From positions 1 through 47,349 of IMG/VR virus record IMGVR_UViG_3300046004_000662: a stretch of DNA of 47,349 nucleotides; one strand, given 5' to 3'. Numbering within the stretch: the first letter of the stretch is position 1; each line of letters begins with the position of its first letter. Both the position numbers and the translations under genes were made by a program. Source of the stretch: a virus. A model generated the notes under the pieces. That model saw nothing but the letters and a program-made list of their open reading frames with translations. It was not told the origin of the DNA and ran no database searches. Below, piece after piece: positions 1-47,349 of this stretch.

Positions 1-5
1 GAGAA

Positions 6-115
6 TTGGGTGAGCGTTCTTGAGTGGAATGTCATGAGGGCATCTCCAATGGGTTTCAGTGGTGGCCCGCTGGTTATAGTTTAGGGGCACGCTTTTCCGG
101 GCTTATGGGCGTAAG
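6..115. repeat. Left copy of 110-bp terminal direct repeat
   Basis: Bases 6-115 are identical to 47237-47346. The five bases before this copy and the three bases after the right copy do not match the other side. The repeat spans the first 30 or so bases of the RNA polymerase gene (start codon complement at 33-35, so only an N-terminal stub is present here) and its leader. It may be overlap from a circular or permuted assembly, or a short terminal redundancy; the ragged ends favour assembly overlap. The distance between copies gives a unit of 47231 bp. Confidence 0.95.
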
Positions 116-132
116 CCGTTGATTGTGTTCAG

Positions 133-156
133 GAAAAAGGGTGGCTGCTGCTACCC
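133..156 (-). terminator. Rho-independent terminator between integrase and RNA polymerase
   Basis: Read on the minus strand, GGGTAGC, loop AGCA, GCCACCC is followed by TTTTTCC. The stem is 7 bp with one mismatched or wobble position, and the U-tract is clear. It lies downstream of the integrase stop (252) and upstream of RNA polymerase, on the polymerase side of the attP core. In the circular form it should stop early-operon transcripts. In a prophage it would sit between host DNA and the polymerase gene. Confidence 0.7.
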
Positions 157-217
157 AATGGCTATGGGACATGTTGTGTCACGGCGTCTGCCCCTCCTAC
201 TGAGTGTCACTTGCTAT

Positions 218-247
218 CATATAGGCCGCATTCCCTAGACATGGCAA
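218..247 (-). promoter_or_regulatory. Possible sigma70-like promoter facing left
   Basis: On the minus strand TTGCCA (242-247) and TATATG (218-223) are separated by 18 bases. A start near 211 would run into the terminator at 133-156, giving a transcript of roughly 75-80 nt. The match to consensus is fair and there is no other support. Confidence 0.25.
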
Positions 248-251
248 CGCG

Positions 252-1403
252 TTACGAACCCCACCAGTCCTCGACTGCAAATCCTTGTACGGGGGTTCGA
301 TTCCCTCCGAGGCCTCCACTATCCTGTTGTTCTACCTCACCATTTTGGTTGTCATGATTTATATCAATAGTAGCTACAGAGGCGAATTGCCCCGCAAGAT
401 TGCCCCCCGATTGCCCCGCAGAGAGACCAGCCAAAACCTGAGCTTCCACAAGGCTTTCGTCCTCGACATGGGCATACTTGAGGGTCGTTCGGATGTTCCT
501 ATGCCCCAGCATCTTCTGGACTGTGACGGTTGGCACCTTGGCCTTGGTCATACGGGTGGCGGTCGTGTGCCTAAGACTGTGGATCGTGATTGAAGGGTCG
601 ATCCCTGAGCCTTTGCGGGCCTGTAGGAAGGCAGAATAGAATTTCCGGTACGAGGGTAGCCCAGAATGAATTAGTGCCCTCAGTGGCTCTCCTAGGGCTT
701 CCTGAAGGGGTACCCTATGGGCTTGCCCGCTCTTGGTGACACCTAGGGTTATCCAGACAACGCCCGATAGAGGAGGCGATATGTCTGCCAGCCTTAGGCG
801 TAGCAAATTTGACACACGCATTCCGGTTTGCACCAAGACCGTGACCATAAGCGCATAGTCGGTGAGGCCCTTGGAGACCATGTGATCAATCAGCTTCCTC
901 TCGTCGTCCTCTCTGAGAAACGCGATGGCAGGCTCTTGCTCGACTTGCCACGGTAGGTCGATCGCCGTGTCACGATAGCCACGCTTAAGGCTGAATTTGA
1001 GGAGCTTTGACACTGAGGCGAGGTAGCGGTTGATGGTCTTGTGGCTAAGGCGCTTGGCCTTGAGCTTGTCCACCATGTGATCGACATGATGCGGCCCGAT
1101 CTCAGCGATGGGTACGGTAGCGCCCAGAAGGCCCACAGATGCCTCCAGACGGGCAAGTGACTGATGTTCGTCCTTGGTACCCTTCCATAGCGTTCTTGCC
1201 TCTAGTGAGGCTGCTAGGGTCGTTAGCGATGGCTTGGCTTCCTGAGCCTTAGGGACGAATGTCCCAGACGACAACATGGCTTCGATTTGGCGAGCCTGCT
1301 TCATGGTCGTGACGCGCCGCCTTAGGCGTTCGCCATGCTTGACCACCTCAACCACAAACAGGCCCGTAGGTTTACCCTGTCGCTTCTCTGCATAGATGCT
1401 CAT
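252..1403 (-). CDS. int: Tyrosine recombinase (phage integrase)
   Basis: This 383-aa protein is expected to recombine the phage attP with a host tRNA-Cys gene. An N-terminal arm-binding type region (about 1-50, basic, beta-rich) is followed by a SAM-like core-binding domain (about 60-150) and a catalytic domain. The catalytic set is complete: R196 in TGMRVSNLLRL, K224, H275 and R278 in HSLRH, H301 in LGHRNIRTTLKYAH, and nucleophile Y310. The last 20 or so codons run through the attP core, so the C-terminal tail (GGLGGNRTPVQGFAV) is encoded by tRNA-derived DNA and would change on integration. The start overlaps the upstream gene by 4 bp (ATGA), implying coupled translation. Confidence 0.95.
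   Translation of the reverse strand: MSIYAEKRQGKPTGLFVVEVVKHGERLRRRVTTMKQARQIEAMLSSGTFVPKAQEAKPSLTTLAASLEARTLWKGTKDEHQSLARLEASVGLLGATVPIAEIGPHHVDHMVDKLKAKRLSHKTINRYLASVSKLLKFSLKRGYRDTAIDLPWQVEQEPAIAFLREDDERKLIDHMVSKGLTDYALMVTVLVQTGMRVSNLLRLRLADISPPLSGVVWITLGVTKSGQAHRVPLQEALGEPLRALIHSGLPSYRKFYSAFLQARKGSGIDPSITIHSLRHTTATRMTKAKVPTVTVQKMLGHRNIRTTLKYAHVEDESLVEAQVLAGLSAGQSGGNLAGQFASVATIDINHDNQNGEVEQQDSGGLGGNRTPVQGFAVEDWWGS
273..318 (+). other. attP: attP core: 3' half of tRNA-Cys(GCA)
   Basis: The plus strand fits a tRNA 3' half exactly: two bases of anticodon stem (273-274), 7-base loop with GCA anticodon (275-281), stem 3' side (282-286), 4-base variable loop GTAC, T-stem GGGGG/CCCTC around TTCGATT (291-307), acceptor 3' strand CGAGGCC (308-314), discriminator T and CCA (315-318). 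GCA with U73 identifies cysteine. The 5' half is missing, so this is not a tRNA gene. The preceding base (272) breaks the stem, marking the left limit. The expected host acceptor 5' strand is GGCCTCG. It lies inside the integrase 3' end, as expected for a tRNA-targeting attP. Confidence 0.88.
386..420. repeat. Three direct repeats near attP (possible arm sites)
   Basis: ATTGCCCCGCA occurs at 386-396 and 410-420, with ATTGCCCCCCG at 399-409 between them. They lie about 70-100 bp from the core, within the integrase 3' coding region. They encode a low-complexity AGQ/GGN/AGQ stretch beyond the catalytic tyrosine. The spacing suits integrase arm-type sites, but the repeat could equally reflect the peptide. 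Confidence 0.35.
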
Positions 1404-1732
1404 AGGGCAATGTCTCCGGTGTTACAGATAGCAGCCATGATGGCTTCGTTGCCGTCCACCTTGTCGTTCCATGAATAGTCCGACAGAACGTCTGGACCGT
1501 TGCCGTGGATGAATGTCACGCTACCAATGCGCTCCGTACCGTTACGCAAGACATACACGGTTTCGTCAGTGGCTGCTGTCTCAGCCTGAATAGCTGCCTT
1601 GTCGGTGCTTCGAACAATGGGGTACTCCTCGCCATCATACACGCTAATGACTAGGCCACGCGCAAGCGCCCTGTCGATAACCCCATCGATGATCTTGGCT
1701 TCCACAAGGTTCATGTAGTCGGGATATGCCAT
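1400..1732 (-). CDS. Uncharacterised early protein
   Basis: I do not recognise this 110-aa protein. The start at 1732 (MAYPDYMNL) is chosen because AGGAGG lies just upstream on the minus strand; a longer reading to 1795 would overlap a separate membrane ORF. The protein is mildly acidic, has no membrane segment, and may be a small alpha/beta fold. It overlaps the integrase start by 4 bp, and its own start overlaps the stop of the upstream small membrane ORF (TAATG), so three genes appear translationally coupled. Confidence 0.7.
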   Translation of the reverse strand: MAYPDYMNLVEAKIIDGVIDRALARGLVISVYDGEEYPIVRSTDKAAIQAETAATDETVYVLRNGTERIGSVTFIHGNGPDVLSDYSWNDKVDGNEAIMAAICNTGDIAL

Positions 1733-1869
1733 TAGATTAGTCCTCCTATTACGAGATACAGAAATAGCCCCCAGACAGGTAAGCCTAGGAGCCATGTGAA
1801 CATGTTGCTATCAGTAGTGTGGGCTATGATTGCACATGCCATTATGTATAGGAATATAACTAGTAAGAT
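1732..1869 (-). CDS. Small two-helix membrane protein, start uncertain
   Basis: An open frame on the minus strand ends in a TAA (1732-1734) that overlaps the next gene's ATG. It encodes two hydrophobic stretches separated by a short polar turn (HTTDSN). The only in-frame ATG (codon at 1842) would cut off most of the first helix. An AAGGAG sits six bases before an ATC codon at 1869, so either a rare start is used or the ATG at 1842 is the start. Overlapping stop/start and clear membrane pattern support a real gene; the function is unknown. Confidence 0.45.
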   Translation of the reverse strand: MLLVIFLYIMACAIIAHTTDSNMFTWLLGLPVWGLFLYLVIGGLI

Positions 1870-1892
1870 GGCTGGCTCCTTAGGTCCTGTTC

Positions 1893-3110
1893 TCAGTTGG
1901 TAGCTGGCGCATATATGAAGGCCAGAATGTCTTCGCTGGTTATGCCGTAGTCCTGCATCAACATAGCTACAGCGTCAGGATGTTGGCTGGCAAGGTCTAT
2001 CATATAGTCAAGGTCGCGCTCCTTGGCTTTAGCTGTTCCTTTGGCGGCGGTGTCTTTGCCGAATGGCTTGGTATCGTCATGGATGCCTAGCGCCGACGAC
2101 ACTTCGCTAAAGGTCGCATCGTGAATATCGTAGTCATCATCTGCCGTGAAATCATAGGAGCTATATGGGCTTGACCGGCCCGTGCTGTCATATGTCCTAC
2201 GCCCGCTATAGCCCGACATGCCGGGCTGGTAGTAGCGATTGGACCACACTCCGTAATTGTCATATTCAGTCGTGCCAGCTATGCGCTCGCATACCAGCGT
2301 TGCGTGATCTAGGTCGCAGATGGTTTCGAGTAGGTCCAGTGCAAAGCCTATGTCTTGGGTCTCACTGGAACGATGCTGATTGTAGTAACCCACACTGATA
2401 TTGGTACACTCTGCGATCAGATCGGTATAGTTCGCAGTGTCAGTGAAGGTACCGCCATCATCACGTTGCCAATGCTTTGCGCCTAGCTGGTCTATGAGAC
2501 TATCAGCAAACGCATTGCTACAGCATCGTGAGCCTTGATGAGTGATCACGCTTGTCGTGCCATACCGATCAAAGGCTATGGCATAGTTGATGCCTGCTAG
2601 TAGCTCGGGCGTCTCTTTCGCGATGTGGCTTGAGCCTATCCCGCCGACTTCCTCCATACGATGGAACACATACAGGCCCGGTATGCCGCGTGCGATCATA
2701 TTGACCATCAACCACACACCCGTCGTGCAATCCGCCCCAAGGCAATCGGAAGCGGGAGCCTTAGCGATATCATTCACGATGGTTAGTGATTGCCTGCCAC
2801 CATGGCGATGGACCGTATCGGTATGACTGGACCATAGGACGGGAGAGGCCGTGCCATCGGCGCAAGGGATTGCCTTTATGAGATTGCCGATAGCGTCCTG
2901 ATAGACCCCTAGCGGGCGGATGAAGCGGTTGATGAACTTGCGTTCAGACTTTGAGCCTGCCGGTCGCTTGTATTGGAGCATGTCCAATAGCTGGAGCTTG
3001 GGAGAGTGTGAAGGCTTGGTTTCTATAGGCATAGCGATTGCTGGCGCTCCGATAGGGCTAGGACGGCAGGGCGAGGGAATGTGGTAGGTAGATAGGTCTT
3101 TGGTCATCAT
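1893..3110 (-). CDS. Di-zinc metallopeptidase, M20/M28/M42-like
   Basis: This 405-aa protein has every metal-ligand motif of a co-catalytic zinc exopeptidase, in order: H96-T-D98 (SSHTDTV), bridging D127 (LGAD), catalytic E153 and ligand E154 (HRMEEVGGIGSSH), D181 (AFDRYG) and H246 (YYNQH). Such enzymes remove amino acids from peptides or cleave other amide bonds; the substrate here is unknown. Residues about 280-350 are Tyr/Ser/Asp-rich and probably disordered. It overlaps the 490-aa gene upstream (ATGATGA), so the two are coupled and may act together. The start is one of two adjacent ATGs. Peptidases of this type are uncommon in phage early operons. Confidence 0.8.
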   Translation of the reverse strand: MMTKDLSTYHIPSPCRPSPIGAPAIAMPIETKPSHSPKLQLLDMLQYKRPAGSKSERKFINRFIRPLGVYQDAIGNLIKAIPCADGTASPVLWSSHTDTVHRHGGRQSLTIVNDIAKAPASDCLGADCTTGVWLMVNMIARGIPGLYVFHRMEEVGGIGSSHIAKETPELLAGINYAIAFDRYGTTSVITHQGSRCCSNAFADSLIDQLGAKHWQRDDGGTFTDTANYTDLIAECTNISVGYYNQHRSSETQDIGFALDLLETICDLDHATLVCERIAGTTEYDNYGVWSNRYYQPGMSGYSGRRTYDSTGRSSPYSSYDFTADDDYDIHDATFSEVSSALGIHDDTKPFGKDTAAKGTAKAKERDLDYMIDLASQHPDAVAMLMQDYGITSEDILAFIYAPATN

Positions 3111-4579
3111 GCTGCCTCCTCGGCCATCTGAGCGGCTTCAATGGTGGCATCGCTGTCAGGATCGACATAATCGGGCGCAAGTGTCGCGTCCTCATACCAA
3201 TCACCCGACACCGTGCAATGGTGGAAATCGTCCGCGTTGTCAGTCACGTACATGGTCGAATAGGTCTGATCAGTGTCAGCCATGGTGATAGGCTGCGAGC
3301 CTACGCTACGGTAGCCGTATCGAACCGGGACAACATGCTCCTGCATTCCCTCGCAGAAATAGCCGCCATTATCGTCAAACCATGACTGCGAATAGGTGCG
3401 ACCGCGATTGTCAGTGATCATGTCAGTACGGCGCGTGCTGTAGCAACTTCCATCACCGTCACAACGGAACGCTTGATCGCCATCGATTTGGTCTTGGTGT
3501 ACGTAGATCGTCAGGTCTTCAAGGTAGACCATTTCGTCTTCATCATAGTAGCCATCAGACCACTCGCAGTACATTTGGCCGGCATGGTCATCCATGACTC
3601 CGCTTGTGCTAGATGCGTCCATGTGTCCGCCAATCGTAAACCATTCGTCATCATGATCTGAGACAGAACAGCAACCATCAATGTACGGCATGATGTAGCC
3701 ATCACCATTTTGGTTTTCGATCTTACGGATGCGAGCGCCTTTCAGGTTGCCGGGCTTGTAGCCTGCTTTCTCTAGAGCGCGTTCAATGCGACCATCGGCT
3801 CCGCCATACACGCGCCCATAAAGTTTCTTGTCCGGCCACACAAGGCAACGGTCCGTCACACGGCCGCTACGCTTCAGATAGGCAAGCTGGAGATCGCTGT
3901 CGCCATAGACTGCGACCGGGTGAAGGTGTCCCAAATAGTCGCGCTTGGGATGGGACATGCACGATGATGGACCGTTAAGGTATGCCTCCACGATTTCATC
4001 GGGTGTCTTAGCGAACATCAATTCAAGGTCCGCTTCAATGATAGCCGCAAGGCGGCGCACCTCATCGGGCGACATATCAGGATAGAATTTGGTCAGGTAT
4101 CGTCCTGCCCGCATCGTGACCTGAATGTCCACCATTCCCTTAGCATCGTCGGGAGTGAAGGCAATCTGTGCACTGTCAGTGTAGGACACATGGGCATAGT
4201 GGTCCGCGATCTTAGGCAAGTGAGCCCATGCTGACGGCAGGCTGACATAAAGGCCGTCTAGCAGTCGGGAGGCTTCACGCTCACGCCATGCCGTATCCTT
4301 AAGGATAGTATAGCGGTGAGTTTTCCCTTTGTTGCACCAATATCCATTCGGGCCGAAATACAGCTCATTTGCCCGCTGGACAGCTTCGCGATTAGTTGCG
4401 CTGTCAACAGTCTGGACGATGCGCAATTCGTGCGTGTAGCTAGGCGAGCCATCCGAATAGTAGGACTGCAAAGTCAGGTAACGCTGGTCACCGATGCCGG
4501 GAACCTTCATTTGTTCCCACATGCCGGTTTCAGAGTTGAGCGTTTCGATGACAAGCTTGCGCGGAAGAGAGGTTGCCAT
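3107..4579 (-). CDS. Large uncharacterised early protein
   Basis: I cannot assign this 490-aa protein to a named family. Residues about 210-310 contain a motif-rich block (HPVAVYGDSDLQLAYL, RCLVWPDKKLYGRVYGG, GARIRKI, MPYIDG). The C-terminal third is acidic and contains scattered Cys and His that could bind metal. An AAGGAAA ribosome site precedes the ATG. It is the longest gene of the early cluster and overlaps the metallopeptidase gene, suggesting a two-gene unit. Host take-over or a ligase/peptidase type modification are possibilities only. Confidence 0.7.
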   Translation of the reverse strand: MATSLPRKLVIETLNSETGMWEQMKVPGIGDQRYLTLQSYYSDGSPSYTHELRIVQTVDSATNREAVQRANELYFGPNGYWCNKGKTHRYTILKDTAWREREASRLLDGLYVSLPSAWAHLPKIADHYAHVSYTDSAQIAFTPDDAKGMVDIQVTMRAGRYLTKFYPDMSPDEVRRLAAIIEADLELMFAKTPDEIVEAYLNGPSSCMSHPKRDYLGHLHPVAVYGDSDLQLAYLKRSGRVTDRCLVWPDKKLYGRVYGGADGRIERALEKAGYKPGNLKGARIRKIENQNGDGYIMPYIDGCCSVSDHDDEWFTIGGHMDASSTSGVMDDHAGQMYCEWSDGYYDEDEMVYLEDLTIYVHQDQIDGDQAFRCDGDGSCYSTRRTDMITDNRGRTYSQSWFDDNGGYFCEGMQEHVVPVRYGYRSVGSQPITMADTDQTYSTMYVTDNADDFHHCTVSGDWYEDATLAPDYVDPDSDATIEAAQMAEEAA

Positions 4580-4660
4580 TTTGTCGTTTCCTTAGCTAGT
4601 AGCTATCGCGTATGGATAGCGATTGGTTTGTATTACGAGAACGAAAGACCAGTTCAGGCT

Positions 4661-4846
4661 TTAAGCATTGAACTTGCGCCCCTTGTCATCCCAAACCACA
4701 AGGATGTGCCCTTGATAGCCTGACCGGTCAGCATGCTTGCCAGTAGCTTCAAACACGCGGTAGCGGGCAATCGTGCCGCATGCCTTCAAGGTCTGGCCGA
4801 TACGCTCGGCAGTGTTACGAGAGATGTAGATGGTGCGGTTAAGCAT
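4661..4846 (-). CDS. Small uncharacterised early protein
   Basis: This 61-aa basic protein (MLNRTIYISRNTAERIGQTL...) has no recognised motif. It is preceded by AAGGACAC, a usable ribosome site. Its position in the leftward early cluster with short gaps on both sides supports it as a gene. The fold looks beta-strand rich at the C-terminus (GHILVVWDDKG). Confidence 0.55.
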   Translation of the reverse strand: MLNRTIYISRNTAERIGQTLKACGTIARYRVFEATGKHADRSGYQGHILVVWDDKGRKFNA

Positions 4847-4882
4847 TGTCTTGTGTCCTTACTTTGAGACGAGTGGTTTGCT

Positions 4883-4984
4883 TCAAGACCAGAAAAGCGA
4901 GCCTATCACGTAGACAATGCAGCCTGCCGTGAAAGGTGCCAATGCAGTCATCATTGCGATGGTGTCGGGATGTAGACCAGTCAT
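4883..4984 (-). CDS. Very small membrane peptide
   Basis: A 33-aa peptide starts at 4984 (MTGLHPDTIAMMTAL...) and carries one strong C-terminal membrane helix (PFTAGCIVYVIGSLFW). GGAG lies about nine bases before the ATG, inside the end of the preceding gene, whose stop is at 4990. The function is unknown; small early membrane peptides in phages often affect host envelope functions. Confidence 0.5.
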   Translation of the reverse strand: MTGLHPDTIAMMTALAPFTAGCIVYVIGSLFWS

Positions 4985-4989
4985 GCTAA

Positions 4990-5190
4990 TCACTCCACTA
5001 CTATGGTTGTGGTGACTTCGCAGATGATGCGAAACTGAGCGCGGTAAAAGGCCTTGATGCCTGAATTTTTCAGGTAGTCTTGAGCCGCCGCTAGTGTGGC
5101 CCATTCGTTGCGCCACGCGCGCTCGTAGTCGGCATCAATCCAGACCTTGTTGGCTTCACAGTAGTATTGGACCGTGTAGCTTTCAGTCAT
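4990..5190 (-). CDS. Small uncharacterised protein, first early gene
   Basis: This 66-aa protein starts at 5190 (MTESYTVQYYCEANKVW), chosen because AAAGGAG sits at good distance upstream; the in-frame extension to 5232 lacks such a site. It has the look of small phage proteins with a beta-hairpin followed by a helix (WATLAAAQDYL). It is the promoter-proximal gene of the leftward early cluster as far as can be seen. Confidence 0.6.
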   Translation of the reverse strand: MTESYTVQYYCEANKVWIDADYERAWRNEWATLAAAQDYLKNSGIKAFYRAQFRIICEVTTTIVVE

Positions 5191-5700
5191 AGCGTTTCGC
5201 TCCTTTAGGGCATCATCAGTTGAGGCACACACCTCAAGACGCTTGTTGTGAGCTACCGGGAGACTAAATCGTCGCTTTGAACGCTAGGGCATCACACCGT
5301 TAGCTGATGCTACCATCGGGCTAATTCGGAGGAGCGTCATCTAGACTGCCATCAAGCGGCATCGTCTTTCGCCTTGTCGGTTGCACTAACCGGGCGGCTC
5401 ACTACTGGTCTGGCGACGTGCTCCCCTCATTCGCACAATGAGGACACGCGGGCCGCGCTAGTGGCACACAGGGCCACCTAGCTTGTGTCCTTCCCGGCAT
5501 CAGAGGCACGGGTTATATACCGCCGCTTGTGCGAAGAAGGAGACCAGTGCAGCGTTAGCCCAAATGAGGGGCTGTATGACAGGCCCGAAAGCCCGCTTTG
5601 TTCATCCCCACTGCAAGGGGAGCCGTTCGGTTCATGTGACGCGGTGACTGTGTGGACCGAACGAAACCAAATCACCTACAACCACATTAGACGGTTTGCC
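5191..5700. other. Gene-free, GC-richer, hairpin-dense leader
   Basis: I see no convincing gene. Local structures include TGAGG/CCTCA (5220-5235), CTCATT/AATGAG (about 5427-5443), AGCCC/GGGCT around a 7-base loop (5557-5573), TCCCC/GGGGA (5605-5621), and a perfect 8-bp inverted repeat CGTTCGGT/ACCGAACG (5624-5631 with 5656-5663). If leftward transcription starts near 5740, this would be a 550-nt structured 5' leader of the early genes, or it may hold a non-coding RNA. Short open frames on both strands here lack ribosome sites. Confidence 0.5.
5624..5663. repeat. Inverted repeat, 8-bp perfect arms
   Basis: CGTTCGGT (5624-5631) and ACCGAACG (5656-5663) flank a 24-bp spacer. It could be an RNA stem-loop in the early leader or a protein-binding site. 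The same CGTTCG/CGAACG arms recur in the tighter palindrome at 6035-6049. Confidence 0.5.
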
Positions 5701-5742
5701 ACTAGATAGCAAGCGGCATGTAATGGCTGATAATAATCAAGG

Positions 5743-5753
5743 ATTATATAGCA
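5743..5753 (-). promoter_or_regulatory. Candidate early promoter -10 element, leftward
   Basis: The minus strand reads TTTGCTATATAATCC, containing a perfect TATAAT (plus 5743-5748) and a TG just upstream, as in an extended -10. The -35 position at normal spacing (CAATTA) is weak. It would drive the leftward early genes through the hairpin-dense leader. This is the best host-type promoter I can see for them. Confidence 0.35.
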
Positions 5754-5859
5754 AACGCATAGGAATAATTGAGCCATAACTAGGAAGCATAACGAGACAT
5801 TCCGCTGCAATATCAATGGGTTACGCAATAAAGCTCAGATTTGGTATGAGACTATGAGA

Positions 5860-5871
5860 TAACCTAACGAT
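5860..5871 (+). repeat. TAAC(C/G)TAACGAT motif, copy 1
   Basis: The 12-mer TAACCTAACGAT is here and at 6737-6748, and as TAACGTAACGAT at 8282-8293. The last two copies lie 40 and 18 bp before the starts of plus-strand virion genes (6788, 8311). This copy is followed by ATATCAATGAGTTAC. It could be a promoter or binding-site element. Confidence 0.4.
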
Positions 5872-5908
5872 ATCAATGAGTTACCGCAGTGCACAATCTA
5901 TTTGAACT

Positions 5909-5934
5909 CTCATATACGCAAAATGCAATATGAG
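5909..5934. repeat. Inverted repeat CTCATAT/ATATGAG
   Basis: Perfect 7-bp arms (5909-5915 and 5928-5934) are separated by 12 bp, giving arm centres about two helical turns apart, as for a dimeric DNA-binding protein. No matching regulator gene is identified. Confidence 0.4.
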
Positions 5935-6034
5935 CGCTGGCGGCAAAGTCCATAGTGGCAGCTACAGGGATAGCTCACTTGGAAACCTGCCGTTCTAGGG
6001 CCATCCTAGGGCCAGCAATCGCTATTCTATATAA

Positions 6035-6049
6035 CGAACGATCCGTTCG
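6035..6049. repeat. Compact palindrome CGAACG-ATC-CGTTCG
   Basis: Perfect 6-bp arms with a 3-bp centre lie directly downstream of an AT-rich CTATATAA. This arrangement is typical of an operator beside a -10 element. The arms match those of the larger inverted repeat at 5624-5663. Confidence 0.45.
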
Positions 6050-6424
6050 ACATATCGATTACATCAGGGTTACGCATGGTTGCGGCCCGATAACGGACGG
6101 CCTAGTAAACAAGTGTTGCCTCATTAAACAAAAGTTTACAAGTGACCTAGGCCAAAATGATGCAGTATCATAATACCTCACCCGATTGTCACCGTTGCGC
6201 ATCGGGACGTAATCCACATGTCACCGTGCGACACCGCATGATTACACAACGAATGCACACGCTGGCATATGTCGGGCAATGTCGTGGCGTGATACGTACC
6301 GATAACACACGCTACATCTGTAGTACTAGGATAGCATATCCTCTACCACTGTAGATAGATCAACAGGTTAGCAGGCATGAGGGCAGATCGTGCGGGGAAA
6401 ACGATGATGGGTCCTGCCCTAGTC

Positions 6425-6456
6425 TTGACATTGGTCAAGGACGAAGTGCCACTTCG
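6425..6456. repeat. Two adjacent palindromes
   Basis: TTGAC-ATTG-GTCAA (6425-6438) is followed after three bases by CGAAGTG-C-CACTTCG (6442-6456), a perfect 7-bp-arm palindrome. The first contains TTGACA. The pair looks like a regulatory site cluster upstream of the rightward arm. The second could also form a hairpin, but no U-tract follows. Confidence 0.45.
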
Positions 6457-6514
6457 CAAAAGTTGTTAAAGCCTGCGGCTTGTTGTTCGTTCTGGTTGAG
6501 CAGTGAAAATCTGT

Positions 6515-6540
6515 GGGGGAGGGCGGGGGGTACCGGGGGG
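6515..6540 (+). other. G-quadruplex motif
   Basis: Four G-runs (5, 3, 6 and 6 bases) are joined by loops of 1, 1 and 4 bases, satisfying the usual G3+N1-7 rule. It sits about 250 bp upstream of the first virion gene. More G-runs follow at about 6588-6600. It could affect transcription or replication from this region. Confidence 0.6.
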
Positions 6541-6736
6541 CTACCTCAAGGTACCGGTTATAGGACACGGGTCCTACCTACAGGCCCGGCGGGGGCGGGG
6601 TCTGGTTTTGACAGGCCTCAAAGCACTATTCCTTAGTAATATCAATGACTTAGACCAATATAGTGCAATAAGTGTTCCCCTATAAGGAAGCAGGCTCCTA
6701 GATGAGCCCTATAATCATCGTGATGTTACTTATTGC

Positions 6737-6748
6737 TAACCTAACGAT
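6737..6748 (+). repeat. TAAC(C/G)TAACGAT motif, copy 2
   Basis: TAACCTAACGAT lies 40 bp upstream of the first virion gene start. It matches the copy at 5860 exactly and the copy at 8282 with one change. Confidence 0.4.
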
Positions 6749-6787
6749 TCCACAAGCAGCACTAGCTGCGCTAGACAGGATTGCACT

Positions 6788-7288
6788 ATGCCTCTTGAGT
6801 CGGCCAGTTTCATCAATGGCCTCGATGCCAATAACCCTGCGGGGGGAGACTCGCTGAGTCAAGCTGACGATCATCTGCGTCTGATCAAGGCTGCTATTAA
6901 GGCGACCTTCCCGAATATTACGGGTGCCGTTACCGCTACTCAGGCTCAGTTGAATACCCCTGCATTGGGACCAGATACAGTCACCACGACTATGCTGGTC
7001 AACTCTGTTGTGACTAACGCGAAGCTAGCGGATGCCTCGGTAGGTACCTCAAAAATAGCAGATGCCTCGGTGAGTACCCCGAAGATCATCGACGCCAACG
7101 TGACCACCGCTAAGATTGCTGATGCCGCTGTTACCCTAGCCAAGGTAGGCGACCTATCTGCCACCTACGCAACGAGAACCTACGCAGACGCTCTGGTAGC
7201 CTCCGGTCGCAATGGCTTTGGCCTCAGGACAGTCTCGGCTTCGGCTCCCTCAGGGGGCTCGAATGGCGACATCTGGTATCAGTACTAA
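6788..7288 (+). CDS. Tail fibre-like structural protein
   Basis: This 166-aa protein opens with a segment common in phage tail fibres (NPAGGDSLSQADDHLRLIKAAIKATFPNITG). It then carries four or five degenerate 11-residue repeats of the type LADASVGTSKIADASV, typical of fibrous shafts, and ends GSNGDIWYQY. AGGA lies seven bases before the ATG. The stop overlaps the next ATG (TAATG), coupling it with the glycine-rich protein. It is probably a tail fibre or its base attachment part. Confidence 0.75.
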   Translation: MPLESASFINGLDANNPAGGDSLSQADDHLRLIKAAIKATFPNITGAVTATQAQLNTPALGPDTVTTTMLVNSVVTNAKLADASVGTSKIADASVSTPKIIDANVTTAKIADAAVTLAKVGDLSATYATRTYADALVASGRNGFGLRTVSASAPSGGSNGDIWYQY

Positions 7289-8070
7289 TGACCCTACACA
7301 TCAGAGACGGTGGTGTCTGGCGAACTCCTACACAGGGAGTATGGGCTAGAGATGGTGGCATATGGCGGAGGATACAGAAGGTATTCATTAGGGACGCTGG
7401 TATCTGGCGTCAAATCTACCAATACACCACGACCGGCTCGACCGACTATACTAGTCCCGGTTCATATAGCTTCACGGTTCCTCCGTATGTCTCCATGACT
7501 GTTCAGGTGTGGGGAGGTGGAGGCGGTGGTGCTCATGGTGCCCTCGATGACTTCAATCCTTCCTTTACGTCGGTTGCTGGTTCTCAGTCCTCATTCAATG
7601 GCTCTCTGATTGCCACAGGTGGCTCCAGAGGTCGTGGTGTACCGGCAGGGCTCGTTGGAGGAGCAGGAGGCTCCCCTAGTGGTGGCTCGGGTTCCTCAGG
7701 TGGTGCAGCCAGCGGCAGTAGCTTCACGTTCGTACCGGGTGGTGCGGGTGGTGCTGGCGCAAGCGGAGGAGCCGGTGGGACACCCGGTGCTAACCCCGGC
7801 AACAATAGCAGATCAGACGGTGGTGCTGGTTCATTCCCCGGTGGTGGTGGCGCAGGCGGCTCAGGTGACTGGGCAACTGGTGCTGATTATCCCGGTGGTG
7901 GTGGAGGCGGAGGTGGTGGTTATACATCCACAACCTATGGTCCCGGCTTCACTGTTGGTGATTCGATATCGGTAGTAGTGGGTGCTGGTGGTACCGGTGC
8001 AGGGACCAGTGGTTTCGGTGGTGCTGGTGGTACCGGTGGAAACGGAAGAGTCCTGATCACTTGGTCATAA
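7288..8070 (+). CDS. Glycine-rich tail tip/adhesin-like protein
   Basis: The 260-aa protein has three N-terminal RDGG(V/I)W-type repeats (residues about 6-40), a beta-rich segment (about 45-75) and a long glycine-rich domain (about 75-255). The glycine-rich domain is full of GGGG and GGAGG runs, ending NGRVLITWS. Such polyglycine domains occur in receptor-binding adhesins and tail proteins. Coupled to the upstream fibre gene, it likely forms the distal, host-contacting part. Skewed GGT/GGC codon runs make it the lowest-complexity DNA of the window. Confidence 0.7.
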   Translation: MTLHIRDGGVWRTPTQGVWARDGGIWRRIQKVFIRDAGIWRQIYQYTTTGSTDYTSPGSYSFTVPPYVSMTVQVWGGGGGGAHGALDDFNPSFTSVAGSQSSFNGSLIATGGSRGRGVPAGLVGGAGGSPSGGSGSSGGAASGSSFTFVPGGAGGAGASGGAGGTPGANPGNNSRSDGGAGSFPGGGGAGGSGDWATGADYPGGGGGGGGGYTSTTYGPGFTVGDSISVVVGAGGTGAGTSGFGGAGGTGGNGRVLITWS

Positions 8071-8310
8071 TAGAATAGCTAGCTTGCTAGCATAGCCTCT
8101 CCTTGAGCTTGTTTCCCCTATGGGGGTACAGGGAAACTCTAAGGCTCATGGGGGGTAGGGGGGTATCTTAAGGTTATCTTAAGGTTCTTCCTTACGTTTC
8201 ACCTACCGAAGTCTATAAGATAACCCTCCGATAGACTGATACTATTATTATTGTGTAAAACTAATAGGTTCTACACTACGATAACGTAACGATAACACTA
8301 GGAAACATTA
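8071..8310 (+). promoter_or_regulatory. 240-bp non-coding leader with nested hairpins
   Basis: There is no gene here. TGAGC (8104-8108) pairs with GCTCA (8144-8148) outside GTTTCCC (8111-8117) with GGGAAAC (8131-8137); an internal CCCC/GGGG hairpin competes with the second stem. Two G6 runs (about 8150-8162), a tandem TATCTTAAGGT (about 8164-8185) and an AT-rich stretch follow. The motif copy at 8282-8293 and an AGGA ribosome site precede the next gene. It is probably a terminator/processing element plus promoter for the gene at 8311. Confidence 0.45.
8282..8293 (+). repeat. TAAC(C/G)TAACGAT motif, copy 3
   Basis: TAACGTAACGAT lies 18 bp before the start of the gene at 8311. It differs by one base from the copies at 5860 and 6737. 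Confidence 0.4.
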
Positions 8311-9933
8311 ATGCCTATCGTACCTTTTCGTGACCTAGGCAAGCTAGGGGTCTACACGGACATTGATCCCTTCGATTTGCCTATTGGTTCATTTACGATG
8401 GGTCTCAACTGTCGCTTTGAGGATAACAAGATCAGTAGAGGTCCAGTCTTTAGGACCGTAGATAACAATCTTACCTACTTCTCTCCTCGCTTTGTGTATG
8501 GCTTCAGAGAGATAGGTGGTACTCCTAAACTCTTCTGTGCCAATGCTGATGGTCGTGTGTTCAATCATGTGGCCAACGGAGACGGAACAGCCTCAAAGAC
8601 TGATATCTCTATTAGTGGCTACACCAATGCTTCTAGCCTAGAGCCTTTCACTCTGGACACTCTCAACAACATTATCGTGTTGAATAGAGAAGACAGGGTG
8701 CCATGGTTCATCGCCAAAGGTGGATCGACATTCGCTACGTTAACGAACTGGAACACGAACTGGCGCACTAAGGCTATCCGATCAGTGAATGGTCAGCTTG
8801 TGGCTGTGAACCTCACGGAGTCAGGAACGAACTTCCCTAATAGGGTGAGGTGGTCTGATTTCTCTGTGTGGGGCTCTGTGCCCGGTACATGGGTTGCCTC
8901 CCCGTCCAATTCGGCTGGCTCGAATGATCTTGGTGAACTCGATGGGGAACTCATTGACGCTTGCCATATCCGAGACCGCCTAGCTCTCTACACTCAGAAC
9001 GAAATCTGGCTGATGGAACCTACCGGCGGTAACGATAACTTCACGTTCCGTCGAGCCATTAGCGGCCCCGGCATCATCAATCAGAACTGTGCTGTCGAGG
9101 TAGACAACCTCAACTACGTGTTTGGCCCCGAGGAAATCTATAAGTTCGATGGTATCTCCAAGATGGATATCTCGACTGGCCGCGTAAACGAATTTATCTA
9201 CCGCAACATGGACCGCTCGAAGTCCAAGCAGTTCTTCGCTTTCCACAACTATGCGGCTGATGAGATCGTTTTCGCCTATGTATCTGCCGATGGTTTCATA
9301 AGGTGGCCTAACGATGGCACCTACGGCTGCAACAGAGCCGCTGTCTACAACTATCGCGCAGATACGTGGTACTTCTACGACCTCCCTTACGTCACCGGAA
9401 TGGCCACAGGCGTCGTCAATGGCACCGCGACCTATACCGGCACAGGCGGAACCTACGACTCGATCTCCTCGACCTTCCAGTCGTTCGCTGACAACAACCA
9501 ATTCGCTGTCATTACGGCTCATAATGCCCACGTAGGGTTCCCGCACCGCATCAATGACTTCGAACCCTTCGTTTCGGCCTCTACTACGAACCCCGTGAGC
9601 CCGACTGAGTGTGCTCCTGTCCAGTTCAGCCAGACTGACATGGACCTTGATGAGCTTAAGGCACCTCTTAGAGGCTATAAAGTCGTCCGTTCGCTGTATC
9701 CAGAGGGTCGTTTCTCTGGAAACACACCGATTACCTTCGAAATTGGCATCAAAACGTATCCCAATGACGGTATTTCGTGGAACGACCCGCAAACATTCGA
9801 TGGATCGACCCTCTACAAGCTAGATTTCAATAGAGGTGGCCGATATGTGAGCTATCGAGCCACATACGACAGCGTTCAGCCCTTCACTTTGAATGGTCTT
9901 GACTTCGATCTGCTACTTCTGGGCCAGCGATAA
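8311..9933 (+). CDS. Virion structural protein, likely tail/head-tail hub
   Basis: The 540-aa protein begins MPIVPFRDLGKLGVYTDIDP and consists largely of repeated beta-strand blades (for example NEIWLMEPTGG, YVFGPEEIYKFDGIS, RADTWYFYDLP). This pattern suggests a beta-propeller-like tail or DNA-stabilising protein of short-tailed phages. There is no signal or membrane segment. It sits directly upstream of a fibre gene, with which it overlaps by one base (TAATG). The exact role is inferred. Confidence 0.6.
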   Translation: MPIVPFRDLGKLGVYTDIDPFDLPIGSFTMGLNCRFEDNKISRGPVFRTVDNNLTYFSPRFVYGFREIGGTPKLFCANADGRVFNHVANGDGTASKTDISISGYTNASSLEPFTLDTLNNIIVLNREDRVPWFIAKGGSTFATLTNWNTNWRTKAIRSVNGQLVAVNLTESGTNFPNRVRWSDFSVWGSVPGTWVASPSNSAGSNDLGELDGELIDACHIRDRLALYTQNEIWLMEPTGGNDNFTFRRAISGPGIINQNCAVEVDNLNYVFGPEEIYKFDGISKMDISTGRVNEFIYRNMDRSKSKQFFAFHNYAADEIVFAYVSADGFIRWPNDGTYGCNRAAVYNYRADTWYFYDLPYVTGMATGVVNGTATYTGTGGTYDSISSTFQSFADNNQFAVITAHNAHVGFPHRINDFEPFVSASTTNPVSPTECAPVQFSQTDMDLDELKAPLRGYKVVRSLYPEGRFSGNTPITFEIGIKTYPNDGISWNDPQTFDGSTLYKLDFNRGGRYVSYRATYDSVQPFTLNGLDFDLLLLGQR

Positions 9934-11264
9934 TGCCTTACGAACCCTTCCGAAAGAACTATAGGCGAGCACAACAGCCTCCACTGCCCGGCTCTGAGCG
10001 CGAATATATCGACCAAGAGCTACGCAAGATTCAAGACGCCTTTCAGGAGGTCGTAAGTCAAACCACAGCCATTCAGACGATCTATCCAGACCCCCCGTCT
10101 GGTGGTGGAGGCGGTGGAGGCCCGCATACCCACCCAATCTCGGATGTTGTGGGGCTTCAGACCGCCCTCGATGGCAAACAGGCTGTTGGCTCATATGCTG
10201 CAACAAGCCACAGCCACATCATTGCTGACACTACCGGCCTTCAGGCTGCTCTCGATGGCAAACAGGCCGCTGGTTCCTATGCTGCGGCTTCTCATGGTCA
10301 CGTAATTGCGGATGTGACGGGCCTCCAGACCGCCCTCGATGGCAAACAGGCCTCTGGTTCCTATGCTGCGGCCTCACATAGCCACATCATTGCGGACACT
10401 ACGGGCCTCCAGACCGCCCTCGATGGCAAGGCTGCAACAAGCCACAGCCACATTATCGCGGATGTAACGGGCCTCCAGACCGCCCTCGATGGCAAACAGG
10501 CCGCTGGTTCCTACTCGACTACCGGTCACACCCACGTTGCCGCCGATATCACGGACTTCAATGCGGCTGTGGACGCCCGTGTCGGCACGCCAGCCTTCAC
10601 AAACAAATACGAGTGGAACACAACGACAGCAACCGCTGGTCTCTGGATTGGCACGGTTGGTGCCGGTTCTGGTACCTACTCAACACAGCTACCGACAACC
10701 ACAAGCGTCTATACGTCCATAAAGAGGGCCCGGTGGGCTAACGTGATTACAACCACCAACCAAGTCCTAGGTCAACGCAACACCGAAGCGATGTTCTTCC
10801 GTGGGAACGCGGCGGGACAGGGCGGCTTCCTGATGCGTGGTCGTTTCGGTTTCGATGTGTGGACCAATGGTGGTCGGATGTTTGCCGGAATGGCGACCGC
10901 CACGACAGTTGTTTCGGCGGACCCCTCGGCCCTGAACAACACGGTTGGTTTCTGTGTGGATGCGGCGGATAACGGATTAATCCATTTCCTGACCCGCAGC
11001 ACTTCGGCAACAAAGCAGTCTACTGGACTTACGATTACGTCTGGTAAAGGCTACTATTTCAGTATCCAATGCCTTCCGAACTCCTCTGCGTACACATACT
11101 CGATTACAGATCTCAATACCGGAACGGTCTATTCCAATACAGCCACATTGACCCTTCCGACCAACACGACGATGCTTACAGCTAACGTCCTAGCATCGAA
11201 TGCGGCCCTTACGCCTGTAACATCAATTCAGCTTGGTATCTCGAAAATCGAGATCATTGTTTGA
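9933..11264 (+). CDS. Tail fibre with HxH repeats
   Basis: In this 443-aa protein, after an N-terminal helical segment (1-50) and a glycine-rich linker, residues about 65-210 hold six tandem repeats of the form SHSHIIADTTGLQTALDGK, a known fibre-shaft pattern in which paired histidines may hold metal in a trimer. The C-terminal half (about 225-443) is beta-rich and probably forms the receptor-binding or trimerisation head. The repeats are near-identical at DNA level (10138-10560), so copy number could vary by recombination. Confidence 0.8.
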   Translation: MPYEPFRKNYRRAQQPPLPGSEREYIDQELRKIQDAFQEVVSQTTAIQTIYPDPPSGGGGGGGPHTHPISDVVGLQTALDGKQAVGSYAATSHSHIIADTTGLQAALDGKQAAGSYAAASHGHVIADVTGLQTALDGKQASGSYAAASHSHIIADTTGLQTALDGKAATSHSHIIADVTGLQTALDGKQAAGSYSTTGHTHVAADITDFNAAVDARVGTPAFTNKYEWNTTTATAGLWIGTVGAGSGTYSTQLPTTTSVYTSIKRARWANVITTTNQVLGQRNTEAMFFRGNAAGQGGFLMRGRFGFDVWTNGGRMFAGMATATTVVSADPSALNNTVGFCVDAADNGLIHFLTRSTSATKQSTGLTITSGKGYYFSIQCLPNSSAYTYSITDLNTGTVYSNTATLTLPTNTTMLTANVLASNAALTPVTSIQLGISKIEIIV

Positions 11265-11268
11265 TTTC

Positions 11269-11601
11269 ATGACGCATGAATTGTATCCAGAGAGCACAGA
11301 GCCCGTTCTGATTCACGATGGAACCGATTACTACGCCTATTATACGACCTATCTGCTACCAGACGGGCCGATGGTGATGTTCCATCTTGAGACCTTCTAC
11401 TTTTCTCCGAGCGTCTACCGAGACATGCTGGAAAAGTGGAGGTTGTTCAGATCAATTTACAAGAACCCGATCTTTTGTCACTTGGACGAGGAACGAGGCT
11501 CTGTGCTCAAGCTAGTAGACCGTGTGGGCTTCAAGCCTATTGGGACAACCCCATGCTCAGACGGTAAAACCCGAACAGTTTTTGTTCACTACTCTGATTA
11601 G
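11269..11601 (+). CDS. Small protein, possibly GNAT-like virion-associated
   Basis: The 110-aa protein starts at 11269 (MTHELYPES), four bases after the fibre stop. Its C-terminal part (LDEERGSVLKLVDRVGFKPIG) resembles the last helix and strand of N-acetyltransferase folds, as seen in some small proteins encoded beside podovirus ejection proteins. Clear acetyl-CoA binding residues are not evident, so it may be a degenerate fold with a structural role. Start sites further upstream overlap the fibre gene and are less likely. Confidence 0.45.
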   Translation: MTHELYPESTEPVLIHDGTDYYAYYTTYLLPDGPMVMFHLETFYFSPSVYRDMLEKWRLFRSIYKNPIFCHLDEERGSVLKLVDRVGFKPIGTTPCSDGKTRTVFVHYSD

Positions 11602-11616
11602 AAGCGAGATTTATAG

Positions 11617-12780
11617 ATGGGTGGCGGTGGTAAGTCCAAAACCGTAGAAACTAATAAAACGGACCCTTGGTCTGGCCAGCAGCCTTATCTCACGGACATC
11701 ATGAGCAAGGCTCAGGGCGCTTATAATGCCCAGTCAAGCTCGCCCGGCTACACCGGAGACTTCTTCGCGAGTCCCCGCCCCGAACAGCTAAATGCCTTCA
11801 ATGGTATGCTGAACTTCGCTAGCGGTCAGGGGGCGGGTGCAGTAGGTACTCAGCTAGACACCGGCGCGACTGCCACAGGAATGGGCCTAGGAGCCGCTGG
11901 GGGCGCTCTCAGTGGCATGTCTGGCATGGCGGGTAGTGACCTCACTGGGGGCAACATCTCTGCCGCTGGTAGGTACGCTGACAACCCCTACATGGACGGC
12001 ATGGTTCAGGCATCGATGCGCGATGCTAACCGCAATGCTGCCGAGAATGTCTTGCCGAACTTGTATCGAGGGGCTGCGGCTGGTGGAAACATCAACAGCG
12101 ATCGAACTGCTCTTGCTCAAGGCGTAGTCGAGCGTGGCCTCGCAGAGAAGACTGCCGACATTTCGGCTGGTCTCCGAGGGCAGGCTTACAGTCAGGGTAT
12201 CGACGCAGCGCAGCGTGACACCTCGATGCGTGCGGGTCTCTACGACTCCATGGGTCAACTCGGTGCAGGCATGACTGATCTTGGTACTGGTGCCCTTTCT
12301 AGCGGCATCGAGAGCCAGATGGGTCTCTCTGACATGGCTGGTGCTGCCTCTGATCGCCTCCAGATGTTCGATCAGGCTCGTATCGACAACGACCTCTCCA
12401 AGTTTGAGTACAACCAGAACAGGCCTTGGGAAGCTCTGGGTAATTATTACGGTATCGTAGGAGACAAGTCATGGGGTGGCAGTTCTACTGGCACATCCAT
12501 CCAGTCTCAGAAGCCCTCTGCGCTTTCTTCGATTGGTGCTGGTGTCGGAATACTTGGTTCGCTACTCAAGTGCGACGAGCGTGTGAAGACTAAGGTTGCT
12601 CAGGTCGGCTCGATCTTTGAGGGCATCCCTCTCTATATCTTCTATTACAACGACCAGCCCGGCCTCCACATTGGACCGATGGCTCAGGATGTCGAGAAGC
12701 ACTTCCCTGATGCAGTCGTAGAGATAGACGGTATCAAGCACATCAATCTGGCCTACTTTGTCGATAGGGGAGGGGAGTAA
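11617..12780 (+). CDS. Internal/ejection virion protein with S74-like C-terminal domain
   Basis: This 387-aa protein starts MGGGGKSKTV and is rich in Gly/Ala/Met with amphipathic helices (about 60-260), as in podovirus DNA-ejection proteins. The C-terminal 70 residues (KCDERVKTKVAQVG...IGPMAQDVEKHFPDAV) match the core of S74-type intramolecular chaperone domains. The residue normally a catalytic Ser is Cys319 here, with Lys about four residues on. It is followed directly by the lysozyme-like gene (TAATG), so both are probably ejected together. Confidence 0.7.
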   Translation: MGGGGKSKTVETNKTDPWSGQQPYLTDIMSKAQGAYNAQSSSPGYTGDFFASPRPEQLNAFNGMLNFASGQGAGAVGTQLDTGATATGMGLGAAGGALSGMSGMAGSDLTGGNISAAGRYADNPYMDGMVQASMRDANRNAAENVLPNLYRGAAAGGNINSDRTALAQGVVERGLAEKTADISAGLRGQAYSQGIDAAQRDTSMRAGLYDSMGQLGAGMTDLGTGALSSGIESQMGLSDMAGAASDRLQMFDQARIDNDLSKFEYNQNRPWEALGNYYGIVGDKSWGGSSTGTSIQSQKPSALSSIGAGVGILGSLLKCDERVKTKVAQVGSIFEGIPLYIFYYNDQPGLHIGPMAQDVEKHFPDAVVEIDGIKHINLAYFVDRGGE

Positions 12781-14192
12781 TGTCTGGTTTCAATTATTCC
12801 ACTTACCTCCCCCGCGCACGACAGGCAGAGTCTAGTGGAGACGACAATGCTCGTAACCCACGCTCTTCGGCTGGTGGCCGCTATCAGTTCATTGACTCTA
12901 CGTGGCTAAATCAGGGTCGCAAGCTCTTTCCCGGCTTATCGGACCAGCAGATCATGGCTCGAAAGATGGACCCCAATGCTCAGGAAATGGCTATGAAGTC
13001 ATTCACTGACGAAAATGTGGGCATCCTATCCAAGGCGGGCATTCCGGTTACCAACGGCTCCGTCTATGGGGCTCATCACTTCGGTGCTGGCGGTGCCACC
13101 AAGCTCTATCAGGCCGATCCTAGTGCTGACGTTGCTACCGTACTTGGCGCTGGAGTTGTCGCAGCCAACCCACACCTAGCGGGTAAGACCGTTGGTGAGG
13201 TCCGTGCCTTCCTTGATCGAAAGGGTAACGGCTCTGATATCATGGCAGGAGGCTCTGGGAGCCCCCAGATGGCCGGTGGAGGCGGTATGGACACTCTCCA
13301 GCCTCAGGAACCTCAAGGCATGCTGGCGGGGCTGCTAGGGCCCGGCGATGGCCAGTCTTGGAACGCCTCCGATGCTCTGATTGGGGCCGGTGTCGCAGCG
13401 ATGGCTCGTGACAATCCCGCTGGTGCAGCCGCTCTGGCTCGCAACCTCGGTAACACCAAGCAGCGCACTCAGCGTGCCATGCAGACCCAGTATGATCCGA
13501 AGACAGGACGTTTGATCAAGATCGATCCCACCACGGGTAAGGTCGAGGTCCAAGAGCTTGGTGCTCCTCCGCCTGTCGAGAAGGAATACACCCCAGAGGT
13601 TATCCGTAAGGAAGCCGAGACCTTCGCGACGAACGATGAGTCTATCAGGCGTGCTGCGTCTTTGGCTGAGAGGACCAACTTCTTCCGCGAGAAGATCAAG
13701 TCTGGTGCTCTCCCACAGGACATTCTGTCCCAGACTGGTGCCAAAATTCGTGACTGGACTAACTCATCTACGGCAAATTCGAGCCTCTACGCAGACTTCC
13801 AAGCCTACAAGGAAGAGCTTCGTAACTTCCAGCTTCTTGCTGCTAAGGGTGTTCAGACCGAAGGTGACGCTACTCGCGCAATGAACCAGTTCTTCCCCTC
13901 TGGCTCGACCTTCGATGACAAGACGGTTCTCACTCGACTTGAGCATCTTGGTAACGCTGCCGTTAGGGACGCGGAGCGCCTCTACACGAACAACAAGGAC
14001 GTTCTTGCCCGCACCGGAAAGGTGAAGGCGGACGGAGGCGTTGAGTGGGATCGCGAGACCTCCACGAAGATCAAGAGCCTCAAGGATTGGGAAGAGAACT
14101 TCAAGAAGCCTAAAGAAGCTGCCCCGGCGGCTGGTGGTGCTGATACCCGTTATAAAGCCAAGAACGGTGCCCTAATTAAAGAGATCAAATAA
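12780..14192 (+). CDS. Ejection protein with lytic transglycosylase-like domain
   Basis: The 470-aa protein has an N-terminal lysozyme-fold domain (about 8-140): catalytic-type E17 in AESSGDDNARN, then GGRYQFIDSTWLN, and a YGAHHFGAGGA motif, all typical of phage-tail murein hydrolases. The rest is helical and charged. It probably opens peptidoglycan locally during DNA entry, like the T7 gp16 domain but placed on a separate, smaller protein. Overlapping stop/start on both sides (TAATG) puts it in the ejection-protein cluster. Confidence 0.8.
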   Translation: MSGFNYSTYLPRARQAESSGDDNARNPRSSAGGRYQFIDSTWLNQGRKLFPGLSDQQIMARKMDPNAQEMAMKSFTDENVGILSKAGIPVTNGSVYGAHHFGAGGATKLYQADPSADVATVLGAGVVAANPHLAGKTVGEVRAFLDRKGNGSDIMAGGSGSPQMAGGGGMDTLQPQEPQGMLAGLLGPGDGQSWNASDALIGAGVAAMARDNPAGAAALARNLGNTKQRTQRAMQTQYDPKTGRLIKIDPTTGKVEVQELGAPPPVEKEYTPEVIRKEAETFATNDESIRRAASLAERTNFFREKIKSGALPQDILSQTGAKIRDWTNSSTANSSLYADFQAYKEELRNFQLLAAKGVQTEGDATRAMNQFFPSGSTFDDKTVLTRLEHLGNAAVRDAERLYTNNKDVLARTGKVKADGGVEWDRETSTKIKSLKDWEENFKKPKEAAPAAGGADTRYKAKNGALIKEIK

Positions 14193-17100
14193 TGCCTAAG
14201 TATGAAGTCGAATACAACGGCAAGCGATACGAGGTCGAAGCTGCTGACCCTGAAGCTGCCTCCATTGGTGTCGAAGAGATGCTTGGTGGTGGTAAGCCCG
14301 CTTCCGCTGGTGAAGGCTTCGTAGATAAGGCATTGGGAGTCGCCGGAACAGCAGCCAAGGGTGCCGCCTATGGTGCCTCTCAGGCAGCTAGAGGTGTCGG
14401 TGAGTCACTCAAGCAGAGCGTTGGTACCGGAATGGGTACCGATGCTGCTGGGGCCGCTGCTGATATCGCTGCTCCTAATGACTATACACCGTCCAAGTTC
14501 CGTGCAACTTCCCCATCAACTTGGGGTGATATCGGAAAGACTCTCGCTGAGTCGGCTCCCGGCCTAGCTACTGACCTCGCCGCTGGTGCTGTTGGTGGTA
14601 AGGTGGGTGCGCTGGCTGGCCCCGTTGGTGCTGGTATCGGCTCTGTCGCAGGCTTCGGTGCTTCATACGGCCTCCGTAACTGGGGCCAGAATGCCAAGGA
14701 CCGCGCAGCAGCTCGTACAGGCGACCAGAACGCAGAACCAGACACCTCCGATAAGACCGTTGCTGGTCTCTCGACCGGTGCCGGTGCTCTCCTGTCTCGC
14801 TTTGGTCTTGGCCCCGCCATTGGTGGGGTAGGTTCCAGCGTCGTCAAGGGCGCAGGAATGGAGGCTGTCAAACAGACCGCCAAGGAGATCGGAAAGTCCG
14901 CCCTTGCTGGTGGTGTTGGCGCAGCCGCCGAACAAGGCGCTATCGAGACGGGACGCACTGCTGGCACCGATGCTGACTTTAACTGGCGTTCTGTTGCTGA
15001 TGCAGCAGGAACCGGAGCAGCTATCGCTGGCGGTGTGCGTACTCTTCGTGCTCCCGCCGACCTCAACAATGCTCGTAAGTTCTCTGATATCGACCCCGAA
15101 TCAGGCGCTCGTCTTACTCAACGGTTTGACGCACAGGGCTCCGAGGTCAATACAGCCAAGGGCGCAGGCACAGCCGTTAAGAACGTCCGTGATGAAATCA
15201 AAGCGGACCTTGATAGCTACTATGGCTCCCTGAAGAAGACCATCACTGAGATCAGTGGTGACAAGGCCGGTGCTTCTGATCTAGATCGCGAAGTCTCCAA
15301 GCTACGCCGGGAACTCGACAACAAGACCATTATCGAAGATGGCCGCGTCGATAGTATCCTTGATGCAGTCGAGACGTTTACCGGCCAGACCAAGGAAACC
15401 ATTGGCCTCAGGAACTCCCTGAAGGACCACAATACCCTTAATAGGCTAACCGCTAAAGGCAGAGAGACAAACGAAGCTGACATCTTCGGAGGAGGTTCTA
15501 CCCGTAAGTTCTCGGGTGGCATCACCTCCAACCCAATCGTCTCCAACTTCGTAAACCCTGTCGGTGCCGTCAAGACCCTGTTCAAGGTGGGTGGGCCAGC
15601 TACGGCTGCTCTCCCCGGTGTTGCTGCCCTCAGTGCCCCCGCACAGGCTGCTGCTGTGGCTTCCTATGCGATGCCCATCGTTGGAGCCCAGACGGCTCTC
15701 TATGGTGGCCTACGTGGTGTTGATAAGTTCCTAGGTAACCGTCATGTCGCCAAGGAGTTCACCAGCCGCTTCCGTGACAAGAACCTGCCTAAGGACCTTG
15801 CGACTGATCGATCGCTCTATAATGTGGCAGATGAGTCCAAGCGGGCCCGGCAGCTTGATCGTGAGCTTGGTCGTTACGACACCGTTGCGGAGCAGAAGGA
15901 AGCCGGTAGCTCCAAGACTGCGGCAAGACAGTCTGATAAGGCATGGCGCGAAAAGCAGCGTCAGGACGAACTGGTACGCAAAGCATCAGAGCAGCGTCAA
16001 GCCGACTTCGAGAAAGCCCTCCCAGACCCCTCCAAGCTAGATGCCCAGAAGGCCGCGCAAGAGGAAGCCCTGTGGGGCCAGTACGAAAAGCAGACCAAGC
16101 GTGACTCTCAGGTAACGCAAGACTGGACTGATCTGGATGCTGAAGCTGCCATCAAGGAATCGACGCTCAAGCAGGCTCGTGCCTCATTGTCCTTTGGTAA
16201 AAGGGCTAAGGCCCTACAGGACCGCGCAGACAGAGAGCAGTCACAGCAGGCCTCCGCACAAGCAAGAGAGCAAGCAAAAGCCCAAAAGCAGGCCGCTGCT
16301 GCGGAAGCAAAGGCGACAGGACAGGCTCAACGGATTGAGTCTCAGCAGTCTGATGTCTTCGATGGCCTAAGTAACAAGGACGTCGCTGGGATTAGGCGAG
16401 GTATTCAGGCGGTATCGAAGCGCGATACCATGCGGCAGAAGGAAGCCGCTAGAGAAGCTAAGGCTAATACTCCGGTACCTGAGCCCAAGGAACAGCCTAT
16501 CGTCAATGCTGATACCCGCGCTGCTATGCAGGGTATCCGCCTGAAGGAGAAGCTCAAGGCTGCGAACGCTGAGAAGCCGGTTCCTGAGCCTAAGGAAGAG
16601 CCTCTTGTCAATGCTGATGGCCGGGCCGCTCTCCGTGGCATAACGCTACGTGAGAAACTCAAGGCGGCCAATCAGCCCAAGCCCGAGAAACCCGCTCCTG
16701 AGCCTAAAGAAGGCCCAACGGTTACCTCCGAAATGAGGGACTCCGTCAGGGCCATCAAGCTCCGTGAGAAACTGAAGGAGCAGAACGCTCCGAAGCCCGA
16801 GAAGCCTGCGCCTGAGCCTAAGGAAGAGCCTCTTATTACGTCTGACATGAAGACGGCAATCAGGGGCATCAAGCTACGTGAGCGCCTTAAGCAGCAGAAC
16901 GAACCCAAGCCCGAACCGGCACCGAAGTCTCAACAGTCCAAGCCCAAAAGCGACGAAACTGTTGAACCCAAGGTCACCAAGGAAGACACCACGACGGAAC
17001 TGAAGTCCTTCAAGGTTCACGGGATGGAGATTGATATTCCGTCCACGGTCAAGAAGCCCGCTGCATGGCAGGCCAAGACCACGGCTCGCATCAACACCCG

Positions 17101-17392
17101 TCAGGAGTTCGGAACTGAGTTCATTGACACCGTTCCAGCTACTCGCAAGGCCGAAGCTCGTAACTTCGTTAGGTCTCTTACGCTCACTCACAAGACATTC
17201 GCTAGCGCCATGGAAGCCCTAGAGAACTTTGTGACTGACATGACGTCTAACCCCAAGAACGACAAGTATGCCTCCCCTGTCTACGATGTCTGGAACAAGT
17301 GGGAAGATCGCATCAAGGAAACCTACGACAAGGACGGTTTGGCTGAACTTCGTGACTTGATCAGCGCCAAAGCAAAAGCAGAGAACAAATAA
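14192..17392 (+). CDS. Large internal virion (ejection) protein
   Basis: In this 1066-aa protein, the N-terminus (PKYEVEYNGKRYEVEAADPE) is a short domain often found at the start of phage ejection proteins. Residues about 40-300 are Gly/Ala-rich with several mildly hydrophobic helices that could insert into membranes. Residues about 460-510 are again hydrophobic. Residues about 540-750 are a charged, Gln-rich coiled coil. Residues about 759-913 carry four tandem repeats of 38-44 residues built as PEPKEEPLVNADGRAALRGI plus LREKLKAAN. A globular C-terminal domain closes the protein. It likely forms the trans-envelope channel with the two upstream proteins. Confidence 0.75.
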   Translation: MPKYEVEYNGKRYEVEAADPEAASIGVEEMLGGGKPASAGEGFVDKALGVAGTAAKGAAYGASQAARGVGESLKQSVGTGMGTDAAGAAADIAAPNDYTPSKFRATSPSTWGDIGKTLAESAPGLATDLAAGAVGGKVGALAGPVGAGIGSVAGFGASYGLRNWGQNAKDRAAARTGDQNAEPDTSDKTVAGLSTGAGALLSRFGLGPAIGGVGSSVVKGAGMEAVKQTAKEIGKSALAGGVGAAAEQGAIETGRTAGTDADFNWRSVADAAGTGAAIAGGVRTLRAPADLNNARKFSDIDPESGARLTQRFDAQGSEVNTAKGAGTAVKNVRDEIKADLDSYYGSLKKTITEISGDKAGASDLDREVSKLRRELDNKTIIEDGRVDSILDAVETFTGQTKETIGLRNSLKDHNTLNRLTAKGRETNEADIFGGGSTRKFSGGITSNPIVSNFVNPVGAVKTLFKVGGPATAALPGVAALSAPAQAAAVASYAMPIVGAQTALYGGLRGVDKFLGNRHVAKEFTSRFRDKNLPKDLATDRSLYNVADESKRARQLDRELGRYDTVAEQKEAGSSKTAARQSDKAWREKQRQDELVRKASEQRQADFEKALPDPSKLDAQKAAQEEALWGQYEKQTKRDSQVTQDWTDLDAEAAIKESTLKQARASLSFGKRAKALQDRADREQSQQASAQAREQAKAQKQAAAAEAKATGQAQRIESQQSDVFDGLSNKDVAGIRRGIQAVSKRDTMRQKEAAREAKANTPVPEPKEQPIVNADTRAAMQGIRLKEKLKAANAEKPVPEPKEEPLVNADGRAALRGITLREKLKAANQPKPEKPAPEPKEGPTVTSEMRDSVRAIKLREKLKEQNAPKPEKPAPEPKEEPLITSDMKTAIRGIKLRERLKQQNEPKPEPAPKSQQSKPKSDETVEPKVTKEDTTTELKSFKVHGMEIDIPSTVKKPAAWQAKTTARINTRQEFGTEFIDTVPATRKAEARNFVRSLTLTHKTFASAMEALENFVTDMTSNPKNDKYASPVYDVWNKWEDRIKETYDKDGLAELRDLISAKAKAENK

Positions 17393-17970
17393 TGCCAGTC
17401 ATCCACATCGGAGACGGCAAGCACATCGAGATTGAGGAGGGGGTCCTATCAAAGCCCCCTCCGCCTCCTAAGCCTAAGAAGCAGGGCATAAAGCAGCCCG
17501 CCGTTAGCCCCAAGAGACCTCCCAAGAAGACCAAGGTCGCAGGGGAAAACCACTGGTTCACCAAGCGCCTCAAGACTATTCCCGGTTACAAGGAATGGTT
17601 GGCTCTCAGGACCAATCAGATGCTTGTCGGTATTCGTCGGCCACGCGGTAAGAAGCCCGGCACTCCCCATGGGATGCGCTGGCACGAAGCCCAGCCCCTT
17701 TGGGAAATTGCAAAACAGAAAGCCAAAGTTCATATGGCAAATATTAAGAAGGTTATTCCTCTTGAGGACGAGCGCGCCGAGAAGGCCCTGCTCGCTACTC
17801 TTGAAGTCCTTGAGTCACCGATGAATCAGACCACGAAGCTTGCTGCTGCTCGTCAGGTTCTTGAGTGGACTAGGGCAAAGCCTGCCAGCAAGCAGGAGGT
17901 CACTGTCAACGCCGCTGAGGCTTGGCTGGCTTCCATTGCGGAGGAAGCTAATGGCAAGGCGGACGACTAA
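17392..17970 (+). CDS. Putative small terminase subunit
   Basis: The 192-aa protein has a proline/lysine-rich N-terminus (residues 20-45), a basic helical middle (KTIPGYKEWLALRTNQ...) and a C-terminal helical part (LATLEVLESPMNQTTKLAAARQVLEWTRAKP). Its position immediately before and overlapping TerL by 20 bp, with the helical, DNA-binding-like character, fits TerS. Sequence identity alone would not settle this. Confidence 0.6.
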   Translation: MPVIHIGDGKHIEIEEGVLSKPPPPPKPKKQGIKQPAVSPKRPPKKTKVAGENHWFTKRLKTIPGYKEWLALRTNQMLVGIRRPRGKKPGTPHGMRWHEAQPLWEIAKQKAKVHMANIKKVIPLEDERAEKALLATLEVLESPMNQTTKLAAARQVLEWTRAKPASKQEVTVNAAEAWLASIAEEANGKADD

Positions 17971-19537
17971 GATTGACCCGAAAGAGGTCAGGCGTCGGCT
18001 CCGAGATGACTTTTCGTTCTATGCCAAGAGCTGTGTAAAGATCAGGACCAAGGCAGGCGAAATCCAGCCTCTTGCCCTGAACTCCGTACAGAAGAAACTC
18101 GATAGAGTAGTAGAGGCCCAGCTTAAGGCAACCGGGAAGGTCCGTGTGATCATCCTGAAGGCTCGACAGCAGGGTCTCTCTACCTATGTCTCTAACTGGC
18201 TGTACTGGTATCTTTCACAGCATAAGGCCAAGAAGGGTCTAGTCGTAGCGCACGTAGCCGACTCGACCCGTGCCCTATTCGACATGTACAAGCGAACGCA
18301 TGCCGAAATGCCTGCCCTTATGGCTCCCTCTACCAAGTATTCGAGCCGCAAGGAACTTGTCTTCGATAACCTCGATACAGGCCTCATGGTTGCTACCGCT
18401 GGTGGTGACTCCATTGCCCGAGGCGAAACGATCACTCATGCCCATCTATCTGAGGTGGCCTTCTGGCCTAAGGCAACTGCTGCTGATAACCTCAATGCTC
18501 TCTCACAGGCCGTCCCTAATACGGACCAGACTGCTGTGTTTATCGAGAGTACCGCTAATGGCATGTCGGGCCCTTTCTACGATCTATGGAAAGGCGCTAT
18601 CGAAGGAACTAACGGCTACGTTCCCTTCTTCTCGCCTTGGTTCGACTCTGATGAATACCGAGAGCCAACTGATGAAGGGTTCGAAAAGACATACGAAGAG
18701 ATCGACCTAGCCAAGGAGTACGACCTAGACGACGAACAGCTTATGTTCCGGCGTCGTAAGATCGCACAGAACGGACGAGAGGCATTCCAGCAGGAGTACC
18801 CTTCGAACCCTGACGAAGCCTTCATTGCTTCCGGTAGGCCTGTCTTCAATCCAGACCAAATCCATGGTCGCCTGAAAGAGATCGACACTCCTATCAAGCG
18901 CATGGCGATGGAAGCAGGCGTCTTCAGGGAGCACCCTAGAGGCGAACTCCTAGTCTATAGAGACTACCATGCAGGCGATCTATATTATATCGGTGCTGAT
19001 GTGGCTATGGGTCTCCGAAATGGAGACTTTTCGGTTGCACAGGTCCTCGATGGCCAGAAGCAACAGGTTGCCATCTGGCGCGGCCATGTACACCCTGACT
19101 ACTTCGCAGACATCCTGTTTGCACTCGGAACCCACTACAATGAAGCCAGAATTGCCGTCGAAAACAACAATCACGGACTTCTTACGGCTGTACGTTTGGG
19201 CCGTGACCTTGCCTATCCAAATATGTTCACTGATGTTTCCGAAGGCAACTTGGATGATCGATTCACCGACACCTACGGCTTCAGAACATCCTCCAAAACA
19301 AAGCCTCTGATTATTGATAGGCTTAGGGCAGCGTTGCGTGAACGTGAGATCGAACTGAACGACCGTGTTACTCTACAGGAAATGCTCTCTTACATTGTGA
19401 CTGAGAGCGGCTCCATGGAAGCCGAACAAGGATCATACGATGACTGCGTGATGAGTTTGGCCTTGGCTAATCACATCCACGAAGGCAAATACACACCCAT
19501 TAAGGTAAGCGATGAATATTACGTCCACGCGATTTGA
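17951..19537 (+). CDS. terL: Large terminase subunit
   Basis: The 528-aa DNA-packaging motor carries a Walker A-like segment KARQQGLSTYVSNW (about residues 80-93), with the Arg-rich variant loop usual for terminases. A Walker B/catalytic carboxylate is seen in THAHLSEVAFW, a coupling motif in FIESTANGMSG, and nuclease-domain acidic residues in YYIGADVAMG and YDDCVMSLALA. The start at 17951 (MARRTTKIDPKEV) is preferred; the frame is open 111 bases further upstream but inside the TerS gene. It differs in type from the T7 gp19 location, being upstream of the portal. Confidence 0.92.
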   Translation: MARRTTKIDPKEVRRRLRDDFSFYAKSCVKIRTKAGEIQPLALNSVQKKLDRVVEAQLKATGKVRVIILKARQQGLSTYVSNWLYWYLSQHKAKKGLVVAHVADSTRALFDMYKRTHAEMPALMAPSTKYSSRKELVFDNLDTGLMVATAGGDSIARGETITHAHLSEVAFWPKATAADNLNALSQAVPNTDQTAVFIESTANGMSGPFYDLWKGAIEGTNGYVPFFSPWFDSDEYREPTDEGFEKTYEEIDLAKEYDLDDEQLMFRRRKIAQNGREAFQQEYPSNPDEAFIASGRPVFNPDQIHGRLKEIDTPIKRMAMEAGVFREHPRGELLVYRDYHAGDLYYIGADVAMGLRNGDFSVAQVLDGQKQQVAIWRGHVHPDYFADILFALGTHYNEARIAVENNNHGLLTAVRLGRDLAYPNMFTDVSEGNLDDRFTDTYGFRTSSKTKPLIIDRLRAALREREIELNDRVTLQEMLSYIVTESGSMEAEQGSYDDCVMSLALANHIHEGKYTPIKVSDEYYVHAI

Positions 19538-19952
19538 GCGGGGGACAATAAGGGAAGACGGAAAACTTTTCTGGGGATATTTGACGTCAAAGGCGAGCGG
19601 TAAGGCAGATCGTGAGTGGTGGATCACTCCTGACAACTTACGAATATCGTACTGTCGGCGTATCTATTCCGCCGCAAAGAACCGCGCTAAGGGCCTCGGC
19701 CTGCCTTTTGATCTCACCGTTGATTACTTAGAAAATATTCTACCACAAGACCTTTTGTGCCCAATCATGGGTTACCAGATGACACTGGTAGGTGGACGCA
19801 ATACCGCAGCATCTCTAGACAAGATTATTCCACATCTAGGTTACGTCAAGAGTAACGTTATATGGATGAGTCTAGAAGCAAATAGGATTAAAGACAACGC
19901 CTCATTAGAGGTGCTTAAGCGTCTTGTGAGGCTAATGGAAACCCATGGATAA
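19512..19952 (+). CDS. HNH-type homing endonuclease
   Basis: This 146-aa protein contains the pattern CRRIYSAAKNRAKGLGLPFDLT, then LLCPIMGYQ, then SLDKIIPHLGYVKSNVIW and an AN-IK segment, typical of free-standing HNH nucleases in phages. It is wedged between terL (26-bp overlap) and portal (8-bp overlap). A homing element that mobilises between phage genomes is the likely role; a packaging-associated nuclease is the alternative, since some phages need an HNH protein next to terminase. Confidence 0.75.
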   Translation: MNITSTRFERGTIREDGKLFWGYLTSKASGKADREWWITPDNLRISYCRRIYSAAKNRAKGLGLPFDLTVDYLENILPQDLLCPIMGYQMTLVGGRNTAASLDKIIPHLGYVKSNVIWMSLEANRIKDNASLEVLKRLVRLMETHG

Positions 19953-21966
19953 GAACCAACTTGACGACAAGACTCTTGGCAGCATTGTTGATGCCAAAAT
20001 AAGAGAGGCCGTTGGCTGGTTCTCATCTAAACTCAGCCTAGAGCGCGAACGGGTTCTCAAGTTCTATAATGGTGAGCTACCGAAGAAGCAGTCGGATGGT
20101 AACTCTTCGTATGTCTCCACGGACGTCTATGATGGCGTAGAGGCTATGAAGGCCCAGCTTCTGGAGACCTTCGCTGCTGGTTACGACATTGTGCGCTTTA
20201 GTCCTCAGAATGAAGACGACGTAGAACCGTCTCGGATTGCCACCGAATACACCGATTATGTCATATTCAGGCAGAATGACGGCTATAAGATCTTCAGTGA
20301 TGTCATTCACGATGGACTGATATCACGAAATGGTATCGCCAAGGTCTACTGGGACGAGTGCCTAGATGACGTTGAGGAGCAGTTCGAAAACCTCACGGAA
20401 GATGAAGTCAACGCTATCATGGCTGTTGATGAAGTCGGTGACCTTGAGGCCGAAATGCAGGAAGATGGTACCTACAAGGGTACCCTCAAGAAGCAGCTTG
20501 ATAAGTCTCAGATACGCATCGAGGTTGTGGCACCAGAAGAGTTCTGTGTGGACCCCCAGTCCACCGACCTGAACAAGGACACCTTCTGTGTTCATCGTTC
20601 GGTCAAGTCACTTGCTGACCTACAGAAGTCTGGCTACGACACCAAGCTCCTGAAGGACTACAATATCGAGGGTGAGGACTACTTCAAGAACCACCCCGAG
20701 AAGCTCGCTAGATTCGCTCAGATCGACGCAGGCTACACCATTGACAATGGCGACCAGCAGGATGAACTCCGCATGGTCCTCGTCAGTGAGTGCTATATCC
20801 GTCTTCAGCTTAAGGGCGACAAGTACCCGAAGCTCTACAAGATCGTTCGCGTTGGTTCCAATACCTTAGCCAAGGACGAAGTAGATGATTTCCCGTTTGT
20901 TGTCTTTACGCCTCTTCCTGTCCCTCATGCGTTCTATGGCAACAACTACGCTGCCAGAATCATTCCGACTCAGAATGTCACGACGGTTCTGACTCGCTCT
21001 ATCATTGATCACACCTCGATCACTAACAATCCTCGTTACAAAGTCCTCAAGGGCGGCCTGACCAATCCCAAGGAACTCCTAGACAACCGCCTCGGCGGTA
21101 TCGTGAACATCACGCGACCTGACGCCATCATGCCGATGGAACAGGCCCCGATGAACCCGTTTGTCTATCAGACCCTTGAGATGATCAAGGCCAAGAACGA
21201 GGAAACGACTGGTATCTCCAGTCTGTCGCAAGGCCTGAACAAGGACGCCATCTCCAAGCAGAACTCTGCGGCAATGATGGAGAACCTTGTCTCACTGTCA
21301 CAGACCAGACAGAAGATCGTTGCTCGTAACTTCGGTAATGGCTTCCTGATTCCCCTGTGGCTCAAGGTGTACAACCTTGTGCTCATGAAGGAGAAGAAGG
21401 AGCGCGTCGTTGAGTTGTCGGGAAATTGGGTTCCGGTGAACCCGAAGACTTGGCGTGAACGCAAAGACGCTACGGTAAGCCTGCACCTCGGTTACGGAGA
21501 GCAGGAGAAGGAAGCCGGTAAGTACACCATGCTTCTCACGATGGCTGCACAAGACCCTGAGCTTTCTGCTTCCATGCAGGTTGCTGGCGGCAAGTATAAT
21601 GCAGCCAAGAAAATTCTGATGCTGAATGGCATCAAAGACGTATCTAACTTTCTGGCGCACCCAAGCAAGGTACCGCCTCCCCAGCCCGACCCGATGATGG
21701 CTCTTGAGATCAAGAAGCTGGAGTTGGAGGCCAAGAAGATTGAGGCTGATGCTGCGAAGGCTACGGCTGAAGCTGAAGTTGAGATGGCTCGTATCCAGAT
21801 GGAGCAGCAGCAGCAAGAGTTCGATAACATGATGGCACTCCGCGAAGCTGATCGTCTTGATGCAGATATTGCCAACAAGATCGACGTTGCCCAGCGCGAA
21901 CTCGATATGGCTGAACAGGCACCGCCTGCTGAGGCTGTCAACGCTATCGTCTCTCCGAACTCGTAA
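19945..21966 (+). CDS. Portal protein
   Basis: The 673-aa protein is the dodecameric DNA channel at the capsid vertex. It shows the typical podovirus portal pattern: N-terminal helical region (EAVGWFSSKLSLERERVLKFYNG), a stretch on diffuse tail contacts (EEFCVDPQSTDLN), the core TGISSLSQGLNKDAISKQNSAAMM, and a long Gln/Glu coiled coil at the C-terminus (about 580-660). The ATG overlaps the HNH stop. Its length is within the normal range for portals without a barrel fusion. Confidence 0.88.
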   Translation: MDKNQLDDKTLGSIVDAKIREAVGWFSSKLSLERERVLKFYNGELPKKQSDGNSSYVSTDVYDGVEAMKAQLLETFAAGYDIVRFSPQNEDDVEPSRIATEYTDYVIFRQNDGYKIFSDVIHDGLISRNGIAKVYWDECLDDVEEQFENLTEDEVNAIMAVDEVGDLEAEMQEDGTYKGTLKKQLDKSQIRIEVVAPEEFCVDPQSTDLNKDTFCVHRSVKSLADLQKSGYDTKLLKDYNIEGEDYFKNHPEKLARFAQIDAGYTIDNGDQQDELRMVLVSECYIRLQLKGDKYPKLYKIVRVGSNTLAKDEVDDFPFVVFTPLPVPHAFYGNNYAARIIPTQNVTTVLTRSIIDHTSITNNPRYKVLKGGLTNPKELLDNRLGGIVNITRPDAIMPMEQAPMNPFVYQTLEMIKAKNEETTGISSLSQGLNKDAISKQNSAAMMENLVSLSQTRQKIVARNFGNGFLIPLWLKVYNLVLMKEKKERVVELSGNWVPVNPKTWRERKDATVSLHLGYGEQEKEAGKYTMLLTMAAQDPELSASMQVAGGKYNAAKKILMLNGIKDVSNFLAHPSKVPPPQPDPMMALEIKKLELEAKKIEADAAKATAEAEVEMARIQMEQQQQEFDNMMALREADRLDADIANKIDVAQRELDMAEQAPPAEAVNAIVSPNS

Positions 21967-21975
21967 GGTCTCTAA

Positions 21976-22650
21976 ATGTCCAGCCCATTCACGCGTCAGG
22001 GTTTTGGTGGCGCTATGTCCCAGAACCTCTATGACTCCAATAAATTCTATCCTGATACCTATTCTACGGGTGGATCGTTCGGTGGCGAGGGGTTCTCCAC
22101 GGGTGGTTCCTTTGGTGCCGATAGGGCAACACCGGCTGCAACCCGATCGATCGGTGGCGCACCGGACTTGGAGCCCGCTGAGGGCCTAACTCCCGGTAAC
22201 GGCACGAAGGCTATCAGTAAGCCCAAGGATGCCCTCGCTGCCTACCTGAAGTCCCGTAAGAAGGGCTCTATGGGAGGCGGGGGCGGGCAGGGCGTTCCGA
22301 TGCCCCAGCCGCGTCCTCAGGGCCTTGGTCAACAGGCTGCTCCATTCAATCCCTACGGTGGTCACACCTACACTGACCCCAACACCGGTGCCACGTACAA
22401 CATCCCGCAGGGAAGCGATGGCGCACCGATGCAGATGATCAATGCTGGTAGGGGCGTCCAGACGTTCATGGGTAACATGGGGAAGGCGATGCAGCCCCCT
22501 CAGGTTCCTCCTATGGGTGGACAGCCCATGCAGCTTCCGCTGCCCCAGCAGGGCGGACTACAGGGCCTCCAGAACGCACCCGCTACTATGGGTGGGCTGG
22601 CTGGTCAGGGTAGTCCAATCGCAATGCTCGCAAAACTCTTTGGAGGCTAA
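21976..22650 (+). CDS. Gly/Pro/Gln-rich virion-associated protein
   Basis: This 224-aa, low-complexity protein (STGGSFGGEGFSTGGSFG; many PMPQPRPQG-type stretches) has no recognised domain. One short folded segment, about residues 130-150 (HTYTDPNTGATYNIPQGSDG), resembles the start of the next gene (IYVDPKTGVRYRLGGNDG). This suggests the two derive from a shared module. The position between portal and scaffold implies a head or head-assembly role. Confidence 0.6.
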   Translation: MSSPFTRQGFGGAMSQNLYDSNKFYPDTYSTGGSFGGEGFSTGGSFGADRATPAATRSIGGAPDLEPAEGLTPGNGTKAISKPKDALAAYLKSRKKGSMGGGGGQGVPMPQPRPQGLGQQAAPFNPYGGHTYTDPNTGATYNIPQGSDGAPMQMINAGRGVQTFMGNMGKAMQPPQVPPMGGQPMQLPLPQQGGLQGLQNAPATMGGLAGQGSPIAMLAKLFGG

Positions 22651-22651
22651 T

Positions 22652-22870
22652 ATGGCCGAAGACAACATCTACGTAGACCCGAAGACTGGTGTCCGCTACC
22701 GCCTCGGTGGCAACGATGGTGAGCCGATGGTTCGCCTTGACCCCACGTTCACGGGTCAGACTGTTCAGCTTCCCAACATTGACCTCACTGAGGTTGGTGA
22801 GAAGATCGACGCTTGGGTTGAGGATGCTCTCGACTCGGTAGCTGACAAGTTCAAGCCCGAAGTGAAGTAA
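22652..22870 (+). CDS. Small head-region protein
   Basis: The 72-aa acidic protein (MAEDNIYVDPKTGVRYRLGG...) starts two bases after the previous stop with a GGAGG ribosome site. It repeats the DP-TG-Y motif of the upstream protein and ends in an acidic helix. The function is unknown. Confidence 0.6.
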   Translation: MAEDNIYVDPKTGVRYRLGGNDGEPMVRLDPTFTGQTVQLPNIDLTEVGEKIDAWVEDALDSVADKFKPEVK

Positions 22871-22876
22871 GGATTA

Positions 22877-22902
22877 GGGGGCGGGCCTAAAAACCCGCCT
22901 CC
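22877..22902 (+). terminator. GC-rich hairpin between head genes
   Basis: GGGGGCGGG pairs with CCCGCCTCC (one G-U) around an 8-base A-rich loop. No U-tract follows, so it may be a weak terminator or an RNA processing site. The next gene's ATG lies nine bases after the stem and has no clear ribosome site, so the hairpin may limit its translation. Confidence 0.4.
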
Positions 22903-22910
22903 GCTCCCTC

Positions 22911-23183
22911 ATGAATACAATCGAACAGATTATTGCCAGAGGCCTCCAAGCAAAAGAGGTTCTCCGAAACGAGACTATTCTGTCGTTCTTCGAGGAACTG
23001 AAGGGTCTTATCAAGGACAACATTGTCCAGACCCTCCCAGCAGACTGGAAGACACGCGAACGTCTATATGATCAGCACCGCTCCGTGGAAGACCTTGTTG
23101 GCATTATGCAGTCCTATGCAAGTGCCGCTGACGAGGAAATTGCCAAGCTGGATGCTCAAATTACTAACAAGGATACCGACTAA
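22911..23183 (+). CDS. Uncharacterised helical protein
   Basis: This 90-aa protein (MNTIEQIIARGLQAKEVL...) is mostly helical and charged, with no known motif. The stop overlaps the scaffold start (TAATG), suggesting coupling to head assembly. No strong ribosome site is visible upstream of the ATG. Confidence 0.6.
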   Translation: MNTIEQIIARGLQAKEVLRNETILSFFEELKGLIKDNIVQTLPADWKTRERLYDQHRSVEDLVGIMQSYASAADEEIAKLDAQITNKDTD

Positions 23184-24238
23184 TGGTTGATGCCACCCGC
23201 GAGGGCGCATTTGAGAATACCCAAGGCGACACCGAGAGTGATGCCGAGAATGCCTTTCTGAAGCTGTGGGACGAGGACGCTGAGAAGCCATCCAAGAAGC
23301 GCCCCCCGGCAGAGGATACCAAAGAAGAATCCACTTCTGATGATGCCGATGACAGTGATGAGTCCGACGAAAGTCCAGACGACTCCGATGAGGCGGACGA
23401 TGAAGATGCTACCGATGAGCAGGACAGTGATGATGAGACTGATGAGGACTCTGAGAAGCCCAAGTCTCGAAAGATCATCGAAGACGACAATGCAGTCGTC
23501 AAGCTAAAGGTCGATGGGCAGGAGGTCGAGGCCTCTGTCAAGGACCTGAAGCGCCTGTACGGTCAGGAAGCTTCCCTAACTCGTAAGTCGCAGGAACTCG
23601 CGACGACACGAAAGCAAGTAGAAGATACTGGTGCCCGCTTTGTGGCTGGCCTCGGTAACCTTATTAATCAAGCTGAGGCTGACTATGAGCCTTACTCTAA
23701 GATTGACTTTCTTGCACTAGCCAAGGACCCAGACGTAACCGGTGAGGAACTCTCCCAGTTGCGCAAAGAAGCAGAAGCTCGTTGGAACCGTGTCAACTTC
23801 CTGAAGTCGGAACTTGACTCAACGGTACAGCAGGCTGAAGTACAGCGCATCCAGATGCTCAAGCAGCAGGCTGTTGAATGCGTGAAGGTACTCACTGACC
23901 CCGAGAAAGGCATCAAGGGCTGGAACGAACAGACCTACGATGAACTTCGGAACTTCGCTATTGATCAGGGTCTTGATCGAGGCATCGTGAATGAACTTGT
24001 GGACCCCTCGGCCATCAAGCTGCTCCATGCAGCCATGATGTACCATAAGGGCCAGAAGGCCATGAAGAAGACTGCCAAGGTCGATAAGACCCCCAAGAAG
24101 ATCATCAAGAGTTCTTCTACTGAGACTAATCGGAAGATGTCTGGAAAGCAGAGCGATGCCATGAGCAAGCTCCGTAAGTCCGGTAACACCGATGATGCTG
24201 CTGACGCTTTTCTGTCGCGTTGGACTTCCTCAGACTAA
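23183..24238 (+). CDS. Scaffolding protein
   Basis: The 351-aa protein has an extremely acidic N-terminal third: residues about 45-95 are nearly all Asp/Glu/Ser. A central coiled coil follows (about 130-240, with repeated Gln/Glu/Lys), then a basic C-terminal tail (KKTAKVDKTPKKIIKSSS) that would bind capsid protein. Placement directly before the major capsid gene matches the T7 gp9 role. Confidence 0.82.
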   Translation: MVDATREGAFENTQGDTESDAENAFLKLWDEDAEKPSKKRPPAEDTKEESTSDDADDSDESDESPDDSDEADDEDATDEQDSDDETDEDSEKPKSRKIIEDDNAVVKLKVDGQEVEASVKDLKRLYGQEASLTRKSQELATTRKQVEDTGARFVAGLGNLINQAEADYEPYSKIDFLALAKDPDVTGEELSQLRKEAEARWNRVNFLKSELDSTVQQAEVQRIQMLKQQAVECVKVLTDPEKGIKGWNEQTYDELRNFAIDQGLDRGIVNELVDPSAIKLLHAAMMYHKGQKAMKKTAKVDKTPKKIIKSSSTETNRKMSGKQSDAMSKLRKSGNTDDAADAFLSRWTSSD

Positions 24239-24269
24239 TCACAACTAATCCCATTTTCAGAGATTCATA

Positions 24270-25157
24270 ATGGCAACTTATACCCAGTACGACGTTGTTG
24301 GTAAGAAGGAAGATGTCTCGGACATCATCTCCAACATCTCCCCCACGAAGACCCCCTTTCAGTCGATGATCGGCTCGGAGAAGGTCTCTAACGTCCTGTT
24401 CCAGTGGCAGGAAGACTCGCTCGCCAACGTTGCTGTGAACGCCAAGGTCGAAGGCTTCACGGCTGCTGATGGCACGCAGGTCGCTACGGTCATGCGTTCG
24501 AACTACACGCAGATTCTCTCCACGACCATCAAGGTCTCGGAGACCAACGATGCGGTCAGCAAGTATGGCCGTGCGAAGGAGTCTGCCTACCAGATGTCCA
24601 AGGTGGCGGCTGAGATCAAGCGCGATCTTGAGCACGCCCTTGTCGGCATCACGCAGGCTGCGGTTGCTGGTGATAACGTCACGGCTCGTCGCTTCGCTTC
24701 GTTCCGCTCTCAGGTTGCGGCTGGTAACATCACGAACCGTGCGGCTGCGGCCAATACGGAAGCCGACCTCCTGACGGGTCTTCAGGACTGCTACGACGCT
24801 GGTACGGACCCGTCCATCCTCATGGTCACTCCGACCGACTCGCTCGTTGTGGCTGACTTTGCGAAGGCCACTGGTCGCCTCCGTGAGATCGAGAATGGTA
24901 CGAAGGACCGTGCCATCATCAACGCTGTGGACCTCTATGTGTCCCCGTTCGGTGAAGTGAAGGTTGTCCTTAACCGCTTCCTTCAGGCCACCGCCAGCCT
25001 CATCTTCGAGCCCGACATGTGGAAGCTCTGCGTCCTCCGTCCGTGGACGCGTGAGACGCTTGCCAAGACTGGCGATGCTACCTCTATGATGCTTGTTGGC
25101 GAGTATTCGCTCAAGCACAAGAACCAGCTTGCTTCGGCTATTCTGACTCACAACTAA
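24270..25157 (+). CDS. Major capsid protein
   Basis: The 295-aa protein resembles the SU10-type branch of HK97-fold capsid proteins: N-terminal EDVSDIISNISPTKTPFQSMIG, then VSNVLFQWQEDSLA, and a long spine-helix region (KYGRAKESAYQMSKVAAEIKR). Later segments are SILMVTPTDSLVVADFA and LYVSPFGEVKVVLNRFL. Strong codon bias and a following terminator suggest high expression. A long open frame on the opposite strand here is a codon-bias shadow. Confidence 0.88.
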   Translation: MATYTQYDVVGKKEDVSDIISNISPTKTPFQSMIGSEKVSNVLFQWQEDSLANVAVNAKVEGFTAADGTQVATVMRSNYTQILSTTIKVSETNDAVSKYGRAKESAYQMSKVAAEIKRDLEHALVGITQAAVAGDNVTARRFASFRSQVAAGNITNRAAAANTEADLLTGLQDCYDAGTDPSILMVTPTDSLVVADFAKATGRLREIENGTKDRAIINAVDLYVSPFGEVKVVLNRFLQATASLIFEPDMWKLCVLRPWTRETLAKTGDATSMMLVGEYSLKHKNQLASAILTHN

Positions 25158-25169
25158 TAGCTAACGGGA

Positions 25170-25193
25170 GGGGGGCCTTCGGGCTCCCCTTTC
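25170..25193 (+). terminator. Terminator after capsid gene
   Basis: AGGGGGGCC, loop TTCG, GGCTCCCCT forms a 9-bp stem (one G-U) capped by a stable tetraloop and followed by TTTCC. It lies 13 bases after the capsid stop, the same place as the T-phi terminator of T7. It probably allows partial read-through to the tail genes. Confidence 0.75.
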
Positions 25194-25207
25194 CATTAGG
25201 ATAACCT

Positions 25208-25507
25208 ATGACCAAACTGATTGATCACACCGTTGAGTTTCTTGAGGGTGAACACGACACCCAGCTTGTTGTGAAGCGGCAGCAGGAAATCCCCACGGAA
25301 CACCTCGACAGCCTCAAGGAAGCCCGCGCTGCATCCATGACCCGCAAGATGGGCGACTGGCACAGGGCTGCTTCTATCCCGACTTCTGTTTATGAGGCTT
25401 GGCTACGTCAGGGCTACGATGCCCAGAAAGAGCCTATTGCAAAGACGATGGCAAAGCTCCGTCAAGAGGGCCTCGATTATTTTATCACCACTGATCGGAG
25501 ACTTTGA
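25208..25507 (+). CDS. Uncharacterised protein downstream of capsid
   Basis: This 99-aa protein (MTKLIDHTVEFLEGEHDTQ...) is a mix of short strands and a helix-rich C-terminus (RQGYDAQKEPIAKTMAKLRQEGLDYF). I do not recognise a family. AGGATAACCT precedes the start; the stop overlaps the next ATG (TGATG). Confidence 0.65.
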   Translation: MTKLIDHTVEFLEGEHDTQLVVKRQQEIPTEHLDSLKEARAASMTRKMGDWHRAASIPTSVYEAWLRQGYDAQKEPIAKTMAKLRQEGLDYFITTDRRL

Positions 25508-25839
25508 TGTCTACTACTGCTATTCAGATTTTCAGGCCTAATGTTGCGGCCACCAAGCGCATCACTGCTGCTACGGGAGGTACTCCGGTTCTGCTGGCTG
25601 GTGATCCTCTGGGCCGTGAATATCAGGTCCGTGTGCGCAACTACAGCACCATTGATGTCCACGTTGAGTTCCATACTTCGTCCACTGGAACGGCTTCCCT
25701 CCCGGTTGCTAACGGTGCGGCCGGAAGCCTCGGAGTGACAGCGGGTGGCGTTGAGGTGTTCACCGTCAAAGGTAACTACGTGGCTGTCATCTCTTCGGGT
25801 GCAATCGCTGTTGAGGTTACTCCCGGCTACGGAGCGTAA
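25507..25839 (+). CDS. Small beta-rich head or neck protein
   Basis: The 110-aa protein starts with ATG at 25507, overlapping the previous TGA. It is predicted to be all-beta (YQVRVRNYSTIDVHVEFHTS, GGVEVFTVKGNYVAVISSG), resembling capsid decoration or trimeric fibre-base proteins in character. There is no specific match. Confidence 0.55.
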   Translation: MSTTAIQIFRPNVAATKRITAATGGTPVLLAGDPLGREYQVRVRNYSTIDVHVEFHTSSTGTASLPVANGAAGSLGVTAGGVEVFTVKGNYVAVISSGAIAVEVTPGYGA

Positions 25840-25843
25840 CCCA

Positions 25844-26491
25844 ATGATGGTCGGTCGCCGGAGGCGTACTAATCTATTGGCGCCAGGGGGGCCTGTACTG
25901 CCTACGTTCCCCGCCCCCTCAGCTATCATCTCTCAAGCATCTCCCGATTGGAGCATCGCCAGCGCCTACCTCTCCAAGACCACTGGGATAGCTGACCCTG
26001 CTGGTGGGACTAGTGCAGTTCGCTACACGTTCACCCAAGCTAGTGGGGAGCAGAGCCGCTGGTCACTCGGGGGTTTTCTCATTGCGCAGCCGGCGGTTGG
26101 TTCTTACACGGGGCCGGGTACGGTCACTGTGAGTTGCATTGCGAAATCCCAAGGAGCAACCGCAAGCCATCTCCGCATCAACCTCTACGGTCCCGCTCTA
26201 GGCTCGACAGACGCAGGCTGCCTGTTCAATATCATCAATGGAACGGTTGGTGCCTATCGTGCTGGTGGTGCTACCGAAAGCAACGCGGGAATAACGGACC
26301 TCGGTAACGGTTGGTTCCAGTGCTGGTTTTCGATGCCAACGACAACGACAGCCGATATCGACTCTCATCAGATTGGAACATGCCCAGCTAATGATTCCAA
26401 CTTCGACGCAACAGGGCTCACCGTTACTGTGTCGGAAGGCTTTGATCTATTCCGTTACCAAGTTGTCTCTGGTACGAACCCCAATGGCTAA
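25844..26491 (+). CDS. Beta-sandwich (carbohydrate-binding-like) virion protein
   Basis: The 215-aa protein starts at 25844 (MMVGRRRRTN), four bases after the previous stop. The body resembles a jelly-roll carbohydrate-binding fold found in head fibres and tail proteins: YTFTQASGEQSRWSLGG, TVTVSCIAKSQG, GWFQCWFSMPTT, GFDLFRYQVVSG. The basic N-terminus may anchor it to the virion. It is probably surface-exposed decoration. Confidence 0.55.
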   Translation: MMVGRRRRTNLLAPGGPVLPTFPAPSAIISQASPDWSIASAYLSKTTGIADPAGGTSAVRYTFTQASGEQSRWSLGGFLIAQPAVGSYTGPGTVTVSCIAKSQGATASHLRINLYGPALGSTDAGCLFNIINGTVGAYRAGGATESNAGITDLGNGWFQCWFSMPTTTTADIDSHQIGTCPANDSNFDATGLTVTVSEGFDLFRYQVVSGTNPNG

Positions 26492-26508
26492 TTAGGACCC
26501 AACTAATA

Positions 26509-27684
26509 ATGTTCGCACGACGCAGGCGATATGGAGGCTCTGGCTCGGCCTTCGTGCCAACCTTTGTCAATACAGTGGCCCCTGCCGTTACCGGTACGGC
26601 TACTGAAGGCCAGACCCTTACTACTTCGAACGGTACGTGGACCCCCACACCGGCTAGCTATACCTATCAGTGGTTCAGAGGAGTGACCCCCATCTCGGGG
26701 GCCACGGCCTCTACCTATGCGCTGGTGGATGATGACGGTGACCAGAACATCTTTTGTACCGTCACGGCCTCTAATGGCTCTGGTGGCACAACCTCTGCGA
26801 ACTCTAATACTGTTGGACCGATCGCTCAGGCAGAGCCTCAGAACACTGCTGTACCGACTATCTCTGGGACCACCACGCAGGGCCAGACCCTTACGGCTGC
26901 TAACGGTACGTGGACCAACAGCCCATCCAGCTATGCCTATCAGTGGCGTCGTACGGGTGTTGATATTGGTGGTGCCACAAGCAGCACGTATCTTCTTGAT
27001 CTAGCCGATGTTGGAGAGACCATTACGGTCAGGGTTACCGCAAGCAATGCTTCGGGTGCTGGGCCTTCAGCTACCAGTGCTTCGACAGCAGTCATTGCTA
27101 CTTCGGGGGCACAGGTCCACGGCTGGAACCCGGCTGATAAGTCTGCCAGTGTTGTCCTCACGAACAGCTTCCGTACAGCTACCGGCCCAGCCAACTGGGA
27201 TGGCCACGGTGTTCGAAGCATTACTTCCCGCAATACCGGGAAGCGCATGGTTGAGATCAGTACCAGTTCATACACGTATGTCGGTATTTCACGGGCCGGC
27301 TTCACCTACGTTTGGCCGTCTTCGGGTAGTTTTTCTGGGGCTATCGTCTCGTATCCCGATGACGCTTTCTACACGTCAATTAGTGGCTCCAACGTTCTAA
27401 TGTTCGACGGAAGCCCACAGCGTACAGAACCCGGTGTCTTGACGATGGCATTCGACTTTGATGCTAACCTGATGTGGATTGCATTCGGTACGGGAGACTG
27501 GAACCAGAGTGGAACTGCAAACCCCGCGACAGGCACGGGTGGTATCAGCATTGCTTCTATTGAAGGCTCTGGTGGCTTCTTTGTCTACTGCGGCTTGGGT
27601 TTGAATGGAGAAGCCACTATCAACACTGGTGAGTCTGCCTTTACCAAGACCCTTCCCAGCGGCTTCTCTGCTTGGGCTGCGTAA
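26509..27684 (+). CDS. Virion protein with two Ig-like domains
   Basis: The 391-aa protein carries two tandem Ig-like domains (about 18-105 and 110-198) that share GQTLT-NGTW-PSY-YQW and later ITVRVTASN-type strands, with near-identical DNA at about 26605 and 26881. A C-terminal SPRY/concanavalin-like beta-sandwich-type region follows (about 200-391; WMAFG-like strands NLMWIAFGTGDWNQS). Ig-like domains on phage heads often bind surfaces weakly. The first residues (MFARRRRYGG) parallel the basic start of the upstream protein. Confidence 0.7.
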   Translation: MFARRRRYGGSGSAFVPTFVNTVAPAVTGTATEGQTLTTSNGTWTPTPASYTYQWFRGVTPISGATASTYALVDDDGDQNIFCTVTASNGSGGTTSANSNTVGPIAQAEPQNTAVPTISGTTTQGQTLTAANGTWTNSPSSYAYQWRRTGVDIGGATSSTYLLDLADVGETITVRVTASNASGAGPSATSASTAVIATSGAQVHGWNPADKSASVVLTNSFRTATGPANWDGHGVRSITSRNTGKRMVEISTSSYTYVGISRAGFTYVWPSSGSFSGAIVSYPDDAFYTSISGSNVLMFDGSPQRTEPGVLTMAFDFDANLMWIAFGTGDWNQSGTANPATGTGGISIASIEGSGGFFVYCGLGLNGEATINTGESAFTKTLPSGFSAWAA

Positions 27685-27700
27685 TATTTGGAACCAATAA

Positions 27701-28318
27701 ATGAACCTCGGTGAGATCAAGACCCAGTTTTCGGCTATTTTGAATCGCCGGGACATCACTCCTTCCCTTACTACGACCTTCATCAATCAGGGCATTCAGC
27801 GCATTCAGCGCCTCCTGAGGACACCCGGCCAAGAGCGTCTCGCCACCTATGAGTGGACCGAGACCTCTACCGGCATTCCGATTCCTGATGACTATTTGCG
27901 CCTGATCAGTATCGACACGTTGTCGGATGTAAACAACCCTGTCCAGCTTACCCGCACTGATCTGAATACCATTGCTCGTCTGAAGTTGAATCCCGGTTAC
28001 CCACAGAAGTACGTGAGGCGTTACAACGAGTTCCTTGTTGGTCCTATGCCTCCAGTCGGTACGATCTTTACGGTCAACTACTATGCCGACTCAGGTGTTC
28101 TGACCCTAGATACAGACTTCAATGAGCTTACTGACTCGGCTCCTGATGCTGTCATTTATGGAGCACTGACCTACGCTGCCGACTACTATTTGGATGACCG
28201 CAGGGAGACCTTCGAAGGAAGGTTCCTCTCGATACTCAACGAGCTTCAGCTTCAGGCTGATGACGATGAGCTTATCAACTCCTCCATTACGCCTTCTCAG
28301 TCGTTTGACTTGAACTGA
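27701..28318 (+). CDS. Tail tube protein A-like (gp11 type)
   Basis: The 205-aa protein has the pattern of T7-type tail adaptor/tubular A proteins: FINQGIQRIQRLLRTPGQE, then IPDDYLRLISI, KYVRRYNEFLVGPMPPVGTIFTVNYY and a C-terminal helix AALTYAADYYLDDRRE. It would connect portal to the tail nozzle. The length matches the roughly 200-aa family norm. Confidence 0.8.
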   Translation: MNLGEIKTQFSAILNRRDITPSLTTTFINQGIQRIQRLLRTPGQERLATYEWTETSTGIPIPDDYLRLISIDTLSDVNNPVQLTRTDLNTIARLKLNPGYPQKYVRRYNEFLVGPMPPVGTIFTVNYYADSGVLTLDTDFNELTDSAPDAVIYGALTYAADYYLDDRRETFEGRFLSILNELQLQADDDELINSSITPSQSFDLN

Positions 28319-28343
28319 TTTTAGAACAGATACGGAGTAAATC

Positions 28344-31300
28344 TTGGCTGGTTCTTCATTCTACAACACTGCTACCTCCGTAAATGTCATTGGCGGTAAT
28401 GGTGACAAGGGAGACATTACGGTCTCCGGTGGCGGCACGACCCTTACGGTTGACCCTAAGGCCATCACGTTTCCCAAGATGCAGGACATCACCTCTGGCC
28501 GCATCCTAGGGCGCTTTAGCGCAGGCAGTGGGCCCATCGAGGAGATTGTCCTAGGGACCAACCTCTCCATGACGGGGAACGTCCTGAACGCGGCTGGTGG
28601 TGGCTCTGGCGTAGGTATCTCTGACGGAGATAAGGGCGATGTAACGGTCTCGTCCTCAGGGACGGTGTGGACGATCGACAACGATGTCGTGACGTTTCCC
28701 AAGATGCAGAACATCTCTACGGGCACCCTGCTTGGTCGCTCTACATCTGCCACGGGTGACATCGAACAGATCTCCATCGGCTCAGGCCTTACGCTGGCTG
28801 CTGGTGTCCTCACCTCTTCCGGTGGTGGTGGTGGTGGAATTACCGATGGCAACAAGGGGGCTATCCTTGTTGAGTCTTCAGGTACGGTCTGGTCTCACAC
28901 GGACAACTCCGTCACCTTCCCCAAGATGCAGGACATCCCCACGGGTCGTATCCTAGGTAGGTTTACCGCTGGTACGGGTGACGTTGAGACCATCTCGATT
29001 GGTGCTGGTCTCTCGATGGCTGGTGGTGTCCTTACGGCTACCAATGCCAACACTCTGACGGATGGCAACAAGGGGGACATCACGGTTGATACGACCGGCA
29101 CCCGCTGGCTTGTCAACACTAACACTCTGGCTCTCTCCAAGCTTGCTCAGGTTGCCACCAACACTCTTGTGGGTCGCTCCACGGCTGGCATTGGTAACCT
29201 AGAGAACATCACTGTTGGTTCTGGTCTGGCTCTGTCAGGAGGTATCCTCTCGACTACGGGAGGCGGCGGTGGCTCTCTCGCTGATGGCGACAAGGGCGAT
29301 ATCGTTGTCTCTGGTAGTGGTGCTGTCTGGTCTATCGAGAACGATGCTGTCACCTTTGCCAAGCTTCAGAACGTCAGTACTGCTCGTCTGCTTGGTAGGT
29401 TCACGGCTGGTGGCGGTGATGTCGAACAGATCACCCTAGGTACTGGTCTGGCTCTGTCAGGCTCTGGTGTTCTCTCTGCGACGGCTGGGGGCTCCTCGTT
29501 TGATCCTTCAACCCTGACCCTCACTGGTGCCACGGCAGCGCAGCTTAGGCGTCTCAACTATTACGGGATGCACCTTGCCGACTTCGTTTCGCTCTCTTCG
29601 GGAGCTACTTATCCTCTTATGGGTGAGGGTACGGGGTATACGGTCAACCAGTGGATTGCAGACGGTGCCTTCCCGAACCTGACTGTTGCCCAGTCGTTCT
29701 ACCCGATCATTCAGAACGGTGACGATCACGTTGACTGGGTTATCCTTCAGTCGGCTATTGACTTCTGTATCTATGGTTCGCTTGGGAACACCACCCGTAG
29801 GACGATGAAGCGTAAGCTCATCCTTCCGGCTGGACACTTCCTGATCAATCGCACTCTTCATATTGGATACGGCAGTGCAGGGACCGCCCCTGTTGGCCTG
29901 AATGGTAACAAATACGTCTCGATTACCATCGAAGGTGAGGGGCCTCAGACGGATGTCTCTGGGAACGGAATGACCGGTACCAGCATCATCACTGAGAACT
30001 ATACCTACCCAGCCTTTAATATCACCGCCGGTCAACAGACCATTCTCCGCGGCTTCACGGTGTCTGGTCCCAACACAGGATGGTCTGCCAATAACAATCC
30101 TTACCGTGCTCCCAATAACTGGGACACTGCGGCTTGGAAGAACCCCGCCTGCGCTGATCTGAACTATCTGGAAGGCCATGCCCTCAACATCGGCATTGGT
30201 TTTGACCTCTACAGCGACGTTGAGTCTGCTGCTGGGTACCCTGCCCGCGTGCTCCCGGCATACTTCGGTGGTGGTACCACGATGGCGTCCTTTGGTGGCG
30301 CTGGCGGAACAGATGCTCTCATGGAGGATGTCAACGTTATTGGGTTCGTCGTGGGCATGGGTCGCCCATATGGTGACTCCAATGCTGAGTTCATCAGGTT
30401 CCATCGAGGGCGTATTTCGAACTGCACCTATGGCATCTTGATGGGCCATAGCCAGAACCGCAACCCCTCTTTTGTGGACTGCGATATCTCGGCTTGTCAT
30501 ACGGGTCTTACGACCAAGGGTGGTACTCGCGGTAACGCCCAGATGGCTGGTCTATACCAGAACATCCACATGGGTCAGTGCTATCAGCTATTCGATCATC
30601 CGGCTGCGGACTGGTCGGGCCCGGTTACCTTCCGTGACTGGTATGCAGAGAGCTTCTCCAAGCTTGGTACGTGGACCGGCTCGGTAAAGCTTGATGGTTG
30701 TACGCTGTCCTTTATCGAGCAGGAAGCTGTCGATGGAGTGCCTTCGTCGCACTTCACTGGTGGACGACTCATCCTCGACAACACGGCACTGGGTGGTCTC
30801 CGTAACGGCCTGTTCTTTGACTCCTTAGGAAATGGCACAGTGGAGTTCCTTGGTAGCTCTGCGGTGTATGGGTTTGGTCCCGCGTCTCACATGGGTAACC
30901 TTCCAGAGCCCCAAGCAACTCAGGTAGGCCACGGTCTGGCCTACATGAACTATACATGGAGCCCCATCCGAGGGACAAGCAGCAGGCTCATGGTATCTCA
31001 TCGTGAGAACACGATGGGTGGCTATGGTGGTATTAAGCCGGGCTTCCGAGATGAGCGTCAGGTGATGACGTTCTTGGACCAGCTATGGCAGGAGTATCAG
31101 GCGCAGCATCCGTTTGGTTCCTACCCCGAGCCGGGTGGCGCAAACGAGATGCAGGGTGCCGTTCAGAACTTCCCGGTCCCGAAGATTACGCAGTGGCAAC
31201 ACAGTGTCAACGTTACGTCCCGTAGCGGCTTCGATATTGTCTGTGACCGCACTGGTGTTGGTGACCTTAAGGCAGACGTTGGTGATATGTTTGGCTTTGA

Positions 31301-31811
31301 GCCGTCTGGTGCCACCGAAGCTCTTAGGGTAGCTACATGGTTCGTCTGTATCTCTGTGACGACCTCTACGATGACCCTGCGTCAGCTTAACAACTTTCAG
31401 GGTACGAGTCGGTACGACTACAACAACACTGGTTATGATTACTATCAGATTGGTCCCGGTGGCTATCTGACACAGTATGTAAACACCCGTATCCGTAATA
31501 ACATCAAGCTGTTTGTCGGTGATACAACCAGTGGCTCTAACGTCATCACGAACATTCGTCATGCGTTTGCCTTTGGTTCAACGGACCACTTCACTGCGGA
31601 TAACTTCAACACTTGGATTGGCATGAAGGTGGGTGACTATTTCCTCCATCAGGAGATCGATCGTGCCAATACGGGTGGCTTGGGACTTAAGGTTCCCAAC
31701 AGGGTCACTGGTATCGACTTCACGGCCAATACGATCACTCTGGCTGACCCCTTCAATATCACATCGAAGAACTATCCGATTGTCTTCTATGTGAAATCGT
31801 TCACTGCTTAA
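28344..31811 (+). CDS. Tailspike, repeats plus beta-helix
   Basis: This 1155-aa protein starts at TTG 28344, supported by GGAG six bases upstream (28334-28337) and no alternative ATG. Residues about 15-375 contain five repeats of about 70-75 residues (SDGDKGDVTVSSSGTVWTID, then VTFPKMQNISTGTLLGR, then DIEQISIGSGL) ending in Gly-rich linkers. From about 380 a pectate-lyase-like beta-helix follows (PAGHFLINRTLHIG, ISITIEGEGPQ, ILRGFTVSGPN), probably with polysaccharide-binding or depolymerase activity. The C-terminal 250 residues are beta-rich. It is the likely main receptor-binding or capsule-degrading protein. Confidence 0.82.
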   Translation: MAGSSFYNTATSVNVIGGNGDKGDITVSGGGTTLTVDPKAITFPKMQDITSGRILGRFSAGSGPIEEIVLGTNLSMTGNVLNAAGGGSGVGISDGDKGDVTVSSSGTVWTIDNDVVTFPKMQNISTGTLLGRSTSATGDIEQISIGSGLTLAAGVLTSSGGGGGGITDGNKGAILVESSGTVWSHTDNSVTFPKMQDIPTGRILGRFTAGTGDVETISIGAGLSMAGGVLTATNANTLTDGNKGDITVDTTGTRWLVNTNTLALSKLAQVATNTLVGRSTAGIGNLENITVGSGLALSGGILSTTGGGGGSLADGDKGDIVVSGSGAVWSIENDAVTFAKLQNVSTARLLGRFTAGGGDVEQITLGTGLALSGSGVLSATAGGSSFDPSTLTLTGATAAQLRRLNYYGMHLADFVSLSSGATYPLMGEGTGYTVNQWIADGAFPNLTVAQSFYPIIQNGDDHVDWVILQSAIDFCIYGSLGNTTRRTMKRKLILPAGHFLINRTLHIGYGSAGTAPVGLNGNKYVSITIEGEGPQTDVSGNGMTGTSIITENYTYPAFNITAGQQTILRGFTVSGPNTGWSANNNPYRAPNNWDTAAWKNPACADLNYLEGHALNIGIGFDLYSDVESAAGYPARVLPAYFGGGTTMASFGGAGGTDALMEDVNVIGFVVGMGRPYGDSNAEFIRFHRGRISNCTYGILMGHSQNRNPSFVDCDISACHTGLTTKGGTRGNAQMAGLYQNIHMGQCYQLFDHPAADWSGPVTFRDWYAESFSKLGTWTGSVKLDGCTLSFIEQEAVDGVPSSHFTGGRLILDNTALGGLRNGLFFDSLGNGTVEFLGSSAVYGFGPASHMGNLPEPQATQVGHGLAYMNYTWSPIRGTSSRLMVSHRENTMGGYGGIKPGFRDERQVMTFLDQLWQEYQAQHPFGSYPEPGGANEMQGAVQNFPVPKITQWQHSVNVTSRSGFDIVCDRTGVGDLKADVGDMFGFEPSGATEALRVATWFVCISVTTSTMTLRQLNNFQGTSRYDYNNTGYDYYQIGPGGYLTQYVNTRIRNNIKLFVGDTTSGSNVITNIRHAFAFGSTDHFTADNFNTWIGMKVGDYFLHQEIDRANTGGLGLKVPNRVTGIDFTANTITLADPFNITSKNYPIVFYVKSFTA

Positions 31812-31829
31812 TTGTAGAGAGTAACCATT

Positions 31830-32318
31830 ATGACTGACCCTGTGTGGCTCACGATAGCCAGAAAATACACTGGACAGAAAGAGGTCGCCGGGGCCAAGCA
31901 TAACCCGCTTATCCTCAGGTGGTGGACTGCTATCAGAGCACCCTTCACCGATGACGAGACTCCTTGGTGTGCTGCCTTCGTTGGTGGTGTCCTTGAGGAA
32001 GCCGGTATTAGGTCCACTAGATCAGCTAGGGCCCGCTCCTATGAGAAGTGGGGTGTCCCTCTGCGAAGCCCTGCTCTCGGAGCTATCTGTGTGTTCTCTC
32101 GCCCCGGCTCTAAGACCGCTGGCCATGTAGGCTTCTATGTTGGCGAGGACAAGAACCACTATTTCATCCTTGGGGGTAACCAAGGGGACAACGTGAATGT
32201 CGTGAAGATCGCCAAGTCGCGCTTCGTGACCGCTAGGTTCCCTCCCGGCTATGCCACCAAAGTCAAGACAGTCATCATGTCTGACAAATCCATTGTAGTC
32301 TCAAACAACGAGTCCTAA
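31830..32318 (+). CDS. Endolysin, Cys/His peptidase-amidase type
   Basis: The 162-aa protein matches the short NlpC/P60-CHAP-like endolysin type: GQKEVAGAKHNPLIL, catalytic Cys in TPWCAAFVGGVLEEAG, catalytic His in KTAGHVGFYVG and a polar residue in FILGGNQGDNV. It cuts peptidoglycan peptide or amide bonds at lysis. There is no signal peptide, so release needs the holin candidate just downstream. Confidence 0.85.
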   Translation: MTDPVWLTIARKYTGQKEVAGAKHNPLILRWWTAIRAPFTDDETPWCAAFVGGVLEEAGIRSTRSARARSYEKWGVPLRSPALGAICVFSRPGSKTAGHVGFYVGEDKNHYFILGGNQGDNVNVVKIAKSRFVTARFPPGYATKVKTVIMSDKSIVVSNNES

Positions 32319-32320
32319 TC

Positions 32321-32515
32321 ATGAAGTATCTTACTAAGGGCACCATCGCTGCTGTCCTGTCTATTGTAGCGATCATGGCGGGTGCATTCGGCTATGATGC
32401 CATCGGGACGTTCCTGAATGACCCCGGTACGGTCACCACGGTTCTGACGATTGTTGGTGCAGCCGGTACTCTCTATGCGGGTATCACGGACGGCATCAAG
32501 AAGCCTGCTGAGTAA
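32321..32515 (+). CDS. Holin candidate
   Basis: This 64-aa protein with two membrane helices (TIAAVLSIVAIMAGAFGY and VTTVLTIVGAAGTLYAG) is separated by a short polar loop. It has a charged C-terminal tail (KKPAE). Size, topology and position directly after the endolysin fit a class II holin. Confidence 0.7.
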   Translation: MKYLTKGTIAAVLSIVAIMAGAFGYDAIGTFLNDPGTVTTVLTIVGAAGTLYAGITDGIKKPAE

Positions 32516-32521
32516 CCAGCC

Positions 32522-32761
32522 ATGAAGTTCGACTACCTTCGCCTTGCCTTGGGCCTAGTACAAGCTCTGAGTAGACTCTTGATGTTCCTCAGAGAGAAGG
32601 AGCTATTAGACGCAGGCGAGGCGAGGGCGGTCGCACGAATGATGCAGGAGGCATCCAATGATATCTCTAGGGCTGAGAAAGCGCGTGATGAGGCTCGCAG
32701 GCGCAATGCTGCTATCGATTATGATAGCAAGCTGCCAGACGACACCTTCAGGCGTGATTAG
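32522..32761 (+). CDS. Possible i-spanin (Rz-like)
   Basis: The 79-aa protein has an amphipathic or weakly membrane-associated N-terminus (YLRLALGLVQALSRLLMFL) followed by a charged helical segment. Its 3' part overlaps in another frame with a lipoprotein gene, the classic Rz/Rz1 arrangement. The membrane helix is not strong, so it could be another lysis accessory. Confidence 0.5.
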   Translation: MKFDYLRLALGLVQALSRLLMFLREKELLDAGEARAVARMMQEASNDISRAEKARDEARRRNAAIDYDSKLPDDTFRRD

Positions 32762-32891
32762 CTCTGTGAGTGTATCGTGTAGTGCCTTTAAGCCTATCTA
32801 CTGGTCTGTGAGTGACACTAGGATAACGCAAGACCAGATTGTGGAACATAACGCAGTGGGGAAAGAACTCTGTGGGTGGAGAACCGATTAG
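32658..32891 (+). CDS. o-spanin lipoprotein (Rz1-like)
   Basis: The 77-aa protein (a start at MRLAGAM, 32688, is also possible) has a signal peptide ending in lipobox IASC, so the mature protein would start at that Cys and sit in the outer membrane. It overlaps the Rz candidate by 104 bp in a different frame. Two further Cys in the mature part (about 41 and 72) could form a disulphide. Confidence 0.65.
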   Translation: MISLGLRKRVMRLAGAMLLSIMIASCQTTPSGVISSVSVSCSAFKPIYWSVSDTRITQDQIVEHNAVGKELCGWRTD

Positions 32892-33090
32892 CGAACGCTT
32901 GGCCGTTCTAGAGACAAAACTGGATTTAACAATCCAAGAGTTGGATAAGACGGTAACCAAGATCAATACGTTGCATGACGTCTACATGCAGGCCAAGGGG
33001 GCCAACTATTTCATGCATGTGTTGACGGCTATGGCTGCTTTCCTTGCCGCGAAGTTCAGCTACTTGCTCTTCAGTACGCCTATCAAATAG
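32872..33090 (+). CDS. XhlA/holin-like small membrane protein
   Basis: The 72-aa protein starts at GTG 32872, behind a GGGGA; TTG at 32839 is an alternative. A coiled-coil first half (SERLAVLETKLDLTIQELDK) is followed by one C-terminal membrane helix (FMHVLTAMAAFLAAKFSYLLF). This layout resembles haemolysin XhlA-type lysis accessories. It closes the rightward arm, just before the bidirectional terminator. Confidence 0.55.
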   Translation: MGGEPISERLAVLETKLDLTIQELDKTVTKINTLHDVYMQAKGANYFMHVLTAMAAFLAAKFSYLLFSTPIK

Positions 33091-33092
33091 CA

Positions 33093-33143
33093 AAAAACCG
33101 ATACCGAACGCTCTCGTTGTGAGAACATACGGTATCGGTTTTT
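33093..33143. terminator. Bidirectional terminator between arms
   Basis: AAAAACCGATACCG (33093-33106) pairs perfectly with CGGTATCGGTTTTT (33130-33143). The A-tract and T-tract make it a terminator in both directions. It separates the converging rightward lysis genes (stop 33090) from the leftward replication genes (stop 33150). Confidence 0.9.
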
Positions 33144-33149
33144 ACGTCT

Positions 33150-35165
33150 TTACTTTATCGGGCAGGCACCAGTGGCGCAGTCGTCATCGAGGATTTCATC
33201 GAAGCTGTTGACTAGGCTTACCGGCTTGAGTGTCGAGGCATAGGCCTCAAAGACCTCACGACTCACGACTTCCTGAGGCAGATAGGGATAGCCCAAGTCC
33301 TCAGCGGTCTTAGTCGGGTCAGCCCTGAAGAGGAATGAGACACCCACGTAGTGGTCCCAGTTACCGTAAATCCAATCCACGATATCGGGAACCTCAGCCG
33401 GGTCATAGCTGACCGTGATGGAGGCGTTGTGAGTAACGTAGTTCTCCATGTAGAACTTGTAACGGTTCAACTGGTCTACGGCTGACTCAAGGTTGACTTC
33501 CTTGCCGTCTACGTCGGAGAACCCCAGATCGCCCCAATCAACAGGGAAGCGAACAAGTACGGCATCAGGATTATAAGGGTCAGCAAAAGTATAATAGCCG
33601 CTGTCAGATAGGAGACCAAGCAGAGGGTCTGTAGCAGCAAATCGGACATTGTTGAAGATATACCTTCCGAGTGGCTTATGGATGCCCTCGGTGGTATCCA
33701 TGATCTTCGACAGGGTACCGGAAGGCTTGATGGTGGTGACACACTTGGACCTAGGCATGATGACTTCATCCGCCATGATGTAGGTGGCCCTCTGTGCTAC
33801 TCCCCTGAGGGTGCGGAGCTTCTGATAATCATCGTGGTGTTCCCACCTGACGATACCCGTCAATCCAACACCAGTGAGGCGTAGGAACTCATTAAGCTCA
33901 TGCCATGACCTCTGAAGGATACCATCGTCAAGGTTGACGCATGTCTGCCTATAGTTCGCACGGGCAACAAGCTCAGTGGCTCGGATGAGTCCGTCCCAGT
34001 CGCCATTGAACTTAGCAAGGTCGATCTCTACGAGGTTACAGAAGGACTTGTTGGCGAGGAGGATCTCAGCGCAGGGGTTGACACCCTTGAACCATGGAGC
34101 GCGGAGAAGAGCAGCCTGACCATTAATGAAGCCGGGCTCACTGCCTCCTGACTCGACCATAAGTGAGAAGATGTCAGTGAGTTCAGACTTGGAAGGTCGA
34201 TGGTAGAATACGAGGGAGTTGTTGGACTGGGAACGCTGGGGGTTGTCAATCCAATGATCCTTCTTGGCCTTGGCGAACTCGACCCACTCAGGGTCACCGT
34301 AAGGTACCACTGCGATCTCTGCTGACCGCCTAGAGCTAAGGGTGGTGCCCAGATGGTTCATGATATCGAGGATGTCGATACGACTCAGCAGCCTCGAAGC
34401 CTTCTTGTTCAGGACAATACAAATCTGCTCAAAGGCCTTGCTGATGGTCTCATCACCAGAGCTAATCCAGCCATAGCCCTTTAGTCGGACCCCAGCAGGA
34501 CGAATCTCTGAGAAGTCCAAGGTCAGTTTCTCGCAGTGCCTCTTGTTAGCCAGAAGCTTCCCTGCGGCCTTGGCCCATGCCTCAGCACTGTCGCCTACCT
34601 TTAGTACCCAGTGGTACCCGTAGTTGTCTTCGGTGTTGCGGAACTGGTGGAACTGCTCGACGTTGTGCTCGTAGCCCTTATCAGCAATGTCGGTCTTGGT
34701 GGATCGAATGATCTCTACTTCTGTGGGTCGTGAGAAACCTGAGAGAGTCCCAACAACCGGTTCAAAACCGACACCGCATCCCTGTAATAGAAGCCAGAAG
34801 CTATCAACAATGTCGTGGACTGTTTCAACTCGGAGGAAGGAACAGTTGAACATAGAGGCTTCGCGAGATTGTCCAACAGCCGTTCCACCAAGCCACAGAG
34901 TACGGCCTGCCGGGAGAGCCTTTCGTGCGAGGAACAGTTCTCGAAGCTCATGAAGCTCGGCCTCATGCCGGGGTCGCCACTTCTTGTTTCCAAGGGCCCG
35001 CTTCCAGAGCCACTCTTGGTGTCCGATGACTCGATCAACAGTCTGCTCCCAAGTCTCAAAGACCTTACCTTGGTCATCCAACGGCCTCGAATAAGTCCTC
35101 CTCGTTATAATTTCAGCCCTAGGGCTAGGAGTGTAACTGCTTGAGTTCGGAAAGTTCTCGGACAT
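33150..35165 (-). CDS. Adenosylcobalamin-dependent ribonucleotide reductase (class II)
   Basis: The 671-aa enzyme reduces ribonucleotides to deoxyribonucleotides. Active-site residues are C365 and E367 in VNPCAEILL, C376 in SFCNL, C108 in MFNCSF, and the C-terminal thiol pair C663/C668 in CATGACPIK. No iron-binding subunit gene is present, and the sequence follows the monomeric B12-dependent type. The start at 35165 (MSENFPNSSS) is chosen because the 240 bases of open frame further upstream lie inside the LAGLIDADG gene in another frame. It depends on host or environmental B12. Confidence 0.9.
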   Translation of the reverse strand: MSENFPNSSSYTPSPRAEIITRRTYSRPLDDQGKVFETWEQTVDRVIGHQEWLWKRALGNKKWRPRHEAELHELRELFLARKALPAGRTLWLGGTAVGQSREASMFNCSFLRVETVHDIVDSFWLLLQGCGVGFEPVVGTLSGFSRPTEVEIIRSTKTDIADKGYEHNVEQFHQFRNTEDNYGYHWVLKVGDSAEAWAKAAGKLLANKRHCEKLTLDFSEIRPAGVRLKGYGWISSGDETISKAFEQICIVLNKKASRLLSRIDILDIMNHLGTTLSSRRSAEIAVVPYGDPEWVEFAKAKKDHWIDNPQRSQSNNSLVFYHRPSKSELTDIFSLMVESGGSEPGFINGQAALLRAPWFKGVNPCAEILLANKSFCNLVEIDLAKFNGDWDGLIRATELVARANYRQTCVNLDDGILQRSWHELNEFLRLTGVGLTGIVRWEHHDDYQKLRTLRGVAQRATYIMADEVIMPRSKCVTTIKPSGTLSKIMDTTEGIHKPLGRYIFNNVRFAATDPLLGLLSDSGYYTFADPYNPDAVLVRFPVDWGDLGFSDVDGKEVNLESAVDQLNRYKFYMENYVTHNASITVSYDPAEVPDIVDWIYGNWDHYVGVSFLFRADPTKTAEDLGYPYLPQEVVSREVFEAYASTLKPVSLVNSFDEILDDDCATGACPIK

Positions 35166-35517
35166 ATAGCTCTCTTTCGGGGTTTCTAAACATCCCCCGT
35201 CTATTTGGAAGTCTAATGGGGCGGCAGTCTTTTCTGTAGGTAACCAGAAGTTCCGCCTGAGGTCGCTTCTCTCGTAGGTATGGAAGAAGCAATTCCGTTG
35301 CGGATAAGGCGTTGTCTCCGTAAACGGCCCACAGATATTGGGGCTTATTGATACGCTGCTTTCGTGCGGCAACAGACCCACCCAAAAGTCCCTGTAGAAA
35401 CTCAAGGGTAGGTCTGTGGGTATTGACTACACGAATAGCCACCGCGCCGTTGCTCTCAATCCGAAAGCAACCTTCACCGTCAATAAACCCCGCGGCATAA
35501 GCGAGGTCAGCGTTCAT
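35125..35517 (-). CDS. LAGLIDADG homing endonuclease
   Basis: The 130-aa protein contains a single LAGLIDADG motif at the N-terminus (LAYAAGFIDGEGCFRI) with the catalytic acid, followed by the typical beta-beta-alpha core (YLWAVYGDNALSATELLLPYLREKRPQAELL). One motif implies a homodimer. It starts directly after the MazG-like stop (TGAATG) and overlaps the reductase start by 41 bp, so it sits between two metabolic genes without breaking either. Confidence 0.88.
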   Translation of the reverse strand: MNADLAYAAGFIDGEGCFRIESNGAVAIRVVNTHRPTLEFLQGLLGGSVAARKQRINKPQYLWAVYGDNALSATELLLPYLREKRPQAELLVTYRKDCRPIRLPNRRGMFRNPERELYVRELSELKQLHS

Positions 35518-35976
35518 TCAAATAAGGTCAATCAAATCGGGCGGCATGTAGTTCGGGCCCTTGAGTATCTTGCCGTCCTCCCGCCGTATCGGCTTACCAT
35601 CCCGATCAAGCTTGCTCATGTTGGAAGCATGAACCCTAGCGAAGGCCTCATTGAAGACATCCAGCGGAATGATGGAGGCAATGTTGTTGATCTGCCCGAG
35701 AACCTTAGCCATCTCAGGGTCAACCTCACGAACACCTACGAGGTAGGCACCCGTGGAGACATACTCCAGATCGATGAGTTCCTTGAGGAGCTGGGCCATA
35801 GCCTCACGAACCTCCTGAAGCTCCTCAGCCATGAGCTTCTTCCACAGCTCAGGGTCTTCGCTGGCCTGAAAGGCAGACATGAACTCACGGACCATGTTGC
35901 CGCGATCCACCGTCTCCTTGTCCTCAAACGGGAGGGTCATCTGGTCATCATCAAGATCAATAATTTCGTTGGTCAT
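35518..35976 (-). CDS. MazG/PRA-PH-like nucleotide pyrophosphohydrolase
   Basis: The 152-aa all-helical protein has EELQEVREAM, then ELIDLEYVSTGAYLVG, and the end motif FNEAFARVHASNMSKL followed by DGKPIRREDGKILKGPNY. These mark the PRA-PH/MazG superfamily, with metal-binding Glu/Asp residues. It probably hydrolyses NTPs or alarmone-type nucleotides during infection. Start overlaps the upstream stop. Confidence 0.8.
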   Translation of the reverse strand: MTNEIIDLDDDQMTLPFEDKETVDRGNMVREFMSAFQASEDPELWKKLMAEELQEVREAMAQLLKELIDLEYVSTGAYLVGVREVDPEMAKVLGQINNIASIIPLDVFNEAFARVHASNMSKLDRDGKPIRREDGKILKGPNYMPPDLIDLI

Positions 35977-36266
35977 TAGCCTATTCCATAGTTGCGAAGA
36001 ACAGTGAGGGTCTGACTTACCGACAACCCAGCGAGTACCTCTGCTTGGTTAAGTCCATCAGCATAGTTGGTGTAGTCACCATCATCATTCAGTGCGATCA
36101 CAAAGATGCCCCTGATGCGGCTACCGTTGGCGAGGTCCTTCATTTCCTCCTCGTTGGGAAGGGATGGGGTGTACTCCTCCTCTTCGGGAAGGTATTCGTC
36201 GGGGTGTATTCGGTTCCCAAACAGAGGAACCACTTTGAAATCAGTTGGTACAGTATCGTCAGTCAT
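35976..36266 (-). CDS. Uncharacterised protein
   Basis: This 96-aa acidic protein has a disordered N-terminal half (DEYLPEEEEYTPSLPNEEE) and a compact C-terminal half (IRGIFVIALNDDGDYTNYADG, then QAEVLAGLSVSQTLTVL). I know no function. It is coupled on both sides by TAATG overlaps. Confidence 0.65.
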   Translation of the reverse strand: MTDDTVPTDFKVVPLFGNRIHPDEYLPEEEEYTPSLPNEEEMKDLANGSRIRGIFVIALNDDGDYTNYADGLNQAEVLAGLSVSQTLTVLRNYGIG

Positions 36267-36571
36267 TAATCAGCGGGTCCACAATCGAGGGCTCTAGCAA
36301 AGGCAGTCATGAGGTCGTAGGTTTGACCTAGGGTCAACGTAATGACATCCGCCGTGGTGCCATTATCCTGCCGGATACAAACCTTGTAGGCATTTTCCCA
36401 CCACACTTCGACGGGGGGGTTTCGCTTCGGAGCAGTAGCAAGGTCTACGACTGTCCAGTAGTAGCCATGCTTGTCGTGCTCTTCATGGATGCTCTCAGCT
36501 ACGATCTTTCGACTTGGCTGACGACCGGGCGAGTTCCCTTTCCGCGAAGAAGATGATTTTCTTGAGGTCAT
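36266..36571 (-). CDS. Uncharacterised protein
   Basis: The 101-aa protein has a basic Ser/Arg/Lys-rich N-terminus (residues 1-25) lying over the end of the upstream gene in another frame, then a small folded part (YYWTVVDLATAPKRNPPVEVWWEN). The basic tail may only reflect the overlap; no internal Met offers a better start. Function unknown. Confidence 0.6.
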   Translation of the reverse strand: MTSRKSSSSRKGNSPGRQPSRKIVAESIHEEHDKHGYYWTVVDLATAPKRNPPVEVWWENAYKVCIRQDNGTTADVITLTLGQTYDLMTAFARALDCGPAD

Positions 36572-36845
36572 AGCTCAGATCATTTCCTGCTTTCTCTCCT
36601 AGGCGGTACGCGGCCTTGAAGATATTTCCTACGTTGAAATTCATCTGCTTGTGTTCGATGAGGTCTAAAAGCTCTTTGGCCCCATCGGGAAGCTTGTAAT
36701 AGTCAGTCGAGCCGCCATCGGATGCTATCTTGGTGTCTCTGATTGTAATCACGGCAGACTTGTTGAGGCACCATCCTTGAGCCTGATGAATGTTGCAGGG
36801 GTGGTCTACGACTTTGTGACAATAGATGCAGAGGGTGGGCTCCAC
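36495..36845 (-). CDS. DUF3310-type protein (T7 gp1.7-like)
   Basis: The 116-aa protein has an N-terminal zinc-binding-like cluster (CIYCHKVVDHPCNIH, then CLNKS). It continues with the DUF3310 pattern DYYKLPDGAKELLDLIEHKQ, then NFNVGNIFKAAYRLGEK and a helix ending in ERELAR. T7 gp1.7 of this family is linked to nucleotide phosphorylation. The start is GTG at 36845 with AAGGAG eight bases upstream, inside the exonuclease gene (40-bp overlap). The Cys cluster is an addition to the usual domain. Confidence 0.7.
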   Translation of the reverse strand: MEPTLCIYCHKVVDHPCNIHQAQGWCLNKSAVITIRDTKIASDGGSTDYYKLPDGAKELLDLIEHKQMNFNVGNIFKAAYRLGEKAGNDLSYDLKKIIFFAERELARSSAKSKDRS

Positions 36846-37567
36846 AGGATGGGCTCCTTCTTTTCACTGTTCCAATCAGAGGCCCTCAGGATGCGAGCCA
36901 GCCGTGCTTGCAGCAGAGCGTCGTCCTCAGTCAGGCCAGCCTTCTCAAAGGCCTCTACGACGCCCTCCCAGCCCCGCTGGACGTACTTCTCAGCCTTGAC
37001 AGCCCCGATACCGGGACAACCGGGATAGCCGTCTGTGGGGTCTCCTGAGAGCGTCTGTCTGAGCCAGTTCTGATCGGCTTCATGCTCTTCAATGGTGTGC
37101 AGGGTTTCCTGTCGCCACAGAAGGCCGGGTATGGTCAGAAGGTCTTTGTCCTCAGAGACGATGATCGGGTTCTCAACGCGACCTTGAGTAGCCATGATGC
37201 CCATCAGGTCGTCAGCCTCTAGGCAGTCAACCCGCCCAGCGGAGAGTTCACTGAAGACCCTCTGGATGACAGTCCAATAGCACAGAGGCTTACGGGAACG
37301 GCCAGCCTTGTAGCCGTCATACATTGCAGAGCGGAACAGGGCATTGCCCGTAAAGCAGAAGAACAACTTGAACTCGGGGGAGCCGCCCAACCACTCACTA
37401 ATGAAGTGCTGCTTGGTCTGCGCAATGCGAGTGAAGATCATCCAGACCTCCTCCGCATTAGAAGCCAACACATGGTTGTCAGCGTCCCACCGAGTCTCAT
37501 GCTCTGCTGCTGCTGCTGCCGTGTACATCAAGTGGTCGGCATCAAATAGCAGAGTGTATGTTTTCAT
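36806..37567 (-). CDS. 5'-3' exonuclease (T7 gp6-like)
   Basis: The 253-aa FEN-type nuclease removes RNA primers and degrades DNA ends. Metal-binding acids appear in LLFDADHLMYTA, LEADDLMGIMA and IVSEDKDLL, followed by the helix-hairpin-helix motif GDPTDGYPGCPGIGAVKAEKY. The start at 37567 (MKTYTLLFDADHL) overlaps the stop of an upstream tiny membrane ORF (ATGA), which explains why a longer open frame to 37636 should not be used. Confidence 0.88.
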   Translation of the reverse strand: MKTYTLLFDADHLMYTAAAAAEHETRWDADNHVLASNAEEVWMIFTRIAQTKQHFISEWLGGSPEFKLFFCFTGNALFRSAMYDGYKAGRSRKPLCYWTVIQRVFSELSAGRVDCLEADDLMGIMATQGRVENPIIVSEDKDLLTIPGLLWRQETLHTIEEHEADQNWLRQTLSGDPTDGYPGCPGIGAVKAEKYVQRGWEGVVEAFEKAGLTEDDALLQARLARILRASDWNSEKKEPILWSPPSASIVTKS

Positions 37568-37653
37568 CCGAAAATAAGCCTTATAGTTTCTAGGATGGCT
37601 CCTACCGTGAACATGATATAGCCAATCCAGAACCATCCACGAAAACTAGGCAT
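37564..37653 (-). CDS. Tiny membrane protein between glutaredoxin and exonuclease
   Basis: A 29-residue ORF (MPSFRGWFWIGYIMFTVGAI...) forms one strong membrane helix. Its ATG overlaps the end of the glutaredoxin gene by 8 bp and its TGA overlaps the exonuclease ATG. The tight coupling on both sides argues for a translated gene. Function unknown. Confidence 0.55.
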   Translation of the reverse strand: MPSFRGWFWIGYIMFTVGAILETIRLIFG

Positions 37654-37873
37654 GATCTGTGCCGAGATAGCGACGAAGCTCTTCATAGCCACCTACCCTG
37701 AGACCCTTATGGTAAACCTGAGGCACCAAGGTAATACCCTGATCACGCAAGAAGTTCTTCAAGATAGGGGACTGGCTCACATCATAGACTGATACCTGAC
37801 AGTCGCGGCTAGCCAACAGAGCCAGAGCCATGGAGCAGTAGTTACAGTTAGGCTGAGAGAGCATGACCCACAT
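37646..37873 (-). CDS. Glutaredoxin
   Basis: The 75-aa thioredoxin-fold protein has active site C10-N-Y-C13 (LSQPNCNYCSMAL), cis-Pro segment TLVPQVY and the GGYEEL glutathione-side motif. It can reduce the ribonucleotide reductase encoded further along the same operon. The start at 37873 is chosen by fold; upstream in-frame residues overlap the previous gene. Confidence 0.82.
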   Translation of the reverse strand: MWVMLSQPNCNYCSMALALLASRDCQVSVYDVSQSPILKNFLRDQGITLVPQVYHKGLRVGGYEELRRYLGTDHA

Positions 37874-37883
37874 GGTGGGCCAA

Positions 37884-38123
37884 TCAGTTCGCGGCAGTGG
37901 TGTCATCGACGGGGATGACGGTATCTCCACCGGAGGAGTCAACGATGGGCTCGACTGCAACAGGTACGGGGACCACGGGTGCGGGCCCTTCCACCACGGG
38001 GGTGGCAGCGTTGTTGAAGAGGTCATTCAGTCGGCCCTCGACATAGTTGATAGAAGGATTGCTGAAGCCGTAGTTCTGGCAGAACAGGACGATCTCAGTG
38101 GCAATGGCGCGGAAGTCAGTCAT
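37884..38123 (-). CDS. Uncharacterised protein with Pro/Val-rich tail
   Basis: The 79-aa protein starts at 38123 (MTDFRAIATEIV), overlapping the upstream stop (TAATG). A helical N-terminal half is followed by a disordered Ala/Pro/Val/Asp tail (NAATPVVEGPAPVVPVPVAV). Function unknown. Confidence 0.6.
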   Translation of the reverse strand: MTDFRAIATEIVLFCQNYGFSNPSINYVEGRLNDLFNNAATPVVEGPAPVVPVPVAVEPIVDSSGGDTVIPVDDTTAAN

Positions 38124-38332
38124 TACACGGGGTCTCCAATGTTGAGGGGCACGCACTTGTATGCGGCAAAGATGGGAACGTCTTGGGGTCCCTGAGCCGA
38201 AGCAATCAGGGAGTGATAGACACGCTGGTTGTCAGCTTCGCAGGCCTCCATGCTTGGATAAGCGCGGGCCTCACTTGTCGTTATTGGGCCGGACAGGGAC
38301 AGTACGACCATAGCCATCATCACGTAGAGCAT
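38123..38332 (-). CDS. Small secreted protein
   Basis: The 69-aa protein has a signal peptide (MLYVMMAMVVLSLSG...SEARA) and a mature part of about 45 residues with two Cys, which could form one disulphide in the periplasm. It overlaps the lipoprotein-like ORF upstream by 62 bp. Function unknown; superinfection exclusion or envelope effects are possible. Confidence 0.5.
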   Translation of the reverse strand: MLYVMMAMVVLSLSGPITTSEARAYPSMEACEADNQRVYHSLIASAQGPQDVPIFAAYKCVPLNIGDPV

Positions 38333-38519
38333 TATCTGGAATCCAGTCGTTGATGTTTGAAGCGTTAGGTGTCCGATGCTGTTGGCTGCACGACGGCAGT
38401 AACAAGAGCATCCCAGCTAACAGGAAATAGGGTAGCCATATAAGCAGAGATCTGTTTTGCAACCTGTTGGGTTTCCTTCTGTGTATGACTATCGAGACGG
38501 AGAACACAGACCCTTGCAA
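38271..38519 (-). CDS. Lipoprotein-like ORF overlapping thyX
   Basis: This 82-aa frame lies largely inside the 3' end of thyX in another frame. It encodes a hydrophobic segment (LLIWLPYFLLAGMLLLL) ending in a lipobox-like LPSC, then a polar tail of about 35 residues, the last part beyond the thyX stop. The true start is uncertain. Overlap by 155 bp lowers confidence, but the signal-lipobox-tail pattern is unlikely by chance. Confidence 0.4.
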   Translation of the reverse strand: MQGSVFSVSIVIHRRKPNRLQNRSLLIWLPYFLLAGMLLLLPSCSQQHRTPNASNINDWIPDNALRDDGYGRTVPVRPNNDK

Positions 38520-39102
38520 ACGCGTAGAGAGAGCCTGACCAAATCCACTCGGTCATCATGGACTGGGGGAGGACCATGCGGGCTTGTTCTGGGCATACGC
38601 CTGCCTTGAGGAGGTGATTGTAATAGTCCACAGCTTCCTGATGATGGCTGTAGATATCTCCATGCCAATCATCAAAGTCCCACAATGAAGGGGGATAAGC
38701 AGCCTCCTCTGAAGAGCCCTGCTTCACGTTCTCCGCACGTTTGCGCCAAGTCTCAGGCACGAAAAACGTTGGTTCTGAATCGACGTAGCGTCGGCTGACC
38801 TCGTTCCAACTAAGACCCACCGTGTGTTTCTGAAGCTGCCGGGCCACGAAGATAGGAGCGGCCACCCGAAATGAGACAGCGCAATGTGCGAAAGGAGACC
38901 AGTGGTTGTGCGTTGCGAGGTATTTAATGAGCTTGGTATCACGGTCTGATAGTACCTCATTGAACTGAAGAACCCTTGAGTTACCCTTAGGGTCCGCGCC
39001 TTCAACTATGTTCCACTCACTGGTCTTATCAAAACTCACCCGTGCAGCATTCACTACAGACAGATCTGAGCCCATGCTGTCTATGAGTTCTACTGTGATC
39101 AT
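38365..39102 (-). CDS. thyX: Flavin-dependent thymidylate synthase
   Basis: The 245-aa enzyme converts dUMP to dTMP using methylene-THF and FAD. The signature is the ThyX motif in RQLQKHTVGLSWNEVSRRY, with the phage-type Gln/Lys variants of the usual RHR, and ATHNHWSPFAH upstream. The start at 39102 (MITVELIDSMG) overlaps the previous stop (ATGA) with GGAG just upstream, so the ten-codon extension is not used. Confidence 0.92.
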   Translation of the reverse strand: MITVELIDSMGSDLSVVNAARVSFDKTSEWNIVEGADPKGNSRVLQFNEVLSDRDTKLIKYLATHNHWSPFAHCAVSFRVAAPIFVARQLQKHTVGLSWNEVSRRYVDSEPTFFVPETWRKRAENVKQGSSEEAAYPPSLWDFDDWHGDIYSHHQEAVDYYNHLLKAGVCPEQARMVLPQSMMTEWIWSGSLYAFARVCVLRLDSHTQKETQQVAKQISAYMATLFPVSWDALVTAVVQPTASDT

Positions 39103-39347
39103 TCCTGCTCCAAATCGAGTTCGTTGAGCCACCTAAGGCCACCTACGGTTGGTCGCCATTCGCGAGAGAACACATTCAGGTGAACCCTCGTACTAATGAG
39201 GCCCATGGAAGCAGCCATGGCTACATAGTCTGCATGCTTCCGTGCGAAATCGGACTGTACCGTGAAGCCACGGATGTGAGCTTCTAGGATCACTGAGCAT
39301 AGTCCGTCGTCAATTGCTGTTAGAACATCAGTCTGTATTTGTCCCAC
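39099..39347 (-). CDS. Uncharacterised protein
   Basis: The 82-aa helical protein (MGQIQTDVLTAIDDGLCSVI...) starts with GTG at 39347 behind AAGGA. It has a possible winged-helix character (FARKHADYVAMAASMGLISTR, then WRPTVGGLRWL) but no firm match. It overlaps the nuclease gene upstream by 28 bp and thyX by 4 bp. Confidence 0.55.
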   Translation of the reverse strand: MGQIQTDVLTAIDDGLCSVILEAHIRGFTVQSDFARKHADYVAMAASMGLISTRVHLNVFSREWRPTVGGLRWLNELDLEQE

Positions 39348-39739
39348 CTGTAGTCCTTGCCGTTGGTTCGCGTGGTTCTAAGCGAGAGATTTGACGATTT
39401 AATCTCGGACGCCGGTATTATCCACATCTCCGAAGCATGGACGATCACAAGGATATCGTACATTTGCTCGGCAATGTTATTGGACCGGGTGCGACACTGT
39501 AAGTAGTGGAAGTTTGCTGATTTATTCCATGTTGCGGTTTTGACTTGAACTCGCTGGAATATTCCACCCTGCTCAACAATAAAGTCGACGCAGCTTTGTT
39601 GGGTGGCGGGCCAGTAAACCTGATGCCCGTGGGATAGAAAATAGGAAGCAGCCAAGTGTTCGCTCGCTGCTCCTACATAGTGCTCTCTTCGAAGCCCAAG
39701 CGCATCAATGCGTTTGAGCCCAGTTACGTCCAGTGACAT
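39320..39739 (-). CDS. PD-(D/E)XK endonuclease
   Basis: The 139-aa protein matches the small PD-(D/E)XK group found in introns and as free-standing phage nucleases: GAASEHLAASYFLSHGHQVYWP, then SCVDFIV with the metal-binding Asp and QRVQVKTA with the Gln-x-Lys. It overlaps the DNA polymerase 3' end by 35 bp, as expected for a nuclease inserted beside a replication gene; alternatively it could process junctions. Confidence 0.78.
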   Translation of the reverse strand: MSLDVTGLKRIDALGLRREHYVGAASEHLAASYFLSHGHQVYWPATQQSCVDFIVEQGGIFQRVQVKTATWNKSANFHYLQCRTRSNNIAEQMYDILVIVHASEMWIIPASEIKSSNLSLRTTRTNGKDYRWDKYRLMF

Positions 39740-41477
39740 AAGAACTTTCCAGTGGAATCTTAAACCCGTAGCTGAGGCCTGAGTTCTTCGCAGAAGAGAC
39801 GATCAGGTCTACGGTAGAGGCAACAAATTCATCACGAATAGCTACTTGGAGTTCATCATGGACCCACCCAACGATAACAAAGTCGTGGTTCCAGCCATGT
39901 GAGTAGCCATGACTACGCATATTGACGTAGTAATCCCTCAGCCAAGTCTTGCACAGTACAGCACCCGCCGACTGAAGCAGGGTGTTTAGGGCTGAGTGCT
40001 CAGACCGAACAGTGAGATGACGCCCGTCCAGACCCTTCAGGTAGCCCTTCTTAGAGGACTGCGTGACAGCCGCTCTGAGCTTCGCGATAGCCGGGACGGT
40101 AGCGAGAAACTTTGCCTTTAGTGCCGCTCCTTGGGAAGCAGAGCCTCCAACGATTTTTCCAATCTTGGCGTCACCGGCCCCGTAAAGCCACGCATAAATG
40201 AAAGTTTTGCTTTGGTCTCTGGTCTCTAGTCCCGCTGCTGTCTGATTGAAGGTGTGTACATCACCCTCAGTCACAACCTTGCCATACTCACCACCATCAA
40301 AAGCAGCCAGATAATGAGCAAAGCAACGAAGCTCTAGGCCGCTCATGTCAGCGCCGATTAGGGTCCATCCAGCGGGTGTATGAAAGAGAGAACGACATTC
40401 ACGCCCATATGGTGCCCGCACTGAGGGCACTTGCGAGATATTTGGTTCATAGTGTGTAGAACGTCCTGTGAGTGTTCCACAGGCATTATAACGCGCATGG
40501 ATGCGTCGATCGGACTGTACCACACGCAGCCATCCGTTATCTCCATCAGCGATCTGCCCAAGTCTCTTTTGAACGAGCAAGTATTCGATGAGCAGGGCAG
40601 CTTCGGGGATGTCGATTCGGGTGAGGACATCTTCGTCAAGTTTAGCCCTTCCACTATCGGTAAACTGATCTGGCTTCCAACCAAGAAGCCGAAGCTGTTT
40701 CTCAATGTGCATACGAGAGCCGGGATTGAATACCACGGTCTTGTATTTTGTGACCGGGACGCCCTTGACGTATCCACGCTTCTTGTCGTCGCGCTTCGGA
40801 ATAAGAACCTTGTCCACTTCCTGCCACGCACCAAATCGAGCAACCAGTTGCTTCTCGATCTCTTCTCGTCTAGCGACCAGTTGGACATAAAGTTTACCGG
40901 CGGCGTCGGTATCAAAGGGCCATCCTTCCATCTCCATCTCATGCACGATCTCGGCCACATCGTGCTCAAGGGATAAAGGGACTTGTGGCATAGCCTCTGG
41001 GTTGAGGTGCTTGTAGAGAGCGAGGTTTGTCAGAACGTCCTGACGGCAGTAGTCCTCCATCTCTTGGGACCATGCAGCCCAGCCGCCATCGTAGTGTGCT
41101 TTCTGTACCCCTAGCCTCTGACCCCATGCTTCCAGAGAGTGAGAGCCCATTAGCTTGCCGGGCAACTTCTTAGCCTCAAAGTCTTGGTTTTTGAGGTCAC
41201 CATGCTTCAGGCGGGATACGACCAAGGTGTCAATGATCTGACAGCCGGGACGGGGGTCCCAGTTGTGGAGCTTCTTGAGTACCTTGAGGTCGAACGTGAG
41301 ACCATTATGAGCGACCAGAGTGTCGGCCTCATAGAGAACCTTTAGAGCATCCTCGATAGCATCTGGGCCATACGATACGAGGCCAGAACCATCCAGAGAT
41401 ACAATCGCGATACAGTGAACCTTAGTAGCTTGAGAAAGGAAGCCATCGCACTCGATATCGAATATGTATTGTTTCAC
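39705..41477 (-). CDS. DNA polymerase, family A, with proofreading domain
   Basis: The 590-aa replicase has 3'-5' exonuclease motifs FDIECDG, AHNGLTFDL and YCRQDV in the first 160 residues. Polymerase motifs are A (LIGADMSGLELR), B (RDQSKTFIYAWLYGAG) and C (GWVHDELQVAI). It is shorter than T7 gp5, and no obvious thioredoxin-binding insertion is seen in the thumb. The start is GTG at 41477, overlapping the helicase stop, with GGAG upstream. Confidence 0.95.
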   Translation of the reverse strand: MKQYIFDIECDGFLSQATKVHCIAIVSLDGSGLVSYGPDAIEDALKVLYEADTLVAHNGLTFDLKVLKKLHNWDPRPGCQIIDTLVVSRLKHGDLKNQDFEAKKLPGKLMGSHSLEAWGQRLGVQKAHYDGGWAAWSQEMEDYCRQDVLTNLALYKHLNPEAMPQVPLSLEHDVAEIVHEMEMEGWPFDTDAAGKLYVQLVARREEIEKQLVARFGAWQEVDKVLIPKRDDKKRGYVKGVPVTKYKTVVFNPGSRMHIEKQLRLLGWKPDQFTDSGRAKLDEDVLTRIDIPEAALLIEYLLVQKRLGQIADGDNGWLRVVQSDRRIHARYNACGTLTGRSTHYEPNISQVPSVRAPYGRECRSLFHTPAGWTLIGADMSGLELRCFAHYLAAFDGGEYGKVVTEGDVHTFNQTAAGLETRDQSKTFIYAWLYGAGDAKIGKIVGGSASQGAALKAKFLATVPAIAKLRAAVTQSSKKGYLKGLDGRHLTVRSEHSALNTLLQSAGAVLCKTWLRDYYVNMRSHGYSHGWNHDFVIVGWVHDELQVAIRDEFVASTVDLIVSSAKNSGLSYGFKIPLESSYVTGRNWAQTH

Positions 41478-43036
41478 AAGAACTCCAAGAGCCTCCCTGT
41501 TGTGACGTTGTATTGTGCTGACCCCGCTGGACCTCTGCGGCCACCCTTGCGTGCCTTAAGGACACCGAACAATAGGGTATCGGACATCGGGTCTTCAGGG
41601 TCTTTGGCTAGCGAAATCACAACGTCAGATAGCTGACCAATAGAGTGAGAACCACGCAACTGACCAAGGCGAACCTCTGCACCATCTTCGTGTCCTTTGT
41701 CGCCGGGTGGCCTTTTCAGATGTGAGATCAAGATCATTCCGACGCCTGTTTCCTCGCACAGTTGCCTGAGCTTGGTCATTGCTAGGTCGATGGTCTTGCG
41801 TTCATCGTTGTCCTCCATGCCGCTAATCAGGATGGACAGATGATCCAGTATCAACCACTGAACGCCAAGGACCTTGACCATATAGCGAGCCCTAGAGAGC
41901 ACGACGTCAATGTCATTGGAGCCGAAGTGATCCCAGAGATACAGGGGCTTGCTAGCGATAGCATCGAAGCCATCAGCTAGTTCCTGAGGAGTAGCAGTCT
42001 CAGGACTGAAGGAGACGTTCTTGTTGATATGGATACCGACAAGGTACTCCATCGTCTCTTCGTTGGACTCCTCAAGGAACATGCCACCCACGGTCTGGCC
42101 GTGGTTCATCAGGAGGTCGTAGCAGACCTCCCTAGCGAAGGTGCTCTTGCCTAGTCCACTGCCTGAGGTCACCGTGACGAGCTTGCCGGGGAACAGGCCC
42201 TTCAGGCGCTCGTTCAGGCCAGAGAACGGATAGGGGATGCCTACAGGCCTATCGGGATTTAGGAACTCCTCACGAAGCTCAGAGGCCGCTACGATGCCAT
42301 CTGGCCTCCACGGCTTGGCTGTCCAGTAGGCCTGAACAATGACGCTGGCGGACTGCCTGAGGAGCACCTCATTGGCGTCCTTGAGTGGAAGCCTCATGAC
42401 ATGAGCCTTGCCCGGCGGGAGAAGCTCTAGGACCTCCTCAGTGGCCTTCTGGCCGGCTTCGTCTTGATCGAAGCACAGTACGATCTTCTCGAATGTGTCG
42501 AGCCACTCGTAGGCTGCTGTAATGGACTGCTTGGCTGATGAAGCCCCATTGGGTAGAGACACCACCGGCCATTTATTGCCAAAAGCCTGAGAGACCGTGA
42601 GAGCATCAATTTCGCCCTCTGTGATCACCACAGACTTGCCGCCTGAGAAGAGGTGCTGACCATACAGCGGCACAGGCTTCGACTTGTCAGCGACCAGCAT
42701 GGCGAACTGCTTGTTAGCCATCCTGATCTTCTGTGCGACTAGGTTCCCGTTGTCGTCACGGTAGTTAGCGATGTGACAGGGCTGCTCATTATACTCGCCA
42801 ACGTAATAGCCAAACTTGCGACAGGTCTCTTCGGTGAGGCCACGATTGGGAATGTCCTGCGTACTAACATTCGCAGTAACGAAAGCCTTGGGCTTGTCTT
42901 CGAACTCAGTCACCTCCCCATCCCCTCTGGTTGTCTTCTTGCAGGCGAAGCAGTGGCGGGAGCCATCGTCGTAGATAGCCCCCGCGTCCGATGACCCACA
43001 GTTATCGCAAGGTACGTGCTTCAGAAAGCGAGCCAT
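41474..43036 (-). CDS. Primase-helicase (T7 gp4-like)
   Basis: The 520-aa protein has a zinc-binding domain (C10-x2-C13, C29-x2-C32), a TOPRIM primase motif EGEIDALTVSQAFG (about 140-153), and a DnaB-type helicase with Walker A SGSGLGKSTFAREV (about 290), Walker B-type QWLILDHLSIL and sensor ILISHLKRPPG. It unwinds DNA and makes primers for the coupled polymerase. Confidence 0.95.
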   Translation of the reverse strand: MARFLKHVPCDNCGSSDAGAIYDDGSRHCFACKKTTRGDGEVTEFEDKPKAFVTANVSTQDIPNRGLTEETCRKFGYYVGEYNEQPCHIANYRDDNGNLVAQKIRMANKQFAMLVADKSKPVPLYGQHLFSGGKSVVITEGEIDALTVSQAFGNKWPVVSLPNGASSAKQSITAAYEWLDTFEKIVLCFDQDEAGQKATEEVLELLPPGKAHVMRLPLKDANEVLLRQSASVIVQAYWTAKPWRPDGIVAASELREEFLNPDRPVGIPYPFSGLNERLKGLFPGKLVTVTSGSGLGKSTFAREVCYDLLMNHGQTVGGMFLEESNEETMEYLVGIHINKNVSFSPETATPQELADGFDAIASKPLYLWDHFGSNDIDVVLSRARYMVKVLGVQWLILDHLSILISGMEDNDERKTIDLAMTKLRQLCEETGVGMILISHLKRPPGDKGHEDGAEVRLGQLRGSHSIGQLSDVVISLAKDPEDPMSDTLLFGVLKARKGGRRGPAGSAQYNVTTGRLLEFL

Positions 43037-43047
43037 TTGCTATGCTA

Positions 43048-43356
43048 TTAGCCAGACTTCTTCTTGGAAGCCTTCTTGAGGAACGGCGTCATGGTCACTT
43101 CGAGATCAACAAGGACATCCTCAAGGTTGACCGTGTTGTCGGAGCGGTACTCATCGTGTTGGTTCTTGTCGAAGATGAAGTTATCGTCATCATCGCGACC
43201 AAGGTAGCGAACGTACTCAAAGCCCGACGAGCGGAGGAAGCTGGCGAACTCAGCGAAGATGTCGTCTAGGACTTCTGCATCGAAATTCTTAGCCACAGAA
43301 AGCTCGTCTCGACCACCAAACTGATGGGTGCTGGTGAAGTTAAAGCGGAGCGTCAT
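43048..43356 (-). CDS. Uncharacterised protein
   Basis: The 102-aa acidic protein has a Lys-rich end (LKKASKKKSG). Segments such as DEYRSDNTVNLEDVLVDLE suggest an alpha/beta fold, with no recognised motif. It lies in the replication operon between the HTH gene and the primase-helicase. Confidence 0.65.
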   Translation of the reverse strand: MTLRFNFTSTHQFGGRDELSVAKNFDAEVLDDIFAEFASFLRSSGFEYVRYLGRDDDDNFIFDKNQHDEYRSDNTVNLEDVLVDLEVTMTPFLKKASKKKSG

Positions 43357-43357
43357 A

Positions 43358-43699
43358 TCAAGCAGCCTTCTGCGTGTTCACGGCGGTCATACGATACCGC
43401 GCATAGCGGTGCCCAGCCTGATCGGTCCTGAGGTCCGTCGAAATGTCAAAGCCAGCCTCACGAAGCTCATGGATGCGGGCCGCAAGCCGGGTGCAGCCAT
43501 AGGCCATCAGGGCCTCCATGGGCGAAATGGAGCCGCGCTTCTCAAGGTGCCTCAGGATCGTGCGTGTCTGAGGGTACAGGCCGACAGTCGTGGCAATCGA
43601 AGGACGCTGGGTCTTGGGCTTCGAAACCATAACGAGGCTGTCAGGTCCATTCGGGTCAGTCAGGATAGCCCAAATCTTGTCTACAATGTTCATGATCAC
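43358..43699 (-). CDS. Winged helix-turn-helix protein
   Basis: The 113-aa protein's C-terminal half has the common phage HTH pattern TRTILRHLEKRGSISPMEAL, then GCTRLAARIHELREAGFDI and a wing strand (RYARYRM). It could bind DNA as a regulator, but this family usually sits among replication genes and is not a known lysogeny repressor. It is coupled by a 4-bp overlap to the endonuclease upstream. Confidence 0.75.
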   Translation of the reverse strand: MIMNIVDKIWAILTDPNGPDSLVMVSKPKTQRPSIATTVGLYPQTRTILRHLEKRGSISPMEALMAYGCTRLAARIHELREAGFDISTDLRTDQAGHRYARYRMTAVNTQKAA

Positions 43700-44139
43700 T
43701 TCTCCTTAGCTTCGATGATCCACTCATCAGGAATAGTCTTCGCTGCCCACTTGAACCCATGGCTCTCTGCCCACTGACTAACAGTAGTCTTGGAGCCCTT
43801 GTAGATCGGGTTATGGGGAGACTGGAAGACAATACGGAGATCAAGATCAGGGTGCTGGTCCTTTACAAGCAGCAATCGCTGGCGGTCTTCCGCCTCGAAA
43901 GGCCAACCCTTGGTCTCGATATAAAACTTGTCGTTCAACAGGAAGTCTGGTCGATATGTCGCCTGTCGAGCAGGGATCGTGAACTCAAGACGGCGAGACT
44001 CGTACTTGTAGGGGACGCCCGCAGTCTCTAGCTGCTCTGCTGTGCGCTTCTCTAGAGGACTGCGGAACTTGACGTCCTTCAGGATGGGTACGGAACCAGA
44101 CTTACCTAATGAGCGACCTCGATTAGATGTCCAGTTCAT
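43696..44139 (-). CDS. Endonuclease I / Holliday junction resolvase (T7 gp3-like)
   Basis: The 147-aa protein has active-site residues SPLEKRTAEQL, YRPDFLL and YIETKG that match the E...D...E-x-K set of the family. It resolves branched DNA before packaging. The start at 44139 (MNWTSNRGRSLG) overlaps the SSB end by 17 bp; an open extension to 44205 is Met-rich and lies inside the SSB gene, so it is not used. Confidence 0.88.
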   Translation of the reverse strand: MNWTSNRGRSLGKSGSVPILKDVKFRSPLEKRTAEQLETAGVPYKYESRRLEFTIPARQATYRPDFLLNDKFYIETKGWPFEAEDRQRLLLVKDQHPDLDLRIVFQSPHNPIYKGSKTTVSQWAESHGFKWAAKTIPDEWIIEAKEK

Positions 44140-44614
44140 TCTTGCTACCAGCATCATCAGTAGCATCGAAGCCATCATCGACATCATCGAACTCGTCAGC
44201 GCCACCCCAAGACTTCAGGTCGATCACCTGAACCTTCTTGAGACGCAGGCTGAGGCCCTTGTCGTAGTTGTAGACTTCCACAGCGATGCGACCCGTAGAG
44301 CCACCACCAATGTCCACATCGTCAGCGATAGGCTGCTTACGGGCGTCAAAGGCGAGGGGCTTGAAGGCAGAGGTAGCCGCGATGACCTCACGGCCATCCT
44401 TGAGGGTCTTGAAGGGCATCTTGGGCTGCTTCACCTTGAACGTCTCGTTCTTGGCGATGGTAGCGATCTGAGCCTTGAAGGAAGCCATGTCCTGAGCATC
44501 AAGCTCAAGGTAGGTCTTGTACTTGTTATCGGCAAACTCACCATTCGTGTCAGGCTTGCTGATCTTCGGGTAAACGAGGGTGCCGATAGGGGTAACGAGG
44601 TTCTGCTTTGCCAT
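44123..44614 (-). CDS. Single-stranded DNA-binding protein (gp2.5-like)
   Basis: The 163-aa protein has an OB-fold core (VTPIGTLVYPKISKPD, KYKTYLELD, GRIAVEVYNYD) and a very acidic C-terminal tail (residues 137-163) that would contact polymerase and primase-helicase. It is shorter than T7 gp2.5. A 38-bp gap upstream contains CTCTATAGGACC, vaguely like the 3' half of a phage promoter. Confidence 0.82.
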   Translation of the reverse strand: MAKQNLVTPIGTLVYPKISKPDTNGEFADNKYKTYLELDAQDMASFKAQIATIAKNETFKVKQPKMPFKTLKDGREVIAATSAFKPLAFDARKQPIADDVDIGGGSTGRIAVEVYNYDKGLSLRLKKVQVIDLKSWGGADEFDDVDDGFDATDDAGSKNELDI

Positions 44615-44652
44615 GCGGTCTGTAGGTCCTATAGAGTAGCAATTGGTTTACA

Positions 44653-44862
44653 TTAGGTCGTGATAAAGCCGCGATCAATCAGAGCGACCATGAGGTCAGT
44701 CGGGAAGGCCGCGTCATCCTGCTCAAGCGCATCACGAATGGCGAACAGGTCATCATCATTGAGGGAGAAGTAGTCGATCTCTCCATCATCACGCATCGGG
44801 TACGAAACGTTGGCATCAGGAACAGTGTGGTCCCAGTCATCAAGCGAAAGCATATTCTGCAT
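44653..44862 (-). CDS. Small acidic protein after RNA polymerase
   Basis: The 69-aa acidic helical protein (YFSLNDDDLFAIRDALEQDDAA) overlaps the polymerase stop by 23 bp. Function unknown; small acidic proteins next to phage RNA polymerase genes can act on host RNA polymerase or nucleases, but nothing specific is visible. Confidence 0.65.
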   Translation of the reverse strand: MQNMLSLDDWDHTVPDANVSYPMRDDGEIDYFSLNDDDLFAIRDALEQDDAAFPTDLMVALIDRGFITT

Positions 44863-47266
44863 TTAGAACGTCCTTCAGATCAAGAGAGCCGTAAGTCGGC
44901 AATGTCGGGAGACGGTGCTTGTTAGTCGAGACTTGGGCAGTGGCTTCGGTGAGCATCTCAGCGAGAACGTCCTCACCATACAGGCTGACAAACTCTTCGC
45001 GAATGATGTCACGGAACTGAGAGGCATCGGTAGCATGGCAACCGAAGCTGTCATGCACTAGCGCCAGTGACATGCCTTCTGAGGTAGCCCTGAGGGCCAC
45101 CATGTGTAGGTGACAGGCATCCATCGAATGCACGAAGGAGGGAGCGACGGCATTAGCAGCACGGGCCTTGTCGATACCCTTGCCATCAACACGTAGTGAA
45201 GGCATGACCCGACGCTTTATGCCCCGGTCGTGGAGGAACAGAGAGATACGCTTAGTCTCATAGTTCGGATAATTGAGGACAACAGGGAACCCAAGGGGAG
45301 TAGTCCATACGAGGGGCTTCCCTTCGTGTGCCAATGTCCTCGCGATACCTTGGAGGAAACGCATTGCCTCTGCGGGTTTGGACACCACAGACTCAATCGT
45401 GTCGTAGATTATTGAGGCTAAGTACCTAGAAGCTGAGTAGCCATTGTCGGCCCCAAACGGGTGCTCTGGTAGGTCACCAGCCAGCACACGGTACTCAAGG
45501 GGCTTCATGGTGTCCTCAAGCTGCTGCTGGGCCATACCGAACTTCTTGGATGAATAGCTGTAGGTCATCACGTTGCGCTTAACGAGCGAACGGTTGACGC
45601 CAAAAGCTAGCGCACGTTCAGCCAAGAACCTCAGATCGGGATTGTCCAAGTCCTGCTCAACACGCTTTGCAGCTATGTCCGCGACTACCTGATAGACATC
45701 CTGAGGCTGTTCGGTATGACCTAGGTTGACGAGTAGACCCTCTTCGGCTCTGGTCATTGCACAGAGGTGTTGCAGTCCTGAGCATGAGCCATCGAATGAG
45801 ACGGGGAGATTGGAGGGGTAGTTCTCGGGTCCATCCCGATACAGCAAGGCGTTCCTAAGCTCCATGCAGGCAGCAAGGAACATGAACGGCTTGTCGGCCT
45901 TGAACCACCATGGGTCAGTGTTCAGTGGTCCACGCTCGAATGGGTAGTTTGCCACCTTGAGGATGTGGCTAATGTTGGTGTCTACCCAGACAATCCTAGA
46001 GGAAAAAGGTCGCTTAGAGACTTTTCCGAAGTCTCCACAGTTGGCGAGATGGACTTTGAGCCACTGTAGTCCATCGCGGCCAAGAGCTTTCCTGTCTGCG
46101 AAGAGAAACAGGCTGCGAACGTAGTCTTGTCGTTGGAAGTTAAACGAAGGTACACCATAGACCCGACCTCGGTAATCGAGATTGAGCACTGTCCAGAATG
46201 GATTGCTGCCAATATGCCTAGCCGTTTCAATGTCTCTCTCCAATGTCAGACGTTGGCCGATAAACGAGCGGTTAAGGTCCTTGGTGTCACTACGGCGCTT
46301 CATCCACACACGCCTGAGGTTCTGGTCCATGGTCTCCCACGGGACATCAGGCTCAGGTATCGGAATGTCCTTGGAGGGTGGCAGGCCTTCAATCACAAGA
46401 CCGGCCTTGTAGGCACCCTCGATCACATCAAGGATAGGTGCGTTAACGCAATAGGAGACGCTCTGAGCGGCATTGACCGCTTCCAGCACCCTACCTAGCT
46501 GACCTGTCTTGATTGCCCCTCTGAGGACGCTCTGTGTCATCTTATCGTGCGTCCTGACTAGTTGGACACGATAACCGTCCATGAGACGCACATCAGAGGT
46601 CCAGTCATCAGGCTTGGAGAGGCTAGGCAGCAACAGGGGCGCACGGTCCATCATCAGAGAGACCATCTTGTCTGACACCGAAAGGGCATCCTCAGTGATG
46701 GTAACGTACTGACCCTGAATGTCGCTCTCGACTAACACAAAGACAGAGCCATCAAGGACAGCACCAAGCAGCCATGAGCCTGCCTTGAAGCGTTCCTGAG
46801 TGGTCCACCCCTTGAGCTTGTATCCAGCCTTCTGAGCGATAGAGCGGAAAGCCTGCTTACGGTACTTAAGGCTACCATGGGTCTTTCGTACCTTGGCCTC
46901 AATACGAGAAGCCATCTTTCCATCGTGCTTCTGGAGACCAACGGAATATGCTTCGCTCTCTAGGGCATACCCTAAGAGCTTGATGGTCTTACTCAGAGGA
47001 TCACACTTAGCAATCGATGAGAGAGTAGTCTGCATTGCAACCAATGTTAGAACATAAGGATCAATATCAGTTAGAACATCCTCAAGCTCTTTCGTTATCT
47101 TAGAGTTATCTTTAAGTAACTTTAAGATAGCTTTATGTGTTTCATCAAAATACTTCTCAACGATAGCTAAAGCGCCATCAGTCGAGCCGAAGCCCATGTC
47201 ACGGGCTGTCCGTTCCATTCGCTTATCGTAACGCTCTTGGGTGAGCGTTCTTGAGTGGAATGTCAT
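44840..47266 (-). CDS. Single-subunit DNA-dependent RNA polymerase
   Basis: The 808-aa T7-type enzyme transcribes phage genes from phage promoters. Key parts are NLDYRGRVYG (about 362-371), motif A D492 in FDGSCSGLQH, motif B R559/K563/Y571 in RSLVKRNVMTYSYS and motif C H738-D739 in VHDSFGCHA. The promoter-binding N-terminus is shorter than in T7 (883 aa). GGAG lies nine bases before the ATG. In the circular genome it is the first gene left of attP and of the terminator at 133-156. Confidence 0.97.
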   Translation of the reverse strand: MTFHSRTLTQERYDKRMERTARDMGFGSTDGALAIVEKYFDETHKAILKLLKDNSKITKELEDVLTDIDPYVLTLVAMQTTLSSIAKCDPLSKTIKLLGYALESEAYSVGLQKHDGKMASRIEAKVRKTHGSLKYRKQAFRSIAQKAGYKLKGWTTQERFKAGSWLLGAVLDGSVFVLVESDIQGQYVTITEDALSVSDKMVSLMMDRAPLLLPSLSKPDDWTSDVRLMDGYRVQLVRTHDKMTQSVLRGAIKTGQLGRVLEAVNAAQSVSYCVNAPILDVIEGAYKAGLVIEGLPPSKDIPIPEPDVPWETMDQNLRRVWMKRRSDTKDLNRSFIGQRLTLERDIETARHIGSNPFWTVLNLDYRGRVYGVPSFNFQRQDYVRSLFLFADRKALGRDGLQWLKVHLANCGDFGKVSKRPFSSRIVWVDTNISHILKVANYPFERGPLNTDPWWFKADKPFMFLAACMELRNALLYRDGPENYPSNLPVSFDGSCSGLQHLCAMTRAEEGLLVNLGHTEQPQDVYQVVADIAAKRVEQDLDNPDLRFLAERALAFGVNRSLVKRNVMTYSYSSKKFGMAQQQLEDTMKPLEYRVLAGDLPEHPFGADNGYSASRYLASIIYDTIESVVSKPAEAMRFLQGIARTLAHEGKPLVWTTPLGFPVVLNYPNYETKRISLFLHDRGIKRRVMPSLRVDGKGIDKARAANAVAPSFVHSMDACHLHMVALRATSEGMSLALVHDSFGCHATDASQFRDIIREEFVSLYGEDVLAEMLTEATAQVSTNKHRLPTLPTYGSLDLKDVLNAEYAFA

Positions 47267-47346
47267 GAGGGCATCTCCAATGGGTTTCAGTGGTGGCCCG
47301 CTGGTTATAGTTTAGGGGCACGCTTTTCCGGGCTTATGGGCGTAAG
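47237..47346. repeat. Right copy of 110-bp terminal direct repeat
   Basis: It is identical to bases 6-115. It covers the first ten codons of RNA polymerase and the upstream leader. The final three bases of the window diverge from the left copy. Confidence 0.95.
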
Positions 47347-47349
47347 TTC

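Follow-up and report, generated by a model that had tools for sequence, protein, structure and literature searches.

Published models of temperate T7-like phages address how the phage RNA polymerase is first switched on and how it is kept off, and their answer combines a MarR-type repressor with read-through that leaks from the integrase operon. In the Pseudomonas phage LUZ100, a mapped terminator (T4) and a phage promoter (phi1) lie between integrase and polymerase, and leaky read-through into the polymerase has been proposed from long reads as the source of its first expression (PMC10134795). LUZ100 and the T7-like prophages discussed with it resemble the phage described here in having an integrase that precedes a T7-like RNA polymerase on one and the same strand, but LUZ100 has a MarR-type gene beside its integrase and phi1 before its polymerase; tRNA-Leu lies upstream of its integrase, and no stable lysogen was obtained (PMC10134795). 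The T7-like cyanophages P-SSP7 and S-TIP37 likewise have an integrase followed by an attP that matches part of a host tRNA gene exactly, and no recognised repressor, but they use tRNA-Leu of cyanobacterial hosts, in which integration was shown and lysogeny not found (PMC8776855). The vTRX32-1-like temperate Autographiviridae of Rhizobium share alphaproteobacterial hosts, a T7-like polymerase and integration at a tRNA gene, but differ in using tRNA-Leu and a 12-bp att motif (PMC8631192). Placement of the integrase upstream of a T7-like polymerase, a tRNA-derived attP after the integrase and the occurrence of such prophages in chromosomes are all already published. In the literature, with subscription titles covered only in part, we came across no remark, in PMC10134795 or elsewhere, that the polymerase is parted from the integrase operon on integration.

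The DNA analysed here (the window; features in Table 1) is the 47,349-base virus contig IMGVR_UViG_3300046004_000662 from IMG/VR. An exact 110-bp repeat is common to both ends, with 5 nt on the left and 3 nt on the right lying unmatched outside it. Most simply, the repeat would close the DNA into a circle of 47,231 bases; the record carries no circular label in IMG/VR. The window represents a temperate-type podovirus in its unintegrated form, with an RNA polymerase like that of T7. Early and replication genes occupy the minus strand and structural genes the plus strand of the ORF map, from which the non-coding region between them is presumed to be the early promoter region. The genes of the replication half are of T7 type (single-subunit RNA polymerase, gp2.5-like SSB, endonuclease I, primase/helicase, DNA polymerase and exonuclease), and both the polymerase type (phrog_414) and its combination with T7-like replication genes are those of phages of the LUZ100/Pasto/HTVC019P kind. 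The portal belongs to phrog_1216, its nearest portals being of LUZ24/Bruynoghevirus type (~29%); the T7-type structural module by which the ICTV family Autographiviridae is recognised was not found, and the phage is not placed in that family. The genome is chimeric, with a LUZ24-like portal/structural half at 8311-32318 (+) and a T7-like replication/RNA polymerase half at 33150-47266 (-), a combination also seen in prophage G215. These convergent halves meet at 33090-33150 in a strong two-way terminator (ACCGATACCG...CGGTATCGGT, -19.6 and -27.5 kcal/mol, U5-U6).

Table 1. Features of the window around the integrase-att-polymerase junction and of the early region
Feature	Position	Strand	Remarks
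Terminal repeat, left copy	6..115		Exact match to 47237-47346; contains polymerase start codon at 33-35
Marginal terminator-like hairpin, UUUUU tail at 138-134	139..156	-	
Tyrosine integrase, 383 aa	252..1403	-	PF00589 4.7e-29, phrog_1
attP core, 46 bp, 3' half of tRNA-Cys(GCA)	273..318	+	Identical in 94 genome stretches
131-aa protein	1400..1795	-	Occupies the place of one or two MarR-type genes in relatives; unrelated to these
Peptidase-like early protein	1893..3110	-	phrog_4191; 46% identical to protein upstream of MarR-int in prophage G215
Early protein, function not recognised	3107..4579	-	34% identical to G215 counterpart
Non-coding divergent region (presumed early promoter region)	5233..6787		Between early/replication (-) and structural (+) genes; ORF map
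Single-subunit (T7-like) RNA polymerase, 808 aa	44840..47266	-	PF00940 4.3e-95, phrog_414 3.5e-185
Terminal repeat, right copy	47237..47346		Exact match to 6-115

On the phage DNA, the early operon, integrase, att and polymerase follow one another head to tail on one strand. A preliminary description of this DNA had placed attP between the end of the integrase and the RNA polymerase gene, both on the minus strand, and its coordinates proved exact. The core matches tRNA-Cys(GCA) from the anticodon loop to CCA over 46/46 bp in 94 of 94 genome stretches, whose hosts are almost all Rhizobiales and mostly Beijerinckiaceae (e.g. Methylobacterium, Methylocystis and Rhodoblastus). Judged by this match, the att core can be taken with very high confidence to be part of tRNA-Cys, and the phage appears to target the tRNA-Cys of Rhizobiales, Beijerinckiaceae-like hosts, its own integration being predicted. 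The integrase retains the catalytic columns R, K, HxxR, H and Y, as in tyrosine-integrase prophages that integrate at tRNA genes, and its position upstream of the polymerase together with a tRNA-derived attP is again that of the LUZ100/Pasto/HTVC019P kind. Because the two ends of the window share the 110-bp repeat, the polymerase start codon is also present on the left, 237 nt from the core. Three ATTGCCCC direct repeats at 386..420 (+), 68-102 bp from the core, account for three of the four copies in the genome and are probable integrase arm sites.

The preliminary description had missed that the att core lies inside the integrase frame, of which the last ~22 codons traverse the core to reach a stop codon beyond it (252-254). 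The tRNA-Cys sequence recurs within the integrase frame in L098/L199, L156/L157, L159 and L160. Integration at tRNA-Cys is predicted to convert the end of the protein from ...GFAV-EDWWGS to ...GFAV-LCVxTPPRG..., commonly giving 388-430 aa depending on the host. An attP inside the integrase gene is also found in the Myxococcus phage Mx8, another kind of phage, in which the gene acquires a different 3' end on integration and this change alters the behaviour of the integrase (PMC6070905). The same tRNA-Cys 3' half adjoins a tyrosine integrase-like gene in phages or prophages without a T7-like polymerase (L097 84-127 and L099 222-265).

The gene order is shared by unintegrated relatives. A three-member polymerase alignment searched against viral contigs yielded 80 loci, while single polymerase or integrase protein queries against the same kind of contig gave no matches. 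In all 66 related contigs with both genes in reach, integrase and polymerase share a strand, the integrase being the upstream gene; the remaining 14 loci had too little upstream sequence and were left out of this count, though three of them have an integrase at the other contig end.

Recombination at att had been expected to send the integrase and early genes to one end of the prophage and the polymerase to the other, and prophages with this terminal arrangement were indeed present in host genomes. In seven integrated relatives (G500, G791, G215, G056, G409, G773 and G544), integrase and polymerase face the host at opposite ends, ~39-46 kb apart or, in one deleted prophage, 10 kb apart. On the 2.55-Mb contig of G500, a 55-bp tRNA-Tyr repeat marks the ends: the complete tRNA stands at 182896 on the integrase side and the second copy, a tRNA-Tyr 3' half, at 228503, 271 nt from the polymerase start and 45.6 kb from the first. 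G791 has a 38-bp tRNA-Cys repeat, with the complete tRNA beside the polymerase and the copy beyond the integrase. G544 is the deleted prophage; a tRNA-Leu repeat bounds it, and the polymerase still marks one end and the integrase the other. G215 (IMG genome 2829814883) runs collinear with the window for most of its length (TerL-like protein and RNR each 70% identical), with its integrase at 134.6-135.7 kb, its polymerase at 177.1-179.6 kb and host genes beyond both; its candidate att repeat (14/15 bp) is not significant alone. G056, G409 and G773 have the same end arrangement and no repeat recognised by exact words of 11 or more, G409 being inserted in a sugar-kinase-like gene. An attL/attR pair was found in host genomes for G500, G544 and G791 and not for the window phage. 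The split is not universal, since integrase and polymerase are neighbours on the 74-kb contig of G346, and G535 is laid out differently. The integrase-attP-polymerase topology is thus confirmed as common in the group, and that integration splits integrase from polymerase can be held with high confidence for the group and is predicted for the window phage.

Several other observations were made on these prophages. The att of G791 is the 5' half of tRNA-Cys (L158 27-98, L236 2616-2653), and because the 5' side of the complete tRNA at the polymerase end points towards the phage, this phage may have to supply the tRNA promoter. The deletion in G544 has kept polymerase, primase/helicase, MarR and integrase between the tRNA-Leu repeats (L150; G544:C1 32750-42776). 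Lastly, GTTGGGAC repeats at the ends of G215 were considered as operators and set aside: two of them are its terminator arms and the others lie at both att ends, where they are as likely to be integrase arm sites as operators.

The preliminary description had also proposed that a terminator between att and the polymerase guards the gene from host transcription. A hairpin does exist on the polymerase side, and strong ones occur there in some prophages, but it is marginal in the window and absent in most of the nearest tRNA-Cys relatives. On the minus strand, GGGU-A-GC pairs with GC-C-ACCC ahead of U5 (6 pairs with one A.C mismatch), at -8.1 kcal/mol in a 33-nt context (z -1.1) and -6.9 as a bare hairpin; the opposite strand folds better (-13.3) and has no U tract there, and a simple consensus terminator scan did not report the site. 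Since 17% of 240-nt one-strand segments of the window genome hold a T-tract hairpin at least as stable, this one is no better than chance and may be a chance occurrence. L159, L160 and L199, among the nearest tRNA-Cys relatives, have no forward terminator hairpin and L156/L157 have a weak one, while strong forward hairpins occupy the same place in prophages G215 (-18.4, U7), G056 (-15.3) and G791 (-12.6, tRNA-Cys) and in the unintegrated L118 (-20.9). Hairpins at -8 or lower across the 66 contigs point in the polymerase direction in 26 cases versus 41 in the opposite one, so that forward hairpins are not commoner. A guard terminator is therefore real in some members without being a fixed part of the design. 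The first gene downstream of the host tRNA-Cys points towards the site in 27 of 76 cases by a crude ORF/GC3 rule that was not compared with annotation, which could leave roughly one site in three open to host transcription.

The further claim that excision re-arms the phage is not supported as formulated. Because the hairpin stands between att and polymerase in both the integrated and the excised state, it also separates early operon from polymerase after excision and cannot by itself re-arm the phage; excision alters only what lies upstream, replacing the host flank by the early operon, and re-arming would need read-through. A sigma-70 consensus scan gave no promoter between att and polymerase, alphaproteobacterial and phage promoters being outside that consensus, and the polymerase may still have a promoter of its own there, as LUZ100 does. 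No motif sought as a repeated phage promoter in the window exceeded three copies when 4 mismatches were allowed, and upstream of the polymerase there was neither a 14-mer common to most of the clade nor a shared operator-like motif.

We propose that on incoming or excised DNA, read-through by host RNAP from the early/integrase operon would pass any hairpin and reach the polymerase, which, once made, would activate the remaining phage genes. Integration would cut this route and place the host flank upstream of the polymerase, and the prophage could not start the polymerase by read-through until excision rejoined the ends; in relatives, this loss of read-through would act alongside a MarR-type repressor. 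That read-through is lost on integration is likely. The locus as a whole is probably best explained as the integrase-attP-polymerase junction of a tRNA-Cys-targeting phage in which integration severs the polymerase from early-operon read-through, most likely in addition to repression or, in the window phage, without stable lysogeny.

In the mycobacteriophages BPs and Brujita and in the int/sib system of lambda, the position of att makes integration itself change gene expression, att being placed within the repressor gene or beside a site that controls int; in the window phage it lies between integrase and RNA polymerase. Integration-dependent immunity of the BPs/Brujita type, with attP inside the repressor gene, does not describe this phage, in which attP is in the integrase gene. 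As the preliminary description had stated, no CI-like repressor is recognisable, PF01381 having no match in six frames of the window. A six-frame search for MarR gave no PF12802 match in the window, and a profile built from six MarR-type proteins of this phage group gave a best E of 1.9 versus 1e-13 and below in the controls (phages and prophages carrying MarR). A MarR-type regulator beside the integrase, as in the LUZ100/Pasto/HTVC019P kind, was therefore not recognised here, and the model of the 131-aa protein in its place is alpha/beta without winged-helix order, at low confidence (pLDDT 58). All seven integrated relatives have a MarR-type gene, six of them beside the integrase (two in G215; also G056, G409, G773, G544 and G791), while the best profile match in G500 is 9 kb from the integrase on the other strand. 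This lends no support to the idea that topology stands in for a repressor, and the seven offered no example of a prophage that topology alone keeps silent. No MarR was found in 33 of 66 related contigs with an integrase, some of them short upstream. The window also encodes a winged-helix HTH_39 protein at 43358-43699, whose structure model is of low confidence (pLDDT 50); it was rejected as a MarR substitute since L101 and G215 have both HTH_39 and MarR.

That the phage integrates yet is not lysogenic is quite possible, at somewhat under an even chance: integration would be transient within an essentially lytic cycle, and the position of att would have no regulatory role. S-TIP37 and P-SSP7 integrate at tRNA-Leu, and neither a repressor homologue nor stable lysogens were found in T7-like cyanophages (PMC8776855); by analogy such repressor-less cyanophages are the nearest precedent for the window phage; the missing CI and MarR matches, the unrelated gene next to the integrase and the related contigs in which no MarR was found point the same way. 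However, close relatives are stable enough in chromosomes to be sequenced, and an unrecognised regulator, e.g. the HTH_39 protein or a small early protein, could repress. Such a regulator is central to another, rather unlikely reading, in which lysogeny is repressor-controlled at a polymerase promoter near att, as proposed for MarR in LUZ100/Pasto-type phages, and topology is incidental. The published MarR model (PMC10134795), the MarR genes that accompany the integrase in the integrated relatives (in G500 only at a distance) and the retention of the HTH_39 protein in the window phage argue for it, against which HTH_39 coexists with MarR rather than replacing it and no common operator-like motif precedes the polymerase.

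A stronger role for topology seems improbable, namely that integration is itself part of the lysogeny switch, with read-through from the early/integrase operon as the sole start of the polymerase, so that joining the chromosome would disarm the phage and excision re-arm it even without a repressor. The complete scheme of the preliminary description, in which split and terminator together silence the prophage and excision re-arms it, is very doubtful. The split it invokes is real, strong att-polymerase terminators are present in G215, G056 and G791, and a terminator is mapped after the LUZ100 integrase, but the window hairpin is marginal, those of L156, L159, L160 and L199 are weak or missing, terminators in the forward direction do not outnumber those in reverse, a hairpin would block the route in the circle as well, and every integrated relative has MarR. 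Within the preferred explanation, that integration severs the polymerase from read-through, the split in the window phage, where no repressor was recognised, would more probably be a by-product or act as a weak brake than take over repression in full.

If the split alone did suffice, it would constitute a repressor-free lysogeny switch, which the present evidence falls short of showing. The anatomy common to this large group implies that the read-through route invoked by models of temperate T7-like phages would exist only on unintegrated DNA, and it predicts that the polymerase transcript differs between circle and lysogen.
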